A DNA stretch of 64,000 nt from Agrocybe praecox (Eukaryota; Basidiomycota; Agaricomycetes; Agaricales; Agrocybaceae), in contig OZ024840.1 of the NCBI GenBank assembly GCA_964017145.1, positions 4,030,001 to 4,094,000 on the forward strand, written 5' to 3'. The position numbers were made by a program, and so were the translations under genes. The notes below the pieces were generated by a model that saw nothing but the letters and a program-made list of their open reading frames with translations, did no database searches and was not told the origin of the DNA. Positions 1-64,000 of the stretch are shown one piece after another. Within the stretch, counting starts at the first letter, position 1. The number at the start of each line of letters is the position of its first letter.

Positions 1-7
1 CTACTAG

Positions 8-1399
8 ATGTCGTTGAAGCAAGCTATCGGTGACACCGAGAAGGAAATCAAGGAGAACGATCGTGCTATCGGGCACTACAATGATCTCCATGACCAGTTG
101 ACGTTAGAGGACATTGAGTGAGTCATTCTTGTTCTGTAATTGTCGATCTTGAAAATTAATGGCACCCAGTGAGGACGACGAAGAGGAGGAAGAGGCTGGC
201 CCCGCTGCTGAAGGCAGTGATCAGTCAACAGAAGAAGTGCAAGGTGAAAATGCGCCAGTGAAAATGGAAGGCGTCGAAGCCGCACCTAAACCTAAAGCCG
301 CGAAGAAAGAGACCTCTCCTCATGAACTGCATATTTACCAGACCGACGAACTTCGCAAGATGAGAAAGGACGAGCTTACAGCTGAAGTAAGTTACCTCGA
401 AGGCAAGTCAGATTCGGCCGCTTCTTCCTCTGCTTTCTGATAACCCTCTCTTTAGAACAAATCAAGAAAGCGAAACCGGACCTGTCTGTGCTTAAAGAAT
501 ACAAGCAAAGAGAGCAAGAATTCTTTAAACGTGCTAAAGATCTCGATGACATTACTGCCCAGCGAGATGCGCAGAAGGCCACGTATGATGGATTGAGGAA
601 GCAACGCCTGGATGAATTCATGGGTGGCTTCAACTTGATATCATTGAAACTGAAAGAAATGTATCAGGTCCGTAGCTATTGTTGGCTCAGTTTTGCCTTT
701 GAGCTGACGATGTACACATTTGACCGATAGATGATCACGCTTGGAGGTAATGCAGAGCTTGAGCTTGTTGACAGCTTGGATCCTTTCTCGGAAGGTATTA
801 TCTTCAGTGTCATGCCTCCCAAGAAAAGCTGGAAAAACATCTCCAATTTATCTGGAGGAGAGAAGGTACGTTGCACGTTTTTAGCTCTTAAGATTGGCGT
901 TGTCATGCTGACTCCTTTTTTAGACACTGAGCTCTCTGGCTCTGGTCTTTGCTCTTCACGTATTCAAGGTTTGATACCACCTGACTCATTCGTCGTCTTC
1001 GTAACTGATGAAGGAAACATAGCCCACTCCTCTCTACTTCATGGACGAGATCGATGCTGCTCTTGATTTCCGGAACGTCTCCATCGTGGCGAACTATATC
1101 AAAGATAGGACGAAAAATGCTCAATTTATTATTATTTCACTCCGGTACGCGCTAGTTGTTCGTCTTTGTTGATGTATGGTTACTGACCATCTAACCTTTA
1201 TTTAGGAATGATATGTTCGAATTAAGTCACCGCCTCATTGGAATCTACAAGACCTCCAACCAGACCCGAAGTGCGTCTTCATTCTTAAATGTACTCGAAA
1301 TTTAGCTCATGACTTTTCATTCTTATAGGTATCTCGATTGATAATCATGCTTTGCAGACGACGATCCCTCCTCCTGCACCTCCTGCGAACACGAATTGA
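8..1399 (+). CDS. SMC4: SMC4-type condensin ATPase, C-terminal part (5' truncated by window)
   Basis: Structural maintenance of chromosomes protein, condensin subunit that compacts mitotic chromosomes. Bases 1-7 look like an intron acceptor (an in-frame stop lies just upstream), so the first visible exon starts at 8. Exons I join: 8-117, 170-402, 456-667, 731-865, 924-968, 1023-1144, 1206-1270, 1329-1399. The product has an acidic linker, a coiled-coil end, the ABC signature LSGGEK, and the Walker B/D-loop block FMDEIDAALD followed by the H-loop region FIIISLRNDMFE. The order and the GGNAELELVDSLDPFSEGI block are characteristic of SMC4 rather than SMC1-3. The second intron (403-455) must use a GC donor to keep the frame. 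The N-terminal Walker A half lies outside the window. The SMC4 assignment is by recognition of family motifs and is confident. Confidence 0.93.
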
Positions 1400-1601
1400 C
1401 GCGGATTTTACATCATGAGCATTTTCTTTCCTCTTTTCACTTCTAGCACTTGCATTCCTCCAACATACCTCCAAACAGGTCGATGTAGTCTTTCGTGTAT
1501 ATTTTACTACTTAAATTATGGATCATGATGCATTGATGCATTAATCTTTTGATATTGCGCGTCTGGTCAGCTAATGCCCCCCTTGAAAAAATTTATATGT
1601 A
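1400..1601. other. 3' flank of SMC4 gene
   Basis: About 200 bases between the SMC4 stop and the transposon. No gene is seen; it presumably holds the SMC4 3' untranslated region. The TA at 1600-1601 is the left target-site duplication of the adjacent element. Confidence 0.5.
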
Positions 1602-1928
1602 CAGTTGTCTCCCTCTTAACCCATACCCCTCATAACCCATAACCCCTTCTAACCCATACTTTTTTCGATCCACCAAGTTGGTTCGCAGGGAAAACCGACC
1701 CATAACCCATAAACCCCTCATAACCTATAACCCATACCCCTTTTGGAAAAAAACCCATAGGTTTTGCCCTAAAAACTACCGTATTTATGCTACATGAGGA
1801 ACATTTAGGATGAATCTAACATGAAATTGTGTCATGAAACACCTTTTTTAAGCTAGTTTATATGATCAAATGAAAGAAAAATACTGGTCCAGATGCCCAA
1901 ACACCTTCAACATAGGGCACACATCTTT

Positions 1929-2009
1929 CTGCGAGAACACTTGCGAGATTTGCGAGACACTTGCGAGCCATCTGCGAGAATTTGCGCGACCCTTGCGAGC
2001 CATCTGCGT
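1929..2009. repeat. GCGAG repeat cluster 1
   Basis: Imperfect short tandem copies of a TTGCGAGA/C-like unit at irregular spacing of about 9-15 bases, inside the transposon. It is one of three such clusters there. Confidence 0.7.
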
Positions 2010-2512
2010 GAACATTGGATTAAGCTGTCGAAGCAGGAGGGAGTTCGACTCTCTCTAGGTGCAAATCTTTTTGATTGTGCCGGATTTTAATGTATGCGTC
2101 TGGAATATAATCTAAGGAATCCTGTCTATGGGTTCTATTCTCTCCGGAGGCACATTGCCTACAATCATTATAGTCATTTTTTGGAATATTTCTTATACTA
2201 ACTTGCGCGGTGTACATACAAAGTAAATTATATAGCTTTTATGATTGATAAAGCGAATGAGAAGAGTCAGATTTTTTGTGCAACAGTGGGCGCTTCCAGG
2301 AGGCATATAAAACAATGTTCACAAGGAGATACAGACACGTTAAGGACAAGTCAAGGACAGAATAATTCTATTAAAAACTTGAAAAACTTGATATGAAGGT
2401 ACAATGATTTTAAGAAATACTTTGGAAATACTTTCATTCAAATACAACCTCAAGGTCTCGAGCTCGAGCTCGAGCTTTGAAGTTACATGCATCTGCAAGG
2501 AGTTCATGAGGC

Positions 2513-2640
2513 TCGCGGGAATTTGCGAGCACCTGAGAACATTTGCGAGAGCTTGCGCGACACTTGCGAGAACCTGCGAGACACTTGCCGACAACTTGCG
2601 AGACGGTTGTGAGACGGTTGCGAGACGGTTGTGAGCATGT
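2513..2640. repeat. GCGAG repeat cluster 2
   Basis: The longest cluster of the TTGCGAG-like unit. It ends in a regular GAGACGGTTG(C/T) series (about 10-base period) near 2600-2635. A short (GAGCTC)n palindromic run lies just before it at about 2458-2475. Confidence 0.7.
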
Positions 2641-2997
2641 GTGGACATGTTCTCAATAAACATCACTATGGCTGGAAATTAAATGGCTCTGTTTCGCTAA
2701 TAACTTATGTTGTATACTGCCAAATGAGTGCCAAGTCAGTATAGGCATTCATGATACCTTTTTCGATTAAAATCACACCGGGCCGCGACAATTGATCTGT
2801 ATATGTCCCATTTCTAACACAAAGGGGGCGCACAAACTGCACCAGCCATCCATGTGGCACAAAAACTCATAATTGTATTCTTCTAATACTACTGACTACG
2901 TATAAATTAATTTACAGTGGAAAATGTAAAGGAGGACGTGGTTAAATGAACATGAATACGTCTAGCATACATTTTTAAACTCCGACAAGTGCACGAA

Positions 2998-3064
2998 TCT
3001 GCGAGCACTTGCGAGCAACTTGCGAGATATGCGCTCTCGCAAGCTCGCAAGGGGTCTCGCAGAT
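2998..3064. repeat. GCGAG repeat cluster 3, changing orientation
   Basis: TTGCGAG copies on the plus strand are followed by reverse-oriented CTCGCAAG copies from about 3035. The cluster therefore forms a potential hairpin inside the transposon. Confidence 0.65.
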
Positions 3065-3346
3065 TTCTCTTTGCCCCTTCATCATGCGTGAGAACATTCA
3101 ATTCAAGGATCAAGACGACGTCGGCAACACTTTTATTAGCATAAGCATATATGGTTCATATTGTAATAAAAATACAAATTTCCGGCCATTAACCATTCAT
3201 TTATGACTAACTGTAACATGCTAAAGATTTGTTTTCTCTCGATTTTTATGTTTCTATTTTTAGCATATCCCTCATACCCCATGACCCCTCATAATCCATA
3301 CTTTCGGCCGTCCACCGACAAGTATGGGTTATGAGGGAGACAACTG

Positions 3347-3759
3347 TATACTTCTTGGCGACCAGGAGGTTTCCAAGAAATAGTTCCCACGATTTTAAAT
3401 GCTGCGAGGAATTTGGACGCATCGAATTGAACCATTCCCCACCCATGTCAAATACATGTGTAAAGGATCTCATAATTTCCTGTGCTCTTGTCTATTCATC
3501 AAAGAAGCCGCAGTAAAGAATCACTAACCGACATTGTCGGCATCATGAACCTGCTGATCACGGCGTTCGAGGCCATTGCGAAGATACACAGTGGACTGAA
3601 ACATATATATTAGCATCTATGTATCGAGCCAACAACATAGTTTCGGAGCACCTTGTGGGATCTCGTAAGTACGTTATTTGACTGCGGTTCGTCCATTGAA
3701 AATCCCTCAAGCACGTATAGGCTCGAGTCTTTCCCCATCCCACTCTTTGCAGCAGCTCA
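3347..3759. other. Upstream region of first ABC transporter
   Basis: About 410 bases between the transposon and the start codon of the first ABCA gene. No gene is seen; it must hold the promoter, now bounded upstream by the transposon. Confidence 0.5.
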
Positions 3760-6700
3760 ATGCCATCTGCGTTCTGGAGGCAGTTTACTGCTTTGTCCAG
3801 CAAAAACTTGGTCATAGCTCAGCGACATTGGCTGGTAAGCTTTGGGATTATTTCTTCGAACTTTGAATCGCTTACGATTGCGAGGTATGAAGCTAAACCT
3901 TTTAAGATGCTTGGTTTTACCAATTGCCTATGGAATATTTCTCGCTTTTGCTCCGACATTCTTTACAACACCAAATGAAGTGAGTGACTGGTCCAAATTC
4001 CTAGCCCCGTTAAAGTCGTTAAGAGTGTTCAGACGGGAATTGGCAGTGCCATTCCTATCTTTTTTCTCAAAGACCATTATAATGGCAAAAACCCACTCGT
4101 CTGGGTGGACAACTCCGGGGGTACCGGATATCTCAATGCATCGGATATTATGGACCACGTTATGGCCAACTTTACAGAGAAACAACGCTCCGGGGTGGTA
4201 CAAGCTAAAAATACAGACGATATGCTGAGCAAGTGCCTCGCCAATTTCAACGATGCATCCCCTTGCTTTATAGCCATTTCCTTTGATAAAATACCCCAGG
4301 CATCGACAACGGATACAAGCTCATTTAACTACACGATTACAGCAGACTCCGGTGCATATCGTATTGGTGTTACGAAGCACGATAGCGACTTCGAGACCAA
4401 AGTTATACCGACGCAATGGGCTATTGACGCGGTGAGTAGACATTGAAGCTTAGTATACCCCCGTGCTAATGGTATTTTCCGAAGGCGATCATAGAACTTA
4501 CTGCCGGAAAACAAACGCCGCAGATCTTGGAGATGCCATATACTCATTTCACTAGCGACAATACGCAGGACACCAGTAGACTGTGTAAGTTCCATGTTCC
4601 CTTTGAATGGCAAGTCATCTTAAATATCATCCTATCCCAGTTTTCCTAGGTATCATAAGTACATTTGGTGGTGTTACGTTGTGAGTTGCTTCTTAGTGGT
4701 AGTCTATGGGTTTTTAACACCGCAATGCAGCCTCCTCGCACTTATTGGAATCACATACCAGGTAAGTGAGCTTCTGCGATTCGTATCAATCAAGGACGTT
4801 GTAAATCAAGTGTTTTATTCTAGCTAGGCGGAGGACTTGCTTTGGAGCGCGCCACTCTTTTGACGTCGCATATGCAGGCAATGGGCGCCCTGGACTCTGC
4901 GAGAATTTTGTGGGTAATGCTACCAGTACTAGAGGCATTGAGCTGAATGTTACTCCAAAATAGGTCATGGTATTCATCTATGGTAGCGTTGTACCTCCCA
5001 ACATGGATTATTTTGGGTGGCCTATGGAAAGCAACCCTTTTCGTCGAGACAAGCGCTGGAATTGTGATTCTAACAAACATTCTAGGCGGCCTCGGACTAG
5101 CTAGCTGGTCTTGCATTATCTCAGTTCCATTCAACAAGAGCCCTCAACTCGCGGCTGTTGTTTCGACCGGTGTAGCGATTGTCTTGGGTGTTATACCTTT
5201 GATGATAGATGAAACGTCTAACACAATCGCACCGCCTGTCCTATCCTTCTTCTTCCCTTCGATGTTTTATGTTTTCATGTTGAAGGACATCTCTGGCTTC
5301 GAGTTATCACTTCTTCCTGCCAATCTATCTGAAAGGGACCCTACGTATAATTTCGCGGCCACCCCTATGATTATCGCTGCTTCGGTATGCCATCCCCCGC
5401 CTACATTGACTGCGTATTCATCATAATTAATCAGGTCGGAATCATATTTTGGCCAATATTTGCCGTCTACCTGGAGCGCTGGATGTACGGTGTGTCTAAT
5501 CCCTCCAATGCGGGATGGCGGAAGAAGGCTCCGAGCGTAACTGGAATTTCGACTTCTGACAATATCACGATTACCTTGCGTAATGTCCAAAAGACATTCA
5601 ATCCGTCTATGTTTCGACGCAAGTCACGGAATGTCGTTGCCATTGCGGACCTCACTCTGGATATCCCGTCATACGGTATATTCGTATTACTTGGTGCAAA
5701 CGGGTGTGTTCGAGTTTAAGTGATGTTTGACCATGATCTGAGCCGACTGACATCATACATGTCCTAGCGCTGGAAAATCGACAACGCTTTCGATTCTAGG
5801 AGGACTTACGAAACCGTCAAGCGGCTCCGTCACATTTTCTGGAAACACATCGCGACCTCCTCGAGGAGCAATTGGTATCGTTCCCCAGAAGAACGTTTTA
5901 TTCTCGGAGCTTTCTTGCCTACAGACCCTGCGCGTATGGAATGCTATCAAGGCAGACGGATATCAATCAGAGGAAGAGTTGGAGCAGTTAATCCGCGACT
6001 GCGATTTGCAGTCGAAAATGCACGAACCTTCTGGGACTCTCTCAGGTGGACAGAAGAGGAAACTCCAACTAGCTATTGGCCTGGTAGGTGGTTCGAAAAG
6101 TGAGTGATCCAATCATCGTCTACGCCGAGTCAATATTAATTGGTCATGGTTACATCTCTTAAGTTATTCTTGTTGATGAATGTACTTCTGGTGTCGATCC
6201 TCTCAGTAGACGTGCTCTTTGGAGGACCCTGACTGCATACCGAGAAGAACGCACCATTATCCTTACCACTCATGTCAGTTATTTTTCCAATAATGCCAAC
6301 ATGTACTTATTTTATGAGCTATAGTTCTTGGATGAAGCAGACTTTCTTGCTGACCGTATCGCCGTCCTCGCTGCTCCTGGGAAACTCATTGCTTCAGATA
6401 CTCCTGTTGCGCTGAAATCGTCTATGGGTGGGGGTTATTCTATCGTAGTCAAGATTCAAGATGAGAACTCCACCCAACTTCTCACTGCGATTCAAACAGT
6501 CGCGCCCGATACAGTTATGACGTTCCTTGATACAGACTCGTTCAGTTATCATCTGAAGACGAAAGATACATCCGTTACGGCAGCTGCAGTGCGGCTTGTA
6601 GAAAATTCAAAAGTTGCATATGGTATTGCATCTTACGATGTGGCAGGTACGACGATTGAAGACATTTTCCTGGATTTAGTAGCGCAAGACGAGGTTGGTG

Positions 6701-9631
6701 AACCAGCTCCACAAGTGCTCGAGGCCCTGGAATCAACCCCAATGCCGATCCTCCCAGCTAAAGGATCAGGTCTTGTATTGTCAAATGGGCAAGTGCGATC
6801 ACCACTAGCACAGGCTCTGACGATCTTCCATAAGCGTTGCCTCATCGCGCGACGAAGCTGGCTCCCCCCACTCCTCGCGTTGGCCGTTGGTATATCCGGG
6901 GCATGGTGGCCCATAAGATTCGTGACTGGGGATGTAGCTTCTTGCGCGCATCTTCCCCCGCAATCAGATATATCCTTCGCAACTTACCCTCCATTCCTTA
7001 ACAACGGCACAATCCCTGTCAGCCCTCCTAGCCTCATTGGCCAAATTAACGCGAGTCTTCCGGAATTGTTTGTGGACCCTGTTCTCAGATTCACAAGCGA
7101 TGGCTCAAGTCTCCATCGAGGACCTTTTGACCCCTTCTTTTCCGTCGTGGATAAAGAGTCTTTAATTGACTTGGTCAATCAAAACTATCATAACTTCACT
7201 CTGGACGCCGCTCTCTTCATGGATTTTGACAAGAACGACTTTCTCATTGCCTACAACGTGGACCCAACCTCAATGATATATTTCTCCGTAGCCTCGAATA
7301 TGTTCTTTGCTCGTGCGCTGAATGAGTCCAGTAGTGTGACGACGGGCGCGAGGAAGATTGTCGTTACTTTCCAGAACTTCCCTTCTGTGACTGACCAGTC
7401 TTTGGTCAGTATGCAGTGGTTGGCTATTTTTGGCGCTGCGATGGTGAGTTGTTACATTTTGCTAATTTATTATCGTTATCCCTGAATATACTATGTTCAG
7501 GTCGTATACCCTGCGTTCTTTGCACTGTACGTATCGAAGGAAAGACATTCATCTGTACAAGCTATGCAGTTATCCAATGGGCTGTCGAATCCACTGGGAC
7601 TCTGGCTTGGACACCTATTGTTTGACTCTATATTCACAGTAATCATTGCTACGGTCATTGCGATTTTATATGGCGTAGTTCGTCACAAGTTCCAGGGAAT
7701 AGGTTACCTGGTAAGGATTCTAATGCCTATTCGGCGGTGCTTGTTCTGACCGTGTCTTTTCGTCCTACTTTTAGTGGTTCATAATCTGTCTGTATGGGTT
7801 CGCGTCTACGTTGTACGCGTACATTATAGCCATCATCATGAAATCGCCACTCGGAGGCTTTGCACTTGTTGTGGTTTCGCAGTTCTTTATATATCTGGTC
7901 AGTTCATTTCTATGTATCCTGCTTATAACATTGCTTATCTCATTGTATACGCTTTGTACAGCTCTATCTAACGGGATACATTGTCACCTTTTTTATCGGC
8001 AACCCTCAAACAATTCAACAAACATTCACGGTCATTCACTTTACTACAGCCCTTGTCGCGCCCATCATCAGTCTGGTAAGACACCCCTTTACGCGCCCGC
8101 GTTCACAGGTAACTTAACTTTCGCATAATTAGGTGCGGGCGGCCATGGTGTCCGTGAATCAATTCTCCCTAGCATGTAACGGGGAGCACGTTGCTTCCGG
8201 GACCGCTCTTGGAAGTATCACTCGTCTTGGAGGGCCAATTTTATACCTCATTATGTGGATTCTGGTGCTGCTGGCTGTCCTTGCGCAGGTCGATGCGGGG
8301 TCTATCCGCCTTCCATGGTCAAAACCTAAGCAAAACCAGGTGACGGAAGAGAAGAACGGTCTGCCGTCCGAGTTCGTCAACGAAGATGTGTCTACGGAGG
8401 TTAAGCAAGCTTTATCTTTCTCGAACGCGGATCCTCTACGTGTTTTGAATATCTCCAAGTCCTTTGGGAAAAATAAAGTTGTCGACGACATTACATTTAC
8501 GATCCCTAGCAATTCGCTCTTCGTTATGTTAGGGCCTAACGGCGCTGGAAAGACCACAACACTTGACCTAATTCGTAAGTTGCGCTTTCTCTCAATCCCG
8601 ACACAGCCCCTCATCCAAAATATTGGCATTAGGTGGCAGCTTAAAACCCGATACCGGAGACGTACTTGTCAAAGGCATTTCTACCCGTACGAATGTTAAG
8701 GAAGCCCGTTTGTCATTTGGCGTGTGCCCTCAATTCACAGCTATGGATGCACATCTGACCGTCAAAGAGCACCTGTACATATATGGCAGATTGAGAGGCC
8801 TCCCGCATGGCGAATTGGACGCCAACATCGTTTCGGTCATGCGAAGCACTGGTTTAGATGTCTATTCTGATCGGTTGGCGACGAAACTTTCCGGTGGTAA
8901 CCAAAGAAAACTTGCTTTAGCGATCGCGCTGGTTGGTATGTGCTTACCTTTATGAGTTGTCGGTGATATGTAACTCACTAATAATATCAGGCAATCCTTC
9001 TGTAATCCTTGTCGATGAGTATTCGACGGGCATCGACGCAAAGATGAAGCGTGAGCTTTGGGAAGTACTTAAACAAGCTACAAAAAATAAGGCTGTGCTT
9101 TTGACCACTCGTGAGTGTACATGACATGAAATCAAATAGGATTTGGATGGCTGACTGTGTACTCGAAAAGATTCAATGGAAGAAGCTTCTTATCTTGCAA
9201 CCAAGGTTGGAATCATCTCAAAACGGATGCTAGGTGTGTTTTCGAATCTTTCTCTACTTTCAATCCAGCGTCTGACGGAGTGATTCCAAATGACAGCAAT
9301 CGGAACACCTGCTGAGCTCGAATCCCGCCATGAATCGTACGAAGTGCACTTTTCTTGCCAGACTCGGGACGAGCTAGTCAAGGTTAGAAAAGTAATGGCA
9401 AATATCCCAGGCGCGCGAATGGTCGACGACGTGGCCACCCGCTTTGAGATTCCTATACACACACCTTCAGACGCACCATTGGAACAAGGTGCAGTGACGT
9501 CTGTCGCGAGTATTTTTGAGACCCTTTCAAAGGAGGGCAGGGATATCCCCCAGTTTACGGTCGGAAAGTCGAGTTTGGAAACGGCATTTATAAGAATTAT
9601 TAATGAGGATTCTACCTCGCGGAAATTGTAG
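3760..9631 (+). CDS. ABCA-type full-size ABC transporter, copy 1
   Basis: Full-length ABC transporter in TMD1-NBD1-TMD2-NBD2 order, of the A subfamily (lipid or amphiphile transporters, probably in an internal membrane). About 20 exons split by short introns; first exon 3760-3834 begins MPSAFWRQF, later exons end at the stop at 9629-9631. NBD1: Walker A GANGAGKST (the codons span the intron near 5705-5767), signature LSGGQKRKL, Walker [12 protein letters not shown]-loop TTH before an intron. The large luminal loop of TMD2 with N-glycosylation sequons lies at about 6930-7440. NBD2: GPNGAGKTT (near 8535), signature LSGGNQRKL, Walker [13 protein letters not shown], then THSMEEA split by an intron. 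About 1,650 residues. All catalytic motifs are intact. The ABCA-specific regulatory segment follows each NBD. Substrate cannot be told. It is more divergent from copies 2 and 3 than they are from each other. Confidence 0.9.
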
Positions 9632-10678
9632 GCTATGACATGAAAAAAGGTGCTTGTATCATATATCCACATACGCATATTAATTATTTTAGTGCTTTAT
9701 GATACCCTTTTGCTTGCACTCTATATTTCTTCGCCTTTACTTGTCTTTTATGTAAAGAAGTCTGGCTCAGTGTCAAGAAAATTACATGTCGTACTGGGGT
9801 CTAAACCTCAGGTGCAATAGTCAATTGCCCTTCAGTCGTGCGCCGCCAGTATAGTACGTGCTGACACTGCTGAGAATGTTTTGTTTATCGCTGTTAGTAC
9901 TCCCTGAATCGCTTCCTTAAACCTTTGAATTCGAAACCTTTCCTGAACTCTCATCAAATACTGGCTTTCAGTACCGCAGTTCAACGTTCAACGTTCAATG
10001 ATAACCTTGCATCGCAAACCGATTTTGAAGATAACATTTGGCATCCGCTTAAAACGACGTGATCAGTGTATCTCCATGCTAAAGGATTTCTTAGCTTCCT
10101 GGCAACTTCCTGGTCAGAAACTCTGGGATCAATATTGCTCTCAATTGCACGCGGACCTTGGCATCGAATAAGAGAAGCCAACGTAGTAGATTGAGCTCCA
10201 TGTCCAACCTGTTAGTGAGTTATATGTATGAGGTTCCAGGGTGTACGGGGTTGGCTTTTTTGACCCCGATGCAGAGCAACGGACTACACACCCGTGCTCG
10301 CTGATGGGCGCCAAGGCGCCTAGTGTCCATATTTGTTTTATTTGCCTGCCGAGTTTCCTCCGTTCCTCCTAAAATGTCATATTTCACCCAGAATTCATCC
10401 TGATACGGTCTCAAACGTGTGAAATGATGGTGCCGGCGTGGCTGTACTCTTGTTCCTGAAGTCTGTATGTTTTTATAGGTGCTGCGCCCAGCCGATCCCG
10501 CTGGCTTGTCAGAGCATGCGATCTCGCTCAGCAGCTAGCTTTGCAAAATTAGAATATCTTTCTCATGCTGCCTTGAGGTTTCTGCCACTCTTGACCTTTA
10601 CCTCCTCGACGACCGCTCTTTTTCTTCGTTTACCTTGCTATGAGAATTCACAGTGCTTGACAGCCCATCACAATATCC
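9632..10678. other. Intergenic region between ABCA copies 1 and 2
   Basis: About 1 kb with no ORF I can support. It should contain the terminator of copy 1 and the promoter of copy 2. A short direct repeat of CAACGTT units lies near 9978-9998, and a similar CGTTGAA series occurs at about 21380-21397. Confidence 0.4.
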
Positions 10679-13600
10679 ATGGCTAACCTGTTTTGGCTAC
10701 AATCACGCGCTTTGATCTGGAAGAATTGGATTGTGCTCTGGAAACATTCATTTGTACGTTATTCTATCCATTCAAACCCTCGAAGGTCATTGAAGTGGAT
10801 ATTGCTTGCAGTGGACTATATTGCGTAGTTTCATTCTTCCTATAGCATATGGCGCCTTTCTCGCCACTGCACAGGTCTTCCTGAACAAGTTGAACAATGT
10901 ATGCTATTGCTTCTCCAGTTCAAAGATGAATCGTTAGATTAACCATCTCTAGTATGGCATTGGCGACCCTGTGCCTGTCAAAACACTTCAAAGCCAGTTC
11001 GACCCCAAAACTAGTTTCATTTGGGCGGATGCAACCGACGGCACGAGCGATCCTTCTCCAGCCAGCATTATTGCTCGCATCACCTCTGACTTTACACCTT
11101 CCCAACTTTCGTCCACTAAACAAGTCTCGGACCCCAGTATCATACCATCTTTATGCCCTCAAAACTTCAATCTCTTCTCGGAATGCTTTGCAGCGGTCGC
11201 GTTTTACGATATACCGAAGAATGGCAATGGATCACGACCTATCAATTATACCATCTCAGCGGACTCTGGGCTTTCGTTCATCGACGCAGTGAAGCACACA
11301 AGTGATTTTGAGAAACGTGTTTTACCACTGCAGTGGGCCATAGACAAGGTGTGTCGACCCCTGATATAGTTGGCCCTCCTATCTAACTATGTGGGATTCC
11401 TAGGCAATCATCGAGCTTCAGACTGGCGTCGAACAACAAACACCTCTCGAATGGCCATTCAATCAAGAAACGAACAAAGAACAGGAAACCAATATTCGCC
11501 TCAGTATGTCCGCAGCAGCTGCACATGTATGCGTGTAGCATTTTGATGTTTTTTTAATACGAATATAGGTTATATCCGAGGTATCAGGAATCTTCTCGCC
11601 ATAGCTTTGTGAGCTCTAGAGGTAGTTTAGATTATCATGGCGCTAACATCTGTTCAGCTTTGTTTCCTTCATTGGTATCGCATACCAACTGCCAGGAGCT
11701 GTTGCCGGAGAAAGAGCATTGCTGATCACGGAACACATGAAGGCGATGGGGCTATTGGATTCGGCAAGGATATTGTAAGTACTTCCGAACACATGTCTTC
11801 GACGAGTTTTTAACGTTTGAGACAGGTCGTGGCATATTGGCATTTCATTGACATACCTTCCCGCCTGGGTAGTCGTTTCTCTGACCTGGAAATTCCGCGT
11901 CTTTACAGAAACCAGCGCCGGTCTGATATTCGTTGTCCATCTCCTACTCGGACTGGTCCTCGCAAGTTGGTCCTTCTTTGTCGCAGCGCCCTTCGGTAAG
12001 AGCCCTCAACTGGCCGCCGTGGTAACCACGTTCCTTGGCATCGTCCTTGCGATTCTAGGACTTGTTATCAAGAGTAAAAGCAATGGGACGCTGTTCATTT
12101 TTTCCATTATATTTCCACCCTCTTTTTATATCTTTGCTCTCAAAGCCATTTGTGGTTATGAAAATCACCAGCTTGCGACGATTGCGACGAAAGGAGACCC
12201 AGATAATGGGGTAGTGCTTGCACCGTTACTTATTGCAGCAGCGGTGAGTATCTTATATCACATTCGCATTACCAATGAGAAATCTAACAATTTTGTCCAG
12301 ATCGATATCTTCCTTTGGCCATACCTCGCCGTACTATGGGAAAGGCGCCTATACGAAGTCCGTACAGTATCTTCATCACCAAAATCGCGATCGTGGGCAT
12401 TTTGGAGAAAAAAACCAACAGGGCAGGACTCTGAACCTTTGGCTGAGAATACTGCTATCTCTATCCGAAATTTAACGAAAACATACAAAACGTCTAGATT
12501 CAGCTCAAAGGGAGATGTAACTGCAGTTTCAAATCTAAGCCTTGATATTCCAAAGACAGGGATTTTCGTACTGTTGGGCTCTAATGGGTAATTAATGAAT
12601 CTATACAATCACAATCTTGGATAAATATCGATTTACATGCCGTTTTTTAGAGCTGGAAAGTCAACATCTTTGTCGGTTATTGCAGGTTTATCCAGCATCA
12701 CGAGCGGAACAGTCACCTTTGAAGGCTCTCTTGCGCGACCTCCTCGTGGCACATTGGGGATTGTGCCACAGAAGAACGTCCTCTTCCCCGAACTTACCTG
12801 CATACAGACTCTCCGCGTCTGGAAAGCCGTAAAATGGTCCACAAATTCGCAAGGTGATGAGGACCTTGAGCAGTTACTGCGCGACTGTGATCTGGAGAAG
12901 AAGAGTAACGCAAATGCGTCGACACTTTCTGGTGGTCAGAAAAGGAAGCTACAGTTGGCTATTGGGCTTTTGGGTGGATCAAAGAGTAAGTCCAACATTT
13001 GGTGGTTTTGACAACGATTGAGGTTTCGAGTATCCTGACATTGTTGGTTTGTAATAGTCATTCTCGTGGATGAATGTACCTCTGGAGTGGACCCGCTGAG
13101 TAGACGTGCCCTGTGGAAGACTTTGACGGGTTTCCGAGACGACCGAAGCATTGTTTTCACCACCCATGTAAGCGACCAGCCTTTATCCTATATGGTTAAT
13201 ATATGCTAACAAAACGTTGTCTAGTTCCTCGACGAAGCTGATCTCCTAGCCGACTATATCGCTATCCTAGCTGCTCCCGGAAAGGTTGTCGCCTCTGGTC
13301 CTCCTGTCTCTCTCAAACGTGACCTTGGGCAAGGTTATTCCATCCAAGTATCGCTACCTACAGGTACCGGCAATGTATCGGAGAAGACTGAAACATCAAC
13401 ATCGACCGAGTTACTGGGACAAATCAAAGTTGTCGCCCCACAGACATATATCACAAGTCCTTCTCCTTCGCATGTCGTCTACCACTTGAAGACGAGAGAT
13501 ACGGACGTCGTTAGCCAAGTACTGAACCTTGCTGACAAAGAAGTCCAAGCAGGCAAGGTAGTGTCTTACGATATCCTTGGGACAACGATTGAGGACATCT

Positions 13601-16438
13601 TCTTGGATTTGATGAACAAGGAGGCAATGGACCACGACGACGAGAAAGGATCCACTAACACGCTTTCGCCTTCTCCTCCTCCCTCGCTGCCCAAAGAGAC
13701 TCAAGTCATGGATCTACCGACCGGCAGACCAGTCTCTCCATTCAGACAGGCCTTCACGATATTCCACAAACGCGCATTGATAGCAAGGAGAAGTTGGCTG
13801 ACCCCCGTCCTTGCTATCCTTGTTGCGATTGCTGGATCAGGTATACCCCTAATCTTCTTGAAACATAAGGCACCCACATGTGTTCGACGGTTTGGAAATA
13901 CCACTTCGATACCTCTATACCTCCCCGAATCGCCCATTGTGCCGTTCACATTCGGACCGTCTTCTCGTACGCTCGTTCAGCCTGGGGATGCTCTGGCTTC
14001 GTTGGGCAATAATTTGAACTTTTTCCGAATCACCGAGGTTGCGGATAACCAGACGTTCGTCAATGATATTCGACAGAACTTCAGGAATCTCTCTTTGGGA
14101 GGTGTTTCGTTTGACTTGAATACCGGTGCTTCTTTGGTTGCTTGGGAAGCTACCCCACCTGGGTTTACAGGGCCATCTATGTTGAATTTGGCTACGAATG
14201 TCTTGTACCAGCGCGCCCTGAATATGTCTGGAAGTATGGCTACTAGCCCTACGATCATCAAAGCGGATTATGCGGCTTTCCCTCCTGTAGCAGCTGGCAC
14301 ACTCATTTCCATTAAATGGCTCATATTCTTTGGAGCTGTTATGGTACGTGCACCTCCGATTTAGTTGCGAATTATCAATTAACTTTTTATATCATAGGCT
14401 GTATACCCTGCCTTTTATACCCTCTATGTTGCGAAGGAACGCCGTTCATCAGTTCAAGCCATGCAAATGTCAAATGGTCTGACGGACCCCATTGGCCTCT
14501 GGCTAGGACACCTGATGTTTGATACGATTTCAGTGGTCATCTTATCCACTATAATTGTGATAATATTCGCCGCTGCTTCCAATCAGTTCCATGGCCTTGG
14601 GTTCTTGGTGAGAGTGATTGATATAGGCTGCAACAACGTTGATGCTGATTATATATCTCTTTTAGTGGTTCATCATGGTTATCTATGGAATGACAGCAGC
14701 ACTGTTCTCATACTGTGTGTCATTGATGGTCTCTTCTCCTTTAGCAGCTTTTGCCGCTGTTGCAGGATATCAATTTATCATGTTTATTGTCAGTTGGATC
14801 AGGCTTTTGATTATCCTTTTTGTTCTTTGGTAACTGATTATCGTTTTATAGCTGTATCTATCTTCATATTTGCTGGTGCTCACATACGGAAAGGTTACTG
14901 AAGCAACACGCTTAATTACGATTATTCATTTCACCACGTCCATTGTAGCGCCCGTATGCAGTGTTGTGAGTTATTATTTTCTAACTTCCAAACGTCTTTG
15001 AACTCATTTGTTGTCCGACAGATCCGCGCAGCTCTTGTTTCTGTCAACCTGTTCTCACTGCTTTGCGATGGAAACACAATTATCGATACTGCGTCCATGG
15101 GTTCGATCATCCGTTACGGTGGACCCATTTTGTACCTCTTCGTTTACGCCTTCATTCTTCTTGCTATTCTTGTCTGGGTTGACTCTGGTTCTCGAACACC
15201 CCGTCGCCTCCGGCCTCGCAAAGAGGTCGTAGCTGCCACAGGAACAGCGTCATCATCAAAAGAAGATGTTGTTGCGGCTGCAGAGGCTGTTGCAGCATCC
15301 GATGACCCCCTTCGTGTTGTCAATGTATCGAAGAATTTCAATGGCAACCAAGTCGTCGACGATGTCAGCCTTGGTGTCTCCAAGGACACTGTTTTCGCGT
15401 TATTGGGGCCCAATGGAGCAGGAAAGACGACCACGTTTAATATTATTCGTAAGTACTTTCGCTGTCCATCTGGAATCTAAGCACTGAAATTTTTGCAGGG
15501 GGTGATATCTTACCTGACATTGGAAATGTATTCATCAATGGTACATCCGTTGTCCGACACCCACGTACCGCTAGGTCTTCCTTGGGCGTGTGTCCACAAT
15601 TCACTGCCATCGATTCTCAGCTCACAGTCAGAGAGCATCTAATCATATATGGACGACTCAAAGGCTTGAAGAAGGGTCCTGAACTCGATGCGAGCGTGGA
15701 AGCCGTCATGCAAGGAACGTCACTCAGCATGTACGCAGATCGTTTGGCTAGCAAGCTGTCTGGAGGAAATCAAAGAAAACTTTCTCTCGCCATTTCTCTC
15801 ATTGGAAACCCATCCGTCATCCTGATCGACGAGTTCTCTACGGGTATTGACCCGAAGATGAAGAGGGATATGTGGCAGACTCTGAGGAGGGTGGCTGTTG
15901 GTAAAGCCGTCGTTATTACCACACGTAAGATATTTCTCGACGTCATGATCGCTCTACATCTGACTTTATGGTTTTTAGATTCAATGGAAGAAGCTTCAGC
16001 ATTGGCGAATAGTGTTGGAATTCTAGCAAAGAGAGTGCTTGGTATGTTTTGCCTTTCAATTCCGAGTCCAATGGAATGCTGATCTCCGTTGCAGCTGTCG
16101 GTACCACTGAATCGTTATCTGCGCGTCACGCCACCTATGAAGTGCACTTTACATGTCGGAATCGGGAAGAGGTCGTCAAAGCTCGCACTTTGATGGCTCT
16201 CATTCCAGATTCGAAGATGGCAGATGATGTGGCGACCCGATTCGAAGTGCCTATAGCAGACGAATTCTCGCTATCGAAACTGTTCAACACACTCGCGAGC
16301 CAGGGCGATTTCACTGAATATACAGTCGAAAGAGCTTCTTTGGAGAGCGTATTCTTGAAGGTTATCCGCGAGAATAATGTCAGAGAGGAAGATACAGAGC
16401 GGTCACGTTCTCGTCGTCGTGCATGGTGGAGGTGTTGA
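10679..16438 (+). CDS. ABCA-type full-size ABC transporter, copy 2
   Basis: Second ABCA-like transporter, tandem to copy 1 and in the same orientation. It starts MANLFWLQSRALIWKNW at 10679; the tryptophan-rich entry into the first membrane helix is shared with copy 3 (MPNIFWLQF). Large first luminal domain at about 10960-11560. NBD1: GSNGAGKST (around 12585-12660), [10 protein letters not shown]-loop, [22 protein letters not shown], then FTTH and FLDEAD after an intron. TMD2 has a second luminal loop at about 13850-14330. NBD2: [10 protein letters not shown] (15408), GVCPQFTA Q-loop, [22 protein letters not shown], and THSMEEA split across an intron near 15925-15978. The C-terminus is arginine-rich (RSRSRRRAW). 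Catalytic glutamates are present in both Walker B motifs. Likely active; substrate unknown. Intron positions parallel those of copies 1 and 3, showing descent by gene duplication. Confidence 0.92.
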
Positions 16439-16610
16439 GATTAGAAAACGCATTTTTTAGATCTGTTATTCCTTGATCTATCTTGTCATCTTGATTTGTA
16501 TAATGGCTTGTTTAAACTAGCTGCATGTTTTTTTCGTGGACTAGACTAGCACATTGAGAGCTACTCTAGATAGAATAAATGATAGTGTAATCTGGGCTGC
16601 CAGGTCAGAT
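16439..16610. other. Convergent 3' region
   Basis: Short gap between the converging 3' ends of ABCA copy 2 (plus) and the small membrane protein (minus). It presumably contains both polyadenylation regions; no gene is seen. Confidence 0.4.
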
Positions 16611-17435
16611 TTAATTAGTCTTCTCGCGAGCAATGATCTCATTTCTTGCTTGCCCGGCCATTCCCTGTAGGTATGTGTTGATCCTAAGGGCAAGAGGCAC
16701 ACCCAGAACAATAGCTGCAACGATGGACCAAACGATAGGGATGACCGACTCTGGAAGAACGCCGAGATGCAAGGGTTCCAATAGAAGGATAAAAGAAACG
16801 TCATATCGAGAACCATTGGCCAGTGGGTTGTTTTCGAAGGGTGTCAATACACCGCTATGAAGTAGTTGAATGCGTGCATATTTGGTACGCGTTTGAGAGT
16901 GGGCAGGTGCTATATCTCCAGTCGAATAACTTGACAGAGACGAAGGGTCATAAATGGTCATAGTAAAGTCGGTCGGTTGCTAAAGTTAAAGTTCAAAGCG
17001 TAAAGATAGAGTGACAAGCGAAGTCCCCAGCAGAGGTTTTCACGCACGTAAGCAGGCCAGGAGATCCTCAGCGTGAATTTACTGAATTTTTTCCATTCGT
17101 CTTGATCGAGGTCAAGCACGACCCAAAGTTCGTGCGAGCATAGCTCTGGGCGAGCAAGACTCCATTCATCGACGTTGCTGCATATGCTCGGTAGGATATC
17201 CGAGCTCGACGGAGCAGAAGTGGCGTTAAGTTGTATTTGCGAGGATCCAGGACGAAGTGTAGGCCTGAAAGTATGTCGTCAATATTTAAATCCATTGCGA
17301 ACAGGATAGCATCCACCATTTACTCGTAAAAGGCAGACTGATGACTGAGCTTTGGTAGGCGTCGAAGTTCACAATCTCAGTATTTCCCATGCATGCTTTA
17401 GCAAGCAAAGTCAAGATGAAGAACCATATCAGCAT
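16611..17435 (-). CDS. Small single-pass ER-type membrane protein, conserved fungal
   Basis: Exons 17317-17435, 17048-17264 and 16611-16979 give 234 residues. The start at 17435 gives a clear signal peptide (MLIWFFILTLLAKACMG) followed by NTEIVNFDA. A luminal domain follows with the conserved-looking block FTLRISWPAYQPTDFTMTIY. One transmembrane helix is near the C-terminus (about residues 195-215, IPIVWSIVAAIVLGVPLALR) with a short basic cytosolic tail. The topology (signal peptide, luminal beta-rich domain, one C-terminal helix) resembles PIG-X/Pbn1, the partner of GPI mannosyltransferase I, but I see no decisive motif. This is only a topological suggestion; the existence of the gene is well supported by phase-consistent introns. 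Confidence 0.75.
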
Positions 17436-17822
17436 GTGTCGGAATGGAGTGGTGGTGGTAAGGATTGCACAGGGTGAAAGTACTAAGAAGAGAGGAGCCT
17501 AACGCCATGTTTGTCAGCAGCCATCATATCAGCCGAAGACGGACAAGAGTTGTTTCACCATCACATCTTTCACTACGCTCTTTAAGCGAAACATAATGAT
17601 TTTACTATCAGTGTACGACTCGTCAGCGAGATATACTCTGAGGCGAATTTGGCGCGATGGGGACTCCTAATTGAAATACCTTGCAAGTCTGTACGTTTAT
17701 CTTTCTCGTTCATCTATTCACGTCGCAACGTTGACCGCTGTACAGGAAGTTGCCATGAGCTAATGAATGATGACCGAGATATTCCCAAATCCTTCCTCAT
17801 ACAACGAAAGCCACGGACCCTA
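17436..17822. other. Intergenic region
   Basis: About 390 bases between two minus-strand genes: the promoter of the membrane protein and the 3' region of secreted gene A. Nothing else is seen. Confidence 0.4.
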
Positions 17823-18650
17823 TCAAATTTGAAGCGTGTACCTGGAATAATTTGCCTGATCAGCTTTGTGAAAAACCGAAGAAGGAAGACATTACGCACT
17901 TTGTTCGGACATTCTTTTGCTTCAAACCTTTCAAAGAGATTGGAATCCCAAGCTTCCCATTGATTGTTGCAGCTCTGAAGAAGAAAATATTTCGGTTACA
18001 AGTCGGCTCGCATAATTCTGGGTGCATACGTAGCTTACCGAACATAAACATCGGTACTCAAGAGGTCCAACGTCCCCAAAGGAATGATCTCGAGCGAATT
18101 CAGGGCTCCTTGTGTGAGCAGCACATTCGGGACATTCCCAGAATTTACAGTCTCCAAGGGACCGACGACAACAGGCTTGTCGAATGTATGGTCAAATTTG
18201 GCATATTCAGTACCGTTAAGGCCTGCAGAGCTGACGACTCGGGTTACAGTCAACTCAACAATCAGGGGATTCTTGACTGGTGAAAAGGTCCTCAATAATT
18301 ACGAAGATCTAATTCGGACCAGGTGAGCTTACTATCAAAATCGATCCTACATATTGCGAATATATCAGCTTATTTTTAGTTTGACAGAGAACTTGGGATT
18401 TTACTCACGAAATGAGATTGTCAGTAAGGGATTCAAGCTATATATTCCAATGTTATACCTCTGGTTGCATGTGATAACTTATAAAAGCGCTCACTGTGAT
18501 GTATGCGTTGATGCTTTCTACGAAACCCACTCCAAGGAAGTTCACAACATCACCAATGAGATCACGCTCTTCTATCGACGTTGGGACGGCTGAGGCGAAG
18601 GAAAGCAAGAGCGCAAAGAGCGCAAAGAAAAGGACACCGACGCGACCCAT
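17823..18650 (-). CDS. Small secreted protein, microexon family, member A
   Basis: Exons 18495-18650, 18409-18437 (29 nt), 18333-18346 (14 nt), 18039-18276, 17900-17974 and 17823-17841 join to 176 residues. The start at 18650 gives a signal peptide (MGRVGVLFFALFALLLSFASA). After a short helix-like segment (LIGDVVNFLGVGFVESINAY) comes the core beginning IDFDIKNPLIVELTV, then AGLNG, NSGNVPNVLLTQGA and IIPLGTLDLL, ending in GIPISLKGLKQ and YTLQI. The NPL-plus-alternating-hydrophobic pattern resembles the LEA type 2/WHy fold, which is an inference from pattern only. It is the most divergent of the four members. A TATA-like box lies at 18734-18741. Function unknown; secreted or vacuolar. Confidence 0.85.
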
Positions 18651-18733
18651 TGTTCGGATATTACGGATTTCGACAAAGACGTTGATACTGGGGGGAAATA
18701 CCTCAACGAAGGAGCTTTCTCTCCCAGCCATAC

Positions 18734-18741
18734 TATTTATA
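18734..18741 (-). promoter_or_regulatory. TATA box of secreted gene A
   Basis: TATAAATA on the minus strand about 85 bases upstream of the start codon of gene A. The other three family members also have a TATAAA-like box. Confidence 0.5.
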
Positions 18742-19742
18742 ACGAATTCCCAAGTCACAAAACACGAGAAACCCTGACGCGCCTGACGCGAATGTGTCCA
18801 TGAAAGAAGGATGGATTGTACCCGCGACTGCATGAATTTTTCCCAAATGTTGCATCATCTCCATTTCACGAGGGATCTTTCGTGGTCAGCTGCACGAAAA
18901 CCCACTTGGGATGCTACATTTATTGCTCACTCTAACTTTCCGATGCTCATGCCCGCCCATGTCACTGATTAAAAGCGGCCTGAAACAGCGCGTGATGTGC
19001 AAGTGCGATGATACGATGCAGAGAATTTGCAGGTGATTACCCCGCTACCCCGCATTTTACCCACATTTAATTGCGTGCCTAGGACTCAGGTCAGTCCTTG
19101 TAAGTATTTTATTGCCCTGATGTCGTCTGCGATCTCGGATCTCATGATGCAGTTTACTTTATAGTACATATTTATGGGTTTGAAAGACTGCATCCTGACC
19201 TGGTGTTCAGATACCTCATCTTAAGACAACATTCAACGAGGTTCCATTGGAAACGGTCTCCCACTATCCTAGTGAAGGGAAAGGGGTTTCCTGAGGCAAT
19301 TGACTCTCCTAGGTAAACCCCTATTTTGGGGCGTTTAAAGATCGTCCTTGACGCAAAGGTTCTACTTCCTTCATTCGGCTGCAATTCGTACGTCTTTCTT
19401 TCTTTCCTTTTAAAAAAAAGCGATTTGAGGAGGATAAATCACTGGAGAATATAGCAAAAGCTACATGGACCTATTCTATATTCACCCACGAGCCTCTAAA
19501 AATACCTTTCGTTTCCCCACAACTAGGATTGGATGATCGTTTCCTTCACAAACCTATCCAGGATATTTAATGTTTTTTGGATTACCTGGGAACCAGTGGG
19601 CGTCAACGCGTCTTGTAACCTTCTCGCAAAGTGATGTAAACCGACAACCATTGCTCGTTGTAATGCAAAAGAAGAAATCTGGTAGAAGCGGATCTCTCAT
19701 TTCTATTGGACTTCTCCTGAGGTTCTATCCGAAAACTTTCTC

Positions 19743-19748
19743 TATAAA
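19743..19748 (+). promoter_or_regulatory. TATA box of secreted gene B
   Basis: TATAAA about 120 bases before the start codon, in a block (CTATAAATnCTGAACGACCC) conserved in unit 2. Confidence 0.5.
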
Positions 19749-19864
19749 TCCTGAACGACCCTTGAAGCGAGAAGCTCTGTGGTTACTTCCTCGGACGGAG
19801 CCATATTCAAGACCCTCAACTCGAATTCGCCTTCGCCAGCTTCAGCTCTTCAACTTCAACCAAG

Positions 19865-20741
19865 ATGTTCGGCCTTCGTACTCTCTTTGTCGCTGCTGCT
19901 AGTGTCGCCAGCGTCTCGGCTGCTGCTACTGCACGCGCTGCAGACTTCTCCATCGGTGACATCGTCAACGCTCTTGGTATTGGTTTTGTCAAAGATATCA
20001 ACGCATTCGTGACTGTAAGTACCTTGTGTCATTTGCAACAGGCTACTTTTTTGACCATTTTCCAGTCCGAATCCTTGACGGACAATGCCATCACGTTAGT
20101 AGAAATTCCTCTCGGACTCTCGAGCATCATTTGAATATCCTTGCCTTGTACGATTCTGTGAATAAAGTGTCAATTTCGATGGTACGTCTCTCCCCAACTC
20201 CCAACTAACACAATAGCATTTACTGAACGCCAATGCATTTTCTAATAGTTCAGAACCCACTCCCAATCGAACTTACCCTGGATACTGTTACTGCCAAAGC
20301 AGGTCTGAACGGAACGATCTTTGCCACCTTCTCGCACACCTTCCCCAAGCCCGGTCTCGTTGTCCCACCCTTCGGCACCAAGAACTCTGGCACCATCCCG
20401 AACGTCCTACTCCCCCAAGGCGCTGATGCCTCGCTCGCCATCATCCCTTTCGGTATCCTTGACCTCCCAGAGATTGACGTCAACGCCCGGTGCGTCATAC
20501 TTGCTATGCCTTTTTTCTTTCTTTGTATGTATCAAGTCCAGCTTTTCTGACCAATGGTTTGAATCTGCAGTGCGGCCACCATTGGCGGTGCTCTCGGCAT
20601 TCCCATTGCTCTCGATGGCCTCAAGCAGACTGCCGTCCCCGTGAAGTAAGCATGTCATTCATTACCAACTTCCCACTTTTGGGTCCTCTGTACACGAAAT
20701 CTCACATATGTATCCATAGCTACACTCTCGAGCTAGATTAA
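19865..20741 (+). CDS. Small secreted protein, microexon family, member B
   Basis: Exons 19865-20014, 20066-20094 (29 nt), 20168-20181 (14 nt), 20249-20489, 20571-20645 and 20720-20741 join to 176 residues. Signal peptide MFGLRTLFVAAASVASVSA, then DFSIGDIVNALGIGFVKDIN, the microexon-coded SESLTDNAIT and VNFD, and the core VQNPLPIELTLDTVTAKAGL with GTKNSGTIPNVLLPQGADAS and GIPIALDGLKQ. It ends YTLELD. No cysteines are obvious in the mature core. Nearly identical to member C. The 14-nt exon carries the strand just before the NPL motif, so skipping it would shift the frame. Function unknown; a LEA2/WHy-like extracellular beta-sandwich is my best structural guess. Confidence 0.9.
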
Positions 20742-22101
20742 GTGCTAAGCTCCACAAGCCGAAAAAGTATCTACTCTCCGAATTGAAGGATTGTGGTATT
20801 TATCGAAGTTTGGGTTGGGGATTTTTCTCTCTTGAAGTCATATATCTTTGTATGTATGATGCAGGAGCTTTTATCATTCACAAAGGACCGATACACGCGC
20901 CTTTCGTAGTAGTAGTTGACATTTGCCCGTACAAACGAGAATTCAAACTTCATTTTCCCGTTGGCATCTCGCACTGTCCTTTCATGAAAGCTTGCTCGGC
21001 CTTGTATTGAGAAAGCTGTTTCTATCAATAATCTTGGATTCGTGATTGCAGGCAGAGGCACTACACCTAAGCGCCCAACCGATCAGTAAAATGGATATCG
21101 GCGCTTAATGCTTTTTCATACTAGTGCATCGTGTGAAAGGTTATCTTTGTTATCGGTCCGGAAGTTGAATATTTCTTACGTAGTCAAACTTAAGGGCCAC
21201 TAAGCTATATAAGATAATAGAATCCCTTTGAAATATATGGCCAATAGATATGGCATTTTTTTACGAACTCATATTTACATATCATTAACCCAAGTTGCTA
21301 CTTTTTCTCCTTCTCTTATCTGTAAAAAACTTGACCGCCTTTCCAACTCCTTTCCAAAGATAAATACGACGACGAAGGTTGAACGTTGAACGTTGAACCA
21401 AACCCACTTGGGATGCTACATTTATTGCTCACTCTAACTTTCCGATGCTCATGCCCACCCATGTCACTGATCAAAGGCGGCCTGGAACAGCGCGTGATAT
21501 ACAAGTGCGATGATGCGATGCAGAGAATTTGCAGGTGATTACCCCGCTACCCCGCATTTTCCCCACATTTAATCGCGTGCCTAGGACTCAGGTCAGCTTA
21601 TGTCCTTTTCAAGTATTCTATTATCCTGATGTCGATTGCCATCTCAGATCTCATGATGCAGCTTACTTTATAGTACATATTCATGGGTTTGAAAGCATGC
21701 ATCCTGACCTTGACGCGAAGGCACTGCTTCCTTCATTCGGCTGCAATTTGTACGTCTTTCTTTCTTTTCTTTTTTTGACGCGATTTGGGGTGGATAAATC
21801 ACTGGAAAATCTAGCAAAAGCCACATGGACTTGTTCTATGTTCACCCACGAGCCTCCAAAAATACCTTTCGCTTTCCCACCAATAGGATTGGGTAATCGT
21901 TTCCTTCACAAACCTATCCAGGATATTTAATGTTTTTCGTCTTACCTGGGATCCCGTGGACGTCAACGCGGCATGTGAACTTCTCACAAAGTGATGTAAA
22001 CCGACATGCATTGCTCGTTGTAATGCAAATAACATCTGGTAGAAGCGGATCTCTCATTTCTATTGGACTTCTCCTGAGGTTCTATCCGTAAACTTTCTTT
22101 C

Positions 22102-22107
22102 TATAAA
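22102..22107 (+). promoter_or_regulatory. TATA box of secreted gene C
   Basis: TATAAA about 120 bases upstream of gene C, in the same context as for gene B. Confidence 0.5.
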
Positions 22108-22223
22108 TACTGAACGACCCTTGAAGCTAGAGGCTCTGTGGTTACTTCCCCGGACGGAGCCATATTCAGCACCCTCAGTTCGAATTCGCCTTCGCCAGCT
22201 TCAGCTCTTCAACTTCAACCAAG

Positions 22224-23106
22224 ATGTTCGGCCTTCGTACTCTCTTCGTCTCTGCTGCTAGTGTCGCTAGCGTCTCTGCTGCTGCTACCGCACGCGCTGC
22301 AGACTTCTCCATCGGTGACATCGTCAACGCTCTCGGTGTTGGTTTTGTTAAGGATATCAACGCGTTCGTGACTGTAAGTACCTTGTGTAATTTGCAACAG
22401 GCTACTTTTTTGACCATTTTCCAGCTCGAATCCTTGGTAGACAATGTCATCACGTTAGTAGAAATTCCTCTCGGACTCTCGAGCATCATTTAAACATCCT
22501 TGCCTTGTATGATTCTGTGAATAAAGTGTCAACTTCGATGGTACGTCTCTCCCCAACTCCCAACTAACGCAATAGCATTTACTAAACATCAATGAATACT
22601 TTGTTTCTAATAGTGCAGAACCCACTACCAATCGAACTTACCTTGGATACCGTTACTGCCAAAGCAGGTCTAAACGGAACGATCTTTGCCACCTTTTCGC
22701 ACACCTTCCCCAAGCCCGGTCTCGTTGTCCCACCCTTCGGCACCAAGAACTCTGGCACCATCCCGAACGTCCTACTCCCCCAAGGCGCGGATGCCTCGCT
22801 CGCCATCATCCCTTTCGGTATCCTTGACCTCCCAGAGACTGACGCCAACGTCCGGTGCGTCATATTTGCTATACCTTTTTTCTTTCTTTGTATGTATCAA
22901 GTCCGGCTTTTCTGACCAATGCTTTAAATCTGCAGTGCGGCCACCATTGGCGGTGCTCTCGGCATTCCCATTGCTCTCGACGGCCTCAAGCAGACTGCCG
23001 TCCCCGTCAAGTAAGCATATCATTCATTACCAACTTCGCACTTTAGGGTACTCTGTACACGAAATCTCACATATTCATCCATAGCTACACCCTCGAGCTC
23101 GATTAA
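22224..23106 (+). CDS. Small secreted protein, microexon family, member C
   Basis: Exons 22224-22373, 22425-22453 (29 nt), 22527-22540 (14 nt), 22614-22854, 22936-23010 and 23085-23106 join to 176 residues; every exon has the same length as in member B. Signal peptide MFGLRTLFVSAASVASVSA. Microexon 2 reads LESLVDNVIT, microexon 3 gives VNFD, then VQNPLPIELTLDTV. Differences from B are few (for example FVSA for FVAA and ETDANV for EIDVNA). It lies in unit 2 of the tandem duplication. Intact; function unknown. Reads from B and C will be hard to separate by short-read mapping. Confidence 0.9.
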
Positions 23107-23638
23107 GACCGATACACGCGCTTTTCGTAGCAATAGTAGTAGTAGTAGTAGTAGTTGACATTTACCCGTACAAATGAAAATACAAGTTTCATTTTCCAGC
23201 TGGCATCTCACACTGTCTTTTCATGACAGCTCGCTCGGCCTTGTGTTGAGAAAGCCGTGTCTATGAAATAATCTTGGATTAGCGATCAGATGAGCGCGCA
23301 ACCGATCAGCAAAATGGATATCGGCGCTTAATGCTTCTTCATAACAGTGCATCGTGTGAAAGGTTATCTTTGTTATCGGTCCGGAAGCTGAGTACTCCTT
23401 ACGTAGTCAAAGGTCCACCAAGCTATATAAGATAATAGAACCCATTTGAAATATATGGCCAATGGATGTGGCATTTTTTTACGAACTCATATTTACATAT
23501 CATCAACCCAAGTTGCTACTTTTTCTCCTCCTCTTATCTGTAAAAAATCTTGCCGCCTTTCCAACTCATTTTCTACGACGAAGGTTGAATCCCTGCTTCA
23601 AGAAAATTCCCAGCATGTTTTGTGATCCGGCATTACAC
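23107..23638. other. Region between genes C and D
   Basis: Convergent 3' flanks of C (plus) and D (minus). It contains the end of duplication unit 2 and a short run of AGT triplets at 23129-23156. No gene is seen. Confidence 0.4.
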
Positions 23639-24481
23639 CTAATCGAGGTCGAGTGTGTAGCTTTATGATTCAAGTCAGAAGAAAGAAAAGGCTCGACTTT
23701 ATGAAAGACCGCTTACTTAGTAGGTACGCTAGTCTGCTTCAACCCGTCAAGAGCAATAGGCGTCCCGAAGAGTCCTCCAATAGTGAATGCTCTGCACACA
23801 CATACAAAAAGAAACGTCACCAATGCTGCGTACACTTCAATTCAACCGCAACATAAAAGAAACTCACCGAACATTCGCATTGGTATCTGGTAAATCCAAG
23901 ACTCCAAACGGAATGATAACCAAAGAATTCTCTGCTCCCTGTGGGAGATTCACGTTGTTGATCGTTCCAGAATTTTTGGTACCGAGGGGAGGGACGACAA
24001 GACCAGGGGGAGAGAAGGTGTGCGTGAACTGGGCAAAGATCGTACCGTTGAGACCGGCGACGGCGGTTACTTTGTCAAGGGTGAGTTCGATTGCGAGTGG
24101 GTTCTTGACTGAAATATTAGAATGTTTTGTTAGCAATGAGGGAATGTTCTACTCGAAATTTGTGGACGCGTTTACCATCGAAGTTTATACTGCAGCGGAA
24201 CGAGATATTGAGCTATGTTAATAGCTAATAAAATAATATTTCCGACTGGTCTACTGACGATATTACATTGGTGGTGAGGGAGTCCAGCTATATCGAATGT
24301 TAACAGTGCAGTCGATAATTCAAGCCTAGATGCTTACAGTAATGAAGGCATTAATGTCCTTGACGAGACCAACACCGAGCGCGTTAATGATGTCAGCAGG
24401 GCCTGAAGCGTCGGTGGCTGGTATTGCGGATACAACGCCAGCAGTCGCCAATGCGAAGAGTGCAGCGAAACGGTAGTGCAT
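23639..24481 (-). CDS. Small secreted protein, microexon family, member D
   Basis: Exons 24338-24481, 24259-24287 (29 nt), 24176-24189 (14 nt), 23868-24108, 23717-23791 and 23639-23660 join to 174 residues. Signal peptide MHYRFAALFALATAGVVSA, then DIINALGVGLVKDINAFIT, LDSLTTNVIS, INFD and the core VKNPLAIELTLDKVTAVAGL. GTKNSGTINNVNLPQGAENS and GTPIALDGLKQTSVP follow, ending YTLDLD. Exon lengths match B and C except exon 1 (144 against 150). It is convergent with C. Intermediate in similarity between A and B/C. Function unknown; secreted. Confidence 0.88.
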
Positions 24482-26352
24482 TTTTCTGAAAGAGAGCAAG
24501 TGGAGATTGCCGAGGAAGTAAGGCCAAGGTTTGTTGTCCCGGAATTTGACGCAGGAAACAAGGTCGGCGTAGCAGTGTCGTATTTATACTAAATTTTTAT
24601 ATTATGTCCATATTTCATCTTTGCATACGAGTATAATTCTCACCAATCAAAGATATCTTGAGATCGAAGATGTCGAGGGGCGACTGTGCATAGCACCCGC
24701 GACCCAGACAAAAAAGTCCATTGGATATAGTTCTGTCTGCACGTTTGCAAGCGCTGTCAGAGTCGACTCTTTCACGTTATTTTCTAGTTATAAAACCATG
24801 ACAATTGGATGACGAGGAGCATGGCCTAACATTGGTGGGTGATCCAGGTACCTGTGATATCGAAGCATGAGAGAAGGAGAATAAACGATGGTCAGAGCAA
24901 GGGCAGTATAATAAGAAGAATTATACAAAAAAAACAAATGCATAGGAAAACAGTCGGAGAGAAATTACGGACCAAATCGCACATATATGTGTCTTGAAAA
25001 GCAGGAAAGCACGCTTTCGCCCTCCTCGCAGCGTTGGACCAAGGGAGCGGATACTTTGGATGAACTTCACACGTATTGAGGGCCACTTGCCGAAGTTAAA
25101 TATAACTTGCTTTGCCTTTCTATCCACGAAAAGGTGCATATATGCATTTTCTTTCCATGTTCAGACAATCACATTCATCGCTCAGGTCGAGGATCTATCC
25201 AGCTATGGTTGATGTACTCAGCACCATACCGAGGAATTGTCACAACACATGCCACGGACTCGTCTGGGATATTGAGTCCGTGTCACTGTAATAGCGGGCC
25301 TGAAGCTCGATTCGGCCCCGGGAACATAAGAGTCGGTGTAAAAGTTGCCCTTTAATACTTCATTACTTTCACTATGCACTTTGGGAGTATGGAGGGCCTG
25401 GAGCGATAGCGAGTAAATGAGATGCAGAGTAGTTGTTGAAGAGAAAAAGAGACAGAGCACGTACCAGCTTAATCAATTATCCCAGCGTCGATACATTGCC
25501 TGAGTGTCCATGATTGCAAAGGAACGAGTGCATATGTTCACCGCTTGGGAAACACAGACAAGACATTCTCGACTTGCCTGCCACATTCGACCAACAAAGC
25601 GAATATTTCTGACCAACTTCGCACGTATTTGAGGTCATAGACTAAATATATTCGCATTTTGATCCCCTATTCAAATAAAAAAAAGGAGCATACAAAAACT
25701 TCCTTTTCAGAGTCAATCACATTCCTAAGGAATCGGCTTGAAAGCTTACCTGCTGTACAACCAGTTCCGATAATGCCATAATAGGCGCTTGTTCATGTCC
25801 ACCGAACCTCGCACTCAAGCCTCAAATCATTCAGCGAGTATGTGAAGTGTCTGAGAGTGTCTGTCCCACTGGCTCGGTAAAATACATAAAACAGCTCGGT
25901 AATGGAACCCAAGGAGTAAACGCTTGATAGCCTGCTTTGCTGGCAATCCTTCGTTCCAGTTATTTCAGTCCTGACTGGCAGATCGTGGCATTTCCAAGTC
26001 AGTGTCTAACTCAGCAGTCTTTCGTCGGAGGCAGATGGATCATGGTGTATGGTATGAGTGGGATAGGACAGGCACGGATAAGGAATCCGAGACGTGATGC
26101 CGAAACGGATCAACACATCATGATCGAGATTGCCACTTTAGGACAAGATCATTTCGTTCTGGGGCCGCAATACAATGATAGAATTACAAGTGGTGCCGTT
26201 CACCGCCTCTCTCCTTGTCTCCTCCACCATCGCCTTTTCATTTTTGTTCTTCATCTCCGTCACTGCTGCTCTTTCTTCTCTTTGAGCTCCTACGGGCGTC
26301 CAAGAGACTGAAGACTGTTCCCTTGAATCATTATCTGACCTGCAGTTTCGAC
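24482..26352. other. Long intergenic region, with TATA box of gene D
   Basis: About 1.9 kb between divergent genes D and LysM. A TATAAATA on the minus strand at 24581-24588 fits the gene D promoter. A degenerate pair of similar stretches occurs at about 25060-25180 and 25610-25730 (both have CACGTATTgAGG followed by TAAATATA and later TCAATCACATTC-like sequence). No coding region is supportable. Confidence 0.4.
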
Positions 26353-27256
26353 ATGGGACGCTGGACACAATACGATGAGGTACGCCAATGGTGTATTTTA
26401 TTCGCTCCAACGAAATCTTCATCTAACCAATGACTTGGATATCAACGTACTATAGGATGAATACAGGCTGCCAGAAGGAATGAAGCGCATCGGATACGAC
26501 TCTGACTCTGGGAGGTACTACTTTCGTGACACCGATGGGACCATCTGGAAGGGCGGTGCAGGTGCAGAGTTCGGCGAGATGACCAAAGGTCTGCTCTGCT
26601 CTATATACTTATTTCCAAGAATAAAGGCTAAACACTCCTCTCAATTTACAGTGTCTAGCCTCCCAGCCGCATTACGACCAGAAGACACCGACCTTACCGT
26701 TGACGACGAGTCCTCAGGGACAGACGATTCGAGTCAGCGGCGTGGGCCAGGCCACGATCTTGAAGCTTCACCTCGCATAAGAAGCGGTGGATACCAGCAG
26801 CTCCTATCCAGCGACCACGTAAGCATCATACTCTCTTATTGCAGTTCCGAAATAGCTCCTACTATCCCTGTTCTATTTATATTGCAATATGTCGGGAACA
26901 TACACTCATCCTTCTCTTTCCAGACACGGTCCGTAGTGCATCAGAACTCGTATCGCTCACTTTTCCCCTTCTTCCTCATCATCGCTGTCATCCTACTGCT
27001 CGTTTGGCGCCTGCTTCTGTCTCCTGGTCTTTCTGCCGCACCATCCAAAAAATGCCCCGAAGGCACATCTGTACATTGGATCCAACCGGGCGAAAGCTGC
27101 TGGGAAGTATCCCGACAGTACGGATGGACACTGGAGAAATTCAAGGAAGTCAATCCCAAGGTCGTCTGCGACCCCCTTATGCCCGGCACTTCGGTCTGTC
27201 TCCCGCCTTCTCCCAGTAAAGCAAGGAAGCTGCAACCTCAGAGACGCAGGCTATGA
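26353..27256 (+). CDS. Membrane-anchored LysM-domain protein
   Basis: Exons 26353-26379, 26456-26588, 26652-26818 and 26924-27256 join to 219 residues. The N-terminal cytosolic part has a WW-like segment (IGYDSDSGRYYFRDTDG) and an acidic/serine-rich stretch (DLTVDDESSGTDDSSQ). One transmembrane helix (about residues 125-147, FLIIAVILLLVWRLLLS) has no signal peptide ahead of it, so type II orientation is likely. The C-terminal LysM domain (about residues 160-205) begins SVHWIQPGESCWEVSRQYGW and continues LEKFKEVNPKVVCDPLMPGT. LysM domains bind chitin or peptidoglycan-type glycans. A LysM held at a membrane rather than secreted is less usual in fungi; it could act in the ER/Golgi lumen or at the cell surface. 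Confidence 0.85.
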
Positions 27257-28146
27257 ACCTCCGATTATCTTGCTTGACTTTAAGCATGGCAGACACCTTG
27301 TTTTTCCGACGACATAATTCTTCCATATGGCCTACCTTCTCGACGACAGTATTGTCCATGCGACACCCGTTCTTCATTTTTCTTGTCCTCTTCCCACATT
27401 TCTATCCTACTCACGAATCTGCCACGTATTCCTACTTGCCTTTTTCAAAAGGTCTATTTTGACCCATCATGATATCACCACTACAACCCTCACCTTTGCA
27501 TACATGCGTACACCCCCCTCTCCACGCAGTTTTGATTTGATCTTGGAAGCATCTCGCTCGCATTTTTGGATTCATTCTCGTAAAATCCTCTATTCGAATG
27601 GAACTTTCTTTCTGCATCTTGTTATCTTTATCCTTCTTATCGCGTCTCTTTATTTGCTCATGATTCAGTTTCCCTTCTCTCCCTCGTTTCATTTCTCTTG
27701 AATTTTATCTTGGAAAAAGAGCTAGTTTCTTTACGGATAGATATCCTTTCATCATCACCTCTCTTCCTTCTTCATCTCTTCTTTCCCACCGCCGCCACTA
27801 CTATTTCAATTACTCGATCTTGTATTATACTTACGCTATTCCACCTTTCATGTATATGGGAGAGTGGATTAATGACACAAAGGATACATCAGATTCATTC
27901 TATTTAACTCTATTGTCAGGTTCTTCTAGAGATCATATGGCGGATCCAAGAGCTCGTGTTCTTCTCTCTGTTGGATTGGATATCGATTCGATAGATCCTA
28001 TCAACGAGCTGGTGCTAGTACTATCGTACGCGCCACTGGCAGTCGAGGCCGACTTCTTTGGACGATGGTATAAATCCTCGTCTTCACATCAAATCCCAGC
28101 AGACATCCAACTTCTTCAACGTTTATACTACGCCGATAGTTACACA
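27257..28146. other. Intergenic region
   Basis: T-rich 3' flank of the LysM gene and 5' flank of the next gene. ORFs here are short and of low-complexity composition; none is supportable. Confidence 0.4.
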
Positions 28147-28639
28147 ATGGGACTCTTCACCGCCATCTCAGCTCTCGCTCTATTCATCTCTATTCCATTC
28201 GCCGTAAGTTGAATTTCCTCGTCGATATTATATAGCTCGTGCGGCCGCAGATTCATCTAACTTCTTACTATATTTTATGCAGGCAGCCAGCATAAGACTC
28301 TGCACAGAGCCTCAGATGCGCGGTACCTGCTACGAATCTTTCGTCTCCAACAGCGGGCGATGCACCGACCTGGGAGCTGAATATGCTGGGCATGTGCAGA
28401 GTGCCATCGTCTTTGGCGTGGGTCCGCATGTGTGTACTTTGTTCGGGTACGTATGTACGATTCTCTTTGGTTACTATTTGCTGTACAGTTGGCAACTAGT
28501 AATGTACGTGGTTTTTTCTATTTCAAAATCCAGATCGGCTGGGTGTAAAGGCTCAAGCTACGAGATCACTGGCTCTACGCCCGACCTTGGGTCCTTCAAG
28601 GATAAAACCAAATCGTACCAGTGCGCGGGAGGGATCTAA
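28147..28639 (+). CDS. Beta/gamma-crystallin-like small secreted protein 1
   Basis: Exons 28147-28203, 28283-28446 and 28534-28639 join to 108 residues. Signal peptide MGLFTAISALALFISIPFA occupies exactly exon 1. The mature protein has the pattern LCTEPQMRGTCYE, GRCTDLG, HVCTLFG, GCKGSSYEI and YQCAGG: six cysteines spaced as in fungal beta/gamma-crystallin-type secreted proteins. The same architecture (signal-peptide exon, four-cysteine exon, two-cysteine exon) occurs at 36728, 44362-44808 and 45443-45884. Role unknown; such proteins are often induced in development or during antagonism. Confidence 0.78.
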
Positions 28640-29177
28640 AGATTTTTCCTCTCTCTAGGCCTCTCATCAAGTAACTGAGCCCCGATGAACCGTGTAAAAT
28701 ACGTACGTCCATACATCCTGAGAACATTTAACGATAATATAACGAGCATAAACAAGAAATATGGATGTATATGTATGTGTACTCAATGTAGAGGAGTATA
28801 CGTATAATGCAATTGCCAGTGATACTGCCAACATCGTGATCTGAGTCGCGGTTTCAAGATATGTATACAAGTTAATGAAGAACCGATGTATGTACGTTAC
28901 AGTAAAAATTCATGAGGAGGGGATTAAATGCTTATGATATGAAATAAGTCATGAGCAAGAAGAGAAAGTGGATGACAGGCAGAAATGAGATACCAAAGAG
29001 GAAAATAGCGTATATCGTTGTGTAAGTTTAGATATGCAAAATGTATTTGCTGACCAGACCAATTAATAACCGAAGACAGAGAAGTAAACAAGAAAGGGAG
29101 GCCTGAGAGGTTATACCCAGCCAGTGCTTTAAATGAAAATGAGCGGGCACTGAACATTGAGCAAGTTCCACAAGGCC
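28640..29177. other. Convergent intergenic region
   Basis: 3' flanks of a plus-strand and a minus-strand gene. AT-rich; no gene seen. Confidence 0.4.
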
Positions 29178-30850
29178 TCATGAGCTAGAATCAGGTGCCA
29201 ATACGACAGTATTCAACCACTGTCCAAGCGTTTTGCCTTCCCACTCGTGCACGATATTTTCCTTGAGCGCCGGGGATCCCTTTTCTAAGGCGTACCCGGG
29301 CGGGAGGAGGATGACTGCTGGGGAGTGAGACGGCGAGGGTGTGCAGCGGGTTTTGGACGCGGCAGGGGAAGGAGAGGTTGCGGAGGATAAGTGGGCTGGG
29401 CTGGTGAACCACGGATGTCGCATGGCGTCTTCGGCGCGTATCCTACTGGCGGATGGATAGACAAGGAAAGAGGAGATGAGGTCGAGGGCCATGAATGATG
29501 GGGATGAGGATGCAGAAAAAGAAGGATTTGTTGGAGGCAGAGTTTTGGAGGCAGATAACGATGGAGGAAGGTTGGGGAAGAGAGGAGGGAGAGGAACACT
29601 GTCTACGACGTTGAATACCACAGAAGTGGCTCCCGGAAGTTCTTCAAAGCCCTGAAAGAGTACTTAGTATATGTGTGCTGAGTGGGATAGATATGGCACC
29701 ACATACTGGCCAATTATCCTCTGTCGGTGTCCCAAAAATCTTGAAAATACTCCAAGCTAAACCAATTTCTCCTCTTTCCCCATTGAACAATGTATCTCTT
29801 TTCCATTGTGCACCAGGATAACCTATGCGCAAGTATTTGGGTACGATGAAAGGGGCGAGAGGTACATCCGCAGGATCAGCGTCAGGCTCGGTATCGTCGT
29901 CCTCGTCACCGTCGTCCTCGTCACCACTCTCCAATCTTAAAGCCGTGAAAAACTCTGCGAAGGTTGCTCCGATGGACCATAAGTCAACTGCACAGTGATC
30001 GTAATGTCTCGTCCCAAAGAGAAGTTCCGGAGCCCTATACGCTCGCGTTGATACTTCAAAATACAGCTTCCCGCGATACTCAGGCCAGAGATCATCGTTC
30101 TTCTCCAAGTCTGGCTCGTTCTCCTTCCATGAGACACCAAAGTCGATGAGTTTCACGCAGCCTTCTTTAGTCAACATGATATTCTCCGGCTTGATATCGC
30201 GGTGCCCTATACGACGATGTTCGTCGTGCAGGAAGGCGAGCGCGTCAAGGGTTTGGATCATTATTCCCTTTGCAATGGTGATGAATTGGGCTTGACGTAA
30301 TTTGGACGCAAATTCCTCTGGGACGTCCGTGGATGGAGGAAATGCATGAGGAGAGAAGTACGGAGAGGCAAGGATCGAGGAGAGTGACAGAGGGAGATAT
30401 GGCATATAGATGCTTAGCAGATTCTGCTCTTCGTCTCGGAAACTACCCATACTGAATATGATCTGTACGAGAGAAGAAAAACGTAGTATACCTTTTCAAA
30501 GTTACAAAGACGTTGAATGAAACATACATTCGGATGCAGCATTGAAGAAAGCAGCCTGAGCTCTTTCACAATATCGTGAGGCTCCCTAGCGAATTTTCGC
30601 AGCGTCGTAGCAGACTTGACGACGATCCACTGTGGTATGCCTGCCTCTATCGTCGTCCATACCCTTGAGACAGTCGCGAATGGACCTTCCTGTATAATGT
30701 CAAAATGGGATCCTGGCTACGAGGGAACACATTAGAACGTCAGCAAAAGAGTAATCCACCCAAAAGCAGGCTCACTGTGCTCAATATCCTGATCACGTCC
30801 GGCTGCACTTTCACCTCCCAAGTCAGGCTGGTCATCGGCGGCATGCTCAT
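29178..30850 (-). CDS. CDK-activating-kinase-like (Cak1/Csk1-type) protein kinase
   Basis: Exons 30776-30850, 30528-30716, 29707-30462 and 29178-29651 join to 497 residues. The N-lobe has a degenerate glycine loop (EGPFATVSRVW) and the lysine in WIVVKSATTL. The catalytic loop is HRDIKPENIM, the metal loop is DFGVSW, and the APE region is YRAPELLFGTRHYD followed by VDLWSIGATFAEFF, as in CMGC/CDK kinases. There is an acidic insert (GDEDDGDEDDDTEPDADPAD) before the GTPTEDNWP block. The C-terminus has a proline/serine-rich insert and RHPWF. Loss of the GxGxxG loop is a known trait of yeast Cak1. Likely phosphorylates CDK T-loops; assignment to Cak1/Csk1 is inference. It is divergent from the ankyrin gene with about 310 bases between start codons. 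Confidence 0.82.
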
Positions 30851-31160
30851 TACGAGAGACGAAACTTTTGGTTGGCGAAGAAGTTGATGATATAGTTTTG
30901 GGTTAACCCACAGAAAGACGGTGTGGGCACATTGCGGACGAGTCAGTCGCCGTCTGAATTGTTCCCCAAGGGCCCGACTAGAATGGCTGCGGAAGTGACG
31001 ACCCCTTGAACCCTGACCTCAACTAATTACTCGGCGCGACCCTAGCCGTTCCATTTACGGACTCTCTTGCTTTCTTTCATCTCCTCTCGACTTATACCTT
31101 TGTTTATATCCACTTTTCATTGGAAAGTTATAGAAATAAGACTATCGGGAATTATATAAC
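30851..31160. promoter_or_regulatory. Shared bidirectional promoter region
   Basis: 310 bases between the divergent start codons of the CDK-like kinase and the ankyrin gene. No separate gene fits, so both promoters must lie here. Confidence 0.55.
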
Positions 31161-32106
31161 ATGGAAGACGAGACGGTACGAGGAGCTTCAAACAGTGAGT
31201 TCTCGTTCGTGAACCTAGTACATAGCGGCAACCTCTAGGGGCATCGCGATGATCGCGACGAACAGATTGCTGATTAGATGTCCTGTACAGATGAGCGCCT
31301 GCTGGCTGCTGCCCGAGACGACAACGATGACTTGCTCCTCGAGATTTTCGAGGAGGGAAACTTTGATATCAACTGCCAGGATGGGTGCGTGCCACTGTTA
31401 TTACTTCGACCGCCGATGCGCAGCTCATGTCCTGTGCAATTTGCAGACTGGGAAACACCCGTATGTCCTATCTCTTACATTCCATATTACTCCGATTATC
31501 CTAACTAACCCAGTTCTCTATTCACAGCCCTACACAACGCGTACGTCGGGCCTCCAACGGGCAATCCCTAGCACGCTTTACGGATGATATTAAAACATTC
31601 TTATCCTACAGTGTAATGCATGGATCTACTGAAGTTCTCGAACACATCCTCTCACACGATGAATGTGACGTAGACCCCATAAACAGGATAGACAAAGCCA
31701 CACCGCTACATCTCGCAGTCCAGATCCCTCACACTGAACTGAGGCTTCACATCATCGAGAGTCTACTCGACGCTGGTGCAGACATGACGTACGTCCTTTC
31801 ACCTCAGGTTTTGATTTCAGAAATATCACTCAAACTCATACCATACTTCCTCTTGAATATACGACATAGTATTCAAGATAAGAATGGAGAAACATTTCTC
31901 GATCTTCTACCAGAAAACGACGCTAAATTACGTGCTCTGGTTCGCAAAACCCAAGTGCAGGCTACCGTCCAACGGGAGGAAGTTGTCGCCAGTGGTGAGT
32001 AATCCACACATTTTTTAAATGACCCAAGTACATCATTAATTATTAATTCCAATTCGATGAAGACGATGAAGACGCCGGCCCTGGTTCGGGATCAGATGAA
32101 GATTAA
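31161..32106 (+). CDS. Ankyrin-repeat protein, Yar1-like
   Basis: Exons 31161-31194, 31291-31384, 31447-31460 (14 nt), 31528-31540 (13 nt), 31612-31788, 31870-31994 and 32063-32106 join to 166 residues. After a short N-terminus come ankyrin repeats: NERLLAAARDDNDDLLLEIF, GLGNTPLHNAVMHGSTEVLE (this consensus spans the two microexons), then KATPLHLAV and HIIESLLDAGADMT, and DKNGETFLDLL. The C-terminus is acidic (DDEDAGPGSGSDED). Size and layout match yeast Yar1, a chaperone for ribosomal protein S3; that assignment is an inference. Without the two microexons the GNTPLHNA motif would be lost and the frame broken, which supports the model strongly. Confidence 0.85.
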
Positions 32107-32485
32107 GCAACACTGCGGATGGTTATTAATTTCTTTGCACGAGGCACCCCTGGTGGGATATAGGATGTAGACTTGGCTAATGATACCTTGATCGATTTCG
32201 TCTCTGAGAGAGAAATAAGAGAGAAAGCGTGCAGAGTTGGTGCAGAGGTTCACTATATGGCGCGACCAGAGCCATATGATTGCGTTAACCGAAAATAATG
32301 TGCACAGAAATTTTAAGTAAATTGTCTGTGCAGGCAAGAACAAATCTCGCTATTACTACTAGTAGCTCTAGAGACTAGCTAGACCGTCCACGACGCGCGT
32401 CAGTCCGATATTTTATTTATTCGCATCACGTGACTACATTATCTTACGCGCGTCGCGTTTGTCAAAACCTAGAAAAAATCCACTT
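32107..32485. other. Intergenic region with palindromic motifs
   Basis: 3' flank of the ankyrin gene and 3' flank of the ABCA pseudogene. It contains a TCACGTGA palindrome at about 32426 and GACGCGCGTC at about 32392; no gene. Confidence 0.4.
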
Positions 32486-34890
32486 CTATGCCTTCCTATC
32501 ATCGTGTTCATTAGTACGAGGGGCAGAATCTCTATTGATGATCTTTATAAACGCAGTCTCCAGACTCGACTTCCCAACCGTAAACCCTGGGAAATTACCA
32601 CTCCTAGCTTCCTTCTCTAGGATCTCGAAAATGCTAGCGACCTCGGATGTAGTCGCGGAGAGAGGGACCTCAAAGCGGATGGCTACGTCATCGGACGTGC
32701 GCGTCCCTGGGATTGAATACATGACTTCTCATACTTTGACCAGCTCTTCGCGAGTTTGACAATAGAAGTGGACTTCGTATGATTCGTTACGAGATTCGAA
32801 CTCTTCAGGCGTGCCGACTGCTAAGTACCAGAGCAGGTGAGAATTTTTCTAGAAACGGATGAGAATATAACAAACCGAGCACCCATTGTGAGATGATTCC
32901 GACCTTTGTTGCAAGGTAAGAAGCTTCCTCCATCCTTCATCGAGTCTTTGCAGCATCACGTCAATGACACAGAAAACTTCATGTATGTAAGAAAAGTACT
33001 CACCAGTCGTCAAAAGTACGGCTTTGCTACTGGTAGCTTACGTGAGTACGTCCCACAGCTCGCGCTTCATCTTTGCATCGATTGCGGTCGAATATTCATC
33101 AACGAGGATTGCAGAAGGAGATTGCCTGACGCAAATTTCAGCTCGTATCTTGGATTCCAATTTATATAGCTAGAGAGACTAAGTACTGACCTATCAATGC
33201 AATTGCCAATGCCAGCTTTCTTTGATTACCACCAAACAGCTTCGTCGCCAGACGGTCGGCGTACATTTCCAATCCTGTGCCCTGCATGATGTTGGCGTCC
33301 AAGTCACTGTAAGAGAGGCCTCTTAGTCGATCATATATGTATAAGTGCTCTTTGACAGTGAGATATGCATCCATAGCCGTGAATTGAGGGCATACACCAA
33401 ACGACAAACGAGCTTCTTTGACGCCCGTGCGTGTAGAGGTCCCGTTCACGAAGACGTCTCCGGAATCTGGCTTCAAGCTGCCACCTATTGACGGCCATAA
33501 GTGCTGGCTATTAAGGGGTATAAAGTATGACTTACGAATTATATCGAGCGTTGTCGTCTTTCCTGCATCGTTGGGCCCTAACATGACGAAGAGAGAGTTT
33601 CCCGGGATCGTAAACGTGACATTATCAACAGCCTTCTTCTTTCCAAAAATATTTCACGATATTCAGAACACGCAGAGGATCCAAGTCTGAGAGCGATAAC
33701 GTGCGTTTGACCTCCTCGTCAACATCGGGACTTGGTGTCAAATTGTGCTTTCCCCCCGTCATTTCTGAGTCTCCAGTGTGGGCAGATTTTTTCCACGGTA
33801 GGCGAATGGCGCCGAAATCGACTTGGGCTAGAACGAATAAAAGAACCAAATTCCACAAAATAAGGTAAACGATTGGCCCTCCGAATCGAGTAATGGTTCC
33901 AAGAGCAGTTCCAGAGCCAACGCGTTCCCCCCGACAAGCTAATGAAAATTGGTTGATCGACACCATGGTTCCTCGCAACTAGGAATAAGAAGGTATGAAT
34001 AATTGTTGGAAGAAATGATAACAAGACGACTTGCCAAGCTAATAATTAATGCAACAAGGGCTGTAGTGAAATGAATGAGATTGAAAGTACGTTGAATTAC
34101 TTGAGGATTGCCTGTAAAGAACGTTACAATATATCCACTCAGGTACAGCTGTACAGAGACAATTTCAGAATTATGATTTCATATATACAAACGGAAAGAC
34201 TGCCAACAACCATTGCATACCGAGCATGGACTCGTCAGTTACGGAAGGTAAAGCAGTGTAAGTAGCAATAATCTTTATCGGTTCTATAGTCACTCCACTT
34301 AGACTCATTTAACGCATGAGCGAAGAAAACGTTGGACGTGATGGAAAAATATGTCAATGAAGTTGGTGCCACAACATACGCAAGAAGGAAGTCGTTCTTT
34401 TGGAAGTCCATGTATAGCCCGCCCTCCACGGTGACCTTGAGATATTTTTGGTTGATATACTCAAGTAACGTCTCTTTATCGTCGATAGGGAAGAAGGGAC
34501 TAAACGGATCAGGATCGGGAATAGACCCAGGAGGATTGAATCGGATAATGGGGTTGACAAATAAGTCCGGAAGACTGGCGTTAATTTGAGAAATGACACT
34601 GGAAGGGCTGACAGGAAAGGTGGCAATATTAAGGATTGGAGGATAAGTCGAGAAGAATGTGTCAGATTGAGGAACATTGTGAGCACACAACGTTACGCCA
34701 TCGGTCACAAATTGTATCGGCCACCAAGCGTCCGATATACCGACAGCCAGAGCGAGTAGGGGAGCAAGCCAGCTTCTCCATGCAATAAGCCATCTTTTCT
34801 GGAATATTGTCAGAGCCTGCTCCCAAGGACGGCGCGTTTTTCCATTCGATAAGACTGGTCCCCCTCTTGAGGCAGCAGGAAATTCAGACT
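32486..34890 (-). pseudogene. ABCA transporter pseudogene, closest to copy 1
   Basis: Minus-strand sequence matching the C-terminal part of ABCA copy 1, from the QALTIF segment before TMD2 to the stop. Visible damage: the whole N-terminal half (TMD1, NBD1) is missing; about 500 bases of TMD2 corresponding to the VYPAFF-to-QFFIYL part of copy 1 are deleted; a one-base insertion in a T run near 33650 shifts the frame before NBD2; Walker A reads GPNDAGKTT (Asp for Gly); the signature reads LFGGNQRKL instead of LSGGNQRKL. Walker B is still recognisable (DEYSTAID). Exon-intron junctions are partly retained, so it arose by DNA-level duplication and not by retroposition. Confidence 0.88.
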
Positions 34891-35106
34891 ATGACGTTGT
34901 GTAGAACTTTGGTACATAAAACTGGTCAGTGATGAAAAGAGAATCCCGGAACAACCCGGAACAGTGATGCGCGTCTATGCTATATAACCGCACGGACCAT
35001 CGTGGGTCATGATCCGCGTGGATAAATTTATACTGATCATGACAAAAAAGACACTAGTTATATATTTTTGAAGTTGTTGTTCATCTGCGCGGAACACTAC
35101 TTTTTT
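34891..35106. other. Intergenic region
   Basis: Short stretch between the truncated end of the ABCA pseudogene and the 3' end of the thaumatin-like gene. No gene seen. Confidence 0.35.
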
Positions 35107-36070
35107 CTAACAAAACGTAATCACTAAGTTAACCTATAAATTCAACGCGATATTTGTGCAGGAAAAGAATGAGTGACACCCCATTAATATTTTGGGTAAA
35201 TGTACATGTACTTACATTGTTCTGCTGGCACGCAACCTGGACAAACGTATCCGACGGGACTCTGAACGCAGTAGGGCAGGATGCACTTGCACCTGATTCC
35301 ATAAGCGGAACATAATTGGCAGTTAGTACATATCACATTCGACGAAAAACCGAGTGATTGATTCGCGTACAGTTAGCTCCAGCGCCGTCACATCCGCCAT
35401 AATATCTTCGACACGCCGAGAAGCACAAAAATTAGCAAGATATCCTCTTGAAAAATCTTTAAAGTATGTATACTCACCCAAATCCGGTTGTAACAGAGAA
35501 TGCCAACCTAAAATAATTAGATGGCTTCAAAAGTCATCTCAACATTGGGTAATAAGTGCTAGCTCACGGTGGTATCAATGAAATATCGGTGCTCGACCCA
35601 CTACCAGGTGATGTTGGATTCTTGAGAGTTGTTTCCACAATTGTGCACTTCTCTCCATTCAATGCGCAATTTCCTGTGTAAGAAAAAGAGAGCCACTATA
35701 GATTAAATTCTTGTATTGCTCGTGGACTATGCGAACCTGTCTGCAAGTAGCTGTCCATATAGAGTTTAATAAACGACAAATATACGACGAGAAGGAACGC
35801 ACGCAATCGCAGCTATGAGCGGTCCTCTTGACGTGTAAACTGCGTTATTTCCGGATGCGAGGACCTGGCCTGCTCTGATGAGCATAGGCTTTTATATATG
35901 GTAGTCAAGGTAAGTTTCAATCCTCTTGTGAGTCGAAATGTAGATAGCCAATTTACCGTGCCATGGTTGCATCGGTTGGCAAATTTGACTATGTGCGTCT
36001 CATCTGCTCGAACCCGCGTGGCTGATAAGAGGAGAAGTATGACGAAGGATAGAACGGTATAATATGGCAT
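35107..36070 (-). CDS. Thaumatin-like / Bys1-related small secreted glycopeptide
   Basis: Exons 35957-36070, 35803-35888, 35737-35750 (14 nt), 35568-35673, 35478-35507, 35371-35405, 35216-35292 and 35107-35133 join to 162 residues, all phases consistent. Signal peptide MPYYTVLSFVILLLLSATRV then ADETHIVKFANRCNHGTPML. Further family blocks: YLQTGNCALNGEKCTIVETT, SGSSTDISLIPP, GCDGAGANC, and the terminal NVNLVITFC. About eight cysteines, two as the GCDGAG and NC pair, are consistent with a small disulfide-bonded thaumatin-like fold abundant in agaricomycete secretomes. Eight exons in under 1 kb is dense. Role probably extracellular or wall-associated; not established. I recognise the family pattern but not a named gene. 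Confidence 0.85.
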
Positions 36071-36727
36071 GGAATTCTAAAGGAGTAATGGCATTGAAGA
36101 TAGTAGGCAGAGCTGAGATATTATACTCAAATATCGAGACTATTTTAGCGCAAAATTTAGCCCAATAGACTTGAGGCTCTACTGTCGAGTCTATGATGCC
36201 ATTGTAACTATAGCCAAAGGCTTGATTGACTGACAGATTCAGCAAAATTGGATAGTAGCCGCTAGTGATAGTCTCATATGATAAACAAAACGCCGATCTT
36301 TCTAGCCTCTGGGACACTAAATATGACGGTGACGGCGTACTACTATCTTTCACAGCCTCGCTAAAATCTATAGCTCATACTATGGATATGACAGTCACAT
36401 ATCTAGTTGCCATACTATACCTTCTTCTCAGGCTTTTCCATAACAACGCGAAACGAGCATGCTCAGATGTTATAAACGTGAAGCTGTAAAGCTCAGTATT
36501 ATGTCTGCGACTTCCTACATTTTGCCTTTCCTTGGCAGCTCCACTATAGCTCGCGCGTCCTACTTGTCACTTACCACAAATTATCGCCTGGTTTTTTGCT
36601 TGAAGGACTGCGGGACGATCTGACATAAGATCTCGAGGGTGCGTATAAATATCACCACAAAGCTAGCTCAACTTTCTCTAACTTCAAAGCTTCGAGGCGC
36701 TTTCGGATAACCACCACCACCACCACC
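36071..36727. promoter_or_regulatory. Divergent promoter region with TATA box at 36644-36651
   Basis: Lies between divergent secreted-protein genes. TATAAATA at 36644-36651 sits about 77 bases before the plus-strand start codon, and a CACCACC run immediately precedes that ATG. No gene in the interval. Confidence 0.5.
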
Positions 36728-37185
36728 ATGAAGACTGCACCCATTATTTCTATCGTGGCCTTATTCTCGGTCGCCGTGGTACGCTCGAACTTCTGATATA
36801 TCATTAATCTATTTGTTTATCTTGACTTAACTTCGTTTTTATTTTTAGCTTGCCCGTAAGCAGAAGCACACAATCATGCTATGCACCGACTCAGACTTGG
36901 CGGGGGAGTGTATCTTTATGAAATACACCGTCGGAAAATGCGTCAATGTCCCCAAGCATGTCAACGACAAGATCTCCAGCATGGCCCTAGAAGGGAGCGG
37001 ACATCATTGCACGCTGTACAGGTGAGAAATTCAAACTTTTACCTGCCAGCACATTATGATTATACTACCACGTTACGTTTTACAGAGACTATAAATGTGA
37101 AGGTCCAACGTTCGCGGTCGACAGACATATAGATTTCCTTTCTTCGTTTAACGATTGCCTCTCCTCGATTAGGTGTTCTTCTTAA
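36728..37185 (+). CDS. Beta/gamma-crystallin-like small secreted protein 2
   Basis: Exons 36728-36778, 36849-37021 and 37086-37185 join to 107 residues. Signal peptide MKTAPIISIVALFSVAVLA. Mature pattern MLCTDSDLAGECIFM, GKCVNVPKHVNDKISSM, HHCTLY, YKCEGPTFAV and, near the end, FNDCLSSIRCSS. The two-motif layout with aromatic-containing strands and C-x(n)-C spacing matches beta/gamma-crystallin-type small secreted proteins; there is one more cysteine than in copies 1 and 3. Three exons with phases as in its relatives. Strong promoter-like context with a TATA box. Function unknown. Confidence 0.82.
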
Positions 37186-38907
37186 TGTAATACACACCTC
37201 ATGTATTCCTCAATTTTGAAGAAAACTTTCGACATGCTGAACTTAATGGAGATTTACTGTGTCGTAGTTATGAAGGAGATAAGGCATAAGTTTGAGCCCG
37301 CACTAAGCGCATTTGAAGCGCATAGTATTTGAAATCCCTCAACAGTATTAAGTTTCGAACATGTCATGGCAGTAATGAGACCCCGATCTACATACGGCGC
37401 TAATCTGGAACGCGGTATAGTTTCATTCGAGAGAGAGAGACTAGCATACCATCTAAGGTCTTCTGGGCGCTTTGCATCTGGCGCTTCGCGAGCCTCAGTA
37501 ATTATCCGGATTGGCCTAATCAGACACGGCAAGGAGTCGGCAAGCTCGGAACTAACATGGAGTCAAATTAATATGTGGCGTATGGCCTGCCGTGTTATAT
37601 GAGGATGAGTATGAAACTAATGACATTTGCATCTTACAGAGCTTACCTATTTTTGAACAATTGGGTTCAGGCTTTTTGGCCGGACATGGGAACCGTGGAC
37701 GAGATTATGCACCCTCAATAGAGGTGTTTCATATCTCAATTAGTTTCACTGAATTTCAACGCTAATATTCCACTGTAATGTAAGTTCTCAATTTTCTACA
37801 CAAACATAGGATACCACACTCCGATTTACATGAGAAAAGTGCTCTCATGAACGGGTCTTCCAACCTCAAGGCCAGTTATGGCAGTGCAACCCGGCCGATC
37901 CGTACGGGTAGATTAGATTAGATCCATTACCTGTATGATGGGTCCATCTTGATAGCCGAATCCAACCATCCTTGACTGCCACCACCATCGTGCGAGGTTG
38001 CTCAATGCGCTTCCGAGCCCAGCCTGCTGCATACTGCACTGCTCCAGCGCTCATTGATTTTGAATCCGTTCCGTCTCGTTTGAAATCAAGGAAGCGAGGG
38101 AGGACCTCATGCCCATTCGTGCCCCCATGCTGGATGGTCCCGCCCTGCTCGATGTCCATCGTTTCGGTCACTCTCTAGAAAGGGTGTGTTTCTTTTCTAA
38201 TTTCGTAATTATCATGACTGCTAAGCGCTCGCATTAGCTCATAAAGAATGTCGTCCCAGGGCCGGGACAATTCCGTGATGCTATGACACACCCGCACTGA
38301 AGATGCCAACAGCAGGCCGATAGCCCACGACGCATTCGCGAAATTTGCTGGCATATGTTCGAACTTGATCTGAGACTCCGCTTTTGCATGAGAATGAGCG
38401 GCTCATATATCTTGCTTGCTTGGGATATGTCGTGCTTGGCGCCCATTGGTGTCAGTCGCAAAGATATCTATCGGCAGTTCTGTAGTAAGTCTCTCGCAGT
38501 TCCCGAGCTTTCCTGATCGGGTAATTAGTGTGCGTCGGTACTTCGAACTTAAAGCTTCAAAAGCAGACTAGGAAAGACCCAAGAACCTTGGAAGTTGCAA
38601 GACCTCGGGATCGGTATATGATCGAAATTTTAAGATAATAAACTGAGATACTGTATTCTTTGGAGTATTCGTGCGCTATCAATAAAGCCACGATTTTCAA
38701 TCATCGTTGATAGCGCTTTTGGTTTTGTCAACTCTGTTCATTTCTCCGCATTGTTTCTGTTAGCATCTTCTTCCTTTATCCCATTAATACCAGATAATTT
38801 TCAACAAGGATAGGTATCATAAGACTGACATAATATATTATTATCGAAGGGGTATTCAATGGTCTTGCTCCTTCATACTTACTTTACCTTAGATACATTT
38901 CATAAAT
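37186..38907. other. Long intergenic region with a dispersed repeat
   Basis: About 1.7 kb without a supportable gene. Bases about 37510-37590 share CTAATCAGACACGGCAAGGA and then ATGTGGCGTATG with 43746-43810. A minus-strand open frame at 37866-38171 has no recognisable domain and no convincing splice partners. Confidence 0.4.
37510..37590. repeat. Dispersed repeat copy 1
   Basis: Shares CTAATCAGACACGGCAAGGA and, after an indel, TATGTGGCGTATG with the copy at 43746-43810. Probably fragments of an old mobile element. Confidence 0.5.
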
Positions 38908-40280
38908 TCACGCCATATAAATAGATGAATAAAAAGGTAACATACCATACCGATACTCTCGCGTAGCCACCTTCTGATACAGGATATCTTCGGAGAGACC
39001 CCTGTAAATCTGCATGAATGCATGTAGTGCTTCTTTTGCAGAAGGTCGCTCAGAAGGATTTTCCTTCAACGTCCAGTCTAAAAAAGGGCCAACTGCTGGC
39101 ACAATATTCTCAATATGCTACGAGAAGAGATAGTATTAAAAGTGGTAAGCCAATATGGAAGCAATCCAGAAATTACTCACTCGCACCCATCTCTGCAGAT
39201 TCCCACAAAGAGCATATACATCTACAGCGAACGGATTGTAGGGAAATTCAGGAGTTGGGATGCCACGTGAAATGAAGGCATATGGCCTGTCCTCCAAAGC
39301 ATCTTTGATGGGTAAACCGGAAGGATACCACAATGAAAACCCCAAGTCGATTAAAGCATATCTCGTTGTTTGTGGATCTTGCAGTCCCTTCACATAATAA
39401 TTATCAATGGGATATAAAACATTCATTGCCGTGTTCTGTTCCAGAAGGTCGCCATGGCAAATCTTGTTGTCGTGTAAGAAGTCGTTGACCTGAGCACAGG
39501 AGGTTAGTGACAAAGAGAAAACCAGACGTGATCGACTCACCTCTAAAAAAGATTGGGCTAGGTGCATAATCTCGTGTACGGTACCAAGATCAGGGAAAAA
39601 CGCGTTCTCCCACCTGTACCATGGACGTAAGGCTGATAAATTTGTGAATCGCGAGGAAGGACAAACCTAGGCATTACGACAAATGTAAAATTCTTGAATT
39701 TTATGAACTCAATAACAGGGATCGTGTGGTTTCGTGGATCCGCTCTTGCCGCTTCAGTATTCAAGAACTTCAAGATATCAAGCTCCATAGTGGATATATC
39801 ATCTGCAACAGCCCTTCGTATAGTTAGTGCGTGCTAGCTTTGTTGGTATCCGGCAAGACTTACTTTATGACGACCTCTCTCTCCTCCAAGTCTCTTGCAG
39901 GCCAGACTGACATCGTCTAATAGCTCGGGTCAGATCGTGAAAGAAATGATGTTTAATAAACGCACAGTTGAGAAAAAGCATGACCACATATCAGACACAT
40001 ATGTCCGAGACGCGTAAGGATAATCGAATCTTTGTCGGAGGTCCTCTCTCCAAGGTCTGGGAGGAACCTTATCGCACTTATTGTCCCGGTGGTATAGGGT
40101 GTAGTCCATTGAGAGAAAGAAAGGCTCCAGAGATTTCCATACATCCGAGAGTTCTAGCATTCGCTCGTAGGCTATATCGTAGTCCTTATCCCATGCGGGA
40201 CACCAGTTCTCGAGGGTTGATGGGAATGCTTGGGCGTTCCCCGCACTGATTTCAGTATTTCTCGAAGCCATATCATCCAT
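38908..40280 (-). CDS. Divergent protein-kinase-like protein (agaricomycete expansion)
   Basis: Exons 39966-40280, 39864-39916, 39667-39813, 39541-39613, 39181-39489 and 38908-39117 join to 368 residues. An N-terminal non-kinase segment (WCPAWDKDYDIAYERMLELS) is followed by a compact kinase fold: EVVIKAVADD (ATP-binding lysine), a hinge at FVVMPRW, the catalytic loop HGDLLEQNTAMNVLY (Gly for Arg of HRD; Asp and Asn kept), DLGFSLW in place of DFG, FAVDVYALCGNLQRWV, and ENPSERPSAKEALHAF. No GxGxxG loop is visible. Activity is therefore uncertain. I place the start at MDDMAS (40280); an upstream in-frame ATG at 40331 lies inside the terminal repeat of the adjacent transposon. Confidence 0.75.
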
Positions 40281-40324
40281 AGATCTAGCCGCAATGACTG
40301 GAAGCTGATGGATAAGCTTTACTA

Positions 40325-41012
40325 CAGTCATTCACCAGTCAATGACCTACCCCAGTCAATGGCTCAAAACACATTCCTGGTCTCAGTTTTTGAGCAAATA
40401 TCTTAGTTCTTTTTGTATTGTGTCTGGATATGTTAGCTCTATATGACACTGAAGTTGATAAGCTCTGAGATATTTCGATGTCTTGATATACCCAAATCAA
40501 TATCAATGTGGCCTGAAAGTGAATTTAGATTTGCATATCTCGGGATGAAATATTGCAAAAGAGCTGGTTCTTTTGGGTATGATTGTGTTAAATACACCAA
40601 AGGTCATGACACACTTACTTGAAGTTCCATCAGATGCTTCAGAGCAGCGAGAATAGCTGAAAGGATGAAATTGCGCTCAAACTGGATGCAGATCGTCACA
40701 CCCCGTCACAATTGTCGTTTTAAGATTTTAGCGGGTTCGGACAGTGATGGCAGCGGTAGTGACTAAGCAAAATAGCTAAATAGGGCCCAACGTGACAGTG
40801 GGTCATTGACCGGTATAGGCTTGATCTTGCCTCGCAAAATTGATAACGCGCGATATATCATTCAACCATTAAAAATTGGGATTATAAACGGACATTATGG
40901 AGTCTGAGATGTATTTCTATAAGTTTGTCAGTTAAAAAACTTTGTATCCCTTTTATTAGACATTTCCGAGAGCAATCTTTATTTGGGTGGGTCATTGACT
41001 GGTGAATGACTG
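40325..41012. mobile_element. Miniature TIR transposon (MITE), TA target site
   Basis: The left end begins CAGTCATTCACCAGTCAATG and the reverse complement of the right end begins with the same 20 bases. Similarity continues for about 27 bases. TA flanks both ends (40323-40324 and 41013-41014). Length 688 bp with no coding capacity. A third partial copy of the GTCATTGAC motif is inside near 40802. This is a different family from the element at 1602-3346 although both have CAG termini and TA duplications. It inserted directly upstream of the kinase-like gene. Confidence 0.85.
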
Positions 41013-42453
41013 TAGGTGCAGTTGGACAAAGCTCTAGATCGCCTTCGTGGGAAAAACTTCTCCACCTAGCAAGACTGAACGTCCTGATAAAAGGGTGCGG
41101 TTGTCGTCATTTCAGGGACGCCGTTACAAGGGTCTATTTAACTCTTTATAAAACAGCCTAAAAAGTAAAAGGTCTGAAAGCGCGGTTGCATCTGACAGTG
41201 TCCCCTGGATTCTACCTGGTGCGGTGCATCCTGGCCGAAATGTCTGTTCTTCAATCGCAAAGGATTTCAAAGTTCAAACGTAGCCATCATGCGGAAGCGG
41301 CCTGTAGACTATAACAGATACGTGAGGTTGGTCTCTAGGGGAAAAAAGGTAAAAGTAACGAGAGCACCATAGTAGCGCTTGCTGGCAAGAAATATTTTAC
41401 GAGGCGGAAGTATTTCTGCAGAGACTGATAAAAAAGGTTAGTATCGGCCTGTGGGACTTGCATTCATCCCAAAAATCAATGACCTTTAATGGCATTGAAT
41501 CGGAACGCATTCCATAAACCTGGTATCCACACTCATGGTAAGACAATAGTGAAGTATAAGCGTCAACTCCCGCGACAACGTCCATGCAAAATGAAGTCTG
41601 CCGCTTCAAGTAAGGCTTGAGCTTGAAGCTTTGAAGCTTTACAGTGTCGCTATTTTCGAGTTGTGAAGAACAGCAAACGAAATTTAGCACAACCGCTGCC
41701 TTCAACAAATCCAATCTTGATTTTTGTGAAGTGGACGAGCCTTGTATACCCTTCGAGTCATGAGAATAAATCGTCGACGGGCGGAAAAGACTAACTCTAG
41801 CACCTAAGAGAGATTGGCCTCGTGACGGTGGTATTTACGCGCGGTCATTTTGAATTAACTTATGAACATGTACTATTTAGGAGGATTTAAAAATAACAAA
41901 AACACATGACCATGGCCGAAATGGTCCGACATAATGATAAGGTCGCTTGGCCCGCCTCTCACGTAGTGACCACCATCCTTGCCTAGACGTTATGCACATA
42001 GGACGTGTATTGCGTCTCGCCGCCGATATTAAGTGACTGTACCTGGTCATGGAAACTTGTGAGTGCGTCCGATAGATCGCGGTCATTAGCACTTACGACA
42101 TAGCTGATCTCTAGTTAGACAATGTTTAATCATTTCGCTTGCGTTTAGGACTAACAGGCCTACAAGTAAATATCCAGTGCTGTGAGCGTCGATTTGAATA
42201 AATAACACAAACTACTGACTCTTTTCCTTGCTGCGTCGCAGTTCGCGTCCGTTTCTTGGGTGTTCGCGACGCATGATACCTTGCATGCATCGCTTCTGGG
42301 TCTTGGGGGCGGTGTCTGGATCCGTATGTGACGCGGCTGAGGCTAATTAGGAGATAGTGTGAGCTTTGTCCCCGTTATTTCCTGTAAATTGCTTACTATG
42401 CGCCTCTGCAGCGTTTCTTCTTAGTTGAGGAAGGAGAAGGAGCGGGTGAGAGC
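41013..42453. other. Intergenic region with one uncertain ORF
   Basis: About 1.4 kb. Apart from the uncertain minus-strand ORF at 41397-41714, I see no gene. Parts look like old, decayed sequence. Confidence 0.35.
41397..41714 (-). CDS. Uncertain ORF, possibly a degenerate beta/gamma-crystallin relative
   Basis: An uninterrupted 105-residue frame starting MDLLKAAVVLNFVCC, which could be a signal peptide. The segment CMDVVAGVDAYTSLLSYHEC followed by GYQVY aligns by eye with the CVNVPKHVNDKISSM...HHCTLY segment of the copy at 36728. It lacks the intron that follows the signal peptide in the relatives and the first cysteine pair is not clear. It may be a degenerate relative or chance. Confidence 0.25.
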   Translation of the reverse strand: MDLLKAAVVLNFVCCSSQLENSDTVKLQSFKLKPYLKRQTSFCMDVVAGVDAYTSLLSYHECGYQVYGMRSDSMPLKVIDFWDECKSHRPILTFFISLCRNTSAS

Positions 42454-43344
42454 CTAATTTCGGTGGGAAAGAATCCACTGGATGGCATCCCTGTCGCAAT
42501 CGGGTCCCCAGTAGACATCATCGGGGGCGGACTCTGCGAGGAAAGCTCTTCCGTTCCATAGGGTAACCTTTCCACGATTGTGTGAGCGAACGTTTGATTG
42601 ATGAAAATACCTAGTATCGCTTACCATATCTGTTCCGCCTGTTCTTCATAGCCCACAGAAATTGAGGGACGTGTAACAAGATTGCTTGACGACGGGAACG
42701 GCGGAAAAGGCGAATAGGAATTGTCGATTGCCATGGTACATCTGTGGACAGTGGCGTCCCACCGAAGGTCGTCGAGCCTGGAATCAGGTTGAACGGTACT
42801 AGGGTTGGGTCGGTATGATTGTATGGAATCACCCCATTAATCGGGAGAGCTGAAAACGAAGGGCTGGAAGGCAACAACTGGGGATCCAATATTGTTGCAT
42901 ACGGTGCCAAAGAAGGGGATTGATAGGGGAGGAGTGGCTCATCGTAAGGGGTGCCGGTGAACATTGCAGTTGCACCCAGTTCTGAATTAAATGCAGATGC
43001 AATGGGCAGGTTCATGCCTGCCGTGGCCGCCGTCGTTTGCGATCCTAGAATTCGACATTGAGAGAAAAGGGTGTAGGATAGGCCTGTGTTGAAGCTCACC
43101 AGGTGCGCCAATTGATATCGGACCCTCGTCCCCATCCTCTATCGGCCTGTAGTGGGCATCAGTTCAAGTTCAGCAAGAGCCTGGTGACCTGTACTTGCCT
43201 TTGGCCATGTTTCTGCGCGTACTCCATGTTGCACATCCAATTGGAGTGCATTGGAGATTCTCGGGAATGGCCAAACATTAAATTATGGGATTCACTGAGC
43301 TCTTCTTGCGCAGTGAGGGTGGAATCAGGGACCCAATAGTCCAT
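42454..43344 (-). CDS. Unknown protein, proline/threonine-rich
   Basis: Exons 43199-43344, 43100-43146, 42625-43044 and (uncertain) 42454-42533 join to about 230 residues. The start MDYWVPDSTLTAQEELSESH leads to SNWMCNMEYAQKHGQR. After a GC-AG intron (43147-43198) comes PIEDGDEGPISIGAPGSQTT, then a long low-complexity Pro/Ser/Thr part, then a basic segment (FRRSRRQAILLHVPQFLWAM, NRRNRY). The last exon could instead use other acceptors, giving different C-termini. I recognise no domain. A nuclear or DNA-binding role is conceivable from the basic tail but unsupported. Confidence 0.45.
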
Positions 43345-43902
43345 GAGGGGTGTGTTCGTCGTATCAAAATGTTCTGTAAAAGGAGGACTTGGAGGGTGAA
43401 AATGTGTCTTGGTTCACTAAGCCAGCGCCACCGAGTAACTTTCCCAGACCATTGTCCTATTTTTGACCACTATTTTTCTCATTGATCAACACATGCTCGA
43501 GCGCAGCACGACTGCTTCTCGACGCTTGAATTTATTCCCCAATAAATAAGAAACTTACTTCAGTGTCAACCAAAGCTGCTCTTTGGCTAGTAACCTGCTT
43601 CGTAAGAATACACAAAATATACACTCCAGGTTATGTATTGTCGACCATTTGTACTAGCAGATTGTCGAGCACTGACGGCATTCCAGCATGCCGTCGAAGC
43701 CGGTCGCGCTTAATACTTGCGTTGAATCACCGCTTATCGGGATTGATCTAATCAGACACGGCAAGGAGTCCATGGACTCAAATATGATGTCATGTATGTG
43801 GCGTATGACCTACATTAAGCATCTGACGAGGCCATAGACCGTGACGACTAGACTCTTCACTTCGACCATCACCACTTGAACAACAATTTTCAAAGTACAG
43901 CT
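43345..43902. other. Intergenic region containing dispersed repeat copy 2
   Basis: The 5' flanks of divergent genes. The copy of the 37510 repeat lies at about 43746-43810; nothing else is recognised. Confidence 0.4.
43746..43810. repeat. Dispersed repeat copy 2
   Basis: CTAATCAGACACGGCAAGGA and ATGTATGTGGCGTATG shared with 37510-37590, same orientation, with an internal indel. Confidence 0.5.
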
Positions 43903-44294
43903 ATGTCTTCAGTAGAAAGGTGACTTCTAAACCAAACTTCAGTCATCTGTTGAACTAACGCTCTCGCAGAACCGAAAACAAAAACAGGTTCGACGCTGGA
44001 CCTCCTAATGCGCACATAGGCTCTGACCCAAAGTAAGTCAAACATATGTACTCTTCTATGTCTCTGCGCTAAAATGAACAAATTAATAGGGACGAGCGTA
44101 GCCTGTCCAACCGCCGAGCAGCAGAGGAGAAACTTGAACGAGACGAAATGAACCAAGAAAACAGGAGGACGGACCCTTTAGCTCCTGCCAGAGAACACGG
44201 AAACGAGCCATCTCAGGGAGCTAAAAAGGATGCGGAAATTCTTCGCGATGAAGAGGAGTATCTCAGACAAAAGGACGCGAAGAAAAACTCATAA
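43903..44294 (+). CDS. Small hydrophilic conserved fungal protein
   Basis: Exons 43903-43919, 43970-44032 and 44090-44294 join to about 94 residues. Starts MSSVER, continues TENKNRFDAGPPNAHIGSDP, then an acidic/basic helical region and the block PLAPAREHGNEPSQGAKKDA and EILRDEEEYLRQKD, ending AKKNS. The HGNEPS-GAK-D-EI--EEE pattern is common in short, highly charged, probably disordered fungal proteins of unknown function, often stress-induced. No signal peptide or membrane segment; likely cytosolic or nuclear. Convergent with the beta/gamma-crystallin-like pseudogene, only 67 bases apart. Confidence 0.78.
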
Positions 44295-44361
44295 GTCTGG
44301 ATGTTTCAACGAGTAGATCACGTAGTATTTCTAACCCTTCAATATACATCTTCTCTCCATA

Positions 44362-44808
44362 TCAAGTGCAGTGGAAAGAAGAAACTTGATTGTCGAGTTT
44401 GTCGAAATTTAGTATGACCTTATCAGCAAGTGTAGTCGAATCTCCCTTGCAACCAGTTTCTCTGCGTCGTCATTTGGTATTAAATAATTGCGTTGATGTA
44501 CGGTTGACAAACAGAAGAAAACGCACTTGTACAAAATACAATGGTGAGGCGCCAAACTCGGATTGACACCGAACGTCGACTTCAGCTTAGGGAATACGTC
44601 GTGGCATTGCTTTTTTCTGGAAGTCGTAATTCATGTCGATGCACTGCCCACCCAGGTTGGGCTCTGGGCAGAACTTTATGATGGAGGCGGACTAAGTTAT
44701 TGATTAGAATATAAAAGGGTGAGCCATGCTATCCCGGTGCTAGCATACACGTACAGTAATGCTTAGGACTGAAGCGGCAAAGCAGGAGATTGATATGGAA
44801 AACTTCAT
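44362..44808 (-). pseudogene. Beta/gamma-crystallin-like secreted protein, frameshifted copy
   Basis: Signal-peptide exon 44755-44808 (MKFSISISCFAASVLSIT), then an exon ending at 44691 with FCPEPNLGGQCIDMNYDF. The frame breaks at a run of six A (minus strand, about 44611-44616). One base beyond, the relative's pattern resumes in another frame (Cys, then a His-His-Cys block before the next intron), and a last exon ending at 44362 has the expected two-cysteine ending with FHCT. As read, translation stops at 44587 after about 52 residues. All three exons and splice sites are otherwise in place, so this is either a very young pseudogene or a homopolymer sequencing error. Confidence 0.75.
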
Positions 44809-45442
44809 TGTCAGGGGTTTACAGATATGTACTTCGAAGATCACTTGCGTCCTTTTATGCAATCCCTTGTTGAATATGTACCTTCTGATAGAGTCACTAT
44901 TTCTCCTTATACCCAAAAATAGGGTAAGGCAACCTCTAGAAGGCTGCTGTAACTCTTGAAAAATATTAGCCTCGAAGAAGGAACTATGCACAGGTTGGTC
45001 CAATGCTTAATTATATCCCAAGTCTGAAATGAGCTTGAAATCAAGCCACAAGTCATATAATTGGCCGAGAAATTCTATGAATAGAAGATGCTCACCATGC
45101 GCGTCTCAGAGCTAGTACTGACTACATCGGCCAATAGACGCCGGGTGCTAAAATAGAATCACCTTCGAGCAGAATCGATCATATGAGTTATAGAGAACTT
45201 GATAAATTATTGCTACACAGAATATTTACATATTTTAGGATGTCTTGAAGTGATCAGAGCTATTAAACACGCTGTATGGTATGGCATTCCATTAGGCATA
45301 GTGTGTGAACTTAGCGCGTGGTTTTTTAATGAACACAGATTCATGAGTGTCACCGAGTCTGTGTAAGCCTCTGGGGCAAAAAAAAACGTTTCATTTACAG
45401 CTTAGTAAATTTGCAAGCTATCTGTTTACTATCATTGCTCGA
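44809..45442. other. Intergenic region
   Basis: Upstream of the frameshifted copy and downstream of copy 3 (both minus). No gene seen. Confidence 0.35.
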
Positions 45443-45884
45443 TCATCCAGTGCACTTGAAGGAGGCCACCTTTTTATTGAACTGATTGAAATCATCAACA
45501 GGTTGGAAAAAGGAGACAGCAGGACCATTGCATCCGGCCTGTCTATGGATGCATATATGGATTAAACAGCAAGCACAAATCGTTGAAATCAAGAGAACTT
45601 ACCCGTACAGATTGCATGGATGAGGTACTGCCACACCATGTATACTTCGCGTCACTTGGTCGGGGACACTCTTGCATTCACGGCGGTCGGCAACAAAGCT
45701 AACACTAGTACATGTACCGCCTTGGTTGGTCTCTGTACAGAAGTTTAAATTGCCAGCAAACTATAATTATTACTTTTTATGAGAGGGAAACTATTCATTT
45801 TTATTTGGGTGAAGCATTCGCACTTACTGCTGTGCCATAAACACAAGTCAAGAGGAAGGCAGTCGAGCCTAGATAAATCTTCAT
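45443..45884 (-). CDS. Beta/gamma-crystallin-like small secreted protein 3
   Basis: Exons 45828-45884, 45603-45760 and 45443-45542 join to 104 residues. Signal peptide MKIYLGSTAFLLTCVYGTAF. Mature pattern LNFCTETNQGGTCTSV, RRECKSVPDQVTRSIHGVAV, HPCNLYG, AGCNGPAVSF and VASFKCTG; six cysteines in the mature chain. Exon sizes (57, 158, 100) are close to those of copy 2 (51, 173, 100) and copy 1 (57, 164, 106), so the family shares ancestry. Tandem to the frameshifted copy about 640 bases downstream, in the same orientation. Confidence 0.82.
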
Positions 45885-46850
45885 GGTTGTCAATGATGTT
45901 AAAGCTACACATATACGCAGCCCTCCTCTTATACTTTCACTTGAGTCTAGTTGAACTTGGCCAATTCGCAAAGTTGACCTAAGGAAGATAACTTAGCACA
46001 ATAAGCAGAAAAAGATCGTATAATTAGTTTCTACGATTGTGTTCCTCCGCAGGTAGCCTAAGACCAGAATTGGCCATTGTGCGAGTTAAATCAACTACTT
46101 GGAGAACTTAGCTACTAGGAGAGACCATTACTTTTCTCTCCCTCAGTTTCCCACATAATTATCACGAAGGGCTACTAGTAGACCCTGACTGGTATGGCAC
46201 GGGGATTTGCACCTTCACCAGACCAGTTCTAGTGTTATTAACACATAAGTTAGTTATATGGCTTCCCCATTGGCCTGGCTCTTCCGAGATGGACTTCAAG
46301 GTTCAAACGCGCCTATCTAGGAAGGAGAAAGCCCAGAATAGGCAGTGAAAGTGACTCGGTCAATGGGCGCGTCGATTTCAAAGGCGCGCGACCCGCGAAG
46401 TGAGCTCAATTCAGAGATCGATCATCAAATTGCCACACACTCCGGAAAACTGATGGGAGGAACCTTAGAAGAAGCCTTTTTCGGGTCTGGTTAACCAATA
46501 AGTAAATACATGTTATATTCGTCGTGAGTGAGTTTTAAGTTAGAGACCAAGAACGAGCACAGTTCTACTGCGCAATACAAATACTATCATGATTAATACG
46601 TACTACATGACCCCGAGAAAAGGTACGTTTATAGAGAAGACAGAAGTACATCATAGCCGGAAAACAAGTTTCAAAAAGGCAAAGGAGTGTTCGCGTAGAG
46701 TTGGTGGTATACGTCGGAAGCCTAAGCTTCAATTGGCGGGTATTGGTTGTGAGATGAGTAAAATGAGTAATGAGTGGGTAATGGGTGAGTGAGATATTGA
46801 CGGGTTGGTTAAGAGGATGATCTAGAGAGTAACAAGCAAATAAATAAGCT
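45885..46850. other. Intergenic region
   Basis: About 1 kb between the minus-strand copy 3 and the 3' end of the CorA-like gene. A plus-strand open frame at 46589-46792 overlaps possible 3' sequence of the CorA-like gene and has no support. Nothing else seen. Confidence 0.35.
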
Positions 46851-49463
46851 TCACAAACCTCGATTATGCAAGGATGAGAAAATTACTGACGCAATGACTT
46901 TTTTGGTAGCTGTTTTCTTCTGCATGTAATCCCAGAACTTCTGGAGATCGCCCCAGAGTGCTAGTGGGACAACAAGGACCATGATGGGCAGTGCTATTTT
47001 CCAGAATCTAGTAGTAAACACCTAAGTTAGAGCAGTAACATAAAGGTATAAGATCGTTTACGAACAGTAGATCCGAATTTTGGTTGACAGACCACATCGG
47101 GGTGAAGTTCATACCCTTGTTTTGTCAAATATTAGATTCTGGAAGGAATTTCTAGCGCATATAGCAACTCACGAAATACCCGGTCAGTACGGTCAGAGGC
47201 AGGAAAATGATTGTCGCAATGGTCAAGCGACGCCTACATGGAACAATGGACGATCAGTCTTCCTAGAAGGATGGCAGAGAATGGCGTTGCTTACATTACG
47301 TCGTTCATTTCATAAGACGCAGTCTACAATGAACACCGTGTCGAAGTCAGTCAAAGCATAATTTATCTAGAGAAATGAACTGACGTTGAAAGTATAGTTG
47401 ATCAGATTCTCTGCAATACCAGCAAACATATCCAAGCTGGTGAGAATGTAGTCCATATGATCATAGACATCGGCCTGTAAATATCAATGACCAGTCGTGT
47501 TAAGTTTTGCTTCGAGAGCGTATGGTGTAAGTTGAACGCACCAGGTAGATCTTCGTCTTGTGGCTCATGAAGCCGACGACTTTAACATCAGCATTCGCCG
47601 AGTCTGAGGTATCAATCAACGCAGCACAACGATCGACGTCGTATCGACGCAGCCCATAAATCAAAGTCTTGATCGGGTCAAGAGTACGTTTACGGAGGAT
47701 GAGATCGCCCGATAGAATGTGTACTGAAATATGAGGCCTTAGTGATTACTGACGGGATGGGTTTGGTGAAACAAAACTCACAGTCTCTGACAGTAGAGAC
47801 GTCTGATTTGAGAAGAATTTGACGTTCATATTTATGAATATTGACATGATATTTGTCAATGACTTCAACGGCCTTATCGACGACTGAGAAAGAAGGTTTA
47901 ACGGTATATCCATCTTCAAGCAAAGTCCTGCTTACCCAGGTCAAGCATGGCATGGAGCAGCATGGATGGGTCTGCCGACTTGCGAAGGACAGTGTCTCGA
48001 CTCCTCAACCGAAGAGATATGGGCGCGGTTAAGTTTAGGTTGGGAGTAGGACGAATGGAAATGATGACACCTAGATACCAATCCTTTAGCAGTTACGAAA
48101 ACGAAGGGAGAAATATGCATCTACCATTTCTGAACAAAAAGAAGAACATAGGTGAGACGTTGACATTCACCCTGGACCCCTACAAGGAAGGTGGTTAAGG
48201 ATATCATTTAAGTTGTACTACTATATTATCTTCGAATATTTTAGCCGTACCTCTTTCAATGCAGCTGCAACGAGCTCGTCTTGCTGATGCTCTAGTTGCG
48301 CATTCTGCGCCTAGAGGACAGGAAAACGTTTAGAAAAAGACTGGTTTGGAAGTAAAACTCAAGAATCAAAGGACTCACAGCTTTCTCTCTTGAGACTAAC
48401 TTGGATAGCCCTGTACCAGCTGGTGAGGCCTTTCCGTTCGCGAAAGATGGCTTGACATCATCCCGGTTGGTTGGTAAGAGGGAACGTTTGGGATTGTTGC
48501 GCCGTTGAACCAACGTTGCATGTCGGTCATTGTTAATTTCGCCTTCCCCATCCAGTTTCTTTTCGTCGTCCTCTTCCTCGGGGTATGGGTTCATGGGCTC
48601 CGGTGACGAGCTACGCGGTCCATTGGTGTACGAATAGCCATCGTTGGATAATACATGACCGTCCGGGAGGAGTTCATGGCAAAGAACACGAATAAACAGA
48701 TGTTTGGTATAATAATCCGCCTTGGACCTGTTCCTCGTATGACCGTGGAAGATATCTTCCAAAGCCAAAGGATGCAATTCTGAATGAAATCGATTTGAAT
48801 ATTTTTGTATATCGGTGGCGTTATTTGAAAAGAGGACAAACCATATTTGATAGAAAGCGCCTTGATCACGTCCCAGCTCACACCTCCAATATTTATCCAT
48901 CTTACTTTGACCCAAGGATCTCTAGGAGGCGGTTCCGGTGAGTCCACGTCCATGAATTTCACGAATTCTGCATTGTTCATACGACGCGTCGTATTGCGAA
49001 TAGCAGAATAATCCATGATCTCGATTTCACAATCCTGCTGGATGTAATTGTAAATGGCATCCACCGCAGGTCGACGAGGATCGATGCCTGGCTCAGCTCC
49101 AATACCACCTATATTGCCCAGGATAGTCGTTCCGCGATGCATCGCCATCACCTTCCGAACTGCTGCCCGGAACCTGTCTATTGGGGCCAACACTGCCCAT
49201 TCTGGTGTAGGCTGCAGAAGAGGCGAATTAATAGGCTTGGATTTCTTCGACTGAAATGATTTGCGCGATTCTCTGGTCTTGACTCTCCCTATATTATCGG
49301 CATGGCTGTTTGCAGGCAGCTGGGAAGCTTGAGATTTGGGTGAAAGCTGTGGCACGTGTGTCGAGTAAGTAGCAGGTGCGGGAGAAAGCGCAAAGTTTTC
49401 CTCCTCTGGGTCTGGAGTCAGGGATCTGCCCTCTGAATCACTGAAGCTATTTTCTCGAGGCAT
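46851..49463 (-). CDS. CorA-like divalent metal (Mg2+) transporter
   Basis: About nine to ten exons. Start MPRENSFSDSEGRSL (49463). The long hydrophilic N-terminus contains AIYNYIQQDCEIEIMDYSAI and VRWINIGGVSWDVIKALSIK; after an intron comes LHPLALEDIFHGHTRNRSKA, typical of CorA soluble funnels. A loop rich in acidic and asparagine residues (EEEDDEKK) follows. The membrane part has DYILTSLDMFAGIAENLINY and RRLTIATIIFLPLTVLTGYF (helix 1), immediately the GMN selectivity motif (GMNFTPMW), and helix 2 at FWKIALPIMVLVVPLALWG. Ends QKKTATKKVIA plus a short tail; the exact stop (46851) is less sure because a further intron is possible. Fungal CorA relatives of this size act at the plasma membrane or vacuole. 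Confidence 0.85.
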
Positions 49464-50099
49464 GAGGGTATCTAAAGGAAAAGGTATAAAGGATGATGAA
49501 GGGGGATGAAGAGGAAGAGCTGTACGCAGATGCTCCTGAAACGCGATATGTGCGTTCCCCGTGTCACCACCTTACTTCCCACCATGTTCCAAATGACCTT
49601 TGTTTTCGAGACCCGAAATCGTACTGCAACCGTTGCTCTGCATCATGATATTACGCTATTTCCAGGCTGATATTTTTACCTCATGAATCAATCTATTTAG
49701 ATCACCGGCCAAACGAGGCCTCAGGCCACAGGTCAAACCACATGAAAACGTTTGTCTATAGCAACTGTTTAATTTTCATTTCTTTGTCCAAATGAATGTG
49801 AGCGCCGGCGAAATAAGGCCCTACATATATGATTCACGAAATTCCAACGAAAGAGGAGGTGGTAGAAACTATTAAAAAATGAAAAGTCTAAATTTACGAT
49901 AGCAACAAATACGCGGGGACGGACAGCTTTCTTGATGATATTGACCATAATTGACGGCAGAGAAAAAAGGACAGCGAGAAAATAAAAAAAGAAGTAAAGA
50001 GCGTGGAGGCCATTAAAAGATGGGCAACATATGCGATAGAAAAGCGACGAGGATGCAGGCATAGGATAATGTATGTTGGTATCATTTATTTTCGGTACG
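49464..50099. other. Intergenic region
   Basis: 5' flank of the CorA-like gene and 3' flank of the AGC kinase gene, both on the minus strand. AT-rich; no gene. Confidence 0.4.
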
Positions 50100-53000
50100 T
50101 CAATTCGTCGATTGACGGGGTGAACTTGATGAAGAAAAGATTGAAAACACTTTTTCAGCGTTGTTTTTGTATTTCTTCAGCTTCTTCGTCTTGTACTTGG
50201 GATCTGCGCCATTCGATTGTGGAGACCCTCGGATAGCATCAGCTGCATCAACGAAGACCGCTGATTGTGCATAGGACTGGTCAGACGAGTGGCTTTGAGC
50301 GCCCACGGATATGGCCGATTCTTTCGATTTCAGAGAATGCGGCGTTCCCAGGTTCAAGTTGCTTCCAAGTGAGTGAGAAGGAGAGAGGAGACCAATAGAT
50401 GCAGATGAAATTGTGTTGGATGCTGAAGCAGATTGTGAAACTGATCTCGCTGATTTGCTGAATGATGATGGTGGGGGTGATTTTGGACGCAAGAACTGCC
50501 GTGGGGTTTTACGAAGATTGAAACCTGTATTCCTCCCACGTTTCTGAACGGGTGACGGTGAATCCGCACCTGACAGAGCAGTGGCTGTTGAAGCACCTGA
50601 TACTGAGCGCTGACCATTCCTTGATGAGCCTGGTGTTGACGCTTTTCTGAATACCGCAAGACGATAACGGTCGACGACACCACGAGCAAATAGGCTGGTG
50701 CCCTTTGCACCATTTCTGTCTTCGCCATCAGCTGCTTCGATGAAGTCCCAGTCGTCGTCTTCTTCGCGCTCTGCTTCCGTAACTTCAGTGTCCTCATCAA
50801 CAGCATCTGATAAGTAACGGTCCAAGGCGGGTACTCCAGACTTTTCGCGCCGCGAACGAACACCCCGGAGATTGGCGACCTGTCGATTCGGTGCAACTTT
50901 CATAGGTGGGGTCGTCCTTCCACTCACTTCTTTACTTGACACAGCAGGCTCAACTGGAATTGGAGCTGCCGACGAGACATCTTTACTTGTCCGCCTCGTA
51001 GGAGCATCGTCCTCTTGGATTGAAGGCCCCTCTGCCTGAGTTGAAACTGGGGCTTCATCAACTGGAGGAACTTCGGCAGGTTCGGCAGGTTCGGCTTCAG
51101 CAACGGGAGGTAAAGCGGTGGGTCGTGCTTCAGGAGTCTTGGGTTCGAGAGCATCTTCCTGTGAGACATCATCTGACACCAGGGATGTTGCAGAAGCCTC
51201 AGCGGTCGGCTGTTCAACTCCTCCATGGACTGACACATTATCCTCATCTTCCATGCTTTCGTCTGAGCTTTCGTCTGAATTTTCATCATCATCATCGAGG
51301 ACCATTGAGTGCCTGGCCTTGAAGGAATACCCATCAAAGACGTCGACATCAGTATCCATAGCCTGCTGTCCTTGTTGTGGACGAATGGAAGAGCTGCGAG
51401 ACTGCGACGGAGTCGTATTCATCTCTTCGCCATCGGTACGATCAGTGTCTGTCCCTGGTTCCTGATCAGTGTCTGTCGCCTCGTTTTCTTCGTTGAAGTC
51501 ATCTAGCACAGGCTCCATATCCAAGAAAGTATCGTCGAAGTTCTGGGTATCGCTTGCATTCGAAGGGTCGATAGGAGGGATATACGGGGCTGGAAATAGA
51601 TTAATTTCGTTTAATAAAAATAGTCAAACAAGGAGACCCACGTATATAGCGCTTATAGTATACATGAGACCAATCACTAAAGATAAATAAAAAGTTAAAT
51701 CATTTTCGAACTAACGGTCATACAAAAAAACTTACATCATTGAAAAGTATGGATGCTTTTTGATTCTAGGTTCGCATATCCGTAGTGAAGGCACCCTTTG
51801 GAGGAGCTGATAGGAATAACAGTCAGATACCAAGAGACTATAACAACATCAAGTAAACGTACTCCTCGGATCAAACTCTTGGTATCCTGGTCAATAGCTC
51901 TATCGTCTGGGAACTGCAGTTCGTCTTGCAGCACACGAACATACATATCTGAATGATTATTCGCCCAGAAAGGAGTCTGCACGGAATTTTTTTGAGTTCA
52001 GCCATAAAGATTCCAAAGAGAAAAAACTCACAATCCCAGTCAACATTTCATACAACATGGTACCGAAACTCCACCAATCAACCTCATAGCTATACGGTAA
52101 CCCTTGAATAACCTCCGGGGCGAGATACTCAGCCGTACCACAGAACGTCGACGTCGAGTCCGTGTGTCCAATTGGCTGGCCGGGCCACCCAAGAGCAAGC
52201 TCGCCATTCCTGTCCGTTTTCATCCACGGTGGTGTAGCGGGCTGGGGTGTGCCCGGTACAGATGAGTAAAACTCTCCTCCGCGCGAGTGGGATGGTGAAG
52301 AGTCGCTGCGCCGCGAAAACTCCTTGGAAAGACCGAAGTCGGTCAGTACGATGTGTCCGTCGGCACCAATTAGAATGTTCTCGGGCTTGAGGTCACGGTA
52401 GATGACGCCTGCGGCGTGTAGTCCTTCTACGCCCTCGACGATCTCAGCTGCATAAAAACGGGCACGGTCTCGTCCCAGTCGTCCCCAGCGAGCGAGTTGA
52501 GTGGCAAGATCACCGCCAGGATGGAAATCCTGATGATACAATGTAAATCAGCGGCAAGGTTTTTGTGAAATGCATCGAACGTACCATGACCAAAAACAAA
52601 TTCTCTTTATCATGGAAACTCCACCACAATTTAACGACGAAAGGATCCCTGCTCTCCGCCGCCATCCTTTTGAGGACTGCCTGCTCAGTGAGTGTGTGCT
52701 GCAGCTCCTGGTGAGCCAATACATGCCTCTTCGTGATAGCCTTCAACGCGAAGAGGTCTTGAGTGGTCTTGTGCCTCACCAGTAAAACTTTACCCGCACA
52801 ACCCTTGCCAAGGACCCGCATCATCTCGAAATCATCGATAACCACCTTACGCTGTGACTTCCTGGGTTCCTTCTCCTTCGACGTACCAGAGGTCGAAGTC
52901 GACCGCTTTTTGGGGCGTCGCCTACTGCTTTTACCATTAAGCGCGGAAGAAGAAGATTCATCGCCCGTCTGGGAATCGGCACCGCTCTGACTGGGAACCG

Positions 53001-54396
53001 AGGTAGTAAACGCTCGAGAAATACGGTGGGACTTGTCGGGATCGGCAGACTGTGATCGATGTACGCGGTTGGCCATGGGCGCTTCAGTCGCTATTGGAGT
53101 TATTGGGACAGGCTCTGAGGTTTCGACTATACCCTCAACAATAGTGGCTGATTCAACAGCGTCGATCGATGATGGTCCGGGCACCTCGTCAAGAACTTGT
53201 TCCGATTGAGTGGCCATTGTGTCAGTGGCGTTGTTGGATTCCGAAGGTTGTTCTTCTTTATTAACCTCTGTTTCTTCTTCTTGGATATCGGACCTCGACC
53301 CAGAAGCTTCGGCAATGACAACATCGGCGTGCTCTTCTTCAGCATGACTCTCTAATTGACCTGATGGTGGCTGTTGAACAACCTCTTCGGGCATTACATT
53401 GCTCTTCGTTTCATTCTCCGTTTCATTCTGGGTGACGGCAGTGCTGACACCAGTAGCACCCGCCTTATTATTCTCCTTCTCTTTCGAGGGCATGCCCGTA
53501 TGTGCCGCGAGATCCGAGCGAACACGCTTGATGGCCCTTTCTACGCGCACACTCTCCAAGTCATCTGTTCGAACACGGACGAAACGCTTCCAGAGACGGT
53601 CCATCCGCAGTGCAGGAATGTTGGATACAGTAGTGAGATATGCAGCGATAGCAGTAGATGATGGCGTTGCATTTGACGTAACGCTTGAATTTAAATTGTT
53701 AACGTCGGAAGTGCCATCACCTGCACTATTGGGAGAGTCCTCATTGAAAGATTGAAATGGGTCGTTTCCCTCCTTGGCGGGTGTAACAAGAGGCGTTGGC
53801 TGGGTCGAATTTATCAGGCTGGCGTTTTGATTACGTCTATATGACTTTGAGGAAGTAGGCGATGCGAGGCGAGAGAGCGTGTTAAGGAATGTGGACTTGC
53901 GCTTAGGCGGGGGCGGTAATGTGTCAGGGTTGATGGGGAGCACGGGAATCTTGATGTTGGGATGGGATTGGCGAAGCTTGAGGTCAAGCTCGAGAAGCTC
54001 CATCGCGGCGCGAGTCAAGGTCAGGTTGTGGGTCGGTGCTGTTGGTGCATGTCATTATAGATCAGTATTGGTCTTCCCAGATTAGAACGGAATCTATCGC
54101 AAACTCGAGCACATATGCACGATGACGATGATAATGATATGTTACATCACGAGTTGATCACGCGAGGATTGGTAAGGAACAAATGATAAATTCCAAAAGA
54201 ACGGAAAATGAAGGCTTGAAGGAGAAGTGATAGTGATAACGATGGAAAAAAGCCACTCACTCTTGATGTAAAGACTATACGAAAGGGAATCATAGGGATT
54301 TTCGGCAACACTGACGCTCCAAGGACCATCTTGGGTATCCATCCGGACTGGTCCCCGTCTAGAGGATGAAGGCAGATTGGTGTCAAGGGCTTTCAT
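50100..54396 (-). CDS. Large AGC-family Ser/Thr kinase with PX-like N-terminus
   Basis: Exons 54261-54396, 52585-54038, 52032-52529, 51863-51976, 51736-51806, 51642-51676 and 50100-51589 join to 1265 residues. Start chosen at MKALDTNL (54396), as the frame further upstream has no ATG. The N-terminus (about residues 20-180) looks PX-like: YSLYIKTPTHNLTLTRAAME, LKLRQSHPNIKIPVLP, then after a low-complexity insert RMDRLWKRFVRVRTDDLESV. Kinase domain: FEMMRVLGKGCAGKVLLVRH, FALKAITK, YRDLKPENILIG, LTDFGLS, T-loop STFCGTAEYLAPEV. Between DFG and the T-loop is an insert of about 55 residues. AGC tail: DWSHVYYKRYIPPYIP and TQNFDDTFLDMEP. A tail of about 450 mostly disordered residues contains DDDWDFIEAAD. 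A PDK1-type activation site is present. Probable signalling kinase at membranes. Confidence 0.85.
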
Positions 54397-56322
54397 GTCG
54401 TTGTCAAGAATAGAGGGTGGTGGTCTGTGGTGCGTGGTTCGATTGTGTGTGAAAGTAGGGGGCAAAGAAGACAATTAACTGGAAATGGTGAATCTCCTGG
54501 GTCTACCGTTTATGCGTCGAAAGTATTGTAAATTCGGGTGGTATCGACGAGTTCCCTGCTTAGGTATTGTGACCAAGTGTCAAGGATTCCGGGTTCGTTC
54601 CTTGCGTATTCTTCGAGCGTATTTCCCTTGGAATATCTTAAACCCCGACCAAAATCCTATGACTTCTCTCCGTTTTCAGACCTTGGATTGAAAGAGTATG
54701 AATGGTTGGACAGGAGTGGTAGTGAGCTGAAAATGAGCGCGTTGCCGTATGATTTTCTTTGAGCCTTTGGGTCTTCAGGATGATGCTCTGTGGTCTCAAA
54801 TGTTGCTTCGAGTGAGCGATATCAACAAAGAACGGCCGATAGTCGAGTTTTCGCAGAAAAAAAGCAACAAGTTAGGATGTGTTGGACTTGGTGCAGGCCA
54901 CGAGTTTCCGTAGTCAGGGTTCTGCCTCGAGGCTTGATTTGTGGGTGGTTGCCTCGAGGACAACTCGCTGGCGTGTGTATGTCGAATACGATAGCCCTCT
55001 GAGGCTGTGGTGGTGTTAAAAGAGTGTAAATGAAAGCGATAACGAGATTACTTATAGAGGTTTGTCAAGGAGAGAGATGTGTGAAATGCCAAAATCCGAA
55101 ATCTCCTTTCAGTCACTCGTGGTAGCGATCACGCACGCCTCTTTCTTTTTCTTCTTTTTTTTCTTCGTCCCTGTCTTTCCTCGACAAACATACAATGCTG
55201 CTTGGCTCAACAAGTGTACCCGTGCATGGGGCGTCTGGTAATGCTTTTTCCAATTACCAAAACTCCAACTATCATAGCCCAGAGACATCCATGGCCTAAT
55301 TGCTCTGTCAAAAGTACTACTAGTGGGCAAGCAGGTGGCTGAGATGGCAGCTTCGGCTGTTGGAGCATTCTATGAATGAAACTCATCACTTTGTAATGCC
55401 AAACTTTGCACTGCGACTTCCGACCACATCGACTCTCGCTTTAGGAACCATCTATTCGTTGGGGACATGACCGTACTGCGGTCCAAAGCACAGACCTATC
55501 TCGTCCGTTTTCTCCCTCGCATACGGCCCATTTCGGTGTCACCCATCGCAAGGTTTATTTGGGGCTGCCGTATCATCATCCATGTTGAAGGTTCCGCCGG
55601 GCAAGCTCAAAACTTTGATTGTGGCATTTGGACGGTTCGAACTCGGGCGTACCTCATTTCCGCCCCGGGACGGTCACTTGCGGTCCTGTGGGAGGAGCTG
55701 TGTGTCCCGGAGGAGGATATTATAGGAAAGGTCTTCCTGAGAACAAATCAGGAATCAGAATACTCTGCGATGCAGTTCAAAATGGCGCCGACGATTCTCA
55801 CATCGAAATAGAACAGAAGTTATCTTTGGGAGACCTGCAAGCTCAAACATCAGAAATGGCTGGAACATTGCTAGAAGACGAAGACATTTCGTGAATGTGA
55901 AAGTTTATCAAGAAGCATCATTCCAAATGATTGACAACACCAACATTCAAAAAGCGAATCCTTCCTGCCAGCGTCAGTATACGGTTTCCCCCTGAAGAAA
56001 TACTATGCACCGTTTAAGTTTACTTTGGAGTTCAATGGCATGGTTTGAACCCTCAACTTTCACACAGAAAATGGTGACACAATGAACTAATCTCTGCGCA
56101 ATCCAATGTTGTTGTCGACTTCAATTAGGTACGTGTCGCGTCACAGACACGCAAATGCAAACAACGCGACACGCTTCACGTGACGAGTAACGCGCCGCGT
56201 GGTTAAATTTCGTTTGGGAGTTTGATGAGCCAATGGGTTGTTGGCAACTTACATAAATACCAAACACGCCGTCGCGTCCCCCTTTTCTACTTTCCCTTCG
56301 CCCTCCCGCTACAACTATTGCT
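54397..56322. other. Long divergent intergenic region
   Basis: About 1.9 kb between the AGC kinase and homeodomain genes. Overlapping open frames at 55467-55894 (plus) are GC-richer and read partly protein-like in two frames, but I cannot join them into a gene; possibly a decayed gene. The region near 56120-56260 is rich in short CG-containing palindromes (CACGTGA, GCGACACGC) that may be promoter sites of the homeodomain gene. Confidence 0.4.
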
Positions 56323-57533
56323 ATGAACTCTCCTTCCATCCCTGATCAAATGCCACCGTCGTCCCTCTCCAGGACTTCTTCCTCTACCAGCTTTTCTTCA
56401 GAGGACGACGGAATGAGCTCCAGTACTATTACCATCAGCAGCTCGCGACGGACGCGCAAAAGGTTTACCAATGCCCAGCTGACTATGCTCGAGAATCTTT
56501 TCCACCAAAACTCACATCCATCACGCGAGGACCGCGAAGCTGTTGCTAAAGCGGGCGGAATGTCAGTCGCATTCTCTCTCCTGTCTTTCTATATGCGCGC
56601 GTCGCACACGCGTTTTTAATGAGGTTCCTTTGGCTGACTCGAGACTATTTTCCGTATCCTCTTAGGGAAATAAAATCGGTCACTATATGGTTCCAAAATA
56701 AACGACAGACGGAACGCAAAACTGCTGCATCAAATACTGGAGTCAACAACCATATGACCAACTCCCATGTCGTGCCAAATATTACGAGCACTATACACAC
56801 GTTTAGTTTGCACAACTCGCAAAGCACGTCGCGTACCGCGTCGCCTCCATTTAGCGTAAGCAGCCGCAGCACATCTTCAACCAACTCGTCTCGGCCGTCC
56901 CTAGACCGCGTCGCGTCACGCTCGGAGCTACGTGTAGGTGCCCCACGTACTCCATCAAGGCGGCCAAATAATACAGGAGCCATATGGGATAACATGCCCT
57001 CATCGCCACTGGCTCCGCCAATTAGTCCCCCGGCGAGAGAGTTTATCGATTTTGGGAAGAACGCAAAGACCCGGAGGACGCTTGAGTGGGCATGTGCGGC
57101 TGCACGGCTCGCTGACAAGGATGGTTATGCGAGTGGGTTGGGGCCAACGACACTCTCAAGTGGCTCCAGCGGATCTAGTGGAAGCGGTATGAATGAATCT
57201 ATATCATCTCATGGGAAGAACAGACCAAGGCCTTTGCAAAACGAACGGAGTCATACCCAAATCAGACCAACTCAGAGGCAGGAGGGATATTCCTCCTCCC
57301 AGCCCTCCGGTATGGACATGGATTTGACGGATGAAGAGGACGAAGAAGCTATTACACCACCGAGTACGTGGGGTAAAGATGACAGGAGATGGAAATCCAA
57401 TAGTGAGGATGGTCATCCAAGTTTAATGGCTATGACGGAGGCGGCAGCGACAGGCGAGCTACCGAAGGGCGTCGAGGACGACGACATGTTCAAGGCTGCG
57501 TTGGCCTTGTGCGGGCTAGGACGTCGGACATAA
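56323..57533 (+). CDS. Homeodomain transcription factor
   Basis: Exons 56323-56561 and 56666-57533 join to 368 residues. A serine-rich N-terminus leads to the homeodomain at about residues 43-102: RRTRKRFTNAQLTMLENLFH, QNSHPSREDREAVAKAGGME and IKSVTIWFQNKRQTERK, with the invariant W, F, N and R of helix 3 (WFQNKRQ). The intron interrupts the domain between helices 2 and 3. The rest is Ser/Thr/Pro-rich and likely disordered, with FIDFGKNAKTRRTLEWACAA and an acidic MDMDLTDEEDEEAITPPSTW segment, ending in a short helical motif (FKAALALCGLGRRT). Typical-length (60-residue, non-TALE) homeodomain, so not an obvious HD1/HD2 mating-type protein; may resemble developmental regulators of fruiting. Confidence 0.88.
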
Positions 57534-59258
57534 AAAAGAACACTCAAATACCAATCGATTTTCAACGACTGTACTACGAATTACGAACTTACTCTTTTTA
57601 CCTATTTTGAAAATTTCGCAAATCCTGTGGGACTTGTGGGACGATGTCTCTATGAAAATCAGAGGCTGACGGACGGATGGCTTCCGCGACTCCTTTCGCC
57701 AGTATTGTCTGTGTAGTGGCTCTCACTCACTACTGCGTATTTATTGAAGATTCCTGCTTACGACCTCAACGCTTTGCTTTATAGATATCACGCCCGCGTA
57801 TACCATAATTTTTCCTGGACAAACATACACTTGGATACCCAAACTATTTATCACGTTTTTATATCCGCTTTGTCGCTATGTATTATTCTTCACAAACTAT
57901 CTTTCATGAAAAACCTGGTGATCATATTCTCTTTTTCAGGTCCAGGATACTGTACTCTCTTCTTCATATACCCTTTTCTGATCTGCCTCTCATTTTTCTC
58001 GCGGTCTTTCGCCGAAAGGTTTACCACCGTTGTAAATTTTCCGTTTTATTTTTGACACCGTCTGCCCTTTTCTGATTGACATTTCCAATCATAGGAACGT
58101 TTTGCTGACTACTACTAATATTACTTACTCTACATATTTTATCCTTCACGACATGGACACATGTTAGTACATATGCATTCTTTGGGCTTTTTTGGGTTAT
58201 TTTTAGTATACTATGAATATGGATGGATCTTTACTTGTGTTTGATATTTTATTTTTATGCGGTGCCGCCACCAATTGGAGTTCAACATCTGCACAAACAT
58301 TTTTACTTACTACCATCGTCGACTCGTCATACATATATCACCGGTTTAGCACAGCTCTCACTCTGGATCTACTTCGTAGCGCGCAGATCCGTATCCTACT
58401 CATTCCTTGATGGCAAAAAAGTCAGTTCAGCGCGTTGACAAGCCAACAACTTCGTTCCGAAATCGTGGCGGTTCGGGCCCGACTTTTTCCTTGGATTTCT
58501 CAGAGGCCTGGTTGCATGACACGATACGGTAGCCATTGTAGGCTCTTGAAGACTCTTATTCTGAGTCGCGGTCACTCTCAGGTGGTATGAGGTGGTATGC
58601 CAATTGCAACATTCGGTATGGTCAGCGGTGAAGAGCGCGGGAAAGTCAACGCCCTTTTCCTTAAGCGTTGATTGTGTTTAACTGCCACGAGGAATCAAAC
58701 ACACACTATGACACTCATCAGAGCGCCCAAAACGTAAAAGTGACTGGTTATGACCACCTCTGACAACCAACATCAATGCTCTGGCTAGAAGATAAAGTCA
58801 TAGTACTTGTGAAAACTCCGAGAATGGTGCTGGTGGTTGGTCGACGCTGGACTCTAGTGTGCTACTTACCTGCGATTTGCATCGATATTTCAACTCGAGG
58901 AATTGGAATTTGGGAGCAATCAACGAAAAGTATCCGTCGATGTTTATCCCGATAATTAATCATAGCGCGCATAATGGGATGCTCGGGCTTCAAGCTGAAA
59001 TTTAGGACATAATTAGTATCAAAAAAGCAGGTTACTGCTCCAAGCACGAACAGCCAAGGGAGCATTACTATCGAATGGAGCTATAACTCCCAGCCCCGAG
59101 CACGCCGATGCTGAAACAAATTCCAAGTTCAATATACATACAATTGTTCAATGTCGGGGGAGGTTTTTTCAACGCTCGCTTTTTTCTATCTCTACATTCA
59201 TCATCATCATCTAGGAGGGAGGCAGTTGCCGGTCGACTCTGGGAGTACCTCGCCATAG
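57534..59258. other. Long intergenic region
   Basis: About 1.7 kb: a T-rich 3' flank of the homeodomain gene, and the promoter of ABCA copy 3. The open frames at 57744-58438 are T-rich low-complexity translations without family features. No gene supportable. Confidence 0.45.
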
Positions 59259-62200
59259 ATGCCTAATATTTTCTGGCTTCAATTTTCTACGCTTACTTGG
59301 AAGAATTGGATCGTAATATCACGGCACCCATATGTAAGTGTCCTATTGTAGTGAAGGTAGCAGAAGACGCGCGTTTCTTACCTACTTTTACTCCACAGTC
59401 TGCAGTTATACGCTGTCTACTTCTACCTATCGCATATGGCGTGTTTCTATCTTTCGCTCAAGGCTTTGTTACCCGATTGAACAACGTAAAAGACTCTCTA
59501 TCTCTTTCTTCCAAATGCACGATTGCACTAACGGACTCGTGAGCAGTTTGGCTTGGGTTCGCCTGCCCCGATCACCCCTCTGCAAGACCAATTTGACGGC
59601 ACATTGAATCTGTTATGGGTCGACGCGACAAGTGGAATCACTCTACCACCTCCGGCTGCTATCATGGCGAGGGTTACGAAGCAATTCAAACCTAACCAAC
59701 TATCCGCCGTCGAGAAACTCAACGACACGCTCAAAATTATGGAGAGATGCCGGCCTAACTTCAGCGGATTTTCGTCCTGCTATGCTGGTATCGTATTCAA
59801 CGATGCTACCTTTAATGGGACTACCTTTACGGCTGTGAACTATACATTACTAGGGGATGGAGGGCTCATACATGTTGATGTGGCAAATCATGATAGTGAT
59901 TTTGAGCGTCGAATATTCCCATTACAGTGGGCATTGGACAAGGTGCGTGACCAGGGATATTTTACTCCAGACGAGAAATTGATACTTCTGCGTTCCTAGG
60001 CTGTGATTGAACTCCGAACTGGGATTACCCAGAAGACTCCATTGGAATGGCCGTACAGTATTATCACTAACAAGGAGCAGTTGACAAATATTCGTCTGAG
60101 TTATGTGCGGGGAATTAGAGAAATCATCGTTCTAGCTTTGTATGTCCAAATTCTCTGGTTTTTTCCCCATGAATCGCACTCAAATTGTTTTAGTTTCCTG
60201 GCTTTTGCCACGATATCGTACCAAGTAGCAGGCTCCATTGCCAACGAACGTGCTCTCCTCATTACAGGTCATATGAAGGCAATGGGTCTTCTTGACTCCG
60301 CCAGAATGCTGTGAGTCCCATCGTCAGCTTTGCGGACTCTGTATTTATCATGTTTGTAGCTCCTGGCACATTAGCATTTCCATCACATACTTACCTGGAT
60401 GGATCATCGTGGCACTCGTGTGGCAAGCCAAAATATTTGCGGCAACCGACGCCTCTCTGCTCGTTTTCCTACACATGCTACTGGGAATGGTTCTTGCAAG
60501 CTGGTCGATGTTCGTAGCAGCTCCTTTTGGCACCAACCCTCAATTAGCGGCTGTCGTAACGCTTTTCCTGGGAGTAGCTACTGCGGTTGTTGGACACGCA
60601 ATAGACACTTCAAAACATGTGTTGATGATTCTGTTTTCTCTAATCTGCCCACCTTCCTTTTACATTTTCGCCATAAAAGCCATTTGCGGCTTTGAAAATC
60701 ATCAGCTACCGGCATTGTATTCTAAAGGCGACCCAGACAACGGTATAACACTGCTTCCGTTTATTCTCATTGCCCTCGTAAGTCTATATCTACACCTCAA
60801 TACAATCATTCATACCCATAACTCCTTTATAACAGCTCAATATCTTCATTTGGCCGTTGTTCGCCGTATTTCTTGAGCGATGGCTTTACGAAACTATATC
60901 GCCAAAATCCGCCTCCAAAAAGCACGGGCAAAATTATATAGCGCCTGGGATGGCTATCTCAATCCGGAATTTGACAAAAATTTATTCGAACCCGCTTAAC
61001 TTCTTTAGCAAAAACGGCGCTGTAACTGCTGTTTCTAACCTCAACCTCGATATCCCCAAGACTGGCATCTTTGTTCTGCTCGGTTCAAATGGGTGAGTGT
61101 TTTACACTCAGTTCAGTTCATGTATATTGGCTTATAATTTTAATATATACTAGAGCTGGTAAATCGACGTCACTGTCTATCCTCGCAGGACTCTCGAGTA
61201 TTACAGACGGAACGGTTGCATTTGAAGGCGGTCTTCCCCGACCTCTTCGTGGAGATATGGGGATTGTACCTCAGAAGGATGTGCTCTTTGACGACCTGAC
61301 GTGCTTACAGACGTTGGAGGTCTGGAAAGCCGTCAAATGGTCTCACAATTCTGACGAAGAAGAAGACCTGGAGCAACTACTGATTGCATGTGATCTGGAG
61401 AAGAAAATTCATTATAATGCAGCAGCTCTTTCTGGTGGACAGAAGCGCAAGCTACAGCTGGCCATTGGACTCCTTGGAGGGTCTAAGAGTACGCATTCCT
61501 TTCTTCTATCTTCGCAGTCATTAATCCGAGCCTTTTGCTTTTTTGGCAGTTGTCCTTGTAGACGAGTGTACCTCTGGTGTTGATCCTCTTAGTCGGCGCG
61601 CCCTCTGGAAGACCTTGACTGCATTCCGTGACGATCGATGCATCGTATTTACGACACATGTTGGTCTCTTTCGTTTCTTCTGAAAGGCGATAATCTAATT
61701 TCATGGTGTTTGTCATACAGTTCCTAGATGAAGCGGATTTACTAGGTGATCACATAGCTATTCTTGCTGCACCTGGCAAAGTCGTCGCGTCTGGGTCCCC
61801 AGTTTCTCTAAAACGCGATATTGGGGAAGGCTACTCAATAAAGGTAACCTTCGACTGGAGCATAGATACAGAGAAAATATCGGAGCAGACGTTATTACAG
61901 GAGATTCGCAGGCTCGCCCCACGAGCCTATGTAACGAATCCGACATCGTCCCAGGCTTGTTTCCACCTCAAGACGAGAGATACAGCCGTTGTTGGGGAAG
62001 TTCTCAATATGATGGATGATCACGCGCGGGCCCGACGAATTGCTTCTTATGATATCCTTGGGACGACCATCGAGGATGTTTTCCTTGCCGTCATGGGAGA
62101 TAACGATCCCTCGAAAAGGCAGTCTGTTGAAAGCCTTGGGCTTGGCTTAGATCCTGACGGTATGTCAGTGGACGACATCGCTTACTCTCCTTTGCTCGAA

Positions 62201-64000
62201 AGCAGTGTTGGCCTTGGCCTGACTGACGGAAGAGCCGTGTCACCGTTTCGACAAGCCTTCACGGTGTTTCATAAACGAGCACTCATAGCAAAGCGTGCTT
62301 ACATGACACCACTCCTAGCCATTATCGTTAGCGTCATTGGTGCCTGCGTTCCTCTGACATTTATCAAAGGAAAGCAACAGCCATGCACTTTCCAGCCAAC
62401 AATACCCACTGTATTACCACTCGTACTGCCTCTTTCCCCTCCGCTTTTGAACTCGACCACATTTGGAGGACCTGCCCACGTCATTGAGTCACCTCCGGGA
62501 CTACTCTCTCCATTAGATGAAGTTTTTGAAGTCACCAATGTGGCCGACAACTCATCTTTCATTAACATGATAACTGCCAACTTCAGAAATATATCGACTG
62601 GCGGCATCTCTCTGAATAACGATACCGGCGAATCCTTGTTTGCTTGGGAAGCAACTGTCCCTGGTATCAAGGGATCCGCTATGTTGAACTTGGCTTCCAA
62701 TACCCTATACTCTCGCGCAATCAACAACTCTATTTCATCCCTATCCCGTGATACTCAGGATGCCGACCCGGTAGACTTCATTATCTCAAATTATGCAGCC
62801 CTCCAAAGAGTAGCGTCGGCGACACTTGTGTATTTAAAGTGGTTGTTCTTTTTTGGAGGAGTAATGGTTAGTCTGACTTGTCCGACCTCGTCTTATTTTT
62901 CATTTCTCACTATTTCTAGGCTGTCTACCCTGCATTCTACGCTATCTATGTGTCTAAGGAAAGAAGGACAGCAGTGCAGGCCATGCAGTTATCCAATGGG
63001 CTGAATAACCCCATCGGCATGTGGCTCGGTCATCTCATGTTCGACATGATTCCCTCCATTATATTATCGACAATCATAGTCATTATATTTTCTGTCATCT
63101 CAGACCAATTTCGGGCTTTGGGCCTCTTGGTACGATCGCATCTTTTTTTCATGCTAAAATAACTAAAGGTTATTTTGTAGTGGTTCGTTATGGTTCTCTA
63201 TGCCATCAGTGGTACACTTTTCGCGTATGCTCTTTCCTTGATGGTCTCGTCACCTTTGGCTGCATTTGCTATCTCGGCAATATATCAATTTCTCTGCTTC
63301 GTTGTGGGTAGTAAATCTCCAGTTACTCTGCATTTTACTGAAATCTTTTACTAGACCTATTTATCTTCGTACCTTCTGGTCTTCACATTTGGAAAAGTAT
63401 CCGAAACAACAAGGACAACGACCGTAATTCACTTTACTATTTCGTTTATTGCACCAATAGCGAGTCTCGTAAGTCGTCTCTTTCTACTGGATGCATCGCG
63501 CTGCTGATCATCCTTAGGCTCGTGCGACGCTTGTGTCGGTGAACTTATTCTCTTTGCTATGCAATGGCTCCGATGATATCAGCATCGGACAATTATTATC
63601 CATCGAAAAATTTGGCGGACCGATCCTCTATCTTATCCTATATGCAGTTGCTCTGCTTATCGTTCTTGTCTTCGTGAACTCTGGATCTCGCGTGAAGCGC
63701 AAGTTCCGTAGAGACCGTAAGAAGCTTTATCTAGGCCACGATGCTCCTCCTCCTCCAGATGTCGTTGCAGAAGCCGAAAGGGTCCAAACCTCTGATGATC
63801 CTCTTCGAGTTCTTAATGTGTCCAAGACGTACTATGGGAAGCGAGTAACAGACGACGTCAGCTTGGGTGTACCCAAAGATAACATATTTGCCCTGCTGGG
63901 ACCGAACGGCGCTGGAAAGACTACGACATTCAATATAATCCGTGCGTTACAAGTTTGTTATTTTTATCTGCATATATATACTGACGATTCTGACTCCACA
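59259..64000 (+). CDS. ABCA-type full-size ABC transporter, copy 3 (cut by window end)
   Basis: Third ABCA transporter, closest to copy 2. Starts MPNIFWLQFSTLTWKNW. Luminal loop 1 is at about 59550-60060. TMD1 helices run through 60190-60900 and NBD1 follows: FVLLGSNG|AGKSTSLSILAGLSS split by an intron near 61094-61154, [30 protein letters not shown], then TTH and FLDEADLL after an intron. TMD2 has luminal sequons at about 62420-62740. The linker before NBD2 is basic (SRVKRKFRRDRKK). Walker A of NBD2, [15 protein letters not shown], is the last coding block before an intron; the rest lies outside the window. No damage seen. Orientation as copies 1 and 2, but 43 kb further on. Confidence 0.92.

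What the first reader, a model, noticed from the sequence alone, without database searches (positions are those of the whole stretch)
17823..24481. Four-gene secreted protein family with two fixed microexons (29 and 14 nt)
All four members (A-D) share the same six-exon plan of about 150, 29, 14, 241, 75 and 22 nt. The 29-nt exon codes for an xESLTxNxI-like segment, and the 14-nt exon supplies the strand (V/I)NFD that runs into the core NPL motif. Without the 14-nt exon the frame is lost. Even the divergent member A keeps it, so the structure predates the duplications. Standard gene callers often miss a 14-nt exon and would report truncated proteins. The core pattern suggests a LEA2/WHy-like beta-sandwich in a secreted protein, which I have not seen described.
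Basis: partly seen in the sequence, partly recalled or inferred. Interest (0 to 1): 0.75.

Follow-up and report, generated by a model that had tools for sequence, protein, structure and literature searches.

The report
Mushroom secreted LEA-2-like genes with microexons
A cluster of four mushroom genes for a small, probably secreted, LEA-2-like protein is stitched together through the same two tiny exons (29 and 14 letters), an arrangement that seems old within mushrooms and that trips up some genome annotations.

Summary
Genes A-D have exons of 144-156, 29, 14, 238-241, 75 and 19-22 nt, intron phases 0,2,1,2,2, all GT-AG. The plan is shared at saturated synonymous divergence (A or D against B). 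Skipping either or both microexons shifts the frame in 4 of 4. It is old: A groups with Laccaria and Crassisporium, B-D in another clade. Of 147 relatives from annotated genomes, 118 have the microexon stretch at canonical length, 26 do not, 3 are one-sided; windows at introns 4 and 5 or inside exons show 0-2 breaks each. So callers do stumble, though most succeed. AlphaFold models of two relatives are confident beta-sandwiches with TMEM106B, Af_0446 and LEA14 among the nearest solved folds, but Pfam LEA_2 stays below cut-off. New here: homology to the last domain of a giant DUF3712-repeat protein in the same genome (hhalign 6.5e-25), where both microexon segments lie in one exon; and a 9-kb copy with two broken genes. 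Most likely a secreted, N-glycosylated LEA-2-like domain, perhaps binding a hydrophobic ligand (inferred). Basidiomycete microexons and automatic LEA-2 labels for relatives already exist: a new variant of a known kind.

The parts
17823..18650 (-). gene A, 176 aa, exons 156/29/14/238/75/19 (18650-18495, 18437-18409, 18346-18333, 18276-18039, 17974-17900, 17841-17823)
   Evidence: nearest relative P0146 Agrocybe pediades, 82% identical
18409..18437 (-). gene A 29-nt microexon
18333..18346 (-). gene A 14-nt microexon (IDFD)
19865..20741 (+). gene B, 176 aa, exons 150/29/14/241/75/22 (19865-20014, 20066-20094, 20168-20181, 20249-20489, 20571-20645, 20720-20741)
20066..20094 (+). gene B 29-nt microexon
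20168..20181 (+). gene B 14-nt microexon (VNFD)
22224..23106 (+). gene C, 176 aa, recent tandem duplicate of B (22224-22373, 22425-22453, 22527-22540, 22614-22854, 22936-23010, 23085-23106)
   Evidence: 95% identical to B; flanks duplicated too
22425..22453 (+). gene C 29-nt microexon
22527..22540 (+). gene C 14-nt microexon (VNFD)
23639..24481 (-). gene D, 174 aa, exons 144/29/14/241/75/22 (24481-24338, 24287-24259, 24189-24176, 24108-23868, 23791-23717, 23660-23639)
24259..24287 (-). gene D 29-nt microexon
24176..24189 (-). gene D 14-nt microexon (INFD)
11914..20878 (+). stretch (with genes A and B) copied at about 95.5% identity on contig C13:70327-79321, where both gene copies are broken

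Best explanation
The four genes encode small proteins made of one LEA-2-like beta-sandwich domain behind a signal-like N-terminus. SHOWN: an identical six-exon plan with 29-nt and 14-nt microexons, more silent than amino-acid change, and homology to the last domain of a giant DUF3712-repeat protein encoded on contig C11. MODELLED (on two relatives): a beta-sandwich with LEA14, TMEM106B and Af_0446 among its nearest solved folds; the 29-nt exon gives the short helix after the first strand, the 14-nt exon the core of the second strand that runs into the NPL motif. INFERRED: signal peptide, ER passage and N-glycosylation at a near-invariant NxS/T, release to wall or medium, and there binding of a hydrophobic (lipid-like) ligand in the domain's groove, as others have predicted for LEA-2 domains of TMEM106B, Vac7 and Tag1. 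The microexons are included constitutively; any skipped form is out of frame with an early stop, so it makes no working protein.
Confidence: 0.55

Rival explanations
1. Extracellular stress protectant: the secreted LEA-2/WHy-like domain works as a holdase or wall protectant in drying or oxidative stress, without a specific ligand.
For: Automatic UniProt names of the WHy type for some relatives (P0014, P0137, P0143); WHy-domain proteins are linked to stress resistance (start of the abstract of PMC5570939 in a listing).
Against: No expression data here; the link is by domain likeness only, which itself is below Pfam's LEA_2 cut-off.
Confidence: 0.25
2. Signalling small secreted protein of the kind of Pleurotus ostreatus Ssp1-6, acting on ligninolysis and development.
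For: Size, secretion and several similar copies fit (about 18 kDa, family of six; sections read); the published Ssp1 homologue table lists Agrocybe pediades with 9 copies and other genera that also hold this family; P. ostreatus and Laccaria do carry a member (P0155, P0144).
Against: No Ssp1 sequence was at hand. The table lacks Galerina, Armillaria and Lentinula, which have clear members here, and includes Coprinopsis, not among the hits listed here; the Laccaria MiSSP24 identifier (293250) differs from that of P0144 (297593).
Confidence: 0.15
3. Unrelated secreted Ig-like beta-sandwich that only resembles LEA-2.
For: VIA-align scores tie with other sandwiches; TRAP-complex chains lead the first Foldseek list; sub-threshold Pfam score, and other weak Pfam names with lower E-values.
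Against: TMEM106B and Af_0446 are among the first ten in both Foldseek lists, LEA14 is first by VIA-align, LEA_2 is the weak Pfam name shared by the largest number of relatives (13 of 60), and the homologous giant protein has a repeat with a LEA_2 match of E 0.001, itself below cut-off.
Confidence: 0.15
4. The microexons are not used; the gene models are misread.
For: No RNA-seq of this species was seen; some annotated relatives lack the segment.
Against: 118 of 147 annotated relatives (themselves mostly predictions) and 14 of 18 metagenome or read-archive proteins keep the segment; splice sites and phases are fixed in four genes at saturated dS.
Confidence: 0.02

Closest known systems
LEA_2 / WHy superfamily (PF03168; LEA14, TMEM106B luminal domain; Af_0446 as a member is recalled)
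   Same: single beta-sandwich, N-P motif after the second strand, among the nearest solved folds
   Different: signal-like N-terminus, N-glycosylation sequon, N-terminal helix, sequence below the Pfam cut-off
Fungal giant DUF3712-repeat proteins (gene at C11 about 718.6-727.8 kb in this genome; likeness to yeast Tag1 is recalled, not tested)
   Same: their last domain is homologous over the core; an intron lies one base from intron 3
   Different: the small proteins have one domain, and introns 1, 2, 4 and 5 where the giant's last domain has none (splice sites read by eye)
Pleurotus ostreatus Ssp1-6 small secreted proteins
   Same: size class, secretion, multiple similar copies, several of the same genera
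   Different: sequence relation not established
Basidiomycete microexons (Phanerochaete P450 genes, PMC1184071)
   Same: very short exons between short introns; exons down to 6 bp reported (passages)
   Different: there not restricted to any P450 family; here the same 29+14 pair is kept across a family
Trichoderma Xlr2 switch microexon (PMC11121469)
   Same: functional short exon in a filamentous fungus (abstract start and passages)
   Different: regulated inclusion in a transcription factor; here no evidence of regulation

Membership tests
LEA_2 (PF03168) | score above Pfam gathering cut-off (25.4 bits) | tested here: not met
   13.4 bits for B; 13 of 60 relatives match at E up to 1, best E 0.013
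LEA_2 / WHy superfamily by fold | LEA14-type beta-sandwich | tested here: inconclusive
LEA_2 / WHy superfamily by fold | hydrophobic groove binding lipid | not testable with these tools
   no coordinates returned; prediction for TMEM106B/Vac7/Tag1 seen in passages only
DUF3712 (PF12505) | Pfam match | tested here: not met
   no DUF3712 row for B at E up to 10 nor among the 8 families matched by 60 relatives; the C11 locus has 8 matches, 8 above cut-off
last domain of the giant DUF3712-repeat protein | sequence homology over the domain | tested here: met
   40% over 111 aa, E 4e-20; hhalign prob 99.6, E 6.5e-25
P. ostreatus Ssp1-6 family | sequence similarity to Ssp1 | not testable with these tools
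   no Ssp1 sequence in the parts of the papers seen
Switch-like microexon | regulated inclusion and skipping | not testable with these tools
   no RNA data; skipped forms frameshift in 4 of 4 genes

The most novel reading that the evidence does not exclude
The family is a secreted, freestanding offshoot of the last LEA-2-like domain of the giant fungal DUF3712-repeat protein, turned into an extracellular lipid carrier or lipid signal of mushrooms; and its paired microexons, which can only be included together or the message is lost, act as an all-or-none splicing gate on its production.
Probability: 0.15. Interest if true: 0.65.

Novelty: new variant of a known kind. Interest (0 to 1): 0.4.

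Why it matters
It gives a fold-based lead and a likely evolutionary relative for a widespread family of mushroom proteins named only 'hypothetical' or by automatic labels, and a clean test set for annotation: 26 of 147 relatives in annotated genomes depart from the canonical length in the same short stretch. If the link to the P. ostreatus Ssp family or to lipid binding held, a family with reported effects on lignin breakdown would gain a mechanism that can be tested.

Tried and rejected
Rejected: chance or misread exons (conservation). Rejected: C13 copies as further working members; copy F has an in-frame stop in exon 4, copy E has lost the intron-1 donor and the intron-3 acceptor and carries a frameshift. 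Whether C13 is a duplicate locus or the other haplotype of a dikaryon is not settled; in the 30 kb of C13 fetched, the match ends at both sides of a 9-kb block.

Led nowhere: PDB by sequence (one row, E 0.32; none for the profile); NCBIfam (16 unrelated names, best E 0.0018); viral fold library (none at E 0.001); LEA_2 over the whole genome gave one match, below cut-off, inside the giant gene; hhalign to three other pieces of the giant protein is weak; a paper search by identifiers gave 1,389 papers, the 20 listed unrelated by title; DUF3712 with 'fung' and 'late embryogenesis abundant' with Agaricomycetes and secreted gave 0 papers each, and one search listed 18 of 20 papers, none on this family by title. 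Ssp1 identity could not be settled.

Limits: exon plans in other species are inferred from protein letters; their contigs were not readable. 'lgn' is taken to mean read-archive assemblies, and the split of 147 annotated-genome against 18 metagenome or read-archive proteins is mine, from the sources column. Order names other than Auriculariales are recalled. Searches listed 120 of 128 and 120 of 160 hits and scored only about 8,000 candidates each. The profile was built from A2, 60 of the 124 relatives then known, chosen mostly for canonical length. A4 used 58 of 165. The tree used 43 of 165, two cut into their two domains and one (P0018) trimmed at its start. The giant gene was not joined into one model.

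Full report
What is there. Four genes lie between 17823 and 24481, two on each strand. The exon sizes are A 156/29/14/238/75/19, B and C 150/29/14/241/75/22, D 144/29/14/241/75/22; from these the intron phases are 0,2,1,2,2 in all four; all 20 introns are GT-AG and 50-81 nt long. B and C are a recent tandem copy with their flanks; A and D are far from B, with silent changes at or near saturation but dN of 0.41 and 0.28. dN/dS is 0.09-0.16 for the window pairs where it could be computed. An exon plan that survives this is not chance.

Frame dependence. Leaving out the 14-nt exon, the 29-nt exon or both shifts the frame in 4 of 4 genes, with a stop 102-315 nt before the last junction, so only the fully included message makes the protein; skipped messages would be candidates for decay (inference).

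Relatives. Three protein searches gave 165 database proteins (36; two searches listed 120 of 128 and 120 of 160 hits). The closest is from Agrocybe pediades (81%). By genus names, members occur in many Agaricales and in Russulales, Gomphales and Auriculariales (orders mostly recalled). Several bear automatic UniProt names of the LEA-2 or WHy type; no paper on the family was seen in the searches. A tree of 50 rows (43 of the 165 relatives, two of them cut in two, plus A-D and the giant's last domain) puts A with A. pediades 4322, Crassisporium, Panaeolus and the Laccaria-like P0140 (96/84), and B, C and D inside a separate clade of 23 rows (99/86). So the plan predates the split of A from B-D.

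Annotation failures as a footprint. I aligned all 165 to the family profile. Of 147 from annotated genomes, 118 have residues 46-70 (exon 1 to exon 4) at canonical length, 26 do not, 3 are one-sided; of 18 from metagenomes or read archives, 14 are canonical, 1 is split and 3 one-sided. Per domain row this window has 18 breaks in 152 covered rows (29 rows not covered, a number of them split there), against 1 of 159 at intron 4, 0 of 129 at intron 5, and 0, 0, 1 and 2 of 159-168 in four windows inside exons. Particular cases: Psilocybe cubensis P0008 differs from the otherwise identical Psilocybe P0003 by the loss of exactly NFD; the Laccaria bicolor model P0144 holds 17 extra residues where the unnamed contig protein P0140, which otherwise differs at one residue and at its end, has none; Armillaria P0141 has 17 extra residues against P0126; the three Lentinula edodes models seen (P0094, P0113, P0164) are all disturbed there, each differently. 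Against a stronger claim: most models are right, and errors are rarely truncations.

A relative in the same genome. Contig C11, about 718.6-727.8 kb, appears to encode a giant protein with a hydrophobic N-terminal stretch like a membrane helix (by eye in the open frame), DUF3712 repeats (8 matches, 8 above cut-off) and one LEA_2-like repeat (E 0.001, below cut-off). Its exons were not joined. Its last domain is homologous to the small proteins (E 4e-20; hhalign 6.5e-25). There the 29+14 segments sit in one exon, with an intron one base off intron 3 and none at 1, 2, 4 or 5. Either the small genes gained introns after branching off or the giant lost them; the data do not say which. In the tree the giant row is very long, so its place is unsure.

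A decaying copy. Window 11914-20878 recurs on C13:70327-79321 at about 95.5%. There the A copy has lost a donor and an acceptor and has a frameshift, and the B copy has an in-frame stop. This fits selection keeping the splice sites intact in the window copies (inference).

How it may work. LEA-2 domains of TMEM106B, Vac7 and Tag1 have been predicted to hold lipid in a groove (passages of PMC12297828 and PMC10340176; the original paper was not seen). By likeness I propose a secreted domain binding a hydrophobic ligand in the wall or medium; about one chance in three for that step, a stress protectant next. A tie to the P. ostreatus Ssp1-6 proteins, which affect lignin enzymes (passages and one section each of PMC5674062 and PMC7105643; passages of PMC10705924), is open: genera overlap, but no sequence was at hand and the published species list does not match well.

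Novelty. Microexons as short as 6 bp are reported in Phanerochaete P450 genes, and a switch microexon in Trichoderma. What is unusual here is one fixed pair kept across a large secreted family, and the family's tie to the giant repeat protein.

Noticed in passing
window 11914-20878 and C13:70327-79321 (L009, L013): A 9-kb block with an ABC-transporter gene and genes A and B is copied at about 95.5% on another contig; both small-gene copies there are broken.
   Followed up: partly
L023 and L010 (C11 about 718.6-727.8 kb): Apparent giant protein gene with 8 DUF3712 matches, a weak LEA_2-like repeat and a last domain homologous to the small secreted family.
   Followed up: partly
window 14398-16438, + strand: ABC transporter gene (two ABC_tran matches above cut-off, a weak ABC-2 membrane match) next to gene A; another ABC_tran exon at 8133-8699.
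   Followed up: no
window 26480-27256, + strand: Exon with a LysM domain match.
   Followed up: no
window 29644-30450 and 52510-54018, - strand: Exons with protein kinase domain matches.
   Followed up: no
P0037, P0038: Two-domain proteins of 337 and 353 aa in Psilocybe cyanescens and Panaeolus cyanescens, probably tandem genes joined by annotation, or true fusions.
   Followed up: no
P0118: A metagenome protein that seems to start inside intron 1 yet reads exons 2 to 4 without a break: introns 2 and 3 may be absent in that species, or it is a part-spliced message.
   Followed up: no
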